Below, in pieces: positions 1 to 46,468 of a stretch of DNA of 46,468 bases. Under the pieces are notes generated by a model that was not told the origin of the DNA, did no database searches, and saw only the letters and a program-made list of their open reading frames with translations. The first letter of the stretch is position 1, and each line of letters begins with the position of its first letter. The position numbers and the translations under genes were made by a program. The DNA comes from Deltaproteobacteria bacterium (GTDB lineage: Bacteria > Desulfobacterota > Desulfobacteria > Desulfobacterales > B30-G6), in NCBI GenBank assembly GCA_022340465.1, contig JAJDNW010000013.1, forward strand, positions 1 through 46,468. Reading direction: 5' to 3'.

Positions 1-1
1 A

Positions 2-130
2 CTGGACCAACTGGACGATATGGCTGAAGAGAAACACCTTGAAAAGATGACGTATCTGACGCTGGGCACTGTATTCTGGATTATTCTGGGACTTTTAACC
101 TGGGCCGTAATAGCCAATTACATATTGTGA
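2..130 (+). CDS. C-terminal end of a small membrane protein (partial)
   Basis: An open frame enters from the left edge and stops at TGA 128-130. The visible 42 residues are a charged stretch (LDQLDDMAEEKHLEKMTY) followed by one hydrophobic helix (LGTVFWIILGLLTWAVIANY), so the protein ends in a membrane anchor with almost no tail. Eleven bases after the stop a new ATG with a good ribosome-binding site follows, so this may be the upstream member of a short operon. I do not recognise the family from this tail. The frame is inferred from the uninterrupted reading and the clean membrane helix. Confidence 0.5.
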   Translation: MDQLDDMAEEKHLEKMTYLTLGTVFWIILGLLTWAVIANYIL

Positions 131-140
131 AGAGGAAACA

Positions 141-239
141 ATGAAAGGGAGTGACATCAAGGGCCGCTTAAAGACAGACCCCACCGGCAATGTAGGGAGC
201 ACCGACCATCAATCACAAGCCGCGTCCTTTGGCTTCTGA
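141..239 (+). CDS. Possible 32-residue small protein or frameshifted gene start
   Basis: ATG at 141 is preceded by AGAGGA with normal spacing. The frame runs 32 codons to TGA at 237-239. The peptide is polar and has no recognisable domain. A different frame over about 221-265 would encode a hydrophobic stretch (VLWLLIFGLLSYAG), so this may be the start of a small membrane protein broken by a frameshift rather than a genuine 32-residue product. It converges on the glycosidase gene whose 3' end lies at 294. Low confidence; only the ribosome site argues for translation. Confidence 0.25.
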   Translation: MKGSDIKGRLKTDPTGNVGSTDHQSQAASFGF

Positions 240-293
240 TTTTCGGTTTGCTTTCTTACGCCGGCAGGAAAATGCATGAAGGGTCGAAGCGTT

Positions 294-2558
294 TTAGCTT
301 AGAATCCTCACCGTCCTCTGCATACGCTTTAGCACCTGTCGCTTGTATCCCGGCAGATTTATATCTATCTCTCCGCCGAGCGTTTGCTGATCGCTGTCCA
401 GATTCAGCAAAACGGCGGCACCTGACTTTCGTAAGCTAACCTTCAGTGTTCCTCCAGCAACAAGGGTCGGTCCGAAGGAAATTTCATGACCGCTTTCAAT
501 CCATTCGGGAAAAATGCCGGAACCGATGACGATATGTCGGCCCTCCTCCCGCACGAACATATTGCGCACCATCATCAACCATTCTGCCGCCGCCCAGCCG
601 TGCTGACCGTCCCCCATGCAACCGCCCTTGGTAAAGGGATGGATCGCCTCAGGCCACTGCCCGGTCGGCGAAGCCAGGTCTGCCACAGTTCTCACCAACC
701 GCCGGAAAACCGGGTTGTTGGCCCTTAAAAGGGTTTGAGCAAGGGATAGGGTAAGGTAAATATTGATCCCTGCATGGATCATGTCTTGAAAAAAGGCGTT
801 GGAGTGAAAACAGTTTTCCATCAAGTAGGCGACGGTATTCACGATGTCCGGATCCCCGGGCGCCGTCAGTTGCAGGGGATAGTCCGCGACCAAGGATCCG
901 ATGGCACCGGCGTCCATGCGGCGATAGGGCGAAGCTGGGATCCCACCCGGTCGTTTTCTCTCAGGAATCCCCCGAATGCTGTCAAAAATGCACTGTCGGA
1001 AATGGGCTGCCTGATCCTTCAGAACGGCATGCTTGCCCGGTAAGTGATGCTCGGTGGCCAGGTATGCCGCCTGGTTCAATCCGGCCAATCCCCAGAAGTC
1101 ATCCCAGTAATAATAGTCGTTTGGGCCCAGATGTTCCGCGCTAAATCCGGCCGGCAACAAACCGTGATGCGGCACGCCTTCACCGGGCATGGTGCGCTTC
1201 TTAGCAATCCATTCCGCACCCTTTAACAAATTTTTCAAGAACGGCTTGTCATAAGCGATTCCGGTGAGTTCATGAAACCTACCGCAAATCCACAGTACCT
1301 GCCCGTTGGAGTCCCATTCGCCCTCTTGGGACCGAAAATATCCCGATAGGGTCTGCCTTTCCGGAAACCTTTGAATCACGTTTTTGACTCGCTCCGGCAG
1401 GTTGATACCCAGAAGCGCATTGAGCATGAAACAGGCATCCCGGAACCAAAATCGCTTGTACGTATAAGGACCCGGATAAATTTCCCCGGCACTCAACAAG
1501 AGCACGGTCCGGACAGCTGCGTCATAGAGAAATTGAATCCTGCTGTCCGGCACCCGTAGCTGAGCGGATCTAGCAACCCATGTTTGCCAGTTTTCATGTG
1601 ATGGGGCTTCAACGGGGGACGCGGGGTCTGCTTTTTTGGCGGAAGTGTTCTCCAGCGGTGCGGTAACGGTCAGATCGACGCTTTCCCGCTCTTTAATGGG
1701 GAACAAGGCTGCACCCGTGGCCATACCGATTTCACAAAAGACCGAGCTCTCGTTCTGTACATCGTCCAAATTGTTTGCGACATCACCCTTCTCATAGGTG
1801 GAAAAAAGTACCTTTTCGGGCTTCCGACTCAGCTGGAGGTTGGTCGCTTTATTGACTCGGAAACAACCCCGCTCGCGATCATAGTCGATCTCATCGATAA
1901 ACTGCACCCCCTCCGGATTGTATGGGCGCAACGACAAAACCAGCCACCCGCCTTTTTTCGCAAATCCACGGGCGTGGACACAGATCTTAAATCCCTGCGG
2001 GCTCTCGGCAACCCACACGGTTGTCTCAAGCCGCAAGCCCGACGCCTCGGTGTGTGTGGATACGTTAATCTGTTCACTTTCCAAGTCCATGCTCTGCTTT
2101 GCACCGTCGACTTTTGCGGGCACCAACAACTGTTTGCCGGATAGAATCCAAAAGTCGACAGACCATCCATCGAGGTAGGGGGTTATCAGCCCTCTGGGAT
2201 CGACAATGGGATAATGAGGCATCTCCGGATGTCCCACAGCGGTCCAGTTGCGGTGGGTCAAATTGATGTGACTAAATGCAAATCCCCTGGGAATAAAGGA
2301 TCGATCGTTGGGCTTGAATTGTTTAACGATCCAGAACGGCCAGACCCAGTCCAGATTGTACTGGATCACCCGTGTGTTGATCAGGCCCCTGGCATGAAAA
2401 ATCACACCGGCTCGCAACAATTCAATGGGTTCGTGCACCTCCGAAGGGTGTCCAAAGCGACGCAGCCTGGCGATCAAGGTAAACGGATCAATAAAGCCAT
2501 AGCTTCGGACCGCCTTTTTGATGATGAATTTCCAAGGCAACCACTTTTTTAACCACAT
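294..2558 (-). CDS. Six-hairpin (alpha/alpha) glycoside hydrolase, glucoamylase / debranching-enzyme-like
   Basis: The 754-residue protein has a beta-rich N-terminal half (about 40-310) and an (alpha/alpha)6-type C-terminal half (about 330-750). Motifs typical of glucoamylase (GH15) and amylo-alpha-1,6-glucosidase-like enzymes are visible: RFWFRDACF at 369-377, QEGEWDSNGQVLW at 411-423 with acidic residues suited to catalysis, and a late GDGQHGWAAAEW. There is no obvious signal peptide, so it is probably cytosolic, acting on an internal glucan or a glucosylated solute. The start has AGGAG seven bases upstream. It lies downstream of a GT4 glycosyltransferase on the same strand, separated by a terminator-like hairpin, which suggests a joint role in making and trimming a carbohydrate. 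The exact substrate cannot be read from sequence; the broad family is fairly secure. Confidence 0.75.
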   Translation of the reverse strand: MWLKKWLPWKFIIKKAVRSYGFIDPFTLIARLRRFGHPSEVHEPIELLRAGVIFHARGLINTRVIQYNLDWVWPFWIVKQFKPNDRSFIPRGFAFSHINLTHRNWTAVGHPEMPHYPIVDPRGLITPYLDGWSVDFWILSGKQLLVPAKVDGAKQSMDLESEQINVSTHTEASGLRLETTVWVAESPQGFKICVHARGFAKKGGWLVLSLRPYNPEGVQFIDEIDYDRERGCFRVNKATNLQLSRKPEKVLFSTYEKGDVANNLDDVQNESSVFCEIGMATGAALFPIKERESVDLTVTAPLENTSAKKADPASPVEAPSHENWQTWVARSAQLRVPDSRIQFLYDAAVRTVLLLSAGEIYPGPYTYKRFWFRDACFMLNALLGINLPERVKNVIQRFPERQTLSGYFRSQEGEWDSNGQVLWICGRFHELTGIAYDKPFLKNLLKGAEWIAKKRTMPGEGVPHHGLLPAGFSAEHLGPNDYYYWDDFWGLAGLNQAAYLATEHHLPGKHAVLKDQAAHFRQCIFDSIRGIPERKRPGGIPASPYRRMDAGAIGSLVADYPLQLTAPGDPDIVNTVAYLMENCFHSNAFFQDMIHAGINIYLTLSLAQTLLRANNPVFRRLVRTVADLASPTGQWPEAIHPFTKGGCMGDGQHGWAAAEWLMMVRNMFVREEGRHIVIGSGIFPEWIESGHEISFGPTLVAGGTLKVSLRKSGAAVLLNLDSDQQTLGGEIDINLPGYKRQVLKRMQRTVRILS

Positions 2559-2613
2559 TTTTTATCTCCTGATCACGTCAACTGATTGTATCTCTTGCGA
2601 ACTTTTCGGCTGA

Positions 2614-2649
2614 TAAAAAGGGGACAGGCGTTTTTTCATTGTCTGTCCC
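2614..2649 (-). terminator. Rho-independent terminator after the GT4 gene
   Basis: Read on the minus strand, GGGACAG and CTGTCCC arms (plus-strand 2643-2649 and 2621-2627) enclose a 15-nt loop and are followed by CTTTTTATC, a T-tract. It lies in the 178-bp gap between the glycosyltransferase stop and the glycosidase start, so the two genes may be only partly cotranscribed. Confidence 0.5.
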
Positions 2650-2736
2650 AATACAGCGTGGCAGGTTCAGGAGCCTCACGACACACACATGTCTGGGAAA
2701 AGTTTTAGCATGAGCTCAATACCCTTCACGGAAAGA

Positions 2737-4050
2737 TCAATCCATCTCATTGATCCCGGCAACGTCCTCCTTATTGCTCGTCGTCTGAAAAATGCTTTCT
2801 GCTTTTTCACTCACCAGCTCCCATTCCGCGCGACAGGCATGCAAAAATTTATCCCAGGGATCAAGGGGACGGGCGTTAGGCCCTTTTTCACCCCCGACGG
2901 CATCTCCAACATACGCATACAATTCTGACAGTTTATCTGCGCTTCTTTTCCGGCTAAATTTCTGGGCGGTTTTTCTGGCATGCTGCGACCATTTGGTTAC
3001 ATCTTTCGGCATGCCGACAATCCAAGCCAGCGCGTCGGAAAAACGCTCCACAGAGGCGCTACCTTCGAGCAAGCTTCCGTTCCGCCCATCGCGGATCACC
3101 TCGCGGGCACCAGGCGCGTCCAATGCTATCACTGGAACACCGGCAGCCATTGCTTCGGTTAAAACCATTCCCTGGGTTTCGGTTTGGGACGCAAAGGCAA
3201 ATAGATTCATGGCATGGTAGGCGTCCACAAGGGTTTGTCCGGTCAGACTGCCTGTAATGGTCAAACGATCCTCAAACGCCTTCTTTTTTAAGATATTGAG
3301 AATCCTTTCCTGGCTGGGGCCTTCACCCACCACTAAAAAGTACATATTCGCATGATTTTCCATGGTTCGGGCAATTGCCCGCGTCAGGTAATCTAGGTTT
3401 TTTTCAGGAGCAAGCCTGCCCACGTGACCGATCACAAAAGAGGTCGAAGGGATCCGGTGTTTTTTTCGAAAAACGTTCCCATTCCCGTTTCCAAAAAAAG
3501 ACACATCCACGCCGGTTGGAATTTCAGAGACCGGTACGCTGACCCCGCGCTCGATTATCAGATTTTTGACGCTTTCACTGGGAGCTACGACCGCATCGCA
3601 AAGATTGGCATAGTTGGTGGCCAGGAAAGCAGCGAATCGTTTCATTTTTTCCGGGTTCTCTGCAATGTAGTGGGTGTATTCCTCATAAAGCGTATGGTGC
3701 GTAAAAATAAGGGGCAAATTTCGGCGTCGGGCAGATCTCAAAGCCGCATCCCCCATGAGATAGGGGTGATGACTGTGGATAATGTCAGGGCAAAATGCCT
3801 CAATTTGTTCATCAATGAGAAAAGGAATCGGGATGCGGACGGAAAAATCGCTGCCGTTGAAATTCTGAATAGCGGGCACACGGAAAACCCCTGCATCCAT
3901 TTCGTCATGCATTTCATGGCCAGGGAATGTCGGCGCCACGATCATAACCTCATGCCCGGCATTTCTCAAATCCTGGGTAAAGGTGGAAATCGATCGGGCC
4001 ACGCCGCCGACATGGGGAAGATAGGTATTGGTAAACATGCAAACATTCAT
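2737..4050 (-). CDS. GT4-family glycosyltransferase
   Basis: The 437-residue protein has a GT-B fold, retaining glycosyltransferase family 4. The N-terminus MNVCMFTNTYLPHVGGVARS contains the glycine-rich GGV loop that contacts donor phosphates. The C-terminal domain has HVGRLAPEKNLDYL, GEGPSQERI and the family's E-x7-E signature in ETQGMVLTEAMAAG, then GVPVIALDAPGAREVI. It would transfer a hexose from a nucleotide sugar to lipid, protein or a small solute, in the cytosol or at the inner membrane face. The extra C-terminal 60 residues are charged and unassigned. Its neighbour is a six-hairpin glycosidase, suggesting a shared glucan or glycoside pathway (inference). Acceptor and donor are unknown. 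Confidence 0.85.
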   Translation of the reverse strand: MNVCMFTNTYLPHVGGVARSISTFTQDLRNAGHEVMIVAPTFPGHEMHDEMDAGVFRVPAIQNFNGSDFSVRIPIPFLIDEQIEAFCPDIIHSHHPYLMGDAALRSARRRNLPLIFTHHTLYEEYTHYIAENPEKMKRFAAFLATNYANLCDAVVAPSESVKNLIIERGVSVPVSEIPTGVDVSFFGNGNGNVFRKKHRIPSTSFVIGHVGRLAPEKNLDYLTRAIARTMENHANMYFLVVGEGPSQERILNILKKKAFEDRLTITGSLTGQTLVDAYHAMNLFAFASQTETQGMVLTEAMAAGVPVIALDAPGAREVIRDGRNGSLLEGSASVERFSDALAWIVGMPKDVTKWSQHARKTAQKFSRKRSADKLSELYAYVGDAVGGEKGPNARPLDPWDKFLHACRAEWELVSEKAESIFQTTSNKEDVAGINEMD

Positions 4051-4145
4051 ACGGACGCCCTTTATGCATCCAGCCGGTTAACGTTTCACCACTGATACAT
4101 ATACACACTACTGATTAAACGCAATTTTACTATGGGTGGAAAGCA

Positions 4146-4529
4146 TTATATGGCAAACAATGTATGATTTTTACGGCCGGCCGAAGTATTGGTGATAAAG
4201 GGGCATCTATTCACCAGCCCGCAAGCGCGAAGGGCTATAAAAGGTGTGTATTCAAAAGCGCCAATTAACCGCATGGGCGGATGCTCCGGCACCTTGGGAT
4301 CTGGATTCTCTCGTGGCGGCTCCTTGATGGGTGGGTCTTTGGGTTCATTGGGTGGCTCCTCCACCGGCGGTGGGTTTTCTGGGGGCGGTTCCCCGGGAGC
4401 GTCTCCGGGCTCCTCGACCGGTGGTTTTTGCGGTCGATTGGGCGGTTCTTTCAACGGAGATCTCCGGGGCGTCGTTATGCCCGTCTTTCTGCCGCTGCAT
4501 CGTAATTCGGTTTGAAATGCTGGTGGCAT
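4146..4529 (-). CDS. Small proline-rich protein
   Basis: The 127-residue protein has a centre (about 25-85) that is a run of imperfect PP-containing repeats (KEPPNRPQKPP, EEPPNEPKDPP, KEPPRENPD), strongly charged and probably extended and disordered. The ends are less repetitive and could be partly miscalled, since the C-terminal 40 residues lack the repeat bias. ATG at 4529 has AAGGAG ten bases upstream and lies 19 bases after the stop of the universal stress protein gene, so it is likely the last gene of the 5324-4146 minus-strand operon. Short proline-rich proteins beside stress genes are common but have no assigned function; none is proposed. Confidence 0.5.
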   Translation of the reverse strand: MPPAFQTELRCSGRKTGITTPRRSPLKEPPNRPQKPPVEEPGDAPGEPPPENPPPVEEPPNEPKDPPIKEPPRENPDPKVPEHPPMRLIGAFEYTPFIALRACGLVNRCPFITNTSAGRKNHTLFAI

Positions 4530-4548
4530 GTTACATTCGCTCCTTTCA

Positions 4549-4992
4549 TTATTCAGGGGGCTTTCGAATGACCATTAGGGGTTGTTCGATGCGGTTGAGC
4601 ACGCCCGCTGCAGCGCTTCCAAAAAAGACCCGCTGTAAGCCGGTGCGACCATGGCTGGCTATTAACACCAGGTCCACCGATTCGCTTTCGGCTGTATCAA
4701 TGATGTTCTTGACCACCGACCCCAGACTTACCACAATTTTCGCTTGAATCTTTTTCTTTTCAAACTTGCCTTTCAACACCTTTAGATACATTTCAGCTTC
4801 TTGCATTTTTGTGTCCATTTCTTGCCGAAACAAATCCACGGCAGCCCCGTTCCTGCCGGCCATTTTTGGCGGATCGATGACCGTCAAGAAGACAAGGTCT
4901 GCTTTGTAACGGACGGCAAGAGACTCTGCGTGCGACAAAGCAATTTCAGCCAGCTTCGATCCATCCAAAGGTACCAGAATCTTTTTATACAT
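4549..4992 (-). CDS. Universal stress protein, UspA family
   Basis: The 147-residue protein has full family length. It begins MYKKILVPLDGS, the usual first strand with the Asp that contacts the adenine nucleotide. It ends with ASHGRTGLQRVFFGSAA, matching the ATP-binding G-2x-G-9x-G(S) pattern except that the first glycine is alanine, and closes with QPLMVIRK. It probably binds ATP or AMP as a cytosolic dimer and supports survival under starvation or stress. It sits between a small winged-helix-like gene (42 bp upstream) and the proline-rich gene (19 bp downstream), all on the minus strand, consistent with an operon. Family is secure, physiological trigger unknown. Confidence 0.9.
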   Translation of the reverse strand: MYKKILVPLDGSKLAEIALSHAESLAVRYKADLVFLTVIDPPKMAGRNGAAVDLFRQEMDTKMQEAEMYLKVLKGKFEKKKIQAKIVVSLGSVVKNIIDTAESESVDLVLIASHGRTGLQRVFFGSAAAGVLNRIEQPLMVIRKPPE

Positions 4993-5033
4993 CGTTTTTT
5001 CTCCATTTTAAAACACGTACAGCGTTCTATGCG

Positions 5034-5324
5034 TTAATCAATTTTTCCGGCCACAACGACCGCTTCATTGTTGTTAGGCTTTTTGACGAGCTGCAACTGC
5101 TTCAGACCTTTTCGGGTTAATCGAACCGATTGGTTTTCATTGGAAATCAGGATGGAGCCGTTCTCTTTTAACGACTGGATGGCCCCTTCCACCTCTTTTT
5201 CTGGAATATCATTGTAGGCAGATAGGAGGCCATCCAGAAAAATGGGTTTTTTCCCATTGGACCGAAGCCACTTATGTCCGATCCGGGAGAGTATGTTACG
5301 TCGTAAGTTCCTGAACTCCATCAC
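5034..5324 (-). CDS. Small winged-helix-like protein, upstream of usp
   Basis: The 96-residue protein contains the pattern IPEKEVEGAIQSLKENGSILISNENQSVRLTRKGLKQL, resembling a winged-helix recognition helix, wing and final helix. It could be a small DNA-binding regulator or part of a partner-binding domain. The first codon is GTG at 5324; an ATG follows immediately at 5321. An AGGGGG ribosome site spaces better to the GTG. It is first in the minus-strand set running into the universal stress protein gene. No specific family is recognised; the winged-helix reading is an inference from pattern, not a match. Confidence 0.6.
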   Translation of the reverse strand: MMEFRNLRRNILSRIGHKWLRSNGKKPIFLDGLLSAYNDIPEKEVEGAIQSLKENGSILISNENQSVRLTRKGLKQLQLVKKPNNNEAVVVAGKID

Positions 5325-5371
5325 ATTGCATTCCCCCTATGCCTGATACCTGACGAATCTGAGCAGGCGAA

Positions 5372-5566
5372 TCACACATGTCCACCCAAGTCGCCAGGTG
5401 CATTGTCACGGCTCTTGGCATGTTCCACCGTGGGTGTTTCGGCAGTTGAATGTTCCATCTCCTCTGCATCCAGTTTTTCCTGCTGCTCCTTCCGCAGATC
5501 TGAAACCTGGTCTTTGCATTCGCCTTCGCATTCTCCAGTGATGTCTCTTTTTGGCATGTCAGTCAT
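5372..5566 (-). CDS. Small highly charged protein of unknown function (64 aa)
   Basis: The start chosen is ATG at 5566 (MTDMPKRDITG), with GGAGG nine bases upstream. The longer open frame reaching 5803 loses protein-like composition before this point. The peptide is acidic and hydrophilic, contains the paired cysteines GECEGEC near residue 13 that could bind a metal or form a disulfide, and is probably largely helical or disordered after residue 20. It lies 48 bp upstream of the winged-helix gene on the same strand and may head the stress operon. No family recognised. Confidence 0.45.
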   Translation of the reverse strand: MTDMPKRDITGECEGECKDQVSDLRKEQQEKLDAEEMEHSTAETPTVEHAKSRDNAPGDLGGHV

Positions 5567-5818
5567 TTTCATGCGCCTCCATGTTCTTAGTTGTTGATTA
5601 TTAATATCCGTACACCACTCATGCCCATCATGACCGCCAGGCAAGCGCCGCATTATAATTAATCCGCTCACTGCGCCGTTGCGCTGGCGAGTGTTGATTA
5701 ATATAGTGATTTTTAGCCGACAATGAAATGGGTGCAAACCCGTAGATGCCGCATAGCGTGCATGTATACGTGCTCTAAACTCGTGCCGTCGAAGCCTTGT
5801 CATAGGAGGAACCAGACT

Positions 5819-5941
5819 ATGATGCTGGTAATCAGCCTATCCGCCGGGTTTTTCCCATACCGCTGGTTTCGATTAACCACCGGCCAAAATTGCCTGTATA
5901 CTTGCAACAGGTACGTAAAATACCGGGACGACCCTATTTAA
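5819..5941 (+). CDS. Possible 40-residue small protein
   Basis: ATG at 5819 follows a perfect AGGAGG with nine-base spacing, the main reason to list it. The peptide MMLVISLSAGFFPYRW... has a short hydrophobic start, two cysteines (CLYTC) and a basic end. No homologue is recognised and the composition is not decisive. It may be a leader peptide or chance. Confidence 0.3.
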   Translation: MMLVISLSAGFFPYRWFRLTTGQNCLYTCNRYVKYRDDPI

Positions 5942-6034
5942 GTATTGATGACCTGCACTATAGTATTATCAGATATGGCAGTATTGATTTTAACAGAAAT
6001 TACGTCGGGAGAGAGTATTGCGAAAGGAGGATAC

Positions 6035-6106
6035 GTGCTGCATATTGGATATTTTTCATTCGATGAGCAGGATGGGCAGGATGATGATTCAAAGAATAGA
6101 CATTGA
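6035..6106 (+). CDS. Possible 23-residue peptide or remnant
   Basis: GTG at 6035 follows AAAGGAGG by four bases. The peptide opens LHIGYFSFDEQDG and is acidic, ending 55 bp before the phosphorylase start. The opening looks like a genuine protein start that stops early, so this may be a truncated gene or a translated leader. Evidence is only the ribosome site and composition. Confidence 0.25.
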   Translation: MLHIGYFSFDEQDGQDDDSKNRH

Positions 6107-6161
6107 ACTATAAAAAGACCTATTATCGGCAGCTCTTCGCACATCTATTGGAGTTCTGATC

Positions 6162-7610
6162 ATGCCAATAAAAAATGGTGTCCAACTAATCACCTATCCG
6201 GACAGTCTGGGACGAAATCTACCCGAACTGCACTATACACTGAAAAAATATCTTCATGACGCCATCAGCGGTATTCACCTGCTGCCCTTTTATCCTTCCT
6301 CCGCAGACAGGGGATTCTCGCCGATCACTTACGAAAAGGTCGACCCACATTTCGGATCCTGGACCGATATTGATAGAATTGGCCGGGAATACGACCTAAT
6401 CATCGACTTCATGGTGAATCACATTTCAAGGCAATCGATTTATTTCCAGGACTATCTGAAAAATGGATCACGGTCACCCTATGCAGATATGTTCTTAAGC
6501 TTCGACAAACTAGCCCCCAATGGGAATGTCACCCAGGAGGACCTTGAAAAGGTTTATACACGCAAGCCAAGCCCGCCCTATATGACTATTGAGCGTGCCG
6601 ACGGCACCAAAGAGAAGATATGGTCGACCTTTGATAACGAGCAAATCGACTTGGACTGGCAATCACCCGTTACCAGAAAGATCATGCGCAAATTCTTAAT
6701 TCAGCTAGCCGGCGGGAACATTGGCATGATCCGCTTGGATGCATTCGCTTACACTACCATAAAGATTGGAACGCGCAGTTTTTTCTTGGAACCCGATGTT
6801 TGGGAGCTGCTTGATTGGTTAGACGACTGTGTTTCTCCCTTTCAAGTCGAGATCCTGCCGGAGGTTCACGAGCACTATTCCTATCAGATCAAAATGAGTG
6901 AAAAAGGTTACTGGGTTTACGATTTTGCCCTGCCCATGCTTGTGATTCACACGCTTTACCACCACAGCAACAAGTGCTTGATAAACTGGTTGCACATATG
7001 TCCTCGAAAACAGATCACCACTTTAGATACCCACGATGGAATTGGTATCGTTGATGTCCATGAATTGATGTCCCAGGATGAAATCCATCGCACGTTGCAA
7101 GAGTTGTACGACAAGGGTTCCAACGCCAAGCGCCACTACAATAATGCCAAATACAACAATTTAGACATATACCAGATGAACACAACCTACTACTCAGCTC
7201 TCGAATGCAATGATGATTCATACATTTGTGCGAGAATCATTCAATTTTTTGCCCCCGGCATACCCCAGGTATATTACGTGGGGTTACTGGCCGGAAAAAA
7301 CGACATTGAATTGGTCGAAAAAACCAAATCCGGCCGTAACATTAACCGGCATAATTACGGGGTGGACGAAATTGATCTTGAAATGAAAAAGCCAATCGTA
7401 AAAAGGCTGATACGTCTAATGCAGTTTAGAAACAACTACCCCGCGTTCGATGGCGAGTTTCATGTAGAGGACTCTCCCGAAAATCAAGTCGTGCTAAAAT
7501 GGAATAACGGTGTTTTCCACGCCAAAGCGAGAATTGACCTCGACAACTACGACAATCAAGTCGTGTATTATGATAACGAGACCCACCACAATAAAACAGT
7601 TACGTTTTGA
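6162..7610 (+). CDS. Sucrose phosphorylase-type GH13_18 glycoside phosphorylase
   Basis: The 482-residue protein matches the length of sucrose phosphorylases. It reads closely like the Leuconostoc-type enzyme: VQLITYPDSLGRN start, MVNHIS (region I), MIRLDAFAY with nucleophile D193, ILPEVHEHYS with acid/base E234, LDTHDGIG with D292, and late GIPQVYYVGLLAGKND and GRNINRHNY. The reaction would be phosphorolysis of a glucoside to alpha-glucose-1-phosphate. GH13_18 also contains glucosylglycerol and glucosylglycerate phosphorylases, so sucrose is the best but not the only possible substrate. There is no sugar transporter beside it, which favours an intracellular solute. Codon use looks more A/T-rich than neighbouring regions, a possible sign of transfer. 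A regulator-like gene begins 45 bp downstream. Confidence 0.85.
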   Translation: MPIKNGVQLITYPDSLGRNLPELHYTLKKYLHDAISGIHLLPFYPSSADRGFSPITYEKVDPHFGSWTDIDRIGREYDLIIDFMVNHISRQSIYFQDYLKNGSRSPYADMFLSFDKLAPNGNVTQEDLEKVYTRKPSPPYMTIERADGTKEKIWSTFDNEQIDLDWQSPVTRKIMRKFLIQLAGGNIGMIRLDAFAYTTIKIGTRSFFLEPDVWELLDWLDDCVSPFQVEILPEVHEHYSYQIKMSEKGYWVYDFALPMLVIHTLYHHSNKCLINWLHICPRKQITTLDTHDGIGIVDVHELMSQDEIHRTLQELYDKGSNAKRHYNNAKYNNLDIYQMNTTYYSALECNDDSYICARIIQFFAPGIPQVYYVGLLAGKNDIELVEKTKSGRNINRHNYGVDEIDLEMKKPIVKRLIRLMQFRNNYPAFDGEFHVEDSPENQVVLKWNNGVFHAKARIDLDNYDNQVVYYDNETHHNKTVTF

Positions 7611-7655
7611 TATATAAAATAATACTGTTGAAGCATAATTGAGGACTTTTTCTTG

Positions 7656-8045
7656 ATGCCAAACCGCCAAAACGTGTGGATTATCGATCCTTGCAAAATC
7701 TTTGGCCAACTGTTGGCCAAGATGATTCAGAAAAAATACCCGCGAGCTGATATTACCCAAATAGAGCGCCTCGATCAGGCAAACAGCTGTCTGGAAGCCG
7801 CCCCACCGAATCTCGTATTCATTGACAGTTCCATCGCTTTCGCAAGTTGTATTGCGACGATCAAAACGATCAGACGCAAGCTGCCCAAAACCCAAATTGT
7901 GGTGGTTGCGGTGGATGATTGCGAAGAATACGAGCAAGCCATCCTCAATGCCGGTGCGGACTTTTTTTTCTCAAAGAATTATTCAAGTTATCAGCGTTTG
8001 GTCGAGTTTATCGAAAAAAACAATCCAACAGCCAATACGACATAA
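7656..8045 (+). CDS. Stand-alone receiver-like protein, degenerate
   Basis: The protein has 129 residues from ATG 7656 (a TTG at 7653 is an alternative) with GAGGA ten bases upstream. The CheY-like pattern is clear: NVWIIDPCKIFGQLLAKMI, VFIDSS with D57 at the phosphoacceptor position, IVVVAVDD, and NAGADFFFSKNYS with K107. Departures are DP instead of the paired acidic residues at position 11-12 and no Ser/Thr at the usual switch position. Phosphorylation may therefore be weak or absent. It has no output domain. It lies between the phosphorylase and a NarL-type regulator and might modulate the neighbouring two-component pair. Confidence 0.7.
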   Translation: MPNRQNVWIIDPCKIFGQLLAKMIQKKYPRADITQIERLDQANSCLEAAPPNLVFIDSSIAFASCIATIKTIRRKLPKTQIVVVAVDDCEEYEQAILNAGADFFFSKNYSSYQRLVEFIEKNNPTANTT

Positions 8046-8159
8046 AAATAGTAGCCACACCTTGCGCTGGGCATAATTTGGAATTTGACAGGAGGGATTA
8101 TATACTATAGGGTTACACACCCTTAGCTGCTATTCTAATCTGAAATGATAGGCGTCGTA

Positions 8160-8173
8160 TGTGAGATCTCACA
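8160..8173. promoter_or_regulatory. Perfect 14-bp palindrome upstream of the NarL-type gene
   Basis: TGTGAGATCTCACA is a perfect inverted repeat ending 52 bp before the regulator's ATG. It resembles a CRP/FNR-family half-site pair (TGTGA and TCACA) but with four rather than six central bases. It could equally be an autoregulatory site. Candidate only. Confidence 0.4.
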
Positions 8174-8225
8174 CATATCTGCCTTTTTCAGCCATCATCG
8201 ATACATAGACCGATAAGGCCCGCAA

Positions 8226-8888
8226 ATGGAACAAAAACAAACACTGATAATAGTCGAGGACCATCAGCTCTTTCGTGATGGTCTCAAATCGATGCTCAAC
8301 AAACGTGCGGACATTCAGATTGTAGGCGAAGCTGAAGACGGTATCGAAGCTGTAAAGCTGATTCGAAAGTTAAAACCGGATATGGTCTTGCTGGATCTAT
8401 CCATGCCTAAAATGGGGGGAATTTCTGTGTTGAAAGATGTCAAACGCGAATTGCCGGACACGCACATCCTCCTGTTGACCATTCATGAATCCGATCAGCA
8501 TGTTCTGGAGGCCTTCGAAGCAGGCGCTGATGGCTATTGCATCAAGGATTCCAGCCGCCAGGAGTTAATGCTGGCAATCGACAGTGTTTTACAAGGGAAA
8601 ACATATATCAGCCCGGGTATTTCAAATCAGGTTATGGAGGGCTTTTTATCAAGTCAGAAAAAACTGAAAAAGAAGTCACGCTGGCAGAGCGTTACGCAGC
8701 GTGAACGCGAAGTTTTAAAACTGGTGGCAGAAGGCTGCACCAACATTGAAATCGGAGAACTTCTGCACATCAGTGTCAAAACCGTTGAGAAACACCGCGC
8801 CAACCTGATCGGCAAACTCGATTTACACAATGTTGCCCAACTAACGGCCTATGCCATCCAAAAAGGTCTGGTCGAGACCCCGAAATAA
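8226..8888 (+). CDS. NarL/LuxR-family response regulator
   Basis: The 220-residue protein has an N-terminal receiver (1-125) with E11/D12, phosphoacceptor D57 in LLDLSMPKMGG, Thr in LLLTIHE and K108 in CIKDSS, all present. The C-terminal helix-turn-helix (about 153-215) has VTQREREVLKLVAEGCTNIEIGELLHISVKTVEKHRANL, the classic LuxR/GerE signature. It is a DNA-binding transcription factor activated by phosphorylation. The histidine kinase gene starts 71 bp downstream on the same strand, so the two probably form a pair. Target genes may be the adjacent stress and carbohydrate genes (inference). Confidence 0.93.
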   Translation: MEQKQTLIIVEDHQLFRDGLKSMLNKRADIQIVGEAEDGIEAVKLIRKLKPDMVLLDLSMPKMGGISVLKDVKRELPDTHILLLTIHESDQHVLEAFEAGADGYCIKDSSRQELMLAIDSVLQGKTYISPGISNQVMEGFLSSQKKLKKKSRWQSVTQREREVLKLVAEGCTNIEIGELLHISVKTVEKHRANLIGKLDLHNVAQLTAYAIQKGLVETPK

Positions 8889-8959
8889 TCTCACACTGCC
8901 TGCCGGACAGCCGTCAGCATTGAAGCATCGGGCATGAACCTCTGAACGCGACACCGATT

Positions 8960-9799
8960 ATGACAAAAAGGCGACAGATACCATATGATAAAAAGCGCCA
9001 CCAGGAAGATGTGACAGACCAGGTGAAACCATCCTCGCTCATTAGAGAGAGAGACATCCATGCTGTTGTTTCCGAACTGAAAAGGGAAATCACCGGTCAT
9101 CAGCATACCGCCACAGCACCGACCCTTTCCCGTGAACGAATAAAACAGCTTTCCAAACGAAGTCTGAGTATGTTGGAGGCAGACCGTAGAACAATTTCCA
9201 AGGAACTCCATGACAGCATCGGTACCAGCCTGGCGGCTATCAAGTTCAGTCTCGAAGAAAAGGAATCGATGCGAAAGGAGAATAACGGCCACTTGGATGA
9301 GTCCCTGGATCAGGAGATCACCTATCTTTTCAATATTATTAAAGAAACCAAACGTATTTCAGCTCATTTGCGGCCCACCACCCTGGATGATCTGGGACTG
9401 ATGGCGACCATCGAATGGTACCTGCGCCAGTTCAAACAAATGTATGGAAAGATCCGCATTGAGTATACACCAGAAATCGGGGAAGGGGATATATCCGAAG
9501 ATGTGAAAATTATCCTTTACCGTATCATCCAGGAAGGGCTCACTAATGCCGAGAAACACAGTCAGGCAGATATCGTCAGGTTACGCTTGCGATATAGCGA
9601 GGACCATCGTTCCATCTGTCTCAAAATTGAAGACAACGGTCTTGGTTTCGATGTTGCCGAGGTATTATCTGATAAGGATCCGCTCAGCGGTTACGGCCTC
9701 TTTGCCATGCAGGAACGCTGCCAAATATACGGCGGTAGCTTCCATATCGACTCTGAACCAGGTCAGGGAACCGTAGTCACTGCCATTCTTCCTGCCTGA
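8960..9799 (+). CDS. Soluble histidine kinase, NarX/DesK type (HisKA_3)
   Basis: The 279-residue protein has its phosphoacceptor H84 in SKELHDSIGTSLAAIK, the HisKA_3 motif that pairs with NarL-type regulators. The HATPase domain follows: EGLTNAEKHSQA (N box), IEDNGLGFD (G1), GYGLFAMQER and GGSFHIDSEPGQGTVVTAILPA. No membrane helix or PAS/GAF domain is visible in the 70-residue charged N-terminus, so the signal must be cytosolic or delivered by a partner. The ribosome site at the start is weak. It pairs with the response regulator just upstream. Confidence 0.92.
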   Translation: MTKRRQIPYDKKRHQEDVTDQVKPSSLIRERDIHAVVSELKREITGHQHTATAPTLSRERIKQLSKRSLSMLEADRRTISKELHDSIGTSLAAIKFSLEEKESMRKENNGHLDESLDQEITYLFNIIKETKRISAHLRPTTLDDLGLMATIEWYLRQFKQMYGKIRIEYTPEIGEGDISEDVKIILYRIIQEGLTNAEKHSQADIVRLRLRYSEDHRSICLKIEDNGLGFDVAEVLSDKDPLSGYGLFAMQERCQIYGGSFHIDSEPGQGTVVTAILPA

Positions 9800-9905
9800 T
9801 GCCTGCATGGGGTCTTTTACATCTTAACCTTTCCGTACTGATTCGGAAAACATGCTGACCCTCCTTAAGGACCGATACGTAAGCTTAAGCCCGTTTCAGG
9901 ACGAC

Positions 9906-10673
9906 TTAAAAGCGGAGGGACAGACACGTCAACCCGCCGTCCATCTTGCGGACTTCACTCACATCCAGCACGTGGAGGGGGATGCCCAAAGATTCGAGTT
10001 TGGCCTGCGTTCGCGGAAAGCCCTGGGGCACGATCAGATGCCCGTTGATCAACAGGCTGTTGCCCGCGTACGATTCATCCGGATCGAGCAGAATTTTCTC
10101 ATACGCGGCAAACGCATCCATACGGGCGAACGTCTCCGTCAGGAGAAGCGTGTTGGGGCCAACGATGTTCACGCCCGACTTGAGGTGCAGGCCGTCGCCC
10201 ACCGACACCGGCATCCAGGTGTTGCCGTAGCGGCTCAGAACGCCGCCCAGCTGTTCCGCCCCGGAACGGTTGGTTCTTTCCGAAATGCCGATAAAAAAGT
10301 GCGAGCCTACCATGAGTACATCTCCGCCGTCCAGAGTCCCGGGAGGCTCGATCCGTGCGAGGGTGCGATAACCCGCGAGCGCCGCTTCGACGGTCTTTTC
10401 TTCACCCTGCCGGGCCGGCGCTCCGGGGTTGGTGATCACGGCGATGTCGGGAGTCACCACCGCGGTATCCTCTACGAAGTGGGCGTCCGGAAACCCGGTT
10501 TCAGGCGGCAGGACGGTGACCGCCAGGCCCAATTCCCTCAGCATGCGTACGTAGGCATCGTGCTGGGTATTCATCAGATCGAAGTCCGGCCTGCCCAGGT
10601 CCGATGTTGTCAGGCCGTCTGCGAAATTGGGGCCGGGCTTTCTGACGATGGCACGCGTGAATTCGGTTTTCAT
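9906..10673 (-). CDS. ddaH: Dimethylarginine dimethylaminohydrolase (amidinotransferase fold)
   Basis: The 255-residue protein is typical of the family. Catalytic C250 lies in GGLTCLSLRF at the extreme C-terminus, H163 in DGLHLKSG, and acidic substrate residues in HFVEDTAVV and PPGTLDGGDV. The reaction is hydrolysis of N-omega-methylated arginine to citrulline plus methylamine or dimethylamine in the cytosol. It is divergent from a small transporter gene with about 90 bp between starts. A related hydrolase on another guanidino compound is possible, but the C-terminal motif set fits DDAH well. It provides nitrogen, in keeping with the pyrimidine-degradation locus that follows. Confidence 0.88.
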   Translation of the reverse strand: MKTEFTRAIVRKPGPNFADGLTTSDLGRPDFDLMNTQHDAYVRMLRELGLAVTVLPPETGFPDAHFVEDTAVVTPDIAVITNPGAPARQGEEKTVEAALAGYRTLARIEPPGTLDGGDVLMVGSHFFIGISERTNRSGAEQLGGVLSRYGNTWMPVSVGDGLHLKSGVNIVGPNTLLLTETFARMDAFAAYEKILLDPDESYAGNSLLINGHLIVPQGFPRTQAKLESLGIPLHVLDVSEVRKMDGGLTCLSLRF

Positions 10674-10765
10674 AATTGTAAAAAAAAGGTGGATTTTGTA
10701 TTTCTAAAAGCGATAGGCTCTCGACCGTTGTTTTTTAACTTTGCCCAATAAGGACCCCATGACGC

Positions 10766-11215
10766 ATGAACTCACAGCTACCCTATTTCGCTCTGGCCAT
10801 CGCAGCAGGATTCTGTCTGCCAACGCAGGCGGGCATCAACTCCCGGCTTAACCTCTGGACCCAATCCCCGATTCTGGCGGCAGCCATTTCCTTTGCCGTT
10901 GGAACGGCCGCCCTTGTCATCTACGCCGTCGTATTGCGCGTGCCCGTACCCAGCCTCTCCGGTGCGGGCCAACACCCATGGTGGGTCTGGTCGGGTGGAT
11001 TTCTGGGCGCTTTTCTGGTCGCTGCCACGGTTGTCCTGGCCCCCCGGTTGAGTGCCGGCACCATGGTTGCGCTGATCATAGCCGGCCAGATGTTGACCTC
11101 CATCGTGCTCGATCATTTCGGATTGGTAGGCTACCCCGTCCACGCGGTAAACGGCCTGCGGATCGTGGGGGTCGCCCTGCTGGTGGGAGGCGTGGTGCTG
11201 ATCAGTACGAACTAA
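10766..11215 (+). CDS. DMT-superfamily small membrane transporter (YdcZ/DUF606)
   Basis: The 149-residue, five-helix membrane protein contains QAGINSRLNLWTQSPILAAAISFAVGTAAL and GALVA-like helices (GGFLGAFLVAATVVLAPRLSAGTMVALIIAGQM) characteristic of the YdcZ/DUF606 family in the drug/metabolite transporter superfamily. Half-size members probably function as dimers. Its position between the arginine-derivative hydrolase and the pyrimidine operon suggests uptake or export of a small nitrogenous metabolite, but the substrate is unknown. It converges on hydA with a strong shared terminator between them. Confidence 0.85.
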   Translation: MNSQLPYFALAIAAGFCLPTQAGINSRLNLWTQSPILAAAISFAVGTAALVIYAVVLRVPVPSLSGAGQHPWWVWSGGFLGAFLVAATVVLAPRLSAGTMVALIIAGQMLTSIVLDHFGLVGYPVHAVNGLRIVGVALLVGGVVLISTN

Positions 11216-11218
11216 AAC

Positions 11219-11256
11219 ATCCACCCAGCCGAAAACGGCTGGGTGGATTCGGTTTT
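11219..11256. terminator. Bidirectional terminator between ydcZ-like gene and hydA
   Basis: A perfect 13-bp stem (ATCCACCCAGCCG at 11219-11231, complement at 11236-11248) with an AAAA loop, flanked by a T-run on both strands. It serves both convergent genes; its right edge touches the hydA stop codon. Confidence 0.9.
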
Positions 11257-12646
11257 AGAAGCCTTCAAAGGGCTCGCGTTTCACGAAACGGCCGCGGCCG
11301 ACCTCGCCGACGAACGCCACACGATCGTTCTGCCACTCGGCAACCTTTTTTCCCCGGGAATAGACGATAGAGGGCATTCCGGTCATCTCCATTCCCTCAT
11401 AGGGGGTGTAGTCCACATTCTGATGCAGCTTCTCCTGGGTTATGGTGAACTTCTGCTCCGGGTCGAAAACCACCAGATCGGCATCCTTGCCCACCTTTAT
11501 CTCCCCCTTGTCCTTGAGGCCGAACATGCGCGCCGTCCCGGTGGAGACGAGGTCCACCATGCGTTCGAGGCTGATGCGCCCCTTGACTACACCCTCCGAA
11601 TGCATGAGCATCAGCAGGGTCTCGATTCCCGGCGCACCATTGGGTATTTTTTTGTAGTCGTCCTTGCCGAACATGTCCTTCTTCCCTTTAAAATCAAAGG
11701 GGCAGTGATCCGTCGCCACCACCTGCAGGTCCCCGCTGTTCAAACCGCCCCACAGGGCCTCGAGGCTTTCGGTGGTCCTGAGCGGCGGTGACATCACGTA
11801 TTTGGCGCCGGCAAAGTCGGGCTCCTTGTAGCGCTCTTCATCCATCAGAAGGTACTGCGGACAGGTTTCCGCAAACACATCGACGCCCCTGTCGCGGGCT
11901 TCCCGCACCTTGGCAAGGCCCTCTTTGGAGGACAGGTGGACGATGTAAATGCGCGACCCTGTCAGTTCCACCATTTTTGCGGCCCTGGCGATGGCCTCTT
12001 CTTCGGCGATGTTGGGCCGGCTGACGGCATGGTAATAGGGGGCCAGTTTGCCCTCTTTTTCCAGAACCTCGTTCATGTGCTGGATGATGTAAACGTTCTC
12101 GGCGTGGACCTGTACCAGGCCGCCGTATTTTTTGGTTTCCTCCAGCAACTTGATCATGGTGGCATCATCCACCCTGAAATCATACACCATGAATATCTTG
12201 AAACTGGGCGTCCCGTAATCCAGCACCGCTTTTTTCACCTCGGCAATCACTTCCGGTCGGGGATCCATGACCGCCGGGTGCAAAGAGTAGTCCACGGCGA
12301 CCTTTCCCGCCGCCCAGGACTGTTTTCTCTCGATGGCCTCGAGCAGGGATTCCCCCTTCTGCTGGAGGTCGAAGTCCACCACCGTGGTCACACCGCCACA
12401 GGCCGCCGCAACGGTTCCGGTTTCATAATCATCCTGGGCGCTGGTGCCCATGAACGGCATGGAAATGTGAGTGTGGGGATCGATGGCCCCCGGCAAAACA
12501 TATTTTCCCGATGCATCCACCACTTCGTCCGCGGGTTGATCGAGGTCCTTGCCGATGGTTTTGATCTTGTCACCTTCGGCATAAACATCGGCGACATAAC
12601 GCCCGGTAGAGGTTACGATGGTACCTCCTTTAACAAGTACACTCAT
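11255..12646 (-). CDS. hydA: Dihydropyrimidinase / D-hydantoinase
   Basis: The 463-residue protein is full length for the family. Metal ligands H58 and H60 lie in GAIDPHTHISMPF. K150, the carboxylated bridging lysine, is in FKIFMVYD; further ligands are in QVHAEN and VHLSS, and the catalytic Asp is in VATDHCPF. It hydrolyses dihydrouracil or dihydrothymine to the N-carbamoyl-beta-amino acid. The start has AAGGAGGG upstream. The gene overlaps preA by 17 bp and is last in preT-preA-hydA, so translation is probably coupled. Context makes dihydropyrimidine, not a synthetic hydantoin or allantoin, the substrate. Confidence 0.95.
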   Translation of the reverse strand: MSVLVKGGTIVTSTGRYVADVYAEGDKIKTIGKDLDQPADEVVDASGKYVLPGAIDPHTHISMPFMGTSAQDDYETGTVAAACGGVTTVVDFDLQQKGESLLEAIERKQSWAAGKVAVDYSLHPAVMDPRPEVIAEVKKAVLDYGTPSFKIFMVYDFRVDDATMIKLLEETKKYGGLVQVHAENVYIIQHMNEVLEKEGKLAPYYHAVSRPNIAEEEAIARAAKMVELTGSRIYIVHLSSKEGLAKVREARDRGVDVFAETCPQYLLMDEERYKEPDFAGAKYVMSPPLRTTESLEALWGGLNSGDLQVVATDHCPFDFKGKKDMFGKDDYKKIPNGAPGIETLLMLMHSEGVVKGRISLERMVDLVSTGTARMFGLKDKGEIKVGKDADLVVFDPEQKFTITQEKLHQNVDYTPYEGMEMTGMPSIVYSRGKKVAEWQNDRVAFVGEVGRGRFVKREPFEGF

Positions 12647-13943
12647 TGGGTCCCTCCTTGGTAAAAGGTTCTAGCGTTATCTCACTCTCCAGGCTCTTGT
12701 CCATCACCTGGGTTTCCTTGCGGCGCCACGTTGCGGGCATCTCCTTGAAAGTGATCAGTCCCGGCACCGGACACACGAAGCTGCAAATCATGCAACTGAG
12801 GCACTTGTCTTCGATCAAGGTCGGCCGGCGCTGCGCGGCATCCCACTCGAGGGCCTGGCCGGCGGCATCGTTGCAAACGATGTAGCATTGCCCGCAGCCA
12901 ATGCACTTTTCGAGATCGTACTGGGTAATGCCCTGGCGCGCCAGGTCGAAATGATCCGTGGTTTTCAGGTTCGGCAGCGCCTTGCCCACCAACTCGCTGA
13001 CCTTGCCGACCCCTCGCTGGGCCATGAAGTCGGACAATCCCTCGATCATATCCTCGACAATCCTGTACCCGTAGTGCATGATCCCGGTGGTCACCTGGAT
13101 CGTCGACGCCCCCAGCAGGATGTATTCCAGAGCGTCTATCCAGGTTTCGATGCCGCCGATTCCGGAAAGCGGCAGGGCCAGGTCCATGCACTGGGCCATG
13201 TCGGCGATGAAATGCAGACCGATGGGCTTGATGGCCGGGCCGGAGGTGCCGCTGACGGCGCCGATACCGAAAATATTGGGCTTGGGGACCAGGTCATCCA
13301 GGCCGATTTCGGAAATGCCGCTCACCGTGTTGATGGCCGATATGGCGTCGGCCCCGCCGTTTTTGGCGTGCAGGGCGGGCTCCTTCATGTCGGTGATGTT
13401 GGGCGTCATCTTGGCGATGACCGGTATGGAAACGGTGTTCTTGACCGTTGTCGTGAATTTTTCAATCAGGTCGAACGCCTGGCCCACGTGGTGGCCGCTT
13501 CCCTCGATGCACATGTGGGGGCATGAAAAATTGAGCTCCAGCATGTCGGCGCCGTTGTCCTCGGCCACTTTGGCCAGATAGGCCCACTCGTCGTTGGAAA
13601 AACCCATGATGCTGGAAATGAGCACATGATCCGGATAGTGTTTTTTCAGGTAAAGAAAGTCCGCCAGGTTGTCCTTCAGCGGCCGGTCGGATATCTGCTC
13701 GACGTTCTGAACCCCCACCACTCTTTTGGCCCCGTAGTGAAAAGCGTTCATTCTCGGAGAGGGGTGGATGATGGGCAGACGATCCGAATTCAAGGTTTTG
13801 AAGACCACCCCGGCCCAGCCGGCTTCAAACGACCGTGCCACCATCTCGGCGCTGTTGGACACCGGAGACGAGGAAAGCAGAAACGGATTTTTAAAGGTTT
13901 TTCCGCAAAATTCGATGGAAAGATCTATGGATTGATTGGACAT
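12630..13943 (-). CDS. preA: NAD-dependent dihydropyrimidine dehydrogenase, subunit PreA
   Basis: The 437-residue protein has an N-terminal FMN-binding TIM barrel like dihydroorotate dehydrogenase (FKNPFLLSSSPVSNS, LELNFSCPH, AISAINTVSG, GIGGIETWIDALEYILLGA), followed by two 4Fe-4S motifs, KCIGCGQCYIVC and KCLSCMICSFVCP. It forms the pyrimidine-reducing subunit that acts with PreT, reducing uracil and thymine to their 5,6-dihydro forms. It has a longer C-terminal tail than the E. coli protein, ending in CTC. It has a GGAGGAG ribosome site and overlaps hydA. The assignment is strong by motif and context. Confidence 0.95.
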   Translation of the reverse strand: MSNQSIDLSIEFCGKTFKNPFLLSSSPVSNSAEMVARSFEAGWAGVVFKTLNSDRLPIIHPSPRMNAFHYGAKRVVGVQNVEQISDRPLKDNLADFLYLKKHYPDHVLISSIMGFSNDEWAYLAKVAEDNGADMLELNFSCPHMCIEGSGHHVGQAFDLIEKFTTTVKNTVSIPVIAKMTPNITDMKEPALHAKNGGADAISAINTVSGISEIGLDDLVPKPNIFGIGAVSGTSGPAIKPIGLHFIADMAQCMDLALPLSGIGGIETWIDALEYILLGASTIQVTTGIMHYGYRIVEDMIEGLSDFMAQRGVGKVSELVGKALPNLKTTDHFDLARQGITQYDLEKCIGCGQCYIVCNDAAGQALEWDAAQRRPTLIEDKCLSCMICSFVCPVPGLITFKEMPATWRRKETQVMDKSLESEITLEPFTKEGPNECTC

Positions 13944-14107
13944 GCTATCTCCTCCTATTTACTGAAAACCCCATCATGTTTGCACAGGATTTTTTCTCCG
14001 CTTTCATTTGCATGGATATATTGAGTCATTTGAAATTATTTAGAATTTAGATATTGGAATTTCCAATTTTTCCCGGGTTGGGATTTAGCTTTTTATATTT
14101 TTCCCAC

Positions 14108-15445
14108 CTAAATTGAGGTCTCGTTCAAGTAAGCGCTAATGGACCTTGCCGCCACCTTTCCGTCCTGGACGGCTTTGACCACCAGGGCGGGCCCCCTGAC
14201 GATGTCGCCGCCGGCAAAGATACCCGCCACCGAGGTCTTGCCGGTACCGGCATCGACCCGGATCAACTTTTTAGCGTCCAAATCGACGTTGGGGTACCAA
14301 GCCGGTGAGGCTTCGTCGGCCTTGTTGCCGATCGCTTCGATGACCAGGTCGGCCGCCAGGACCCATTCGGATCCCTCGATGTTGACCGGTGCCCGCCGCC
14401 CGGACGCGTCCGCTTCCCCCAGGGCCGTGCGGACGAGTTTGAGGCCTGTAACGCGTCCGTTGTCGTCCGCCACGATATCCACGGGCTGGTTCAACAGCAG
14501 AAAGTGAACGCCTTCCTGAAGCGCATCCATCTTTTCATCCTCTTCGGCCGGCATCTGGGTATAGGAGCGCCGGTAAACGAGATAAACATCCCTGGCGCCC
14601 AGCCGGATGGCCGATCCCACACAGTCCATGGCCACGGAGCCGCCGCCGACCACCGCCACGGTCTTGTTTTCGATTTTGCGGGCGTATGCATCGATGCTCC
14701 CGTCGCGCAGCCCTTGGAGGTAGGCCACCGAACTGTATAGGCCCTCCACATCCGCACCGCCGTCTTTGAGACGCACGGCATCCCACAAACCCGGTGCCAG
14801 GAAAACGGCCCGGTAGCCTTTCTCGAGAAGGTCTTCAGCCCCGTTCTCCGCATCTATCGGAGCCGAGCACTTGAACTCGACGCCCAGTTTTTTAATGTCC
14901 TCCATCTCGCCGGCCAGGAAATCCATGTCAAACCGGTAGGATACCACCCCGTAGCGCAGGACGCCCCCCGGCTCCGGGCGCGCTTCGAAAACCGTGACCG
15001 GGTAGCCTTCTTTGGCCAGTTCGGCGGCGCAACTCAGCCCAGCCGGACCCGACCCTACGACCGCCACTTTTTCCGGTCGCGCGTCCCCCTTTTCGAGCAC
15101 GGTGATACCCGTATTCCGGGCATGCTCGATCAGGAAGCGTTGAATTTTGCCGATGGCGATGGGCTTCCCGATACCTGTCGCGCTGCACTCCTTTTCACAC
15201 AGCTCGGCGGTCGGGCATAATACCCCACAGGCCCCTCCCAAAACATTGTTGGTTTTTACGGTGCGGACAGCACCAACCACATTGCGGAATCGCAGCTTCC
15301 TGATGAAAGTTGCCGGATCGGTTTCCGCGGGGCATCCCTTGGAACACGGTGCGTCATGGCATAGCAGACAGCGGTCTGCCTCGGCGATGGCCTGCCCCAG
15401 GTCGAACCCTTCTTTCATTTTGCTGAACTTTTCCAGGTAACTCAC
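14108..15445 (-). CDS. preT: NAD-dependent dihydropyrimidine dehydrogenase, subunit PreT
   Basis: The 445-residue protein starts at GTG 15445 after AAGGAGGG. The N-terminal iron-sulfur region has CLLCHDAPCSKGCP and ACGVLCPTAELCEKEC. The FAD site is KVAVVGSGPAGLSCAAELAKEG and the NAD(P) site is KTVAVVGGGSVAMDCVGSAIRLG, with a late IFAGGDIVRGPALVVKAVQDGK. This is the glutamate-synthase-small-subunit-like partner that passes electrons from NADH to PreA. Because GltD shares the layout, the preA gene 164 bp downstream is what fixes the identity. First gene of the minus-strand operon, divergent from the beta-ureidopropionase gene. Confidence 0.92.
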   Translation of the reverse strand: MSYLEKFSKMKEGFDLGQAIAEADRCLLCHDAPCSKGCPAETDPATFIRKLRFRNVVGAVRTVKTNNVLGGACGVLCPTAELCEKECSATGIGKPIAIGKIQRFLIEHARNTGITVLEKGDARPEKVAVVGSGPAGLSCAAELAKEGYPVTVFEARPEPGGVLRYGVVSYRFDMDFLAGEMEDIKKLGVEFKCSAPIDAENGAEDLLEKGYRAVFLAPGLWDAVRLKDGGADVEGLYSSVAYLQGLRDGSIDAYARKIENKTVAVVGGGSVAMDCVGSAIRLGARDVYLVYRRSYTQMPAEEDEKMDALQEGVHFLLLNQPVDIVADDNGRVTGLKLVRTALGEADASGRRAPVNIEGSEWVLAADLVIEAIGNKADEASPAWYPNVDLDAKKLIRVDAGTGKTSVAGIFAGGDIVRGPALVVKAVQDGKVAARSISAYLNETSI

Positions 15446-15968
15446 AGGCTCCCTCCTTGTCTCTGTCTCTTTAGAGATCTACTGAATTCTTTGCCTGATG
15501 CAACGGTTACGCATCACGCCCCCCGCTTGTCGCTACAAGGGCAATTTAAGCCTGAATAAAAAAAGTAATTATAATTCAATCTCTTTGGGATGACAATAAA
15601 AAAATTTAATCTATCACTGATCGGGGTGAACGTTCACGACGCTGCCCAGACCCCACCGCAGGGTGTGGACAGGCGTCCAAGGCAATCGGTTTTTTTTATT
15701 GTCGCCCTGCCCCTAAAAAACCTTGACGACCGCTCGATTCCTAGGTTACAAAACGGACAAATTATAGCTACATATAGGTGATCATCCGTCATGCAGGGGC
15801 TCGGAGCTTCCCGCAGGCGGCATGCTTCAAAGACACCACGTCTCCGATCGTTTATGTTCCAATCACAAAGACAGCTAGCGGCAGGCTTTCTCGATATAGG
15901 ACAAACCTATTCGGATGGCTGACCGCAGGCTGAAAACCAACACATTACGACCATGAAAGGGGTTCGTC
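15446..15968. other. 523-bp divergent control region of the pyrimidine locus
   Basis: No gene is supported here. It separates preT (minus) and the beta-ureidopropionase gene (plus), so promoters for both must lie inside it. Short inverted repeats include CTTGT...ACAAG at 15526-15539 and ATAGG...CCTAT at 15896-15910, the latter about 60 bp before the plus-strand start. The middle is A+T-rich around 15550-15610. No riboswitch was recognised. Confidence 0.5.
15526..15539. promoter_or_regulatory. Inverted repeat upstream of preT, possible GntR-family site
   Basis: CTTGT and ACAAG arms with a four-base centre lie about 81 bp upstream of preT. The arms resemble those of the larger palindrome before the GntR gene (TTTGT...ACAAA, five-base centre). 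A common regulator is an inference from that partial likeness only. Confidence 0.3.
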
Positions 15969-16838
15969 ATGTCAAGAATCGTCAAATGCGCCCACATCCA
16001 AGCCTCCAACGCCAAACACGATGGCAGCCCTGCGGACATCAAGGCGGCCATGATCGAAAAACACATCCCGCTTATCGAGGAAGCCGGTGAGAAAGGGGTC
16101 AACATCCTCTGCCTGCAGGAAATATTCTACGGCCCCTATTTCTGCGCCGAACAGGACACCAAGTGGTATGCCACGGCCGAAACGGTTCCCGGGCCCACCA
16201 CCGACAGGTTGGCCGAATATGCCAAAACGTACAACATGGTGATGGTCATTCCGGTATACGAAATGGCCTTGGATGGCGTGTACTACAATACCGCCGCCGT
16301 AGTGGATGCCGACGGTAAATACCTGGGCAAGTTCAGGAAGGTTCAGATACCGCACACCTGGCCCGGCTTCTGGGAAAAGTTCTATTTCAAGCCCGGCAAC
16401 CTCGGATTCCCGGTGTTTCAGACCGCTTACGCTAAAATCGGCATATTCATCTGCTATGACCGCCATTTTCCCGAATGCGCCCGTGTCCTGGCCCTCAACG
16501 GCGCTGAAATCCTGTTTAACCCCTCGGCGACCACCGCGGGAAAATCCCAGTACCTCTGGGAACTGGAGCAACCGGCCCAAGCCGTGGCCAACGGGGTCTT
16601 TATCGGTGCCAACAATCGGGTCGGGCTTGAAAAACCATGGGAATTCGGCCGCTTTTACGGCTCCAGCTACTTTGTCGACCCGCGCGGCGAGATTATGGTC
16701 AGAGGCAGCGAGGACAAGGACGAGGTGGTGATCGCGGATCTGGATCTGGAGTTGATTCGCGAAGTCAGGGACGGATGGCAATTCTTCCGGGACCGACGGC
16801 CGGAAATGTACACGGAAATCTGTCAGCAATTGCCATAA
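15969..16838 (+). CDS. Beta-ureidopropionase / N-carbamoyl amide hydrolase (nitrilase superfamily)
   Basis: The 289-residue protein carries the nitrilase-superfamily triad: E51 in LCLQEIFYGPYF, K124 in GKFRKVQIPH and C162 in FICYDRHFPE. Branch features (YNTAAVVDADG, FNPSATTAGKSQYLWELEQPAQAVANGVFIGANNRVG) fit N-carbamoyl-beta-alanine or N-carbamoylputrescine hydrolases. With preTA and hydA across the divergent promoter region, hydrolysis of N-carbamoyl-beta-alanine to beta-alanine, CO2 and ammonia is the natural role. It heads the plus-strand series, 162 bp before the uracil permease. Motif assignment is secure, exact substrate inferred from context. Confidence 0.9.
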   Translation: MSRIVKCAHIQASNAKHDGSPADIKAAMIEKHIPLIEEAGEKGVNILCLQEIFYGPYFCAEQDTKWYATAETVPGPTTDRLAEYAKTYNMVMVIPVYEMALDGVYYNTAAVVDADGKYLGKFRKVQIPHTWPGFWEKFYFKPGNLGFPVFQTAYAKIGIFICYDRHFPECARVLALNGAEILFNPSATTAGKSQYLWELEQPAQAVANGVFIGANNRVGLEKPWEFGRFYGSSYFVDPRGEIMVRGSEDKDEVVIADLDLELIREVRDGWQFFRDRRPEMYTEICQQLP

Positions 16839-16858
16839 TAACATCGCTGTGCACTGTC

Positions 16859-16884
16859 ATGAAACGCGGCTGCGCCGCTACCTC
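16859..16884. repeat. REP-like hairpin, copy 1
   Basis: ATGAAACGCGGCTGCGCCGC contains GCGGC and GCCGC arms (16866-16870 and 16874-16878) around TGC. It matches the element at 41307 with a compensated base-pair change, and partly the one at 18596. It lies between the ureidopropionase and permease genes. Confidence 0.5.
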
Positions 16885-17000
16885 GACAAGCATCGTGAGC
16901 AGCCTGAAAACACCTGCTTCGGCAAGCGATCAAGATCTGATATGTTATATCCAAATAATCCCGTGTGCGGGACAACCATGGAAGGAGGAAAGGAGAACCT

Positions 17001-18569
17001 ATGAGCGAAGAACAGAAGGAACACAAACACTGGATCGTTTACCCTATCGGGAGCAAGCCCAAATGGGGCCTCGCCATACTACTGGGTATCCAGCAGTACC
17101 TGACCATGTTCGGGGCGACCGTACTGATCCCCTTCATCGTCGGCGGCGCTATGGGGCTGCCCCCCCATCAACTGGCGTTGTTGATCTCCACCATCTTTTT
17201 TACCTCGGGATTGTGCACCCTCATTCAGCAGTCCCCCCTCGGCAACAAGCTGCCGGTTATTCAGGGCGGGACGTTTTCTTTTTTAGGGCCCACATTCGCG
17301 ATACTCGGCCTGTGCACCGCCGAATTGGCTACCAGTGCAGGCATCCCCTTGTGGCAGTTGAAAATCCAGATGGTTGCCGGCGCCATCATGATCGCATCCG
17401 TGGTTGAAATCGTGCTGGGCTACACGGGCATTATGGGCCAGGTGCGCAAGCTGATCAGCCCCATCGTCATCGGCCCCACCATCGCCATGATCGGTCTGGC
17501 GCTTTTCGGTATCGGCGCCCCCTGGATGGCCACCAACTGGGTCATCTCTCTCGTCACCTTGATCTCCCTGATTCTCTACTCGCAGGTGTTTTCCCAGAAA
17601 TCGAGAGTGTTCATGCTGTTTCCGGTGCTGCTGGCCATTGCCACGGGCTGGATCCTCTCGCTTCTGGGAACCATCACCGGCCTGATTCCAGACGGCAACG
17701 CCGCCAACCTGACCGGCAAGCTCGGCTTGATCGGTTCGGCATCCTGGATCAGCTTCATGCCCATGATGCCGTTCAAGTGGGGTTTCCCGAACTTCGGCAG
17801 TTCCGTGCTGTGGGCCGGCGTTTTCGGCATGCTGGCCGGTTACCTGGCCTCCATGATCGAATCCATCGGCGACTACTACGCCTGCGCCCGCATCTCCGAA
17901 GCCCCCGTGCCCACGGGCAATATGATTTCCAGGGGCCTGGGCGCCGAGGGCCTGGGCTGCCTGGTGGCCGGGATCATGCAGACGGCCAACGGCACGACCA
18001 CCTACTCCGAGAACATCGGCTCCATCGGCCTGACCAAGGTCGCCAGCCGGCGCGTGGTGCGCTGCGGGGCGGCCGTCATGCTGATCATTCCGATCATCGG
18101 CAAATTCGGGGCCGTTTTGGCCACGTTGCCCATGCCGGTTGTCGGGGCCATGTTCGTGGGCCTCTTCGGTATGATCGCCTCGGTGGGTCTTTCCAACCTG
18201 CAGATCGTCAACCTGAACAACTCACGGAACCTGTTCATCATCGGCCTCAGCTTCTTTGCCGGCCTCAGCGTCCCCTTCTGGTTCACCGCCCATGTTGATG
18301 CGGGAACGGGTCAGATCGTCAGCGGCGCTCTCGCATGGGGGACCCCGGGCAGCTTCATCAACGTCATCGGCAACATCATCCAGGCCATCATAAGCACGGG
18401 TATGGCCGTTACCGCCATCATCGGCATTATCCTGGACAACCTGCTTCCCGGCGCCACCCGCGCCGAAAGAGGCCTGGAAATCTGGGAGAGCGAAGCCTCC
18501 GATGAAGCCTGGGAAGAGGCCGAGGCCCAGTGGGCCGCCATGAAAGAAGGCGAGATGAGGCCCATCTAA
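17001..18569 (+). CDS. Uracil/xanthine permease, NCS2 family
   Basis: The 522-residue protein has about 12-14 membrane helices. The start chosen is ATG 17001 (MSEEQKEHKHW), directly after AGGAGGAAAGGAG; an upstream in-frame start lacks such a site. NCS2 features are GLAILLGIQQYLTMFGATVLIPFIVGG, LPVIQGGTFSFLGP, the glutamate-containing SMIESIGDYYACAR and NGTTTYSENIGSIGLTKVASR. It imports a nucleobase, most likely uracil, by proton symport across the inner membrane. Position inside the pyrimidine-degradation locus supports uracil or thymine over purines. Confidence 0.93.
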   Translation: MSEEQKEHKHWIVYPIGSKPKWGLAILLGIQQYLTMFGATVLIPFIVGGAMGLPPHQLALLISTIFFTSGLCTLIQQSPLGNKLPVIQGGTFSFLGPTFAILGLCTAELATSAGIPLWQLKIQMVAGAIMIASVVEIVLGYTGIMGQVRKLISPIVIGPTIAMIGLALFGIGAPWMATNWVISLVTLISLILYSQVFSQKSRVFMLFPVLLAIATGWILSLLGTITGLIPDGNAANLTGKLGLIGSASWISFMPMMPFKWGFPNFGSSVLWAGVFGMLAGYLASMIESIGDYYACARISEAPVPTGNMISRGLGAEGLGCLVAGIMQTANGTTTYSENIGSIGLTKVASRRVVRCGAAVMLIIPIIGKFGAVLATLPMPVVGAMFVGLFGMIASVGLSNLQIVNLNNSRNLFIIGLSFFAGLSVPFWFTAHVDAGTGQIVSGALAWGTPGSFINVIGNIIQAIISTGMAVTAIIGIILDNLLPGATRAERGLEIWESEASDEAWEEAEAQWAAMKEGEMRPI

Positions 18570-18573
18570 ACCT

Positions 18574-18592
18574 AAAAGAACGGCGTTCTTTT
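18574..18592. terminator. Perfect hairpin just after the permease gene
   Basis: AAAAGAAC and GTTCTTTT arms with a GGC loop start five bases after the permease stop. The A-run and T-run make it symmetrical, so it could act as a terminator in either direction or stabilise the mRNA 3' end. Confidence 0.5.
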
Positions 18593-18595
18593 GGT

Positions 18596-18627
18596 GCCCG
18601 CGGCTTCGCCGCTGTTGGAGCCTATAC
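18596..18627. repeat. REP-like hairpin, copy 2
   Basis: GCGGC (18600-18604) and GCCGC (18608-18612) enclose TTC and are followed by GGAGCCTATAC, like the CTCCTATAC after the copy at 41307. It follows directly on the hairpin at 18574, the same arrangement as at 41284-41334. Confidence 0.45.
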
Positions 18628-18658
18628 GGAGGGCAGACCCTTTCGGCCTGCCCTCCGT
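18626..18658 (+). terminator. Strong hairpin terminator downstream of the permease
   Basis: Perfect 11-bp stem ACGGAGGGCAG (18626-18636) with its complement at 18648-18658 and an 11-base loop, followed by TCGTTATTTC. The tail is only moderately T-rich. It lies just before the small membrane protein gene. Confidence 0.6.
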
Positions 18659-18695
18659 TCGTTATTTCATTCCACGCCTCACGACGATACGCTCG

Positions 18696-19070
18696 ATGCC
18701 GTTTATGAAATTTGTATACACATTACTGATCGCCTTCGGCCTCGTGGCCATGTATGCCATTCTGAATGCCGGCAACCCCGACAGCCTGCTCAGATCGTTG
18801 TTTCCCGATCCGTCCTGGGACGTCACCGTCGCCATGGTATCTTCGCTGATCGTTTTCGTGCTCGGCTTCGTGGTGTTCTTCAACCGTGACAGCGAAGGAT
18901 TTCGCAATCTGATCGAATTGAACGGGGAGCGCATTCGGGAGATGCGCGCCGCGGGGCACTCCGATGAAGAGATTGCCGATTCGATCCTGGAGGCCATGGG
19001 CAGCCGCGGCGGCTACCGCCACAAGCTGACGCGCAAGAAGCTGGTGGTGTACTTGGCTCAGTATACGTAA
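18696..19070 (+). CDS. Small two-helix membrane protein, function unknown
   Basis: The 124-residue protein starts at ATG 18696 (another ATG at 18705); the open frame extends further upstream, but that part overlaps hairpins and is not protein-like. Helix 1 is about 6-23 (VYTLLIAFGLVAMYAIL) and helix 2 about 43-65 (VAMVSSLIVFVLGFVVFF). The C-terminal cytosolic part has a small helical motif MRAAGHSDEEIADSILEAMG, reminiscent of short helix-hairpins, and a basic tail. The next gene begins 21 bp downstream and also encodes a membrane-anchored protein, so they probably act together. No known family recognised. Confidence 0.65.
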   Translation: MPFMKFVYTLLIAFGLVAMYAILNAGNPDSLLRSLFPDPSWDVTVAMVSSLIVFVLGFVVFFNRDSEGFRNLIELNGERIREMRAAGHSDEEIADSILEAMGSRGGYRHKLTRKKLVVYLAQYT

Positions 19071-19091
19071 ATAAGGTAACCACTGGTCATC

Positions 19092-19559
19092 ATGCAAAAT
19101 CTCTACGCCAATCAGCAATGGGTCTACATCGCCCTTATCTTTTTCGGCATCATCGGCTATATCGCCTTCATCCGCTGGCGCGACCGCCAGTGGATCGAAA
19201 AGCGGTTCGGTCATGCCAAAATTCTGGCCATGAGTTTCGGAGTGAACTATTTCGGCCGCGAGGCCGAACCGGGAAAGCCGGGGAAAAGCAGCGGGTTCCT
19301 GCTGCTCCTCGAAGACCGGCTGTTTTACCGCAGCCGGACCGCCCGGCTGGAACTGGAAATTATCGGGCAAAACATCGCCCGCGTGTACCCGGACAGCAGC
19401 ATCAAAGGCGTCGAGCTGCATCAGTCCGTCATGAAAATCGACTTCATCAACGAAAACCGCGACCGGGACAGCGTCGCCTTCAAAGTTCCTTACCCGCCCC
19501 AGTGGATCCGTGCCATAGAAAACAATCTGTTGAAAAATACGCCCCCCCCGCAAGATTAA
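19092..19559 (+). CDS. Membrane-anchored protein with soluble beta-rich domain, function unknown
   Basis: The 155-residue protein has one N-terminal helix (about 9-27, WVYIALIFFGIIGYIAFI), then RWRDRQWIEKRFGHAKILAMSFGVNYFGREAE and a soluble domain with alternating strands (FLLLLEDRLFYRS, LELEIIGQNIARVYPD, MKIDFINE, SVAFKVPYP). The strand pattern is like small pleckstrin-type or GRAM-like domains, but that is only an impression. It forms a pair with the preceding two-helix protein and precedes the GntR gene. It could be a membrane scaffold of the pyrimidine locus or simply a passenger. Confidence 0.65.
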   Translation: MQNLYANQQWVYIALIFFGIIGYIAFIRWRDRQWIEKRFGHAKILAMSFGVNYFGREAEPGKPGKSSGFLLLLEDRLFYRSRTARLELEIIGQNIARVYPDSSIKGVELHQSVMKIDFINENRDRDSVAFKVPYPPQWIRAIENNLLKNTPPPQD

Positions 19560-19732
19560 ACGAAATCCGACGTAAGGCGTAAGCAGTGAATCGTTAGACG
19601 TTAGACGTGAAGCGTGAGGCTGTGAAACGGGCACTGCGCCTTGTGCCTTATGAAACATCGGTTTTAGATAAAGATAATTATCTTTTAATATCAATATGTT
19701 GAATAAATAAATCTAAATATCATAATATTTAT

Positions 19733-19755
19733 AATATTTGTTTTATACAAATATT
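19733..19755. promoter_or_regulatory. Long palindrome upstream of the GntR gene, probable autoregulatory operator
   Basis: Arms AATATTTGT (19733-19741) and ACAAATATT (19747-19755) are perfect over nine bases around TTTAT. The core TTTGT...ACAAA fits the style of FadR-subfamily GntR operators. It ends 13 bp upstream of a TTGACA element and about 100 bp before the regulator's start. Confidence 0.5.
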
Positions 19756-19768
19756 TCTCACATTCCGG

Positions 19769-19797
19769 TTGACAAAGGATTTTGGATACCTTATTGA
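19769..19797 (+). promoter_or_regulatory. Candidate sigma-70 promoter for the GntR gene
   Basis: TTGACA at 19769-19774 is followed after 17 bases by TATTGA at 19792-19797. The -35 box is perfect and the -10 box weak. It lies 60 bp before the GntR start, immediately downstream of the palindrome. Confidence 0.45.
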
Positions 19798-19856
19798 GCG
19801 GATAAAAGACACTTGATCGGGTCTTCATCCTAGTGTCCAAGCCCTTGTGAGGCATC

Positions 19857-20597
19857 ATGTTTAAAACAGCGCGAACCAGCACGGTGACCCAAAAAATTAT
19901 CGGACAAATCCGCACGGCAATTTTAAAGGGCCGGCTCAAACCCGGCGACGTTCTGCCGCCGGAAAAGGCACTGGTGGAGCAGTTCGGCGTGAGCAAGCAG
20001 ACCCTCAGGGAATCGTTGCGGGCCCTGGAACACATGGGCCTGATCGATGTCCGCAAAGGCATCGGCGGCGGTGCCCACATCGTTGAAGTCGACATCGAGG
20101 TCACCAAGCAAAGTCTGGCCAATTTCCTCTATTTCAAAGACCTCACCATCGAGAACCTGTCCGAACTGCGTAAACTGATCGAGCCGCACGCTGCCAGACG
20201 GGCTGCCGAAACCATGCCCGAAGAGGGCCTTCGCATTCTCGGCGGACTCAACGCCAGGGCCTGGGAAAACCTCGATAAAAAATTCATGCAGGAGATGAGT
20301 CGCAACGAAATCGACTTTCACCGGGTGATTGCCCAGACAACCAACAACCCCATTCTGGTCCTCCTGCTCGACTTTGTCGAAGATCTGCTGGAAGATTTCA
20401 AAAAAGTTCTCAAACCCGATATGGATTTTTCCAAATCCGTGCTGGACGCCCACGAAAGAATATACGCGGCCATTTCTGACAAGGATAGCGAAAGAGCCGC
20501 CGCCGAGATGTATCGCCATGTACAGGAGGTCGAAGATCATCTGGCCAAACTGAAAGAGGGCATCGACTTGTGGCAGGCATGTCTCAAACAAGCCTAA
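19857..20597 (+). CDS. GntR-family transcriptional regulator, FadR/FCD subfamily
   Basis: The 246-residue protein has an N-terminal winged helix (about 8-75): VTQKIIGQIRTAILKGRLKPGDVLPPEKALVEQFGVSKQTLRESLRALEHMGLIDVRKG, the full GntR signature. The C-terminal helical domain (90-240) fits FCD ligand-binding domains, with ELRKLIEPHAARRAAE and later metal-ligand histidine positions (DFHRVI, DAHERIY). It probably responds to a pyrimidine-pathway or acyl intermediate and controls the mmsA operon starting 42 bp downstream, and perhaps the divergent preT region. The upstream palindrome suggests autoregulation. Confidence 0.9.
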   Translation: MFKTARTSTVTQKIIGQIRTAILKGRLKPGDVLPPEKALVEQFGVSKQTLRESLRALEHMGLIDVRKGIGGGAHIVEVDIEVTKQSLANFLYFKDLTIENLSELRKLIEPHAARRAAETMPEEGLRILGGLNARAWENLDKKFMQEMSRNEIDFHRVIAQTTNNPILVLLLDFVEDLLEDFKKVLKPDMDFSKSVLDAHERIYAAISDKDSERAAAEMYRHVQEVEDHLAKLKEGIDLWQACLKQA

Positions 20598-20639
20598 ATT
20601 TTCATTTAGAAAACCTAATTTTAAAACAGGAGGGACGAC

Positions 20640-22094
20640 ATGAGCTTACCAGTGATTAAAAACTACATTAACGATGAATGGGTCGATTCGAACACCACGA
20701 CATTCGGTGATGTTTGGAACCCGGCCAAGGGTGAAAAAATCGCCCAGGTGCCCTATGGAACCAGGGAAGACGTGGATGCGGCCGTCAAAGCGGCCAGGGC
20801 GGCTTTCCCGGAATGGCGAGCCACGCCACCGCTTACCAGGGCCCGCTACCTGTTCCGCCTCAAGGACGCGTTTGAGGAAAACTTCGAAGAAATTGCCAGA
20901 GTACTCACCACCGAACAGGGCAAAGCGATCGACGAATCCCGCGGAGAGGTCCGCCGCATGATCGAGAACGTGGAACACGCCACCGGTGTCACCACCCTGA
21001 TGTGCGGTTACACGCTGGAAGATATCGCCAAGGACATCGACTGCTACGGGCATCGCCAGCCCATGGGGGTTTTTGCGGCCATCGTGCCCTACAACTTCCC
21101 CGGCATGGTCGCCTGGTGGTTCCTGCCCTACGCTCTGGTCACCGGTAACACCTTCATTGTCAAACCCTCCGAGCAGGTGCCCATGACGCAGACCAAAATA
21201 TTTGAAATCGTGGAAGAGGTGGGTTTCCCGGAAGGTGTTGTCAACATGGTCCACGGATCACGCGACGTGGTCAACGCGCTTCTGGACCATCCGGATATCG
21301 AAGGCATCTCCTTTGTCGGCTCGACCCCCACGGCCAAATACATATACCAGCGCTGCGGCGAAACCGGTAAACGCGTGCAGGCTCTCGGCGGCGCCAAGAA
21401 CATCGTGGCCATCATGCCGGATGCCGACTTGAATGCCGGTATGCCTTCCCTGACCACATCGTTTTACGGTTGTGCCGGCCAGCGCTGCCTTTCCGGTTCG
21501 ATTCTCGCACCGGTAGGGGATATCGCGGATAAACTCAAGGAACAATTCGTGGCCGCCGTCAAGGAGATCAAGGTGGGCGACGGGCTGGATGAACAAACCT
21601 TCATGGGCCCCGTGATCAGTGCCGCCCACAAGGAAAGGGTGCTGGGGTACATTGAAAAAGGCATCGCAGAAGGCGCCGAGCTTGTGCTTGACGGCCGCAA
21701 CTATGAAGTCGACGGCTACCCCAACGGCTTCTTTGTCGGCCCCACCATATTCGATAACGTCACCCCGGATATGACCATCGCCAAAGAAGAAATTTTCGGA
21801 CCCGTCGTGAGCATCGTCCGCACCAAAAACCTGGACGAGGTCATCGAACTGATCAACACCCGCGGCTATGCCAACGCCGCCTGCATCTATACGAATAGCG
21901 GGCCAGCGGCGCGTGAATTCAAGTATCGGGTCAAACCGAGCATGGTCGGCATCAACATCGGTATCGCCGCCCCCATGAGTTTCTTCCCCTTCGGCGGCTC
22001 CGGCAACTCCATGTTCGGCGACACCAAGGGTCATGGACAGGAAATATTCAACTTCTTCACCGACACGAAAGTGGTCATACAGCGTTGGTTCTAA
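20640..22094 (+). CDS. mmsA: Methylmalonate/malonate-semialdehyde dehydrogenase (CoA-acylating)
   Basis: The 484-residue protein is an aldehyde dehydrogenase superfamily member of normal MMSDH length. PYNFPGMVAWWFLPYALVTGNTFIVKPSE is the signature; FVGSTPTAKYIY binds NAD, and the catalytic cysteine is C283 in GCAGQRC. ALGGAKN replaces the usual ELGGK, so the general-base Glu of hydrolytic ALDHs is missing, as expected for CoA-acylating enzymes. Here it would convert malonate semialdehyde from beta-alanine into acetyl-CoA, CO2 and NADH. It has an AGGAGG ribosome site, and the aminotransferase producing its substrate lies two genes downstream. Confidence 0.93.
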   Translation: MSLPVIKNYINDEWVDSNTTTFGDVWNPAKGEKIAQVPYGTREDVDAAVKAARAAFPEWRATPPLTRARYLFRLKDAFEENFEEIARVLTTEQGKAIDESRGEVRRMIENVEHATGVTTLMCGYTLEDIAKDIDCYGHRQPMGVFAAIVPYNFPGMVAWWFLPYALVTGNTFIVKPSEQVPMTQTKIFEIVEEVGFPEGVVNMVHGSRDVVNALLDHPDIEGISFVGSTPTAKYIYQRCGETGKRVQALGGAKNIVAIMPDADLNAGMPSLTTSFYGCAGQRCLSGSILAPVGDIADKLKEQFVAAVKEIKVGDGLDEQTFMGPVISAAHKERVLGYIEKGIAEGAELVLDGRNYEVDGYPNGFFVGPTIFDNVTPDMTIAKEEIFGPVVSIVRTKNLDEVIELINTRGYANAACIYTNSGPAAREFKYRVKPSMVGINIGIAAPMSFFPFGGSGNSMFGDTKGHGQEIFNFFTDTKVVIQRWF

Positions 22095-22113
22095 TCCATT
22101 AGAAACAGTGGCG

Positions 22114-22143
22114 GGCCCCACCACCGTGCAGCATGGTGGGGCC
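22114..22143. promoter_or_regulatory. Stable hairpin between mmsA and the ferritin-like gene
   Basis: Perfect 10-bp stem GGCCCCACCA / TGGTGGGGCC with a 10-base loop, no T-tract. It may protect the mmsA transcript or attenuate readthrough rather than terminate fully. Confidence 0.5.
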
Positions 22144-22224
22144 ACCGCCGCCGGAACGCCTTAAATGAATTGTTTCCACCCAAGTTGAGCGTTTCAAATT
22201 AGGTTAACGTATGAGGAGAATGAC

Positions 22225-22653
22225 ATGCCGCTTATCAATTTCGGGAGTATTTTAAGCTTTGCAGAAGAGCTGGAAAAGCAGGACGAGGACTTTTATGCCG
22301 CCGTGGCGGCCAATCCCGCCTTTTCCGATCAAAAGGACCTCTTCGAACAATTTTTAAAAGATGCCCGCAAAAACATCAAAACCGTGCAGCGCACCCGGCG
22401 CGAAAACGTCACCGAAATGATCCTGGAAAAGATCAACGACTTCACCCGGGCGCCCTATTGCGAAGAGGTCGACCCGGCGGAAGCTGAAAGTATCGGGGAC
22501 ATCCTCGACTCCGCCCGCTGCCTCGAAAAGAGGGCGGAACGCTACTACACTGATGCCGCCGTTAAAATCAAGGCGCTGTCCGAAGTGTCACGGGCATTGA
22601 AAACCATCGGTAAAAAGCATACCGCCCACTTGAGAAAACTGGATACCCTATAG
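22225..22653 (+). CDS. Ferritin-like four-helix protein of the beta-alanine operon
   Basis: The 142-residue, all-helical protein opens with SFAEELEKQDEDFYAAVAANP, the type of helix found in rubrerythrin/ferritin-like proteins. Later helices hold CLEKRAERYYTDAAVKIK and KTIGKKHTAHLRKL. Carboxylate and histidine residues (E15, E17, E101, E105, H132, H135) are placed where metal ligands could be, but the canonical ExxH pairs are incomplete, so a di-iron site is uncertain. It has a GAGGAG ribosome site and ends 17 bp before the aminotransferase, so it is part of that operon. A role in protecting or supplying metal to a pathway enzyme is possible; function unknown. Confidence 0.6.
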   Translation: MPLINFGSILSFAEELEKQDEDFYAAVAANPAFSDQKDLFEQFLKDARKNIKTVQRTRRENVTEMILEKINDFTRAPYCEEVDPAEAESIGDILDSARCLEKRAERYYTDAAVKIKALSEVSRALKTIGKKHTAHLRKLDTL

Positions 22654-22670
22654 AACAGGAGGATCGTGCC

Positions 22671-24050
22671 ATGAGCGATATGGAAAACAGGGTCAAGGAG
22701 ATGGCCGCCCACAGTTTCGGTACCTGGAACTGGCAGAAAAACTGGAAGGCGCCCCTGCTCATCGACGACGCCGAAGGCGTCTACATTGTCGACAAGAACG
22801 GCAAACGCTACATCGATTTCTCTTCCCAATTGATGTGCTCCAATCTGGGTCACAAAAACCAGGCTATCATCAGCGCCATCAAAAAACAGGCCGATAAGCT
22901 GCCCTATGTGGCCCCGGGTTTTACCACGGAGGTCGCCGTGGAAGCCATCGAGGCGTTGAGAACGGTGATGCCCGCCGGCCTGGATAAATTCTTTTTTTCG
23001 ACCAGCGGCACGGAGGCCAATGACGGCGCCCTGGTAATCACCCGTCAGTCCAAGGCACCGTCTTTCAAGGTGATCTCGCGCTATCACTCCTACCACGGGG
23101 CAACGCCTGCAGGCATGGCCCTTACCGGTGACCCGCGCAGATGGCCGGTGGAAAGGGTGCGTTACACGGTGGACGGCGTCTGCTTCGCCCCCGACTGCTA
23201 CTGCTACCGCTGCCCCTTCGGTCAGACCTACCCCGACTGCAAGGTCCAATGCGCCCGCTACCTGGACTACATGATCAAGGAGGAGGGCAATGTCGCCGCC
23301 GTGTTCGTCGAACCGGTCGTGGGCACCAACGGCCGCCTGGTTCCGCCCCCCGAGTACTTCCCCATTCTGCGCAAGATCTGCGATGAAAACGACGTACTGC
23401 TCATAGCGGATGAAGTCATGACCGGCTGGTACAGGACAGGCCCGGCCTTTGCCATGCAGAACTGGGACGTTCTCCCGGACATCATGACCACGGCCAAGGG
23501 GTGCACCTCCGCCTACATGCCGCTAGGCATCACCGCAACCACCAAGTCAGTGGCCGATTTCTTTGAAGACGAATTCTTCTGCCACGGACACACCTACGCA
23601 TTCCACGCGATGTCGCTTTCCGCGGTCAAACCGGCCGTGGCAGAGTACAAGAAGCTTTTGGATACGGGGTTGCCCCAAAAAGTCGGCCCTTACTTGAAGG
23701 AAAGACTGTTCGAATTGGGTGAAAAGCATCCCTGCGTAGGCGATGTACGGGGACTGGGCCATTTCTACGCCCTCGAAATCGTAAAAAACCGGGAAACCAG
23801 GGAGCCCTTCGACGTCAAGGCCGACAAGCTCAGCGGCAAACCACTGATGGCGGGAAAAATCGCCGGTGAAGCCATGCAAAACGGCTTATACATCGCTGCC
23901 TGGTATGACACCCTGACCATAGCGCCGCCCCTGATCATCAGCGAAGCCGAAGTCGACGACGCCATCGCCATCCTCGACCGGGCTCTCGCCGTCGGCGACC
24001 GGGACGCTGCGGACACGGCTGTGCCGGTATCACGGTCAACCGAGTATTAG
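22671..24050 (+). CDS. Class III aminotransferase, probable beta-alanine (or taurine):pyruvate transaminase
   Basis: The 459-residue PLP enzyme has STSGTEANDGAL (phosphate loop, 110-121), SRYHSYHGATPAGMALTG, D247 in LIADEVMTGWYRTG and the Schiff-base lysine K276 in MTTAKGCTSAYMPLG. It reads closest to omega-amino acid transaminases such as taurine:pyruvate aminotransferase. Context (mmsA next door) makes beta-alanine to malonate semialdehyde the likely reaction. Six cysteines lie within residues 171-194 (CFAPDCYCYRC... DCKVQC), potentially a zinc or iron-sulfur knuckle seen in some members of this group. It has an AGGAGG ribosome site. Taurine use cannot be excluded from sequence alone. Confidence 0.88.
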   Translation: MSDMENRVKEMAAHSFGTWNWQKNWKAPLLIDDAEGVYIVDKNGKRYIDFSSQLMCSNLGHKNQAIISAIKKQADKLPYVAPGFTTEVAVEAIEALRTVMPAGLDKFFFSTSGTEANDGALVITRQSKAPSFKVISRYHSYHGATPAGMALTGDPRRWPVERVRYTVDGVCFAPDCYCYRCPFGQTYPDCKVQCARYLDYMIKEEGNVAAVFVEPVVGTNGRLVPPPEYFPILRKICDENDVLLIADEVMTGWYRTGPAFAMQNWDVLPDIMTTAKGCTSAYMPLGITATTKSVADFFEDEFFCHGHTYAFHAMSLSAVKPAVAEYKKLLDTGLPQKVGPYLKERLFELGEKHPCVGDVRGLGHFYALEIVKNRETREPFDVKADKLSGKPLMAGKIAGEAMQNGLYIAAWYDTLTIAPPLIISEAEVDDAIAILDRALAVGDRDAADTAVPVSRSTEY

Positions 24051-24059
24051 GTCTTTCAA

Positions 24060-24088
24060 CCCGGAGTGAATCAGGTGTTCGCTCCGGG
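24060..24088 (+). terminator. Terminator after the aminotransferase
   Basis: An 11-bp stem CCCGGAGTGAA / TTCGCTCCGGG (one G-T pair) with a seven-base loop, then CCGTTTTC, beginning ten bases after the stop codon. Confidence 0.65.
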
Positions 24089-24116
24089 CCGTTTTCATCC
24101 ATGCAGATGAATTAAA

Positions 24117-24235
24117 GGGTCCAAGGGGTCCAGGGTTTCATGGGACAGCTCATAGCTGATAGTACTTAGCTCATAGTCCGCTATCAGCTATGAGCTATGA
24201 CCTGTAAGCTGATTTTTTCGCGACCCCTTGGCCCC
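24117..24235. repeat. Nested inverted repeat upstream of the PPDK-like gene
   Basis: The outer arms GGGTCCAAGGGGTC (24117-24130) and GACCCCTTGGCCCC (24222-24235) pair with one mismatch. The inner arms AGCTCATAGCTGATAG (24147-24162) and CTATCAGCTATGAGCT (24181-24196) pair perfectly. The AGCTCATAG unit recurs in the loop. It looks like a foldback repeat unit rather than an operator. Confidence 0.6.
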
Positions 24236-24272
24236 CTGAATCCTCAAATTTTTTTTTAGGAGGCCGGAAAGC

Positions 24273-27239
24273 GTGGCGCTGGACATCGGTACATTCATCA
24301 AGGATTTCGATGCGCGTTTCAAACTGTTTCACGAGCTCATGGCCAACAAGGTCCGGGACGTCCTGCTGGTTTCGACGCCCTACGATGCCTGGATCATGGA
24401 AGAGGATGTCCGGCTTTCGGAGAGAATCATCCACGAATACAGGGGCCTGAACCTCAGCAACCCGCCTCGGCTCACCTGGGTGTCTATGGCGGACGAAGCG
24501 CTGAAGGCCCTGGATGAAAAAAAGTTCGACATGGTGATCACCATGCCGCGGGTGGCCGACATGGACTGCCTTGCCCTCGCCAAGCAAATCAAGCAGAGGG
24601 ACCCCAGTCTGCCGGTCGTCCTTTTCGCCCACAGCGCCATCACCTCGGTGGAATTCTACCCCGGCGACACCAAACCGGAGGGGGTCGACCGGGCCTTTGT
24701 CTGGTCCGGCAACACCGACATTCTCGTGGCCTTGATCAAAAGTGCCGAGGACCGGTTGAATGTCGAACGCGACACCCAGTCGGCAGGCATCCGGGTGATC
24801 CTGTTTGTGGAAGACTCCCCCCTTTACGTCTCGTCCCTGCTCCCCATCCTGTATCGGGAACTCGTGAGTCAAACCCAGGCGGTTATGGAAGAGGGCCTGA
24901 ACGAGGAGCATCGACTCCTTGCCATGCGTGCTCGTCCCAAGATTCTGATTGCCGAAAACTACGATGAAGCCATCGAGATATACGAAAAGTACAAACCCTA
25001 TATCATCGGCGTCATCTCGGACGTGCGTTTTCCCAAGAACGGACATCTGTGTGCCGATGCGGGGGTGCAACTGCTTTCCAAAATAAAAGACGACCGTTGG
25101 GATATACCGCTGCTGCTCACCAGCTCGGAACCTTTAAATGCAAAAAAAGCAAAACCCATTCCCGCTTTTTTTGTGGACAAAAACTCACCGGCCCTGCACG
25201 CCGAGGTTCACAATTTCTTCATCGACCACCTCGGGTTCGGTGATTTCATCTTCCGTGACAAAAACGGCCGGGAAATAGACCGGGCCTCCAATCTCAGGAC
25301 CCTGGAAAAAAAGATTCAGGCCATTCCAGATGAGTCCTTCCTGATGCATGCCAGCAGAAACGACTTCTCACGCTGGCTGTTCGCACGTACGGAAATTGTA
25401 CTGGCGTCTAAGCTGCGTCCGGCCACTTTTGACGATTTTTCAAATGACCCCCGCGACATGCGCGAGTGGCTTGTTTCCACCATTCGCGAACGCCGCAGCA
25501 GGCGCCAAAAAGGCATTATCGTCAATTTCGAAGCCCACGACTTCGATCTCGAAACCGAATTCTTTAAAGTGGGCAAAGGCTCCCTCGGAGGGAAGGCCAG
25601 AGGCCTGGCCTTTGCCTCCAGCCTGTTGCAGCACAAGACCGACCTGCATGCCAGGCATCCGGAAGCCCGCATCATCGTCCCCCAATCACTGGTTGTGACG
25701 ACCGAGGGCTTCGATGCTTTCATCGAGAACAACAAGCTGATCAACCTGGCCAACAGCGACATACCGGATGAAAAAATAGCTCAGATTTTCCTCGATGCCG
25801 ACATACCCGGATGGATAAAAGAGGACCTGATCGCCTACATGAAAAAGGTGGACTACCCAATTGCCATCCGTTCTTCGAGCCTGCTGGAGGATGCCCAGTT
25901 CAGGGCCTATGCCGGCCTCTATCGGACCTACATGCTGCCAAACGACTGCGCGGATTTCAGCATGCGACTCGAGCACCTGCTGACCGCCATCAAACTCGTG
26001 TATGCCTCCACCTACTTTCACGGGCCGAAATCCTTTTCACAACGGGTGGGGCACCGAACCGAAGAGGAGAAAATGGCCGTCATCATTCAGAAGATGGTGG
26101 GCAGAAACTACGACGGCCATTTTTACCCTGCCATTTCGGGAGTGGCCCAGTCCCACAACTACTACCCCTTTTCGCACATGAAGCCGGAGCAAGGCATTGC
26201 CACCATTGCCATCGGCCTGGGGAAAATGGTTGTGGAGGGCGAAAAAACCCTGCGGTTTTCCCCCCGCTACCCTCAACTGCTGCCACAGCGCTCGACCGTG
26301 GAGGATATCCTGGAAAATTCCCAGCGTTTTTTCTACTCGCTGAGACTGAACAACGACTGCCCCCTTCTGGGCATCAACGACAGTCAGAATCTGGAGAAAA
26401 GGGAAATTTCGGATGCCGAAAAGGAGCCGGCGGTGGCCATGCAATCATCCACCTACATCCCGGCCGAACACCGCATCCGGGACACCGTACACGTTCCCGG
26501 ACACCGGGTGGTGACCTTCGCCCAAACACTCAAGTACAACGCTTTCCCCCTGGCAGATATCCTTTCCGAATTTCTATCCATCGGCGAAGAGGGCATGGGC
26601 TGCCCCGTAGAGCTGGAATTCTCTGTCAACCTCAGTCAGGGGGACGACGGCAAACCGGAGTTTGCCGTTCTCCAGCTCAGGCCCATGACCGCCCGGGCGG
26701 AACTGGAAACCGTAGACATTCATGAGGAAGAACGCAAGAAGGCCTTCTGTATTTCGCACAAAGCCCTGGGAAATGCCGTAAATAAAGAGATCACGGATGT
26801 GGTCTATGTCAAACCGGATGTTTTCGACCCCGCCAATACGATCGCGATCGCACGAGAGATCGGTGAAATGAACAAAATCCTTTTGCAAAAGAAAAGGAAG
26901 TATCTGCTTGTCGGACCCGGGCGGTGGGGCTCCGCGGATCAATGGCTGGGAATACCGGTTGGATGGGCCGACATCAGTGGTGTCGGCGCCATTGTCGAAA
27001 CCACTTCCGATCTGATCAAGGCCGAACCATCCCAGGGATCGCACTTTTTTCACAACATTACTACCATGGGCATAAACTACATCAACATCACCCATGCAAC
27101 CGACGATTTTTTTGATTGGGAGTGGCTGGCTGCCGTCCCGATCAGGCATGCCCTGAAGCATGTTGCCCACGTAAAGCTTGACCAGGCCATGACGATTAAA
27201 GTCGATGGCAGGAAATCGTGCTGTGTCATCTACGTGTGA
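24273..27239 (+). CDS. Receiver-linked PEP/pyruvate-binding (PPDK-N) protein, 988 aa
   Basis: The start is GTG 24273 after AGGAGG. Residues about 28-160 form a degenerate receiver-like fold (DVLLVST, FDMVITMPRVADMD, without the acceptor Asp). Residues 174-320 form a second receiver with E180/D181, acceptor D250 in GVISDVRFP, LLTSS and K303 in FVDKNS, all intact. From about 430 comes an ATP-binding domain of the PEP synthase/pyruvate phosphate dikinase type: GKGSLGGKARGLAFA (434-448) and YPIAIRSSSLLEDAQFRAYAGLY (528-550). No swivelling phosphohistidine motif or PEP-binding TIM barrel is visible; the last 200 residues (KYLLVGPGRWGSADQWLG) are different. It therefore looks like a phosphorylation-controlled kinase or nucleotide-binding protein, not a PEP synthase. 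Product and target unknown. Confidence 0.75.
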   Translation: MALDIGTFIKDFDARFKLFHELMANKVRDVLLVSTPYDAWIMEEDVRLSERIIHEYRGLNLSNPPRLTWVSMADEALKALDEKKFDMVITMPRVADMDCLALAKQIKQRDPSLPVVLFAHSAITSVEFYPGDTKPEGVDRAFVWSGNTDILVALIKSAEDRLNVERDTQSAGIRVILFVEDSPLYVSSLLPILYRELVSQTQAVMEEGLNEEHRLLAMRARPKILIAENYDEAIEIYEKYKPYIIGVISDVRFPKNGHLCADAGVQLLSKIKDDRWDIPLLLTSSEPLNAKKAKPIPAFFVDKNSPALHAEVHNFFIDHLGFGDFIFRDKNGREIDRASNLRTLEKKIQAIPDESFLMHASRNDFSRWLFARTEIVLASKLRPATFDDFSNDPRDMREWLVSTIRERRSRRQKGIIVNFEAHDFDLETEFFKVGKGSLGGKARGLAFASSLLQHKTDLHARHPEARIIVPQSLVVTTEGFDAFIENNKLINLANSDIPDEKIAQIFLDADIPGWIKEDLIAYMKKVDYPIAIRSSSLLEDAQFRAYAGLYRTYMLPNDCADFSMRLEHLLTAIKLVYASTYFHGPKSFSQRVGHRTEEEKMAVIIQKMVGRNYDGHFYPAISGVAQSHNYYPFSHMKPEQGIATIAIGLGKMVVEGEKTLRFSPRYPQLLPQRSTVEDILENSQRFFYSLRLNNDCPLLGINDSQNLEKREISDAEKEPAVAMQSSTYIPAEHRIRDTVHVPGHRVVTFAQTLKYNAFPLADILSEFLSIGEEGMGCPVELEFSVNLSQGDDGKPEFAVLQLRPMTARAELETVDIHEEERKKAFCISHKALGNAVNKEITDVVYVKPDVFDPANTIAIAREIGEMNKILLQKKRKYLLVGPGRWGSADQWLGIPVGWADISGVGAIVETTSDLIKAEPSQGSHFFHNITTMGINYINITHATDDFFDWEWLAAVPIRHALKHVAHVKLDQAMTIKVDGRKSCCVIYV

Positions 27240-27430
27240 ATGCGGCTGTCATTCCGGGAGGAGGGATAGCAATAAACGAAAAATCATTTCAATCAAAGTG
27301 GAGGAATGGCGTGTGGGAGTGATGGTTGGCTGAATGTAAAAATCCCGTTCTGCCACCGTTGGTGCATTCCAGCACGCCGATGCACCAATACGCCAGTACA
27401 CCAATTTCATTAGCTATGGAGGGAAACACC

Positions 27431-28780
27431 ATGTCCGACATTGTACAGCTCGTAAAAACCAGGGACCCGGACCAGCCTGAGTTTCACCAGGCCGTAACCG
27501 AGGTCATGGAATCGATCGAACCGGTCATCGAACGCAACCCCGAGTACCGTCAGGCCAAAGTGATGGAAAGAATCGTTGAGCCGGAACGGGTCATCATGTT
27601 CCGGGTGCCCTGGATGGACGACAAGGGCAACGTCCAGGTCAATCGCGGGTTTCGCATCGAGATGAACAGCGCCATCGGCCCCTACAAGGGAGGCTTGCGG
27701 TTTCACCCGTCCGTCAACCTGGGCATCCTGAAATTTCTGGCGTTCGAACAGGTCTTTAAAAATGCCCTGACGACCCTGCCCATGGGCGGCGGCAAGGGCG
27801 GGTCCGATTTCGACCCCAAAGGAAAGTCCGACAACGAGGTCATGCGCTTCTGTCAGAGCTTCATGGCCGAACTCTTCCGCCACATCGGCCCCAACACGGA
27901 CGTGCCCGCCGGCGACATCGGGGTAGGGGCCAGGGAAATCGGTTTCCTGTTCGGCATGTACAAAAAACTGCACAATGAATTCAGCGGGGTTTTAACCGGC
28001 AAGGGTCTGAGCTGGGGCGGCAGCCTGATCAGGCCGGAAGCCACCGGATACGGTTCGGTCTACTTTGCTTCCGAAATGCTCAAGACCAGAAACATGTCGC
28101 TGGACGGCAAAACCTGCCTGGTATCGGGATCGGGAAACGTGGCCCAGTACACCATCGAAAAAATACTGGACCTGGGCGGCAAGGTGATCACCTGTTCCGA
28201 TTCCAGCGGCTATATCTACGACGAGGAAGGCATCGACCGCGACAAGCTGGCCTACCTGATGACGATCAAGAATGTCCGCCGCGGCCGGGTAAAGGAATAC
28301 GCCGAAAAATACCCCCATGCCGTCTACACGGCGGTTGACCCGGCCCTGGGCCACAACCCCTTGTGGGACCACAAGGCCGACTGCGCCTTCCCCAGCGCCA
28401 CCCAGAACGAAATCAACGCCAAGGACGCCCAGAACCTGGTCAACAACGGGGTGTCTTCCGTCTCCGAGGGCGCCAACATGCCCACGGTTCCCGAAGGTAT
28501 CGAAATATTTATCGAAAATAAACTGTTGTACGGCCCCGGAAAGGCGGCCAACGCCGGCGGTGTATCTGTTTCCGGGCTGGAAATGACCCAGAACAGCATG
28601 CGCCTGGGCTGGTCTCGCAAGGAGGTCGATGAGAGGCTGCACCGGATCATGATCAGCATCCACAAAACCTGTATGAACACGGCCGAACAGTACGGCACGC
28701 CGGGCAACTACATGAACGGGGCCAATATCGCCGCATTTGTCAAGGTGGTGGACGCCATGCTGGATCAAGGGCTGGTATAG
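27431..28780 (+). CDS. gdhA: Glutamate dehydrogenase, hexameric bacterial type
   Basis: The protein has 449 residues from ATG 27431, which follows GGAGGG at 27420. An open frame begins upstream, but that DNA is minisatellite-like and the 449-residue product equals the usual GdhA length. Motifs are GPYKGGLRFHPSVNLGILKFLAFEQ, catalytic K122 in PMGGGKGGSDFDPKGKSD, RHIGPNTDVPAGDIGVGAREIGFL and the nucleotide-binding VSGSGNVAQYTIEK. It interconverts 2-oxoglutarate plus ammonia and glutamate; cofactor preference is probably NADP(H). At the end of the pyrimidine locus it could assimilate the ammonia released from uracil, or regenerate the amino acceptor. Confidence 0.95.
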   Translation: MSDIVQLVKTRDPDQPEFHQAVTEVMESIEPVIERNPEYRQAKVMERIVEPERVIMFRVPWMDDKGNVQVNRGFRIEMNSAIGPYKGGLRFHPSVNLGILKFLAFEQVFKNALTTLPMGGGKGGSDFDPKGKSDNEVMRFCQSFMAELFRHIGPNTDVPAGDIGVGAREIGFLFGMYKKLHNEFSGVLTGKGLSWGGSLIRPEATGYGSVYFASEMLKTRNMSLDGKTCLVSGSGNVAQYTIEKILDLGGKVITCSDSSGYIYDEEGIDRDKLAYLMTIKNVRRGRVKEYAEKYPHAVYTAVDPALGHNPLWDHKADCAFPSATQNEINAKDAQNLVNNGVSSVSEGANMPTVPEGIEIFIENKLLYGPGKAANAGGVSVSGLEMTQNSMRLGWSRKEVDERLHRIMISIHKTCMNTAEQYGTPGNYMNGANIAAFVKVVDAMLDQGLV

Positions 28781-28823
28781 AGCATTTGCCCTATATATGT
28801 TCCGTTTCAACTTTGGATTGGAC

Positions 28824-29010
28824 GGTGGGGGGTTTATTTTTCAAGGCACCATATCATCAATATTCTGCACAGCTGTCGTAGTGCCCTGACGGATTGATGA
28901 TGTTTCCGCTGTCAGACTTTATTAAAAATCTGCATTTTTTCATCATCAATCCGGCGGGCACAGGTTATGCCTTGGTTTGATATGGCGCTTTGAAAAATAA
29001 ACCCTCCACC
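28824..29010. repeat. 187-bp foldback (long imperfect inverted repeat)
   Basis: The left arm 28824-28902 and right arm 28941-29010 are inverted copies: the outer blocks (GGTGG.GGGTTTATTTTTCAA, then CCATATCA) and inner blocks (CGGATTGATGATG) pair, with gaps only in the middle. The A/T-rich loop is 38 bases. It lies between gdhA and the HAD gene's terminator. It has no reading frame; it may be a MITE-like element or a large transcript-end hairpin. Confidence 0.7.
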
Positions 29011-29055
29011 CGCTTAGGGCGTACGAAACGGTATTCTGACAAATACCATAGAAAA

Positions 29056-29084
29056 AAACTCCCCGGCGTTCCTTCGGGGAGTTT
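29056..29084 (-). terminator. Terminator of the selD-HAD operon
   Basis: AAACTCCCCG (29056-29065) and CGGGGAGTTT (29075-29084) form a perfect 10-bp stem. On the minus strand it starts six bases after the HAD stop and is followed by a seven-T run. Confidence 0.9.
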
Positions 29085-29089
29085 CTTTT

Positions 29090-29731
29090 TTATGCAAATG
29101 AAAGCCCGGTGGATGTCCCCAATGCTTCCAACGCCTGATCGACCCCCAGCACCTTGATCGTTTGCATACCCATGGCCCGAGCAGGTTTGAGGTTAATGCC
29201 CAGATCGTCCAGAAATACACACTCTTCGGCGTTTACGTCCAGCCGGGACAGGGCGATGCGGTAGATTTCCGGGTCCGGCTTGCGCACCCCCTCGAGGCTC
29301 GACTCGATGACCTCGTCGAAAAGGGCCATGATCTCCAAAAACTGTGCTTTCTGTCGGTTTGTCTGGGGAATCGCGGCGCCTTCACCCGCCTTCATGTTAT
29401 TGGTGAGGCACCCGGTTTTGAAATGCCGCCGGCATTGCCTCAAAGCGTCCACCATCCGCGGTCTGACAGCTCCCGACAACAGGGCCAAAACGTCCTTTCC
29501 CGGAATAGCGTGGCCCTGCAGGCGGGACTCCTCCTCGAATTTCCGGTCGAAGGCATCCATGTCGATCCGGCTGCTCTCGAATTGGGCCCAGGCGTTTGTC
29601 GTGGGGTTGGTTGCATTGATGCCCCTGATGAAATTCCTGGGGATGTTGTGGCGTTCCTCGTAACGATTGAACGCTTCGAAGGGGCTGGTGGTGATGACCC
29701 CTCCGAAATCCCAGAGAATGGCCTTGATCAT
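29090..29731 (-). CDS. HAD-superfamily hydrolase (subfamily IA, YihX/ACAD10-like)
   Basis: The protein has 213 residues from ATG 29731, preceded by AGAGGA ten bases upstream; a GTG at 29740 is too close to that site. Motif I is ILWDFGGVIT: the nucleophile Asp is present, but the second Asp of DxD is Gly, as in YihX-type and ACAD10-type members. Motif II Thr is in GCLTNNMK, motif III Lys in VRKPDPEIY and motif IV in VFLDDLGINL. It probably dephosphorylates a small metabolite in the cytosol; substrate unknown. It begins 38 bp after the selD stop on the same strand and shares its terminator, so they are likely cotranscribed. Confidence 0.85.
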   Translation of the reverse strand: MIKAILWDFGGVITTSPFEAFNRYEERHNIPRNFIRGINATNPTTNAWAQFESSRIDMDAFDRKFEEESRLQGHAIPGKDVLALLSGAVRPRMVDALRQCRRHFKTGCLTNNMKAGEGAAIPQTNRQKAQFLEIMALFDEVIESSLEGVRKPDPEIYRIALSRLDVNAEECVFLDDLGINLKPARAMGMQTIKVLGVDQALEALGTSTGLSFA

Positions 29732-29769
29732 AGCGTTCACGTCCTCTTTTCCGATCCGGATATGGGCGG

Positions 29770-30819
29770 CTACCCGACCGTTATCATCTCGCGGGTATCG
29801 GTCACGACGTCGCCGATCACCACCGCATCTTCCACCCCGCCCTCTTTCAAGGCAGTCACCAGTGAATGCGCCTGATTCGGATCTACACTGATCAGCAGCC
29901 CCCCGGATGTCTGAGGATCGAAGAGAACATCCTGCAGGGAACGGGGGATGTCGTCACCGAAGACGACCATGGCCTCACGAAACGACCGGTTGTTGTGGCC
30001 ACCGCCGGGGATCATGCCCATGGCGGCGAAATCGAGAGCCTCCGCGATGACCGGCACCCGTTGAGCATCGATCTTTGCGCCGGTGCCCGAGCCTTCGATC
30101 ATTTCGGCCAAATGCCCCAGGAGCCCGAAACCGGTCACGTCCGTACATGCGCTGACATCGAAATCCATCATGATCTCCGCGGCATAACGGTTCAAGGCGG
30201 CCATCAGGTGTGTCACCCTGTCGGTCAGTTCCGCAGAGACCATCCCCGCCTTGACGGCGGTGTTGATGATGCCGGTACCCAAAGGCTTGGTCAGCACCAG
30301 TTTATCACCGGGCCGCAGCGTTTTTTTGGCCAGAACCCGATCCGGGTGAACCACGCCGGTCACGGAGAGGCCGTACTTGAGTTCCTTGTCTTCGATGCTG
30401 TGCCCGCCCAACAGGACCACCCCGGCCTCTTTCATCTTGTCGATGCCGCCCTGGATAATCTGCCGCAGGATGGACAGGTCCATCTCCTTGACGGGGAAGG
30501 CCACCAGGTTCATGGCCGTCTTCGGCGTGCCGCCCATGGCATAGACATCACTCAACGCGTTGGCCGCTGCGATCTGCCCGAACCAGTAAGGATCGTCCAC
30601 GATGGGCGTAAAAAAATCGACCGTCTGAATCAGCGCCAGGTCGTCCGCAATTTTGTAAACACCGGCGTCGTCGGCCCGCTCCAGCCCGATAATCACGTTC
30701 TCGTCGGCGGGAAACACCATGCCGCACAACGCTTTGTCCAGGTCCCCCGGACTCAGCTTGGAGGCTCAGCCGGCCCCGGCGACCGTTCCGGTCAAGCGGG
30801 TTTCCTGTAAACGTTTCAT
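29770..30819 (-). CDS. selD: Selenide, water dikinase (selenophosphate synthetase) with in-frame UGA selenocysteine
   Basis: The protein has 349 residues if UGA at 30766-30768 is read as selenocysteine at position 18. Upstream of that codon the frame reads MKRLQETRLTGTVAGAG from ATG 30819 (GAGGGG ribosome site). Downstream it continues ASKLSPGDLDKALCGMVF without a break. This aligns with the SelD active-site motif GAG-C/U-xxK, the Sec at E. coli Cys17 and the Lys three residues on. Later motifs GLERADDAGVYKI, TVDFFTPIVDDPYWFGQIAAANALSDVYAMGG and LLGGHSIED are typical. It makes selenophosphate from selenide and ATP. A gene caller would start at 30729 and lose the active site. selA, selB and selC are not in the window. 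Confidence 0.93.
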
Positions 30820-31091
30820 ACATCCCCTCGTGTGGTTTTGGTACGGTGCGATTACCTTGTTCGCACGGGCAACATAATCTGTTTTGCCCTTAATCACAAG
30901 ACAGAAAAGACATTCGGCGGCGCGGTTCAAAGACAAATAAAAAAATGTTAGAACCTTGAAATATTTATTGACCATCCTTACTTTATCCTGTAGGTAGGCA
31001 ATTCGCCGAGTGATAAGCGATTGGAAATGTTGCGATGATGCGCGGATTTAGAAAAAGAAAGCGATGCCGGGAACAATGCAGGGGATGCTGC

Positions 31092-31331
31092 ATGTTAAAA
31101 GATGTTCAACCCGGTAAACGGGCCAGAATACGCCACCACCACGCCACCGGTCCCATGCGCCGCCGCTTTCTCGATCTGGGACTCCTGCCGGAAACGGAAA
31201 TAGACGTCATCGGCAAGGCCCCTTTCGGCGACCCCATCCAGTGCCGGATCGGCAACTGCTGCCTCACCCTGCGCAACGAAGAAGCCGCCTGCATCGAGGT
31301 CGATTACGAACCTGCGGCATCCGAAGAGTAG
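31092..31331 (+). CDS. FeoA-family protein (stand-alone)
   Basis: The protein has 79 residues from ATG 31092 with AGGGGA seven bases upstream. The SH3-like FeoA pattern is clear: MLKDVQPGKRARIRHHHATGPMRRRFLDLGLLPETEIDVIGKAPFGDPIQCRIGNCCLTLRNEEAACIEV. An in-frame ATG at 31035 would add 19 residues with four cysteines (CREQCRGCC), which could be real but has a poor ribosome site. It lies apart from feoB, about 3.5 kb away and on the opposite strand, so it may be an accessory regulator of FeoB or of another transporter. Family secure, function inferred. Confidence 0.85.
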   Translation: MLKDVQPGKRARIRHHHATGPMRRRFLDLGLLPETEIDVIGKAPFGDPIQCRIGNCCLTLRNEEAACIEVDYEPAASEE

Positions 31332-31385
31332 CTACCCGGAAAGTCAATCACCACCCTTGAAAAAGGTGGCATGTCAATGGCCCTT

Positions 31386-31443
31386 TTGGCAGGGTTAAAA
31401 CCCTGCGCTACCTGATCGGGCAAACAAATGGATAGAAGCAAAC
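31386..31443. repeat. Dispersed 58-bp intergenic repeat, copy A
   Basis: It contains the 18-bp palindrome GCAGGGTTAAAACCCTGC and then a conserved tail ending GGATAGAAGCAAAC. Copy B is at 40463-40520; by hand count 51 of 58 positions agree. Both copies are intergenic, downstream of plus-strand genes. Confidence 0.75.
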
Positions 31444-31493
31444 ATGGCTAATAGCTTCTTGATCCCGGCCAAAGCGAGTTGCGGGACACCCCG

Positions 31494-32267
31494 CTATTCC
31501 CAGCTTTCGAAATGAACCCAGATCACGGCTCCCAGTTCGACCCCTTTTTCCTCCCCTGAGGCCGTCTTCAAGGTAAAATCCGCTTCGTTGAGCGCCGCAA
31601 AGCCCCACCACCCGGCATGCGGCACGGCATAGGTGAAAACACCATTCCGATCGGCCTTGATGGTCTGGGTGACCATGTAGTCCGTTGGGGCATGGGCGGT
31701 GTTGTGCTGATTGTAATATTCGACTTCGACCTCGGCATAGGGAACGACGTTGCCGCCGACCCGGACAATGCCCTGAAACACGTTGCCGGCATAAAGCCCG
31801 AACGGTTTGGAAAGCGGGACGATTTCGGTCTTCAAACCGATGGGCTCACCCCAGCCTTCGTCGTCGCCGAAAGCGGCTACCACCGTTTTGGTGTAGTGAA
31901 TGATAAAACAGTCTTCGGCAGGTTCCCAGTAGGGCTGCGGCTCCATATAAAATTGGTACACCCCGGGGCGTTTGATCCGATAATCCAGTGTCCAGGCGGG
32001 ATGCCCCATGACCCTGGCGGGCTTGAGCGCCGTTAGCATATCCCGGGGTGTGCCATTGGCAACCACCTGAAAAACATGGGGTTTTACCAGTTCCATGCCG
32101 ACCATCTCCATGGGATGGCTGAAGGAGGCCTGCACGTGGACCGTTCTCTCCTCTCCCTGCATAACCATGTTGTCGGAAGGAATCAGCATGCCGAAATGGG
32201 CGATGGCCGGACCGGCCGACATCATCAGAAACAGGGCCGCAACGACGACTTGAACGTATCTTTTCAT
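31494..32267 (-). CDS. Periplasmic DUF4198-domain protein, possible metal-uptake component
   Basis: The 257-residue protein has a signal peptide of about 23 residues (KRYVQVVVAALFLMMSAGPAIA) cleaved before HFGMLIPSD; the mature N-terminal His is a hallmark of DUF4198 proteins, often encoded with nickel, cobalt or iron transport. The rest is beta-rich (VEVEYYNQ, KADRNGVFTYAVPHAGWWGFAAL) with several histidines. The ribosome site is AAGGAG. It lies in the iron-uptake region between the lone FeoA and the FeoB operon, both of which support a metal role (inference). Confidence 0.8.
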   Translation of the reverse strand: MKRYVQVVVAALFLMMSAGPAIAHFGMLIPSDNMVMQGEERTVHVQASFSHPMEMVGMELVKPHVFQVVANGTPRDMLTALKPARVMGHPAWTLDYRIKRPGVYQFYMEPQPYWEPAEDCFIIHYTKTVVAAFGDDEGWGEPIGLKTEIVPLSKPFGLYAGNVFQGIVRVGGNVVPYAEVEVEYYNQHNTAHAPTDYMVTQTIKADRNGVFTYAVPHAGWWGFAALNEADFTLKTASGEEKGVELGAVIWVHFESWE

Positions 32268-32454
32268 TTCACTCTCCTTAAACGCTCACCTAAAGGTAAA
32301 TAAAAAAGCCACATGGACGGCGCCTCTTTTCATAAGAGTCATTATCCGTTGCGGCTTGACGTAGGTTTTAAATTATTTCTAAGTTATTATCAGATCAAAG
32401 GGCCTGTTTTCGAACAGGATTTCGGTATGTTTTTAACGACCTGAAATGGGTTTG

Positions 32455-32649
32455 TCAACAGGTATCCGTTTCCTCTTTTTGTTCCCCGGTCGATGACGCC
32501 GGCACCTGCCCACAGGTCGTCGTCTGCGAACAACCGGAGCAGCCGCAGCCGCACGTGTCCTTCCCCGGCCGCTTGACGCCGCGGTAGAACCGGCGAACCA
32601 GGTAAACGGCGGCAATGATGACAATGAGGACCACGATAATGTTTTGCAT
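32455..32649 (-). CDS. FeoB-associated Cys-rich membrane protein
   Basis: The 64-residue protein starts at ATG 32649 with AAGGAG seven bases upstream, 12 bases past the FeoB stop. One membrane helix (about 3-20, NIIVVLIVIIAAVYLVRRF) is followed by a basic stretch and the cluster CGCGCSGCSQTTTC, and it ends in Cys. This layout matches the small FeoB-associated Cys-rich proteins that occupy the FeoC position in many anaerobes. It probably sits in the inner membrane with cytosolic cysteines able to bind iron or sense redox state. Confidence 0.85.
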   Translation of the reverse strand: MQNIIVVLIVIIAAVYLVRRFYRGVKRPGKDTCGCGCSGCSQTTTCGQVPASSTGEQKEETDTC

Positions 32650-32660
32650 GACCGCTCTCC

Positions 32661-34874
32661 TTAAAAACCCATCAGGCGGCCGACTTGAAATACGCCGGCC
32701 GCCAGTCCAAATGCCATGGCGGTGTTGAAAAGGACGGAAAATACACCCCACTTCCAGGAACCGGCCTCACGGACAATGCATATGACGGTCACAAAACAAG
32801 GGGCGTAAAAAATGATGAAGACGATCATACTCAGGGCTGTAAGCGGGCTCCAACCGGGTGCCGCCGCCAGCCTGGCGGAAAGCGACCCGCTCGCTTCAGG
32901 ATCTACCTCACCCAGGGAATAGGCCGTACCCAGGGTGGAGACCACTACCTCCTTGGCGACAAAACCGCCCAACAGGGCAATGTTGGTGCGCCAGTCGAAA
33001 CCGGCCAGAAAACTCAATCGTTCCAGGGCCGTGCCGATCCGTCCGGCCACTGAATGGCGCAGCGCCTCCCCGGCTTCACGGCCGTCTATCCGCGCCAGTT
33101 CTTTTTTGAGGGTTTCCGCTGCCGCTGAAAGCGCCCTCTCCCGTTTGGCTTTATCGAGCTCGGCAACAACGGCAGGGTCCGCCTTGGCCAGCAGCGCCTG
33201 GCGCTGGGCTGCAAATCGCTCAGTCACCGCACCCGGCGGGGAGGGATAGGTCATCAACGCCCAGAGTACAATGGAAATACCCAGGATAACCGTTCCCGCC
33301 TTTTTGATGTACTGCCATGTGCGCTCCCAGGTGTGAATCAAGAGGCCTTTCAGTGTGGGCAGGCGGTAAGGGGGAAGCTCCATGACAAAGGGGGTGGTCT
33401 CACCCCTGATAACGGTCGAGCGCAGCAGCCGGGCCACCAGCAGGGCACCCAGCCAGGCCACAGCCGTGATCGAGAGCATGGCCATGGCTTCGTTTTTGGA
33501 AAAAAAGGCCGCCACCAGGAGGGCGAAGATCGGCAGCTTGGCACCGCAGTTCATGAACGGCGCCGTCAAAATGGTTGCCAGCCGTTCCCGAGGGGACCGG
33601 AGGGTCCTTGCGGCCATGACACCGGGCACGGCACACCCGCCCGCAATGCCACCGGATATGATGAACGGCATGACCGAATTGCCGTGCAGACCGAAAAAAC
33701 GAAAGACCCTGTCCAGCATGAAGGCCACGCGGGCCAGATAGCCCGAGTCTTCCAGAAAAGCGATACCCAAAAACATGAGCATGATCAGGGGAACAAAACC
33801 GAGAACGCCGCCGACGCCGTCGATGACCCCCGAAACGATGAGGGATTTCAACAGGCCATCCGGCAGATACCATTCTGTGAGTTTCCCCAGCCAACCGAAG
33901 AAGGCTTCCATCCAGGACACCGGCACTTCACTGTAGGTAAAGGTAAATTGATACAGCCCCATGATCACGGCCACCATGATCAATGGGCCGGCAAACCGAT
34001 TGGTCAGCACCTTGTCGATATTATCTGAAATGAACAACCGATCCTGATCTTTCTCAAAAGAAATGACGCCCTGCCGGACAATGGAGGTTATATACCCGTA
34101 GCGATGATCGGCTATTTCCGCCTCGGGATAGGTGTCCAGCGTCCCCTTGAGGTGCGCCGACAGCTTGTCCACCATGGCCTCCAGTTTTTCCGCCAGGGGC
34201 CTGTCCTCACTCAGACCGAGCGCACGAATCTGTTCGTCGTTTTCCAGGTATTTCAAGGCGACCCAGCGACTGTCGTAACGTCGGGCCAGAAAGCCGCTCG
34301 ATTCGATTTCCGCGGCCATGGCCTGCAGGGTCAAATCGACGTCACTGCCGTATCTGATGTTGAGTGATTTGGGGGGCTTTTGCGCCTCGATCATCTCAGC
34401 TGCCGCCGCCATCAATTCCTTTTTGCCTTTGCCGCTGCGGGCGATGGTCGGCACCACCGGCACGCCCAGCAATGCCGACAGTTTGTCCGCGTCCACCTGG
34501 ATGCCCCTGCCTTTGGCCACATCCACCATGTTCAGCGCCAGAACCACCGGAAGCCCCATTTCCATGAACTGAAGCGTCAGGTACAGGTTGCGCTCCAGGT
34601 TGGAAGCGTCCACGATGTTGATGACCACCTCGGGCTTTTCATCCACCAGGAAATCACGAGCCACCACCTCTTCCGTGGAGTAGGCCGTCAGCGAATAGGT
34701 GCCGGGCAGGTCGACGATGTGCATCCTTGCCCCGTCCTGCAGATAGATCCCCTCTTTTTTTTCCACGGTGACCCCTGGATAATTCCCCACATGCTGGCGG
34801 GCGCCGGTCAGGGCGTTGAACAGGGTCGTCTTTCCCGCATTGGGATTGCCGGCCAAAGCGATTGTCGCTTCCAT
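32661..34874 (-). CDS. feoB: Ferrous iron transporter FeoB
   Basis: The 737-residue protein has an N-terminal G domain: G1 GNPNAGKTT (9-17), G3 DLPGTYSL (55-62) and G4 NMVD (115-118), followed by a helical GDP-dissociation-inhibitor-like region to about 270. The membrane domain has two Gate regions (GGVLGFVPLIMLMFLGIAFLEDSGYLARVAFMLDRV, GCAVPGVMAARTL, NCGAKLPIFALLVAAFF). It transports Fe2+ across the inner membrane. A charged insert (about 555-605) sits between Gate helices. The start lies directly after the feoA stop, so feoA and feoB are translationally linked; the Cys-rich gene follows. Confidence 0.97.
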   Translation of the reverse strand: MEATIALAGNPNAGKTTLFNALTGARQHVGNYPGVTVEKKEGIYLQDGARMHIVDLPGTYSLTAYSTEEVVARDFLVDEKPEVVINIVDASNLERNLYLTLQFMEMGLPVVLALNMVDVAKGRGIQVDADKLSALLGVPVVPTIARSGKGKKELMAAAAEMIEAQKPPKSLNIRYGSDVDLTLQAMAAEIESSGFLARRYDSRWVALKYLENDEQIRALGLSEDRPLAEKLEAMVDKLSAHLKGTLDTYPEAEIADHRYGYITSIVRQGVISFEKDQDRLFISDNIDKVLTNRFAGPLIMVAVIMGLYQFTFTYSEVPVSWMEAFFGWLGKLTEWYLPDGLLKSLIVSGVIDGVGGVLGFVPLIMLMFLGIAFLEDSGYLARVAFMLDRVFRFFGLHGNSVMPFIISGGIAGGCAVPGVMAARTLRSPRERLATILTAPFMNCGAKLPIFALLVAAFFSKNEAMAMLSITAVAWLGALLVARLLRSTVIRGETTPFVMELPPYRLPTLKGLLIHTWERTWQYIKKAGTVILGISIVLWALMTYPSPPGAVTERFAAQRQALLAKADPAVVAELDKAKRERALSAAAETLKKELARIDGREAGEALRHSVAGRIGTALERLSFLAGFDWRTNIALLGGFVAKEVVVSTLGTAYSLGEVDPEASGSLSARLAAAPGWSPLTALSMIVFIIFYAPCFVTVICIVREAGSWKWGVFSVLFNTAMAFGLAAGVFQVGRLMGF

Positions 34875-34875
34875 T

Positions 34876-35109
34876 TTACCCGTCCACCTCTACGTCAATG
34901 AAATCGGCCTCCCGGTTGCGAAGGGTGAGGGTAAAGCCCCTGACGCGCAGGGCCACCGGATCCTTTAGCGGGGCCCGGCCCTGAACCTTGATCTCGGTAC
35001 CCGGAACCAGACCCATGTCCCGGATGCGCCGACCCAACTCCCCTTCGGCTTTTACCTGCACGATCATGCCGTGCTGATTCTTTTGCATATGACGCATGTT
35101 GAGCCTCAT
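34876..35109 (-). CDS. feoA: Ferrous iron transport protein FeoA
   Basis: The protein has 77 residues from ATG 35109 (MRLNMRHMQ) with GGAGG 12 bases upstream. The open frame extends to 35181, but that extra region contains a palindrome and the end of a terminator, so it is more likely promoter DNA. The SH3-like FeoA pattern is complete: GMIVQVKAEGELGRRIRDMGLVPGTEIKVQGRAPLKDPVALRVRGFTLTLRNREADFIDV. It binds and supports FeoB. It is followed by feoB with no real gap. Confidence 0.92.
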   Translation of the reverse strand: MRLNMRHMQKNQHGMIVQVKAEGELGRRIRDMGLVPGTEIKVQGRAPLKDPVALRVRGFTLTLRNREADFIDVEVDG

Positions 35110-35154
35110 GGTATATTCGTTCCTCCAAATATCCTTTATGTCCTCAAACGTACT

Positions 35155-35170
35155 GTTAGACATTTCTAAC
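35155..35170. promoter_or_regulatory. DtxR-type operator upstream of feoA
   Basis: GTTAGACATTTCTAAC is a perfect 6-bp-arm inverted repeat, 46 bp before the chosen feoA start. It matches ATTAGATATACCTAAC upstream of the DtxR-family gene at 12 of 16 positions (common core TTAGA.AT..CTAAC). Probable site of iron-dependent repression. Confidence 0.7.
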
Positions 35171-35187
35171 TTATAGCTCATAAAACG

Positions 35188-35218
35188 ACCGCCCTGCCTG
35201 TCACGGCCAAAGGGCGGT
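35188..35218 (-). terminator. Terminator between the DtxR-family gene and feoA
   Basis: On the minus strand ACCGCCCT and AGGGCGGT form an 8-bp stem with a 15-base loop, followed by CGTTTTAT. It separates the repressor transcript from the feoAB operon. Confidence 0.65.
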
Positions 35219-35257
35219 TATCGTACCATTACCTGTCCGTCCATCAACTTTCACCGG

Positions 35258-35845
35258 TCAGCACGTCTTGTTCCCATCGTCCGCCTGCGCCTCCGAACGG
35301 GTGTCCCGGCGAGCTTCGATCTGGTCCTTGAACCCGCAGGAAAAAGCTTCGCTGCGGGCCTGGCATTTTTCGGGGACATGGCCATGCTTTCGATATTCTT
35401 CGAAATAATCCAGCCAATTTTCCCCGGTCCGCGGGCACGTCTGGATAAACTCCATGAAATCGACGAGGCTTTCCAGGGTGTCCGGGCCAAGGGCATGCTC
35501 CATTTTACAGGCCTCTTCATCGGCGGTATCGAACTCGGCCTTTAACACTTCCATTAAGAATTTCAATAGAATACCATGCCTGCGCCGCATCTCTTTGCCG
35601 ATATCCGCCCCTTTTTTGGTCAATTCCACGTATTCATACTTTTCGTAATTGACCAGCCCTTTGCTGTTCAGGGTTTTGAGCATGCTGGACACCGTGGGCA
35701 TCTTGACGTCCATGCGTTTGGCAATGTCCCTGACGCGGACAAATTTCTTCTCCCGGTCCAGGTTGAATATCGCTTCCAGGTAGTCCTCCATGACGCTCGT
35801 CAGCGGCTTTTTTGCGACGCTTGCGCTTGTTTGGGTTGCTGCCAT
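35258..35845 (-). CDS. DtxR-family iron-dependent transcriptional repressor
   Basis: The 195-residue protein has an N-terminal winged helix: SVMEDYLEAIFNLDREKKFVRVRDIAKRMDVKMPTVSSMLKTLNSKGLVNYEKYEYVELTKKGADIG. The dimerisation/metal domain follows with RRRHGILLKFLMEVL, EACKMEHAL and DTLESLVDFMEF, ligands typical of DtxR/MntR proteins. The C-terminal 60 residues are charged and contain Cys (TCPR, EKCQARSEAFSCGF), with no SH3 domain. It lies upstream of feoAB on the same strand and has matching palindromes before itself and feoA, so it most likely represses iron uptake and itself when Fe2+ is plentiful. A manganese role is less likely given feoAB. Confidence 0.9.
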   Translation of the reverse strand: MAATQTSASVAKKPLTSVMEDYLEAIFNLDREKKFVRVRDIAKRMDVKMPTVSSMLKTLNSKGLVNYEKYEYVELTKKGADIGKEMRRRHGILLKFLMEVLKAEFDTADEEACKMEHALGPDTLESLVDFMEFIQTCPRTGENWLDYFEEYRKHGHVPEKCQARSEAFSCGFKDQIEARRDTRSEAQADDGNKTC

Positions 35846-35876
35846 ACGCCCCCTTTTGTTAGCTTGATAAAAACAT

Positions 35877-35892
35877 ATTAGATATACCTAAC
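35877..35892. promoter_or_regulatory. DtxR-type operator upstream of the repressor gene
   Basis: ATTAGATATACCTAAC lies 32 bp before the repressor start and shares the core TTAGA.AT..CTAAC with the feoA site. Probable autoregulatory operator. Confidence 0.65.
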
Positions 35893-35894
35893 TA

Positions 35895-36097
35895 TCATCT
35901 CTTTTCATCATCTGTCAAGCATTCTTTACCCACGTGCGGCTGGTGGCGACAGGGGTTCCTGTCCAGCATGGCGTTAAGCAGCGTGGCTCCCAGGGTGGTG
36001 GGGTGAACGTTGGCCAGTTCGCCGACAAAATTCTTCTTGGGACGGCTCAAACGCCCGCGGGGGTTCGAATCGCGTCGATTAAATAGCATTCTTGCAT
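35895..36097 (-). pseudogene. Thiolase (acetyl-CoA acetyltransferase) N-terminal fragment, frameshifted and truncated
   Basis: ATG 36097 (GGAG six bases upstream) reads MQECYLIDAIRTP, the normal start of a thiolase. The frame then breaks inside a run of five C; adding one C restores RGRLSRPKKNFVGELANVHPTTLGATLLNAMLDRN, still thiolase-like. After that the similarity ends and the frame runs into unrelated residues before TGA. So this is about the first 50 codons of a roughly 390-codon gene, with a one-base deletion and loss of the rest. It lies downstream of the enoyl-CoA hydratase on the same strand, where a thiolase would be expected. Confidence 0.75.
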
Positions 36098-36260
36098 GAG
36101 GTTCTCCGTATGTTAAAATTGTTGCCAAGCAGATATCTGGGCCCGTAGGGCCCGGCACTGGTTTCACCCTGGAAGGGTGCTGCTCAGCTTGTTTGCTGTG
36201 CTTGCTCCCCTACTCGCTAACTCAATCAATTCAAGTAGCTCAATAAACCCAAAAAACGCC

Positions 36261-37040
36261 TTAACGTCCCTTGAATTTGGCGGCCCTTTTCTCCAGGAAG
36301 GCATCGAGGCCCTCCATGCGGTCTTCCGTCCCGAACAGAACCGTCTGAGCCAGCTTCTCTATGATCAGGCCCGAGTTGAGATCGGTGCCGGCCCCGTAAT
36401 TGATCGTCGTCTTCGCCATGGCAACGGCCACCGGTCCCTTGGATCGAATGGTCTCGGCCATCTTCAGGGCGGCCGGCATCAACGCCTCGGGGGTGCCCAC
36501 CACTTGGTTGACCAGGCCGATTCGCTCGGCTTCCTCGGCACCGATAATGGCGCCGGTAAAAATCAGTTCCTTGGCCTTTCCAAAGCCCACATACCGCTGC
36601 AGCCGCTGGGTGCCGCCGGCGCCGGGAATGAGGCCCAGATTGACTTCGGGCAGGCCCAGCTTGGAGCGGGCGGTGGCAATGCGGATATCACAGGCCATGG
36701 ACAGTTCACAGCCGCCGCCCAAAGCGAATCCGTCGATGGCCGCAATCACGGGTTTGCCCGTGGATTCGATCTCGTTGAATATCGTCTGGGTTTCACTGTG
36801 AAAGGTTTCCAGAACCCCCCGCTGCTTCAGGGCGCGGATATCGGCGCCGGAAGCAAACGCCTTGCCGCCCGCACCGGTTATGATCACGGTGGTTACAGCG
36901 GCATTGGCGCGGACAAAACGAAACGCCTCTCGAATTTCGGACAATGTCTGCATATCCAGAGCATTGCGCGTTTCCGGACGGTTGAGGGTGATGGTACAAT
37001 TCCCCTCCTGTTCTTCGACTAGTAAATTTTCATACGTCAT
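36261..37040 (-). CDS. Enoyl-CoA hydratase/isomerase family protein
   Basis: The protein has 259 residues from ATG 37040 (MTYENLLVEEQEG) with GGAGG five bases upstream; an upstream in-frame start at 37067 lacks this. Crotonase signatures are present: KAFASGADIRAL forms the CoA oxyanion hole, AIDGFALGGGCELSMACDIRIATARSKLGLPEVNLGLIPGAGGTQRL carries both Glu residues (E in GGCEL and in LPEVNLG) that catalyse hydration. It would hydrate short- or medium-chain 2-enoyl-CoA. It stands before a thiolase relic, so its original beta-oxidation operon seems partly lost. Confidence 0.93.
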   Translation of the reverse strand: MTYENLLVEEQEGNCTITLNRPETRNALDMQTLSEIREAFRFVRANAAVTTVIITGAGGKAFASGADIRALKQRGVLETFHSETQTIFNEIESTGKPVIAAIDGFALGGGCELSMACDIRIATARSKLGLPEVNLGLIPGAGGTQRLQRYVGFGKAKELIFTGAIIGAEEAERIGLVNQVVGTPEALMPAALKMAETIRSKGPVAVAMAKTTINYGAGTDLNSGLIIEKLAQTVLFGTEDRMEGLDAFLEKRAAKFKGR

Positions 37041-37167
37041 TGCTACCTCCATCTTCTGTCTTGTCAAAGGTTACCTAATTATCATTTTAAACTGATCGAA
37101 ACATTTTTTCCGCCGGCTTCCATACCCTAACCCGGATAAACCGGAAACTCCAATATCGAACCTCTAT

Positions 37168-37193
37168 ACCGGTTGTCATATATATGTTCCGGT
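37168..37193. repeat. 26-bp partly palindromic motif, copy 1
   Basis: It starts ACCGGTTGTCA and ends ATGTTCCGGT, with ACCGG/CCGGT outer arms and a CATATATATG core. The copy at 41412-41437 differs at four positions. It lies 128 bp upstream of the enoyl-CoA hydratase start and could be a regulator site or a short repeat. Confidence 0.45.
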
Positions 37194-37563
37194 ACAAACA
37201 CTGTCCAACATAAGGTATCCGAATACCATGACACCCGCTATTCAACGGATTTTTCTACGGAAAATCTTATAATGGATTGTTTACAATTTTCTACACGCCC
37301 GGCCAGTTAACACCTAACATCTTATATTCATTGGATAATAAACTATTGATGCCGGAATGAAGGCCACGAGGGGAGCGTGGGGCCATCTATCCGGTCGATC
37401 TTATCCCACAAGCCATCTCAGATCACGATACGCGTGCGCCATGAGCCCATGAGGGATTAATACATTATTAATTATTAATTCATGTAGTTTTAATCAACTG
37501 CAGCCAATTCTTCAAGCAGCGACAGCCGAACTAAAGGACGAGGCGTCCGGTTGTCGTCTGGGT

Positions 37564-37597
37564 GTAGATTATTTTCTTCTTGAAGAAAATAATCTAC
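37564..37597. repeat. 34-bp near-perfect palindrome
   Basis: The arms GTAGATTATTTTCTTC (37564-37579) and GAAGAAAATAATCTAC (37582-37597) match perfectly over 16 bases with only TT between. It is followed by CGTTGTG, without a long T-tract. Possible cruciform, recombination target or terminator for an unseen transcript. Confidence 0.8.
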
Positions 37598-37752
37598 CGT
37601 TGTGTTTATTGCGTTTATGCGCCGATTCGGACAAAGCCTGTTGACTCCGACGTGATTAAAAGCGATACATTTTCTCTCTGGAATTAAACGATAAAGACAG
37701 GACGTATACCCATGGCATGCATCACCGATCGCAACGTCCTCAAACGGAAACC

Positions 37753-38067
37753 ATGGTTTCAATTTTACCCCCAGCCATTCGTTCGGCGCTGGAAGATTAC
37801 ACGCCGCCGCAAATCCCGCTTCACCGCCTGCTGGCGTCCGGCGTCAGGTTTTATCCGGAATCGACGGCCGTGGTATACCAGTCGGCCAATTTTATCGTGT
37901 CCTACGAGCATCGCTACGGCCTTTGCCGACGATTTGCCGCCGGCCTCGTGCAGCGATTCAACATCCGCAAGGGGGACCGGATAGCGATCTTTTCCCGAAA
38001 CTACCCGGAATTTATGATCGCCATGTTCAGAAAAATCATGAAAAAAGAACTCGTCAACCTTTTATAA
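37753..38067 (+). pseudogene. Acyl-CoA ligase (AMP-forming) N-terminal fragment
   Basis: The first 90 or so residues read like the start of a fatty-acyl/long-chain acyl-CoA synthetase: PQIPLHRLLASGVRFYPESTAVVYQ, VSYEHRYGLCRRFAAGLVQRFNIRKGDRIAIFSRNYPEFMIAMF. The protein then stops after a dozen unrelated residues (RKIMKKELVNLL), so the whole ATP-binding core of a 500-plus-residue enzyme is missing. ATG 37753 is used; 37717 is an upstream alternative. The acyl-CoA dehydrogenase gene follows 30 bp later, consistent with a former operon in which the ligase was deleted. Confidence 0.75.
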
Positions 38068-38097
38068 GCCCGCTCAATAACTATTGGGAGACAATGA

Positions 38098-39264
38098 ATG
38101 AATTATCACGTATCAGACGCCTACACCGCCCTCAGAGGCACCATCCGCGATTTAATGGAAAACGAAATGGAGCCCCTTTCGATGCAGATCGAACGAAACG
38201 GGGAGATTCCGGAAGCTATTTTGGACCGGCTCCGCAAACTCGGCCTCTTCGGCATGCCGATCCCCAGGGAATACGGCGGCCTGGGGCTGACGACCCTCGA
38301 AGAAGTCATGACCTACGAGCTCCTGACCTGGACCAACGCATCCATTCGGTCGCGTATCGGAACCAGCAACGGCATCGGTTCCGTGGGAATCCTCTACGAC
38401 GGCACCGACGCCCAGAAACGAAAATACCTGCCGCGCATCGCCAGCGGTGAGTGGACGACGGCCTTTGCCCTGACCGAGCCGGATGCCGGTTCCGACGCAG
38501 CCAGCATCCGCACCAGCGCGGTCCTGGAGGGAGATTGCTGGATTCTCAACGGAACCAAGCAGTTCATCACCAATGCCGATTGTGCCCAGTTGTTCACCAC
38601 CATCGCAGTGACGGACGAAGTCAAGCGCGCCCGCGGCGGCGTAACCGCCTTCATCGTCGAAAAAGAGATGCCCGGCCTGGTGGTGGGGCCGGCCGATGTT
38701 AAGATGGGATTGCGAGGGTCGCATACCCATGAGTTGATTTTCACCAACTGCCGGATTCCCAAAGAGAACGTCATCGGTGGAGAATCCATGGTGGGCAAGG
38801 GCTTTCACACGGCCATGCGGGTGCTGGACAAGGGACGCCTGTCCATGGGAGCCTGTGCGCTGGGGGGTTCCCAGAGAATTCTGGAACTCTGCATCGACCG
38901 GGTGCATCAGCGCATGGACCGAGGCGAGACGGCGAATGACCTGCAGTCCGCGAATTTTGACCTGGCGGACATGGCCATCCAGATTCACGCGGCCCGGCAG
39001 ATGCTCTACCATGCAGCCGTCAAACGGGACCAGGGGGAAAATGTCACCCACGAGGCGTCCATGCTCAAGGTGTTCGCCACCGAAATGGCCAGCAAGATCG
39101 CCGGAAAGGCCCTGGACCTGTTCGAGACCGACGGTCTTCTGACCCGGCACCTCATCGAGATGTACCTGCGCGATTCCCGGCTGTATCGAATTTATGAAGG
39201 CACAAACGAAATCCAGCGGCTGATCATTTCCAGGAGCCTGCTTAATCGCAAAAAGACCGGATAA
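38098..39264 (+). CDS. Acyl-CoA dehydrogenase, canonical type
   Basis: The 388-residue FAD enzyme has all expected features: FALTEPDAGSDAASIRT (substrate and FAD binding), WILNGTKQFITNADCAQLF, GLRGSHTHELIF and the catalytic base E367 in RIYEGTNEIQRLIISRSLL. The ribosome site is GGGAG. It oxidises an acyl-CoA to 2-enoyl-CoA, passing electrons to ETF. Chain length cannot be read; the motifs are nearest to short/branched-chain members. It is followed by a second dehydrogenase after 42 bp and preceded by the ligase relic. Confidence 0.94.
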   Translation: MNYHVSDAYTALRGTIRDLMENEMEPLSMQIERNGEIPEAILDRLRKLGLFGMPIPREYGGLGLTTLEEVMTYELLTWTNASIRSRIGTSNGIGSVGILYDGTDAQKRKYLPRIASGEWTTAFALTEPDAGSDAASIRTSAVLEGDCWILNGTKQFITNADCAQLFTTIAVTDEVKRARGGVTAFIVEKEMPGLVVGPADVKMGLRGSHTHELIFTNCRIPKENVIGGESMVGKGFHTAMRVLDKGRLSMGACALGGSQRILELCIDRVHQRMDRGETANDLQSANFDLADMAIQIHAARQMLYHAAVKRDQGENVTHEASMLKVFATEMASKIAGKALDLFETDGLLTRHLIEMYLRDSRLYRIYEGTNEIQRLIISRSLLNRKKTG

Positions 39265-39306
39265 GGACCAGAATTTCAATACTTGATCAAGAGGAGTGAG
39301 CGCTTT

Positions 39307-40455
39307 ATGTTCCAATTCAATGCCATGCAGCGACAGATAAAAAAGGCCGTGGTGGATTTTGTCCGCGGAGAATTGAAAAAGGAAAATATCGACGATCTGA
39401 TCCGCGAAAACAGATATCCAGAATCCATATGGAAAAAATCGAGCGACCTGGGTTTTCCGGGGATCGCTTTCCCGGAGAAATATGAGGGCGAAGGCTTGGG
39501 GACCATCGAAAAAACCATCATTGCCGAGGAGTTGTGCAAAGGCGATGCTTCGATTGGCGCGTGCCTGACGCAGGCCGGCTACGGTGCCGATATTCTGCTG
39601 CAGTACGGTAGCCAAAAGCAAAAAGAAACCTGGCTGCCGAAAATCGCCAATGCCCGGACGCTCTCCAGTGTAGCCGCTGCCGAGGCCGGCGGAACCGGTC
39701 CCTCGGCCATTGAAACCCGGGCGGTAAAGGATGGCGATCAGTGGGCGATCGACGGTCACAAGACCTATGTGCGCAATGCCGGGCCCCTGGCGGGAATCTA
39801 CATCGTTCTTTGCCGGACCGATGCCGATGCGGACGCGCCGGAAAAGGGGCTCAGCATGATTCTGGTGGAAGCCGAACGCTCGGGCGTGCAGCTGTCCGAC
39901 AGCGGGGCCAGGCTGGGGCAGCGGCAAGTCCCTGTGGGGGAAGTACGCTTCGAATCGGTCCGTGTTCCCCTCGCCAATCTGATCGGCAAAGAAAACCGGG
40001 GACTTCGTCAGTTCAATGCCTTTATGGACCACGCCCGCCTGATGTCGGCCGCCCAATCCCTGGGCATGGCCCGGGGCGCCTTCGAGCGCGCCTTTGCTTA
40101 TGTCCGGGAGCGGGAACAGTTCAAGAGAAAAATCGTTGACTTTCAAGTAACCCGTCACAAGCTGGCCGACATGGCCACCGAGATCGAGGCGGCCCGTCTG
40201 CTGACCTATCAGGCGGCCTGGGCCATCGACAACGGCAGTGCCGACGCCCGGATGTGCGCCATGGCCAAACTGCATGCCGCACGAACGGCCGTGGCGGTTT
40301 CCGATGAGGCCATCCAACTGCTGGGCGGCTACGGCTACATGCAGGAGTACGACGTCGAGCGCTTCTTCCGGGATTCCAAAACGGCCGATATCCTTGACGG
40401 CAATCGCCACACCCAAAAAGACCTGATTTTCCAGGCTTTGATTGGAAAAAAGTAA
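39307..40455 (+). CDS. Acyl-CoA dehydrogenase with altered catalytic-base motif
   Basis: The protein has 382 residues from ATG 39307 (GAGGAG ten bases upstream); a TTG at 39283 would only add eight residues. The family fold is clear: GFPGIAFPEKYEGEGLG, WAIDGHKTYVRNAG, LMSAAQSLGMARGAFERAFAYVREREQFKR, AIQLLGGYGYMQEYDVERFFRDSK. Where its neighbour has YEGTNEIQR, this protein has ILDGNRHTQKD, so Asp 364 replaces the catalytic Glu. The loop at residues 100-125 (EAGGTGPSAIET) is also unlike the usual EPxAGSD. It may act on an unusual substrate or with a different base. Operon partner of the preceding dehydrogenase. Confidence 0.88.
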   Translation: MFQFNAMQRQIKKAVVDFVRGELKKENIDDLIRENRYPESIWKKSSDLGFPGIAFPEKYEGEGLGTIEKTIIAEELCKGDASIGACLTQAGYGADILLQYGSQKQKETWLPKIANARTLSSVAAAEAGGTGPSAIETRAVKDGDQWAIDGHKTYVRNAGPLAGIYIVLCRTDADADAPEKGLSMILVEAERSGVQLSDSGARLGQRQVPVGEVRFESVRVPLANLIGKENRGLRQFNAFMDHARLMSAAQSLGMARGAFERAFAYVREREQFKRKIVDFQVTRHKLADMATEIEAARLLTYQAAWAIDNGSADARMCAMAKLHAARTAVAVSDEAIQLLGGYGYMQEYDVERFFRDSKTADILDGNRHTQKDLIFQALIGKK

Positions 40456-40462
40456 AAAAAGC

Positions 40463-40520
40463 TTGGCAGGGTTAAAACCCTGCGTTACATGATGGGGTAA
40501 ACAGACGGATAGAACCAAAC
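40463..40520. repeat. Dispersed 58-bp intergenic repeat, copy B
   Basis: It has the same GCAGGGTTAAAACCCTGC palindrome and tail as copy A at 31386-31443, eight bases after the dehydrogenase stop. A second short palindrome (CAGGGCTTTAGCCCTG) follows near 40536. Confidence 0.75.
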
Positions 40521-40599
40521 TGGTACCAATGTAGGCCAGGGCTTTAGCCCTGAAAATTATTCCTGGTAACAGTATGTGGTGAATAATGACACATCCTCG

Positions 40600-40650
40600 C
40601 AGGCGGGGATCCAGGGTATATAGCTAATCGTTTTCTGGATCCCTGCCTTC
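40600..40650. repeat. Inverted repeat around GGATCCAG
   Basis: Arms GGGATCCAG (40606-40614) and CTGGATCCC (40635-40643) with GC-rich extensions (CAGGC... GCCTTCG) form a hairpin in the gap before the nitroreductase. The CCTGCCTTCGCAGG part resembles a widespread bacterial intergenic repeat. Confidence 0.5.
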
Positions 40651-40729
40651 GCAGGAATGACGGATTTGAGATATTTAATTGCCGGAATAATAAGGTGATG
40701 AACGCAAACAAATATAGGAGACTTTTTTT

Positions 40730-41287
40730 ATGGAATCATTTTTCGACATCGTCGAAGGCAGAAGAAGTATTCGAAAATTTCAAGACAAGGATGTATCCAC
40801 AAGCGACCTAAACCGCATCCTGGAAGCCGTGCGCTGGTCACCCTCGTGGACAAACTTGCAGTGTTGGGAAATTGTCGCCGTCCGGGATCCCGAGATAAAA
40901 AAGCGCCTTCAGGAGACCCTGCCCCCCAAAGGCAACCCGGCGGTTAAAGCCGTGGGAAACGCGCCGGTAGTGCTGGCGGTGGCGGCGAAGCTCAAGGCAT
41001 CCGGCTTTTACAAAGACAAGGCTTCCACCGTGCTGGGCGACTGGTATATGTTCGATCTCGGCATCGCCGTTCAGACGCTCTGCCTGTCCGCCCGGGCCCT
41101 TGGGCTCGGAACGGTCATCGTGGGGCTCTACGACATAGCCAAAGCCGCCGATGTTCTGGGTGTTCCTGATGGATATCAGCAGGTGGCCCTCATCCCCTTG
41201 GGCTATCCGGATCAGTCCCCCAAGGCGCCCAAGCGCAAGGAAATCGCCGATTTTGTACACCTGGATCGTTTCGGCAACAAAGGATAA
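40730..41287 (+). CDS. Nitroreductase-family FMN protein
   Basis: The 185-residue protein opens [18 protein letters not shown], the family's FMN-phosphate-binding Arg-x-Ser-x-Arg motif. It continues [22 protein letters not shown], the second FMN contact, and [11 protein letters not shown]. It probably reduces a quinone, flavin or conjugated substrate with NAD(P)H in the cytosol; specific substrate unknown. TAGGAG precedes the start. It is flanked upstream by repeats and downstream by two hairpins and a strong terminator, so it looks like a single-gene unit. Confidence 0.9.
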
Positions 41288-41308
41288 AATCGTGTTCCAC
41301 GATTTTAT
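41284..41308. terminator. Perfect hairpin at the nitroreductase stop
   Basis: ATAAAATCGTG (41284-41294) and CACGATTTTAT (41298-41308) pair over 11 bases with a TTC loop, overlapping the TAA stop. It parallels the hairpin after the uracil permease. Confidence 0.5.
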
Positions 41309-41334
41309 GAAACGCGACTACGTCGCTCCTATAC
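41307..41334. repeat. REP-like hairpin, copy 3
   Basis: ATGAAACGCGACTACGTCGC has GCGAC/GTCGC arms where the copy at 16859 has GCGGC/GCCGC: one base pair changed on both sides. It is followed by TCCTATAC, close to the GCCTATAC after copy 2. Confidence 0.5.
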
Positions 41335-41343
41335 AAAAGACTA

Positions 41344-41383
41344 AAATTCCTAACCCTGCAGCAAACTGAAGGGTTAGGAATTT
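41344..41383. terminator. Strong bidirectional terminator
   Basis: A perfect 14-bp stem (AAATTCCTAACCCT at 41344-41357 and its complement at 41370-41383) with a 12-base loop and T-rich flanks on both strands. It serves the nitroreductase; the converging dehydrogenase gene ends about 140 bp further on. Confidence 0.9.
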
Positions 41384-41411
41384 TTATATCCGGCCCTTAC
41401 GGGAAATTTAT

Positions 41412-41437
41412 ACCGGTTGTCACAACTATGTTCCGAT
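41412..41437. repeat. 26-bp partly palindromic motif, copy 2
   Basis: It starts ACCGGTTGTCA and ends ATGTTCCGAT; 22 of 26 positions agree with the copy at 37168-37193 by hand count. It is located between two converging genes, which argues for a repeat more than an operator. Confidence 0.4.
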
Positions 41438-41521
41438 ACTAATTGTGTTCGTTCAAGCAGAGTGTGCCGATGCCCTGTTCTTTTTCAAACAGAATCGTTT
41501 CGTATTTCATGTCTTCATCCA

Positions 41522-42679
41522 TCACAAGCTCAGATAATCCGGTACCTGTTGCTCCAGTTCCCGCATGATGCGTTCACGATGAAATTCCGAACCGCCGAGG
41601 TCGAATTCCATCGCCTTGGTGCGCAGATGATACATGCCCACGTCCATCTCTTCGGTGAAGCCGATGGCGCCGTGGATGGTGATCCCCTCGATACACGTGT
41701 TCTGAAAAACGGTATTGGCCTTGACCTTGGCCATGGAGACCAGATCGGGACGCGGTAAACCGGCATTCAGGTACCAGGCGGCCTCGTAGACCAGGTTCTT
41801 CAAAGCCTGAACCCCGATGAAAGCGTTGGACAGGCGGTGCTGAATGGCCTGCATCGATCCGATGGGCTTGTCGAACTGAATGCGTTCCGCGGCATAGCGC
41901 CGCGTCATTTCCAGAACAGCCTGGGCGCCGCCGGACATTTCCGCACACTTGAGAACCGCGGCGTACAACAGGAGGTACTCGACGATTTCCCATCCGCCGT
42001 CCGCCCGGCCGATGATGTTTTCAGCAGGCACCACGACCTTGTCAAACCGAATTTCGTAACGCTGGTCCCCGGCGGCCGTGGGAATCATTTCCATGGAAAC
42101 GCCGTCTGCGTCGCTATCGACGATGAAGAAGGTGATTCCCGCCTGCAAATCCTCTCCGGCCTGTGTTCTGGCGGCCACCAGCAGCTTTTCGGCCGCGGCG
42201 GCAAAAGGAACGAACAGTTTGGTCCCGTTCAGCGTGTAGACGTCCCCCTCTCGAACGGCCGCCAAATTGATGTGCTGTGCTTCGTAGTCGGCGGCCTCCT
42301 CCATGAGCGCCAGGCTCCATATCTGGCCGTCGGCAATCGCCGGCAGACAGCTTTCCTTCTGGGCAGCGCTGCCGAAGCGCTCGATGGGAAGGCCGCACAG
42401 GACGACACTGGTAAAATAGGGGGAAGGAAGCAGGTTGCGCCCGGCCTCTTCCATGAAAATCATCAGTTCGAGGTACTCACCGCCCATGCCGTCGTAGGCT
42501 TCGGATACGGCCATGCCCACAAAACCCAAATCGACCATCTTCTTCCACACCTTGACATCGTATCCCTTGGCATCGGTTTTCAGGGCCCGTACATTGTCCA
42601 TGGGGCACTCCTTTTCGAGGAACTTCCGTACCGACTTTCGAATCATCTCCTGGTCTTTTGAATATCCAAAATCCACCAT
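41522..42679 (-). CDS. Acyl-CoA dehydrogenase, non-canonical (likely heteromeric partner)
   Basis: The 385-residue protein is ACAD-like throughout: GFVGMAVSEAYDGMGG, GDVYTLNGTKLFVPFAAAAEKLLVAA, AAERIQFDKPIGSMQAIQHRLSNAFIGVQ. The C-terminus HGAIGFTEEMDVGMYHLRTKAMEFDLGGSEFHRERIMREL lacks the YEG base motif. This ending is typical of subunits found in heterotetrameric acyl-CoA dehydrogenases of sterol and aromatic acid breakdown. The gene starts 12 bp after the stop of another dehydrogenase on the same strand, so the two probably form one alpha-beta enzyme. Substrate unknown. Confidence 0.88.
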   Translation of the reverse strand: MVDFGYSKDQEMIRKSVRKFLEKECPMDNVRALKTDAKGYDVKVWKKMVDLGFVGMAVSEAYDGMGGEYLELMIFMEEAGRNLLPSPYFTSVVLCGLPIERFGSAAQKESCLPAIADGQIWSLALMEEAADYEAQHINLAAVREGDVYTLNGTKLFVPFAAAAEKLLVAARTQAGEDLQAGITFFIVDSDADGVSMEMIPTAAGDQRYEIRFDKVVVPAENIIGRADGGWEIVEYLLLYAAVLKCAEMSGGAQAVLEMTRRYAAERIQFDKPIGSMQAIQHRLSNAFIGVQALKNLVYEAAWYLNAGLPRPDLVSMAKVKANTVFQNTCIEGITIHGAIGFTEEMDVGMYHLRTKAMEFDLGGSEFHRERIMRELEQQVPDYLSL

Positions 42680-42691
42680 CTCGCCTCCCCA

Positions 42692-43885
42692 TCAATATGC
42701 TTTCGGCAAATGCAGGCCGAATTGTCCGATAATGTTGCGCTGGTTGTCCGTGGTGCCCCCGGCACTGGCATAGCCGGTCCAACGGTAGTAAAGCCGCTCG
42801 ACCATGCCGCGCAGCTTGGACCACTTGCTGTCGGTTTCAACGGGGTCCACCTGGGCATAGGCCCCCAGGATTTCACTCCCCACCCGGGACAGCTGATCGT
42901 TGCACATGTCGCGAAGGGCCTTTTCCCTGGACGGTTCCCAGACGAGGCGAATGCCCTTGCTCATCTTCCACACCGATTCGTAGGCCAGCACCTTGAGGGC
43001 TTCGAGATCCATGGCGACATCGGCCAACTTCTGGCGGATGGGGGGACTTTCGATGCTGCCGGTCTCCTTGGCATACTGAATCAGCTCATCCAGCAACCGC
43101 TTGTTTTCCCCATAGCAGACCAGGGCGCCGTTACCCCGTTCGAAGGCCAGGGACCTCATCAACTGGCCCCAACCCTTGTTTTCAATACCGACCAGATTGC
43201 CCGCCGGGACATGCACGTCATCGAAAAAGACCTCGTTGAAGATGTGGTGGCCGTAGAAGCTGATCAGGGGGCGGACGGTCACCCCTTTGCTTTGCATGTC
43301 CACGATCAGAATGCTGATCCCGTCATGCTTGCGGGCGGCATTCGGGTTTGTGCGCACCGCCAGCCAGCACCAGCGCGCCCGGTGTGCCGCGCTCATCCAG
43401 ACTTTCTGACCGTTGACGATATACTCGTCGCCTTTCCTTTCGGCCCGGGTCTGCAGGTTGGCGAAATCACTGCCCGCATCCGGTTCGCTGTAGCCGGTGC
43501 ACCACACACCGTCCCCACTGCCCGAGGAGATCAGCGGCAAATGCTTTTTCTTCAATTCCTCGGAACCGAACAGGATCAGAGAGGGCCCCACCCAGCGGAC
43601 GCCGCTGACACCCATGCCGTATCCGGGGATCCCCCAGTATCCCACCTCTTCGAGATAGACGGCCCGCTCCCACTCCGGCGCGCCCATGCCGCCGTATTCT
43701 TTGGGCCAGGATATCGTGAGCCACCCTTTTTCGGCCAGCTTCCTGGACGTCTCCAGGGCAAATTTCCACTCTTCGTCGTCATGCTCCTCGAGGTAGGGCA
43801 CCTGATCCGGCGGGATGTTCTCTTTTACGAATTGCCGGATCTCCTTACGCAATTGCATTGCCTTTTCACTGAATTGAAAATCCAT
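42692..43885 (-). CDS. Acyl-CoA dehydrogenase, partner subunit
   Basis: The 397-residue protein has GWLTISWPKEYGGMGAPEWERAVYLEE, CTGYSEPDAGSDFANLQTRAERKGDEYIVNGQKVWMSAAHRARWCWLAVRT and GHHIFNEVFFDDVHVPAGNLVG, all standard for ACADs. Its C-terminus ASAGGTTDNQRNIIGQFGLHLPK has the FAD-contacting QRNIIG but Asp where most have Glu in EIQRNI. With the following gene it likely forms an alpha2beta2 dehydrogenase, as in steroid or branched/cyclic acid pathways (family knowledge). A decayed short-chain dehydrogenase gene lies 64 bp upstream. Confidence 0.9.
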   Translation of the reverse strand: MDFQFSEKAMQLRKEIRQFVKENIPPDQVPYLEEHDDEEWKFALETSRKLAEKGWLTISWPKEYGGMGAPEWERAVYLEEVGYWGIPGYGMGVSGVRWVGPSLILFGSEELKKKHLPLISSGSGDGVWCTGYSEPDAGSDFANLQTRAERKGDEYIVNGQKVWMSAAHRARWCWLAVRTNPNAARKHDGISILIVDMQSKGVTVRPLISFYGHHIFNEVFFDDVHVPAGNLVGIENKGWGQLMRSLAFERGNGALVCYGENKRLLDELIQYAKETGSIESPPIRQKLADVAMDLEALKVLAYESVWKMSKGIRLVWEPSREKALRDMCNDQLSRVGSEILGAYAQVDPVETDSKWSKLRGMVERLYYRWTGYASAGGTTDNQRNIIGQFGLHLPKAY

Positions 43886-43949
43886 ACAGCCATATCTCCA
43901 TCTGTTTTATGCGGCAATTGTTCCGCCTGCCTCGTTGTATCCGTTGCTA

Positions 43950-44196
43950 TTACTTGCGCCCAAACCCCATGCGCAGACCGCCGTCCAGACGGATCGATTC
44001 ACCATTGAGGTAGGTGTTCTCGATGATGTGGCAGGCCAGCTTGGCAAACTCGCCGGCTTTTCCCAGGCGCGGCGGAAAGGGAACCTGTTTGGCCAGCCGC
44101 TCGATTACCGGCGCCGGCGGCAATGGCCCTTGTCGTTGCTGCACCCAGCCCCGAGGCTCCGCCGGTGACCACGGCACGAATTTCCTTGATTTCCAT
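43950..44196 (-). pseudogene. Short-chain dehydrogenase (3-hydroxyacyl-CoA dehydrogenase type II-like), internally deleted
   Basis: From ATG 44196 the frame reads [29 protein letters not shown], an SDR Rossmann start with TGGASGLG. Within a few codons another frame picks up [49 protein letters not shown], a complete SDR C-terminus of the type II 3-hydroxyacyl-CoA dehydrogenase kind. The joint near 44110-44125 removes roughly 500 bp, including the catalytic Ser-Tyr-Lys, and shifts the frame. Both ends are well preserved, so the loss looks recent. Confidence 0.85.
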
Positions 44197-44331
44197 TGCA
44201 ACCTTCCTTTCATTAGAAACAGTTAGTTCTATTTAGATGCAGGTTTCTTTTCCCTCAAACCTGGGTTATTAACGCCCTCTGTGCGTGTACATGTTTCTAA
44301 TGTGTATGATTAAAAATGACATTGACTGTCT

Positions 44332-46155
44332 TCACCGTAGGAACTGCCCGAACGGGTCGTACAACCTCAGGATGTACAGCTCTTCCTGGGTGGGCGCATC
44401 GATGGCCGTCAGCTGGTCGCTGACCTTGAGATCCCACGCCACATTGGCCCGGATCCCCTCCACGGCCGCTTCGGCGCTGTCAAAAGCGGTGGGGCCGGCC
44501 GTGTAGTAAGCCGTCAGCACCAGCTCGCTGCAGCCCGGTTTTTTCTCGAAAATGCCGCAATCGGTGACCACGCAGACCACATTCGTTCCCGGCGAGGTGA
44601 TATAGTCGATCTCGCGTTTGAATTTTTCCTTCCCCAGGTAGGCCGTCACCACCACCGCCTTGGAGCTCGTGGCCACGTCATTGCCGCCCCCCGACCCCAG
44701 CAGGTGCAGCTTTCCGGGAATGCAGGTGGCGTTGAAATTGCCGTATCGATCCACCTGGGCCGCACCCAGAGAGCCCAGATTCCTACCGTTGGGGACAAAC
44801 TGGCCCAGAATGGTGAGGATGTCCGTCGTCTGCAGACAGGTCGGCGTGTTCTTGAAGTTGAAGATGTAGGGATCGCCCGGCCTGGGCTGATACCCGAAAT
44901 AGCCCACTTCGGCCATCACCGCCACCTCACCACCCTCGTCGCGAACCTTCTGTACCGCCAGCCAGGCCGAAAGGTTGGCCACGCCGACCCCGGCCAGAAC
45001 GTTTTTAATACCCAGCCTCCGAATGATGTCGGCCTGCGTGCGTGCGGCAGCCACCAGCATCATCTCGGATCCCAGGAAATCGTCGCTCTCGGTCTTCAGG
45101 CTGCCGGGGCGATCGTTTTCCCCGACCTCTCCGCTCGAAGCTGCCAGCGTCTCTTCAAACCACACCGACCCCTGGGCCTTGCCCCGCAGCCGTTTGATCC
45201 GGTCCGCCCCGAGCTTCTCGACATATTCATCGTGGGTTTTGCAGGACAGGATCCACTCATCGATCCACGCCATCAGCGCCTCTTTGCCCGCCCGGGCGGC
45301 CCTGTTCACCTCGTACATGGCGTGGTAGTCTTCCGCGTACTGGGTCAGCTCCGTTACCCCCACGTTGGTCAGGCCCCGGGGATGGCTGCCCATGGGAAGC
45401 TCGACCACGGCCTCGACGATGCTCGCCGGAATTTTTACCAGATGGTTGTGCTGTCGCAGGTATTCTGTGGAAACGATCTTCTCGGCGGACAGGATCACGC
45501 CCTCCCTGGCCGCATAGGCGCCCACGGCGCCCTCGCCCATGGGGGTCGTCAAAATGGCATTGCCCGCACGGTCGCAGGCGGCCACATGGAGAAAGCTCAC
45601 ATCCGGCCGGTAGGCCGATACCAGCCCGATCTTCCGTCCGGAACCGAAGGGGTCGTCGATCTCCTTGTATACGCCCGCGGCCGTGTTGTCCTCGGCCATG
45701 GTGGACCCCACCAGAGAGGTGGTCGCCATGAAAGGCAGGCGCATGGCGCCGGCCAGCAACCGCTGGTACAGGGAAAGAATGCTCCAGTGCTCGATCTCGA
45801 CTTCTCCGGAACGCCAGGCCTTATTGACGAAAGGGTTCGGCGAAGGCGACGGCCACAAATCCCCGGCGATCGTCGTGACCGCTTTCTTCATCATGCCGCC
45901 GACGAACAGGGCCACACAGGAATCGCAAAACGAAAGGAGTGCGATTTCAAATTGGGACTTCTTCTGCCAGTGCTGCCGGATCAGCTCGTGCATGAGGGCA
46001 TAGGGCCTGGAATTGGTGTGGGCCATGTAGATCTTTTGGCCCGGGCGCACGTGCTCACGAATCGCTTCGGACAGAGACGTTCGCTTGTCCTGCCCGCACT
46101 CGGGCAAATCGCTTAAAAACCGTCGTTCCAGTATCTCTCGATAAGCAGGATCCAT
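44332..46155 (-). CDS. CoA-transferase, fused alpha-beta (glutaconate/IpdAB-like)
   Basis: The 607-residue protein combines both subunits. The A half (about 1-330) contains SEAIREHVRPGQKIYMAHTNSRPYALMHELIRQ, GLVSAYRPDVSFLHVAACDRAGNAILT and GVILSAEKIVSTEYLR. The B half (about 345-607) contains EMMLVAAARTQADIIRRLGIKNVLAGVGVANLSAWLAVQ, FVPNGRNLGSLGAAQVDRYGNFNAT, GSGGGNDVATSSKAVVVT and DYITSPG. This is the glutaconate CoA-transferase / ring-cleaving IpdAB group, usually two proteins. The IpdAB branch hydrolyses a CoA-activated ring rather than moving CoA, so the reaction is not fixed by sequence. It lies with the heteromeric dehydrogenase pair, suggesting degradation of a dicarboxylic, cyclic or aromatic-derived acid. 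Confidence 0.85.
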   Translation of the reverse strand: MDPAYREILERRFLSDLPECGQDKRTSLSEAIREHVRPGQKIYMAHTNSRPYALMHELIRQHWQKKSQFEIALLSFCDSCVALFVGGMMKKAVTTIAGDLWPSPSPNPFVNKAWRSGEVEIEHWSILSLYQRLLAGAMRLPFMATTSLVGSTMAEDNTAAGVYKEIDDPFGSGRKIGLVSAYRPDVSFLHVAACDRAGNAILTTPMGEGAVGAYAAREGVILSAEKIVSTEYLRQHNHLVKIPASIVEAVVELPMGSHPRGLTNVGVTELTQYAEDYHAMYEVNRAARAGKEALMAWIDEWILSCKTHDEYVEKLGADRIKRLRGKAQGSVWFEETLAASSGEVGENDRPGSLKTESDDFLGSEMMLVAAARTQADIIRRLGIKNVLAGVGVANLSAWLAVQKVRDEGGEVAVMAEVGYFGYQPRPGDPYIFNFKNTPTCLQTTDILTILGQFVPNGRNLGSLGAAQVDRYGNFNATCIPGKLHLLGSGGGNDVATSSKAVVVTAYLGKEKFKREIDYITSPGTNVVCVVTDCGIFEKKPGCSELVLTAYYTAGPTAFDSAEAAVEGIRANVAWDLKVSDQLTAIDAPTQEELYILRLYDPFGQFLR

Positions 46156-46173
46156 AAGTGCCTCTTTATTGAG

Positions 46174-46227
46174 TTTGTTGGGTTTGTTGGGTTTATTGGG
46201 TTTATTGGGTTTGTTGGGTTTGTTGGG
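46174..46227. repeat. Tandem 9-bp repeat, six units
   Basis: Units TTTGTTGGG and TTTATTGGG run in the order G,G,A,A,G,G (fourth base), just upstream of the CoA-transferase start. A looser complement with AACCC/AACCAAC words follows at 46262-46302, so the region may fold. It is likely length-variable between strains. Confidence 0.85.
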
Positions 46228-46344
46228 TTCCTTGCGTTACACCACTAACCGAAAAAAACAGCTAGCCCGAGTAACCAACTAACCCAAGTAACCCGCCAAC
46301 CCCAATATAGGATTTCGGAATTCGTAGTTGAAATGTTCCCGCCG

Positions 46345-46468
46345 CTACCCTCTGCCTACGATAGCGGCAATGCCTTGGCCGCCGCCGCCGCATATCGTCT
46401 CCAGCCCGTAGGCCGCCTCGCGCCGCTTCATCTCGTGCAGCAGCGTTACCATGCGCATGACGCCGGTT
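46345..46468 (-). CDS. Thiolase C-terminus (acetyl-CoA acetyltransferase), partial
   Basis: The last 40 codons of a minus-strand gene continue beyond the right edge: TGVMRMVTLLHEMKRREAAYGLETICGGGGQGIAAIVGRG then stop. The thiolase signature ICGGGGQG with its active-site cysteine and glycine loop is plain, as is the preceding TLLHEM helix. It probably completes 3-ketoacyl-CoA cleavage with the CoA-transferase and dehydrogenases downstream. It is intact as far as seen, in contrast to the relic at 35895-36097. Confidence 0.88.
   Translation of the reverse strand, partial: TGVMRMVTLLHEMKRREAAYGLETICGGGGQGIAAIVGRG

Follow-up and report, generated by a model that had tools for sequence, protein, structure and literature searches.

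The phosphohistidine signature of PEP enzymes is G-[GA]-x-[STN]-x-H. In Bacteroides thetaiotaomicron, a trans-acting gene near gdhA, described by Baggio and Morrison in 1996, is reportedly needed for glutamate dehydrogenase (GDH) activity and not for gdhA transcription. Phosphorylation-dependent control of GDH is described for the GarA/PknG system of actinobacteria in the accessible part of PMC2881912. In Desulfovibrio, the PPDK-type protein 0246 (D. vulgaris Hildenborough numbering) is encoded next to a response regulator, 0247, according to the accessible part of PMC4001038.

Here we describe a gene that places two receivers in front of a predicted PEP-synthase-like core, and that lies beside a GDH gene. 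The window (the whole stretch of DNA analysed, 46,468 nucleotides) belongs to Desulfobacterota, judging by its nearest named relatives, and has the following features around the gene.

22671..24050, + strand: upstream class III aminotransferase (homologue comparison)
24060..24088, + strand: terminator-like hairpin between the aminotransferase and the 988-residue gene (consensus scan over 24000-29100, with 12 sites against 6.7 expected)
24273..27239, + strand: complete gene of 988 aa, made up of two receivers (1 and 2), a linker, a PPDK-type ATP-grasp and a conserved C-terminal domain
24348..24752, + strand: receiver 1, residues 26-160, degenerate, with Met91 and Trp144 (model match and residue counts)
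24786..25238, + strand: receiver 2, residues 172-322, intact, with E180/D181, D250 (25020-25022), S284 and K303 (25179-25181)
25239..25553, + strand: linker, residues 323-427, mostly helical (DUF5752 at E 0.059, under its cut-off)
25554..26690, + strand: PPDK/PEP-synthase ATP-grasp, residues ~428-806, with K441, R533, E782, Q801 and R803 (Pfam and structural matches)
26685..27236, + strand: C-terminal domain, residues 805-988, a predicted diverged swivelling phosphohistidine domain (structure prediction and fold comparison)
26913-26930, + strand: GPGRWG motif, its P varying among relatives
27042-27044, + strand: invariant H924, in the motif SxG[ST]HFF (alignment)
27431..28780, + strand: glutamate dehydrogenase gdhA, 449 aa (Pfam ELFV domains; ATG at 27431 behind GGAGGG)

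The open reading frame of the gene begins with GTG, has AGGAGG upstream and is conserved in 42 related loci. Its 32 full-length homologues in one alignment (A1, 33 rows; a second alignment, A2, has 32 rows) are 38-84% identical to the window protein. In the 988 residues Pfam placed PPDK_N at 437-822 (E 5.8e-37) and Response_reg at 66-119 (E 9.7e-08), and no other family scored above its cut-off; the linker (323-427) had no confident family match. These results confirm both the reading frame and the domains that the original prediction had seen in it.

Two receivers, one phosphorylatable and one degenerate, had been predicted, and both the AlphaFold model and residue conservation bear this out. 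Residues 26-160 of the model matched PorX receivers (Z 14.6) and residues 172-322 matched single receivers (Z ~14). Residues were counted in 61 receiver-type sequences, some of them closely related to one another, in a set that drew on the window and 37 of the 42 related loci, the partial loci (L028, L029, L033, L039 and L042) being excluded. From the full alignment of 77 sequences a split gene (L129) and one missed by the ORF caller (L144) were excluded, and L127, with an over-long start, was retained. The acidic pair, Asp, Ser/Thr and Lys of response regulators are complete in receiver 2 only: E180 and K303 occur in 61/61 sequences, D250 and S284 in 60/61 each, and D181 in 53, with N in 7 and S in 1. 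In receiver 1, by our own reading of the register, Met91 stands at the expected phospho-Asp site in 59 of the 61 sequences, and Trp144, near the expected Lys site, in all of them.

We could detect no HisKA or HATPase domain in the protein at E<=1 (Pfam), and an intact receiver shares one chain with an invariant candidate histidine, H924. Both observations would suit a self-contained phosphorelay, in which the PEP-synthase-like half takes the place of a classical histidine kinase, using ATP to phosphorylate its H924 and passing the phosphoryl group to D250 in the same chain, and the receivers then signal to GDH or another partner. This arrangement seems to us very unlikely, as many relatives retain the core without receivers, and D250 therefore cannot be the general acceptor. 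Furthermore, one linked locus (L169) has proteins between its genes that, by our reading of their N-termini, are sensor-like and response-regulator-like.

The PPDK-type ATP-grasp domain of the original prediction is present, as indicated by the Pfam match, the structural matches and the conservation of active-site-type residues. K441, R533, E782 and Q801 were found in 77/77 aligned sequences, and position 803 is R in 75 and K in 2; we take these five to be the catalytic residues of the PPDK/PEP-synthase ATP-grasp family. The top match of the whole AlphaFold model was rifampin phosphotransferase (5hv1, Z 25.9), tied with PEP synthase. On PEP synthase 2ols the model superposed with Z 25.7 and an rmsd of 4.3 over 360 residues (428-988 onto 8-465), and on PPDK 1dik with Z 19.4 and an rmsd of 4.6 over 352 residues (416-988 onto 6-510); both ranges extend beyond the ATP-grasp to the C-terminus of the model. 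A complete PEP synthase domain set did not appear in the profile search: no PEP/pyruvate barrel family was found at E<=1 across the whole protein (Pfam), in agreement with the barrel noted as missing, and the chain stops after the swivel-like domain. An ordinary PPDK is also encoded in the genome of the window (L049).

The best NCBIfam scores were those of PigC (2.1e-16) and PEP synthase models, all well under cut-off. Together with the tied top structural match, these scores would suit a small-molecule phosphotransferase or ligase that has the same ATP-grasp, as in rifampin phosphotransferase and PigC, with a metabolite close to glutamate as its substrate in place of the GDH protein. We regard such an enzyme as unlikely, since the PEP barrel was not detected and a separate acceptor domain is not evident; the genomic linkage described below also argues against it.

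The gene had been taken for half of a PEP synthase in which no phosphohistidine domain is seen. This held for sequence profiles and failed for structure prediction and fold comparison, which suggest that residues 805-988 form a diverged swivelling phosphohistidine domain with an invariant histidine. The domain was modelled with a pLDDT of 88.7 and a pTM of 0.87, and H924 is kept in 77/77 aligned sequences (window counted) and in 8/8 further ones, 85/85 in all. In a pre-ranked PDB comparison, the nearest folds were mostly phosphohistidine domains (rifampin phosphotransferase, PPDK) at Z 6-7, a range in which a shared arrangement alone is possible and with a ranking that comes from a second-look aligner. 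Rifampin phosphotransferase 5fbu (Z 6.9) was level with entries for PEP synthase or PPDK, and also with two that are not PEP enzymes, 2ioj (DRTGG, Z 6.6) and 2e28 (pyruvate kinase C-terminal part, Z 6.4). Foldseek, given this domain on its own, returned no match at E<=0.001, profile-profile comparison with the phosphohistidine domains of six paralogues from the same genome indicated no kinship (probability 0.3%), and when the whole core was aligned globally, H924 fell on no His. The domain does not carry the signature of PEP enzymes; its conserved motif is S-x-G-[ST]-H-F-F.

As the swivel assignment comes from structure only, the protein could instead be a non-catalytic factor for GDH assembly or activation, with ATP binding serving only as a signal and H924 never phosphorylated. 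Such a factor would fit the trans-acting gene as reported by Baggio and Morrison. The conservation of K441, R533, E782 and Q801 in every aligned sequence, and of R or K at 803, argues for catalysis, and we judge the non-catalytic factor rather unlikely.

Of the two neighbours that the original prediction had singled out, only GDH recurs; for GDH this contradicts the refuting case in which homologues are never found together with these pathways. A close homologue of the aminotransferase (81-88% identical) adjoins the gene in just 3 of the 42 related loci (L001, L026 and L036), and a link to the aminotransferase or to pyrimidine degradation genes was dropped, being common to close relatives only. 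An alternative start of the gdhA reading frame in the window, at 27326, is probably too early, given its start context. In several phyla a GDH gene is found no more than 2 kb from the gene, where chance would give ~0.2-0.6%. This holds for 21 of the 53 carrier genomes in Prevotella's family (to which G001 belongs, the Prevotella amnii genome with L032; presumably Bacteroidaceae), for 33 of the 47 hits in the window's phylum, and for at least 28 of 38 hits in the Ignavibacteria phylum of L037. Among the 53 carrier genomes, some with cut or broken copies (G010, G022, G028 and G042 being examples), the remaining 32 lack a GDH at that distance. Chloroflexota show weak linkage (at least 2 of 11 hits). 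Outside Prevotella's family, distances were calculated from estimated gene lengths, with GDH matches taken at E<=1e-29. Longer opposite-strand ORFs masked GDH in L144 and L146 in the region listing; both are counted in the figure for the window's phylum. In the genus of G036, presumably Bacteroides, 7 of 20 regions, picked by hand and mostly on long contigs out of 78 genomes with a match, had no GDH.

Gene order varies among the linked loci, and GDH stands on either side of the gene and on either strand. Homologues with receivers, with another N-terminus or with none were all found beside GDH: another N-terminus in L055 and, no more than 2 kb away, in 12 of the 16 regions from L131 to L146, no N-terminal addition in L167 and L170, and receivers in 3 of the 5 receiver-type hits sampled in the window's phylum (G247 and G287 being unlinked). 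The linked GDHs fall into two classes, ~55-80% and 31-38% identical to that of the window, and copies of the gene alternate with GDH genes, two with two in L168 and two with three in L169. Linkage to both classes, not to a pathway, and this alternation speak against the small-molecule enzyme.

The genomes of the window's phylum in which the C-terminal domain was found all have GDH (44/44), against 51 of 154 others (Fisher p 1e-17, phylogeny uncorrected), which makes 95 GDH carriers at E<=1e-29; at E<=0.001 there are 107 among 198. Among the matches listed, no significant difference emerged for L037's phylum (19/20 carriers against 85/98 others, p 0.46; G568 lacks GDH), and the comparison said little in Chloroflexota (10/10 against 93/111). 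Nor is co-occurrence informative for Prevotella's family, GDH being present in 60 of 61 genomes there. Linked (n=46) and unlinked (n=17) GDHs showed no clear difference at a modifiable residue, only clade-like differences; 'linked' here means any GDH in a fetched stretch holding the gene, and GDHs with <50% identity or <420 aligned residues, loci of overlapping sets and L164-L166 were excluded.

Because the gene so often adjoins a GDH gene in distantly related bacteria, we favour, at about even confidence, a dedicated GDH regulator, placed where carbon and nitrogen metabolism meet and built of PEP-synthase parts, which would probably be a receiver-gated phosphotransferase. Its domain anatomy is predicted; its catalytic-type residues are invariant and its linkage to GDH is recurrent. 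We infer phosphorylation of H924, its target and the direction of control in the following form. The ATP-grasp domain would spend ATP on phosphorylating H924; the swivelling C-terminal domain that carries this residue would then swing out and act on GDH, either handing over the phosphoryl group or binding and activating GDH in a phosphorylation-dependent manner. The receiver pair would gate this activity, with D250 phosphorylated by a separate histidine kinase; in relatives another N-terminus replaces the receivers.

More speculatively, and with considerable doubt, we suggest that a PEP-synthase-type histidine phosphotransferase has turned into a signalling enzyme that phosphorylates GDH itself via the swivelling domain, under the receivers or another N-terminal sensor. 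If so, it would be a new type of protein kinase dedicated to the carbon-nitrogen branch point, common to anaerobes that include sulfate reducers and the Prevotella/Bacteroides family of the gut. GDH sets whether carbon and ammonium join as glutamate or separate, and a conserved, sensor-equipped partner would explain post-translational control of GDH in bacteria related to sulfate reducers and in those of the Prevotella/Bacteroides family. A literature search, with most subscription papers outside its scope, found no paper describing a link between this gene and GDH.

The GDH-linked gene is a candidate for the trans-acting factor of B. thetaiotaomicron gdhA, and would then supply the gene for the activity attributed to it in 1996. 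Like that factor, it is found near gdh: in Prevotella's family, 21 of the 53 genomes that carry it have the two within 2 kb. None of the genomes compared is named B. thetaiotaomicron. BT_1970 and BT_1973 are presumably GDHs, and BT_1972 as the linked gene is a guess. In L111 the order is GDH, the gene, catalase, GDH; the catalase stands between the gene and one GDH, and the other GDH is transcribed divergently from the gene, which makes for only a loose fit with 'downstream of gdhA'. Two papers, in their accessible parts, give BT_1971 as a catalase, and no paper on BT1972 or BT1973 turned up in a literature search for them.

As in Desulfovibrio, a PPDK-type ATP-grasp protein is coupled here with a receiver, which in that case is on a separate protein in the gene row; unlike in the window protein, the mobile His domain of 0246 is annotated, and the accessible part of PMC4001038 states no GDH link. 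With PEP synthase and PPDK the protein shares the ATP-grasp fold (Z 17.5-25.7) and the active-site-type residues, followed by what is predicted to be a swivelling domain, but no PEP/pyruvate barrel was found, the His domain is unrecognisable by sequence, and receivers stand in front. Rifampin phosphotransferase was the top structural match for both the whole model and the C-terminal domain, each time tied, yet the protein scores outside that family (NCBIfam, 22.6 bits against a cut-off of 999). Like GarA/PknG, it is proposed to regulate GDH in a phosphorylation-dependent manner, but those are an FHA protein and a Ser/Thr kinase, with unrelated domains. The known protein phosphotransferases would gain a signalling enzyme derived from PEP synthase.

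The ORF at 24273-27239 (+), which has a good ribosome-binding site, encodes a 988-residue product. A database scan with this protein returned 42 related loci, titled as Deltaproteobacteria/Desulfobacterales, Chloroflexota (Anaerolineae, Caldilineae), Bacteroidales, Prevotella, Ignavibacteria and Chlorobiota, and the 32 full-length homologues in our alignment (A1) share 38-84% of its residues; we conclude that the gene is conserved rather than a chance frame. The original prediction of receivers joined to a PPDK-type ATP-binding domain was confirmed by Pfam (receiver, 66-119; PPDK_N, 437-822, E 5.8e-37), by an AlphaFold model based on an alignment of 33 sequences (mean pLDDT 81.6, pTM 0.67) and by structural comparison. 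In the model a linker joins a pair of receivers to the ATP-grasp domain, behind which lies a C-terminal domain. Residues 26-160 resemble PorX receivers (Z 14.6) and residues 172-322 single receivers (Z about 14). From residue 428 on, the model matches rifampin phosphotransferase 5hv1 (Z 25.9, rmsd 2.7, 282 aligned).

PEP synthase 2ols (Z 25.7, rmsd 4.3, 360 aligned, 428-988 onto 8-465) and PPDK 1dik (Z 19.4, rmsd 4.6, 352 aligned, 416-988 onto 6-510) also superpose, over ranges that denote only the first and last aligned residues and that extend to the C-terminus of the model. With 5hv6, which is the ATP-binding domain of rifampin phosphotransferase on its own, 280 residues align; these two superpositions thus include some 70-80 residues more. 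The phosphohistidine domain had been thought missing; this is probably wrong. Modelled alone, residues 805-988 fold confidently (pLDDT 88.7, pTM 0.87), and phosphohistidine domains make up six of the eight best matches in a second structural comparison: 5fbu of rifampin phosphotransferase (Z 6.9) and PPDK entries 1vbg, 2fm4, 2x0s, 1kbl and 2r82 (Z 5.9-6.6), although Z below 8 may reflect a common arrangement. The title of 2fm4 names that domain, and we take the matched ranges of the other five to be the same domain. The remaining two, 2ioj (DRTGG) and 2e28 (pyruvate kinase), tied with them. Foldseek with 805-988 alone gave no match at E<=0.001, and profile comparison of the C-terminal domain with phosphohistidine domains found no kinship. 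In the model of 805-988 a predicted helix (its residues 120-127) starts at H924, right behind 'GS'. On this modelling, a diverged swivelling domain is the reading we moderately favour. Three paralogues in the same genome (L043, L044, L046; 861-869 aa) carry PPDK_N, about 300 further residues and a phosphohistidine-like motif with GH replacing SH; they are apparently PEP synthase relatives with another role.

Across 61 sequences with two N-terminal receivers (window included) and 16 others, K441, R533, E782, Q801, E909, S920, G922, H924, F925 and F926 are invariant, and position 803 is R or K. The ATP-grasp residues and H924 are also kept in eight further proteins from four more regions, where P882 varies. 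Among the receiver-type proteins, the second receiver retains D250 (60/61) and K303 (61/61); the first lacks its Asp.

The same core also occurs in proteins of about 750-1090 aa with other N-termini, which place about 180-350 residues ahead of the PPDK_N match and so are perhaps of more than one kind. Five of them (four plus one) gave no meaningful Pfam match there; by our reading of the sequence, the longer ones look GAF-like. Proteins of 579 aa (L170) and 600 aa (L167) start just ahead of the ATP-grasp domain. Glutamate dehydrogenase (GDH) lies within 2 kb in 12 of 16 regions with another N-terminus (L131-L146), and L167, L170 and L055 likewise have one. The L055 relative (931-4200, with 4257-4592, (-)) adds a C-terminal nucleotidyltransferase domain to the core and directly follows a GDH gene of the more distant identity class.

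The surroundings of the gene in the window are as follows.

11255-24050: genes that probably form a cluster for reductive degradation of pyrimidines and of beta-alanine, from gene content (permease, amidohydrolase, dihydropyrimidine-dehydrogenase-like subunit [Fer4_20/Pyr_redox_2 protein], GntR regulator, aldehyde dehydrogenase, class III aminotransferase)
27431: most likely start of GDH, 191 bases past the end of the gene
29773-30828 (-): SelD-like gene
297-2558 and 38155-40518 (-): ORFs of 754 and 788 aa, no Pfam match at E<=0.001; the latter overlaps opposite-strand ORFs

The SelD-like frame runs on upstream through an in-frame TGA (GAG-U-ASK), so SelD is probably a selenoprotein here; its listed start, 30729, is too late.

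The neighbours had hinted at control of carbon-nitrogen flow. Gene linkage strongly supports the GDH half of this proposal; the aminotransferase half did not hold, as a close aminotransferase homologue adjoins the gene in only 3 of the 42 loci. A terminator-like hairpin separates the two in the window. GDH falls inside the fetched flanks of 16 of the 42 loci, many of them cut by contig ends, and within about 2 kb in 15 of those 16; the chance of a GDH within 2 kb is about 0.2-0.6%. Related genomes are not independent of each other in the linkage counts that follow. In the family of Prevotella amnii the gene occurs in 53 of 61 genomes (a few copies cut or broken), with GDH within 2 kb in 21 and within 20 kb in 25 of the 53, in three arrangements. 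In Desulfobacterota the C-terminal domain occurs in 44 of 198 genomes (47 matches), and all 44 have GDH, versus 51 of the 154 others; 33 of the 47 matches lie within 2 kb of one. Only five of the 47 are receiver-type, three of them linked. In the Ignavibacteria phylum (118 genomes) at least 28 of 38 matches lie within 2 kb; co-occurrence is uninformative there (19/20 carriers versus 85/98 others). In Chloroflexota (10 of 121 genomes, 11 matches) at least two of the 11 do, so the link is weak there, although in five Chloroflexota loci among the 42 (L021, L022, L023, L027, L039) a GDH gene lies upstream in divergent orientation. Despite the relatedness of the genomes, linked loci differ in the orientation, the side and the identity class of the GDH, and in L168 and L169 regulator and GDH genes alternate in rows. 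Between two such groups in L169, 7784-9857 (-) encodes a response-regulator-like and a sensor-like protein, judged from N-termini only, possibly a cognate phosphorelay partner.

We propose that the ATP-grasp domain would bind ATP, with chemistry as established for PEP synthase, and that H924 would become the phosphorylated histidine. The swivelling domain would then act on GDH; H924 as the residue, GDH as the target and the direction of the effect are our inference. Receiver 2, once phosphorylated, would gate these steps, and receiver 1 would have a structural role.

Of 20 regions that we picked in the genus of G036, presumably Bacteroides, 13 have a GDH in the fetched stretch and seven have none there. 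One (L111) reads GDH, gene under study, catalase, GDH, and two papers describe BT_1971 of B. thetaiotaomicron as a catalase. This order fits a position 'downstream' of gdhA only loosely. The gene is 2.97 kb long. In work by Baggio and Morrison from 1996, a 3-kb fragment reportedly restored enzyme activity in E. coli with transcription unchanged. The gene is the natural candidate, and only that, for the trans-acting factor for gdhA of B. thetaiotaomicron.
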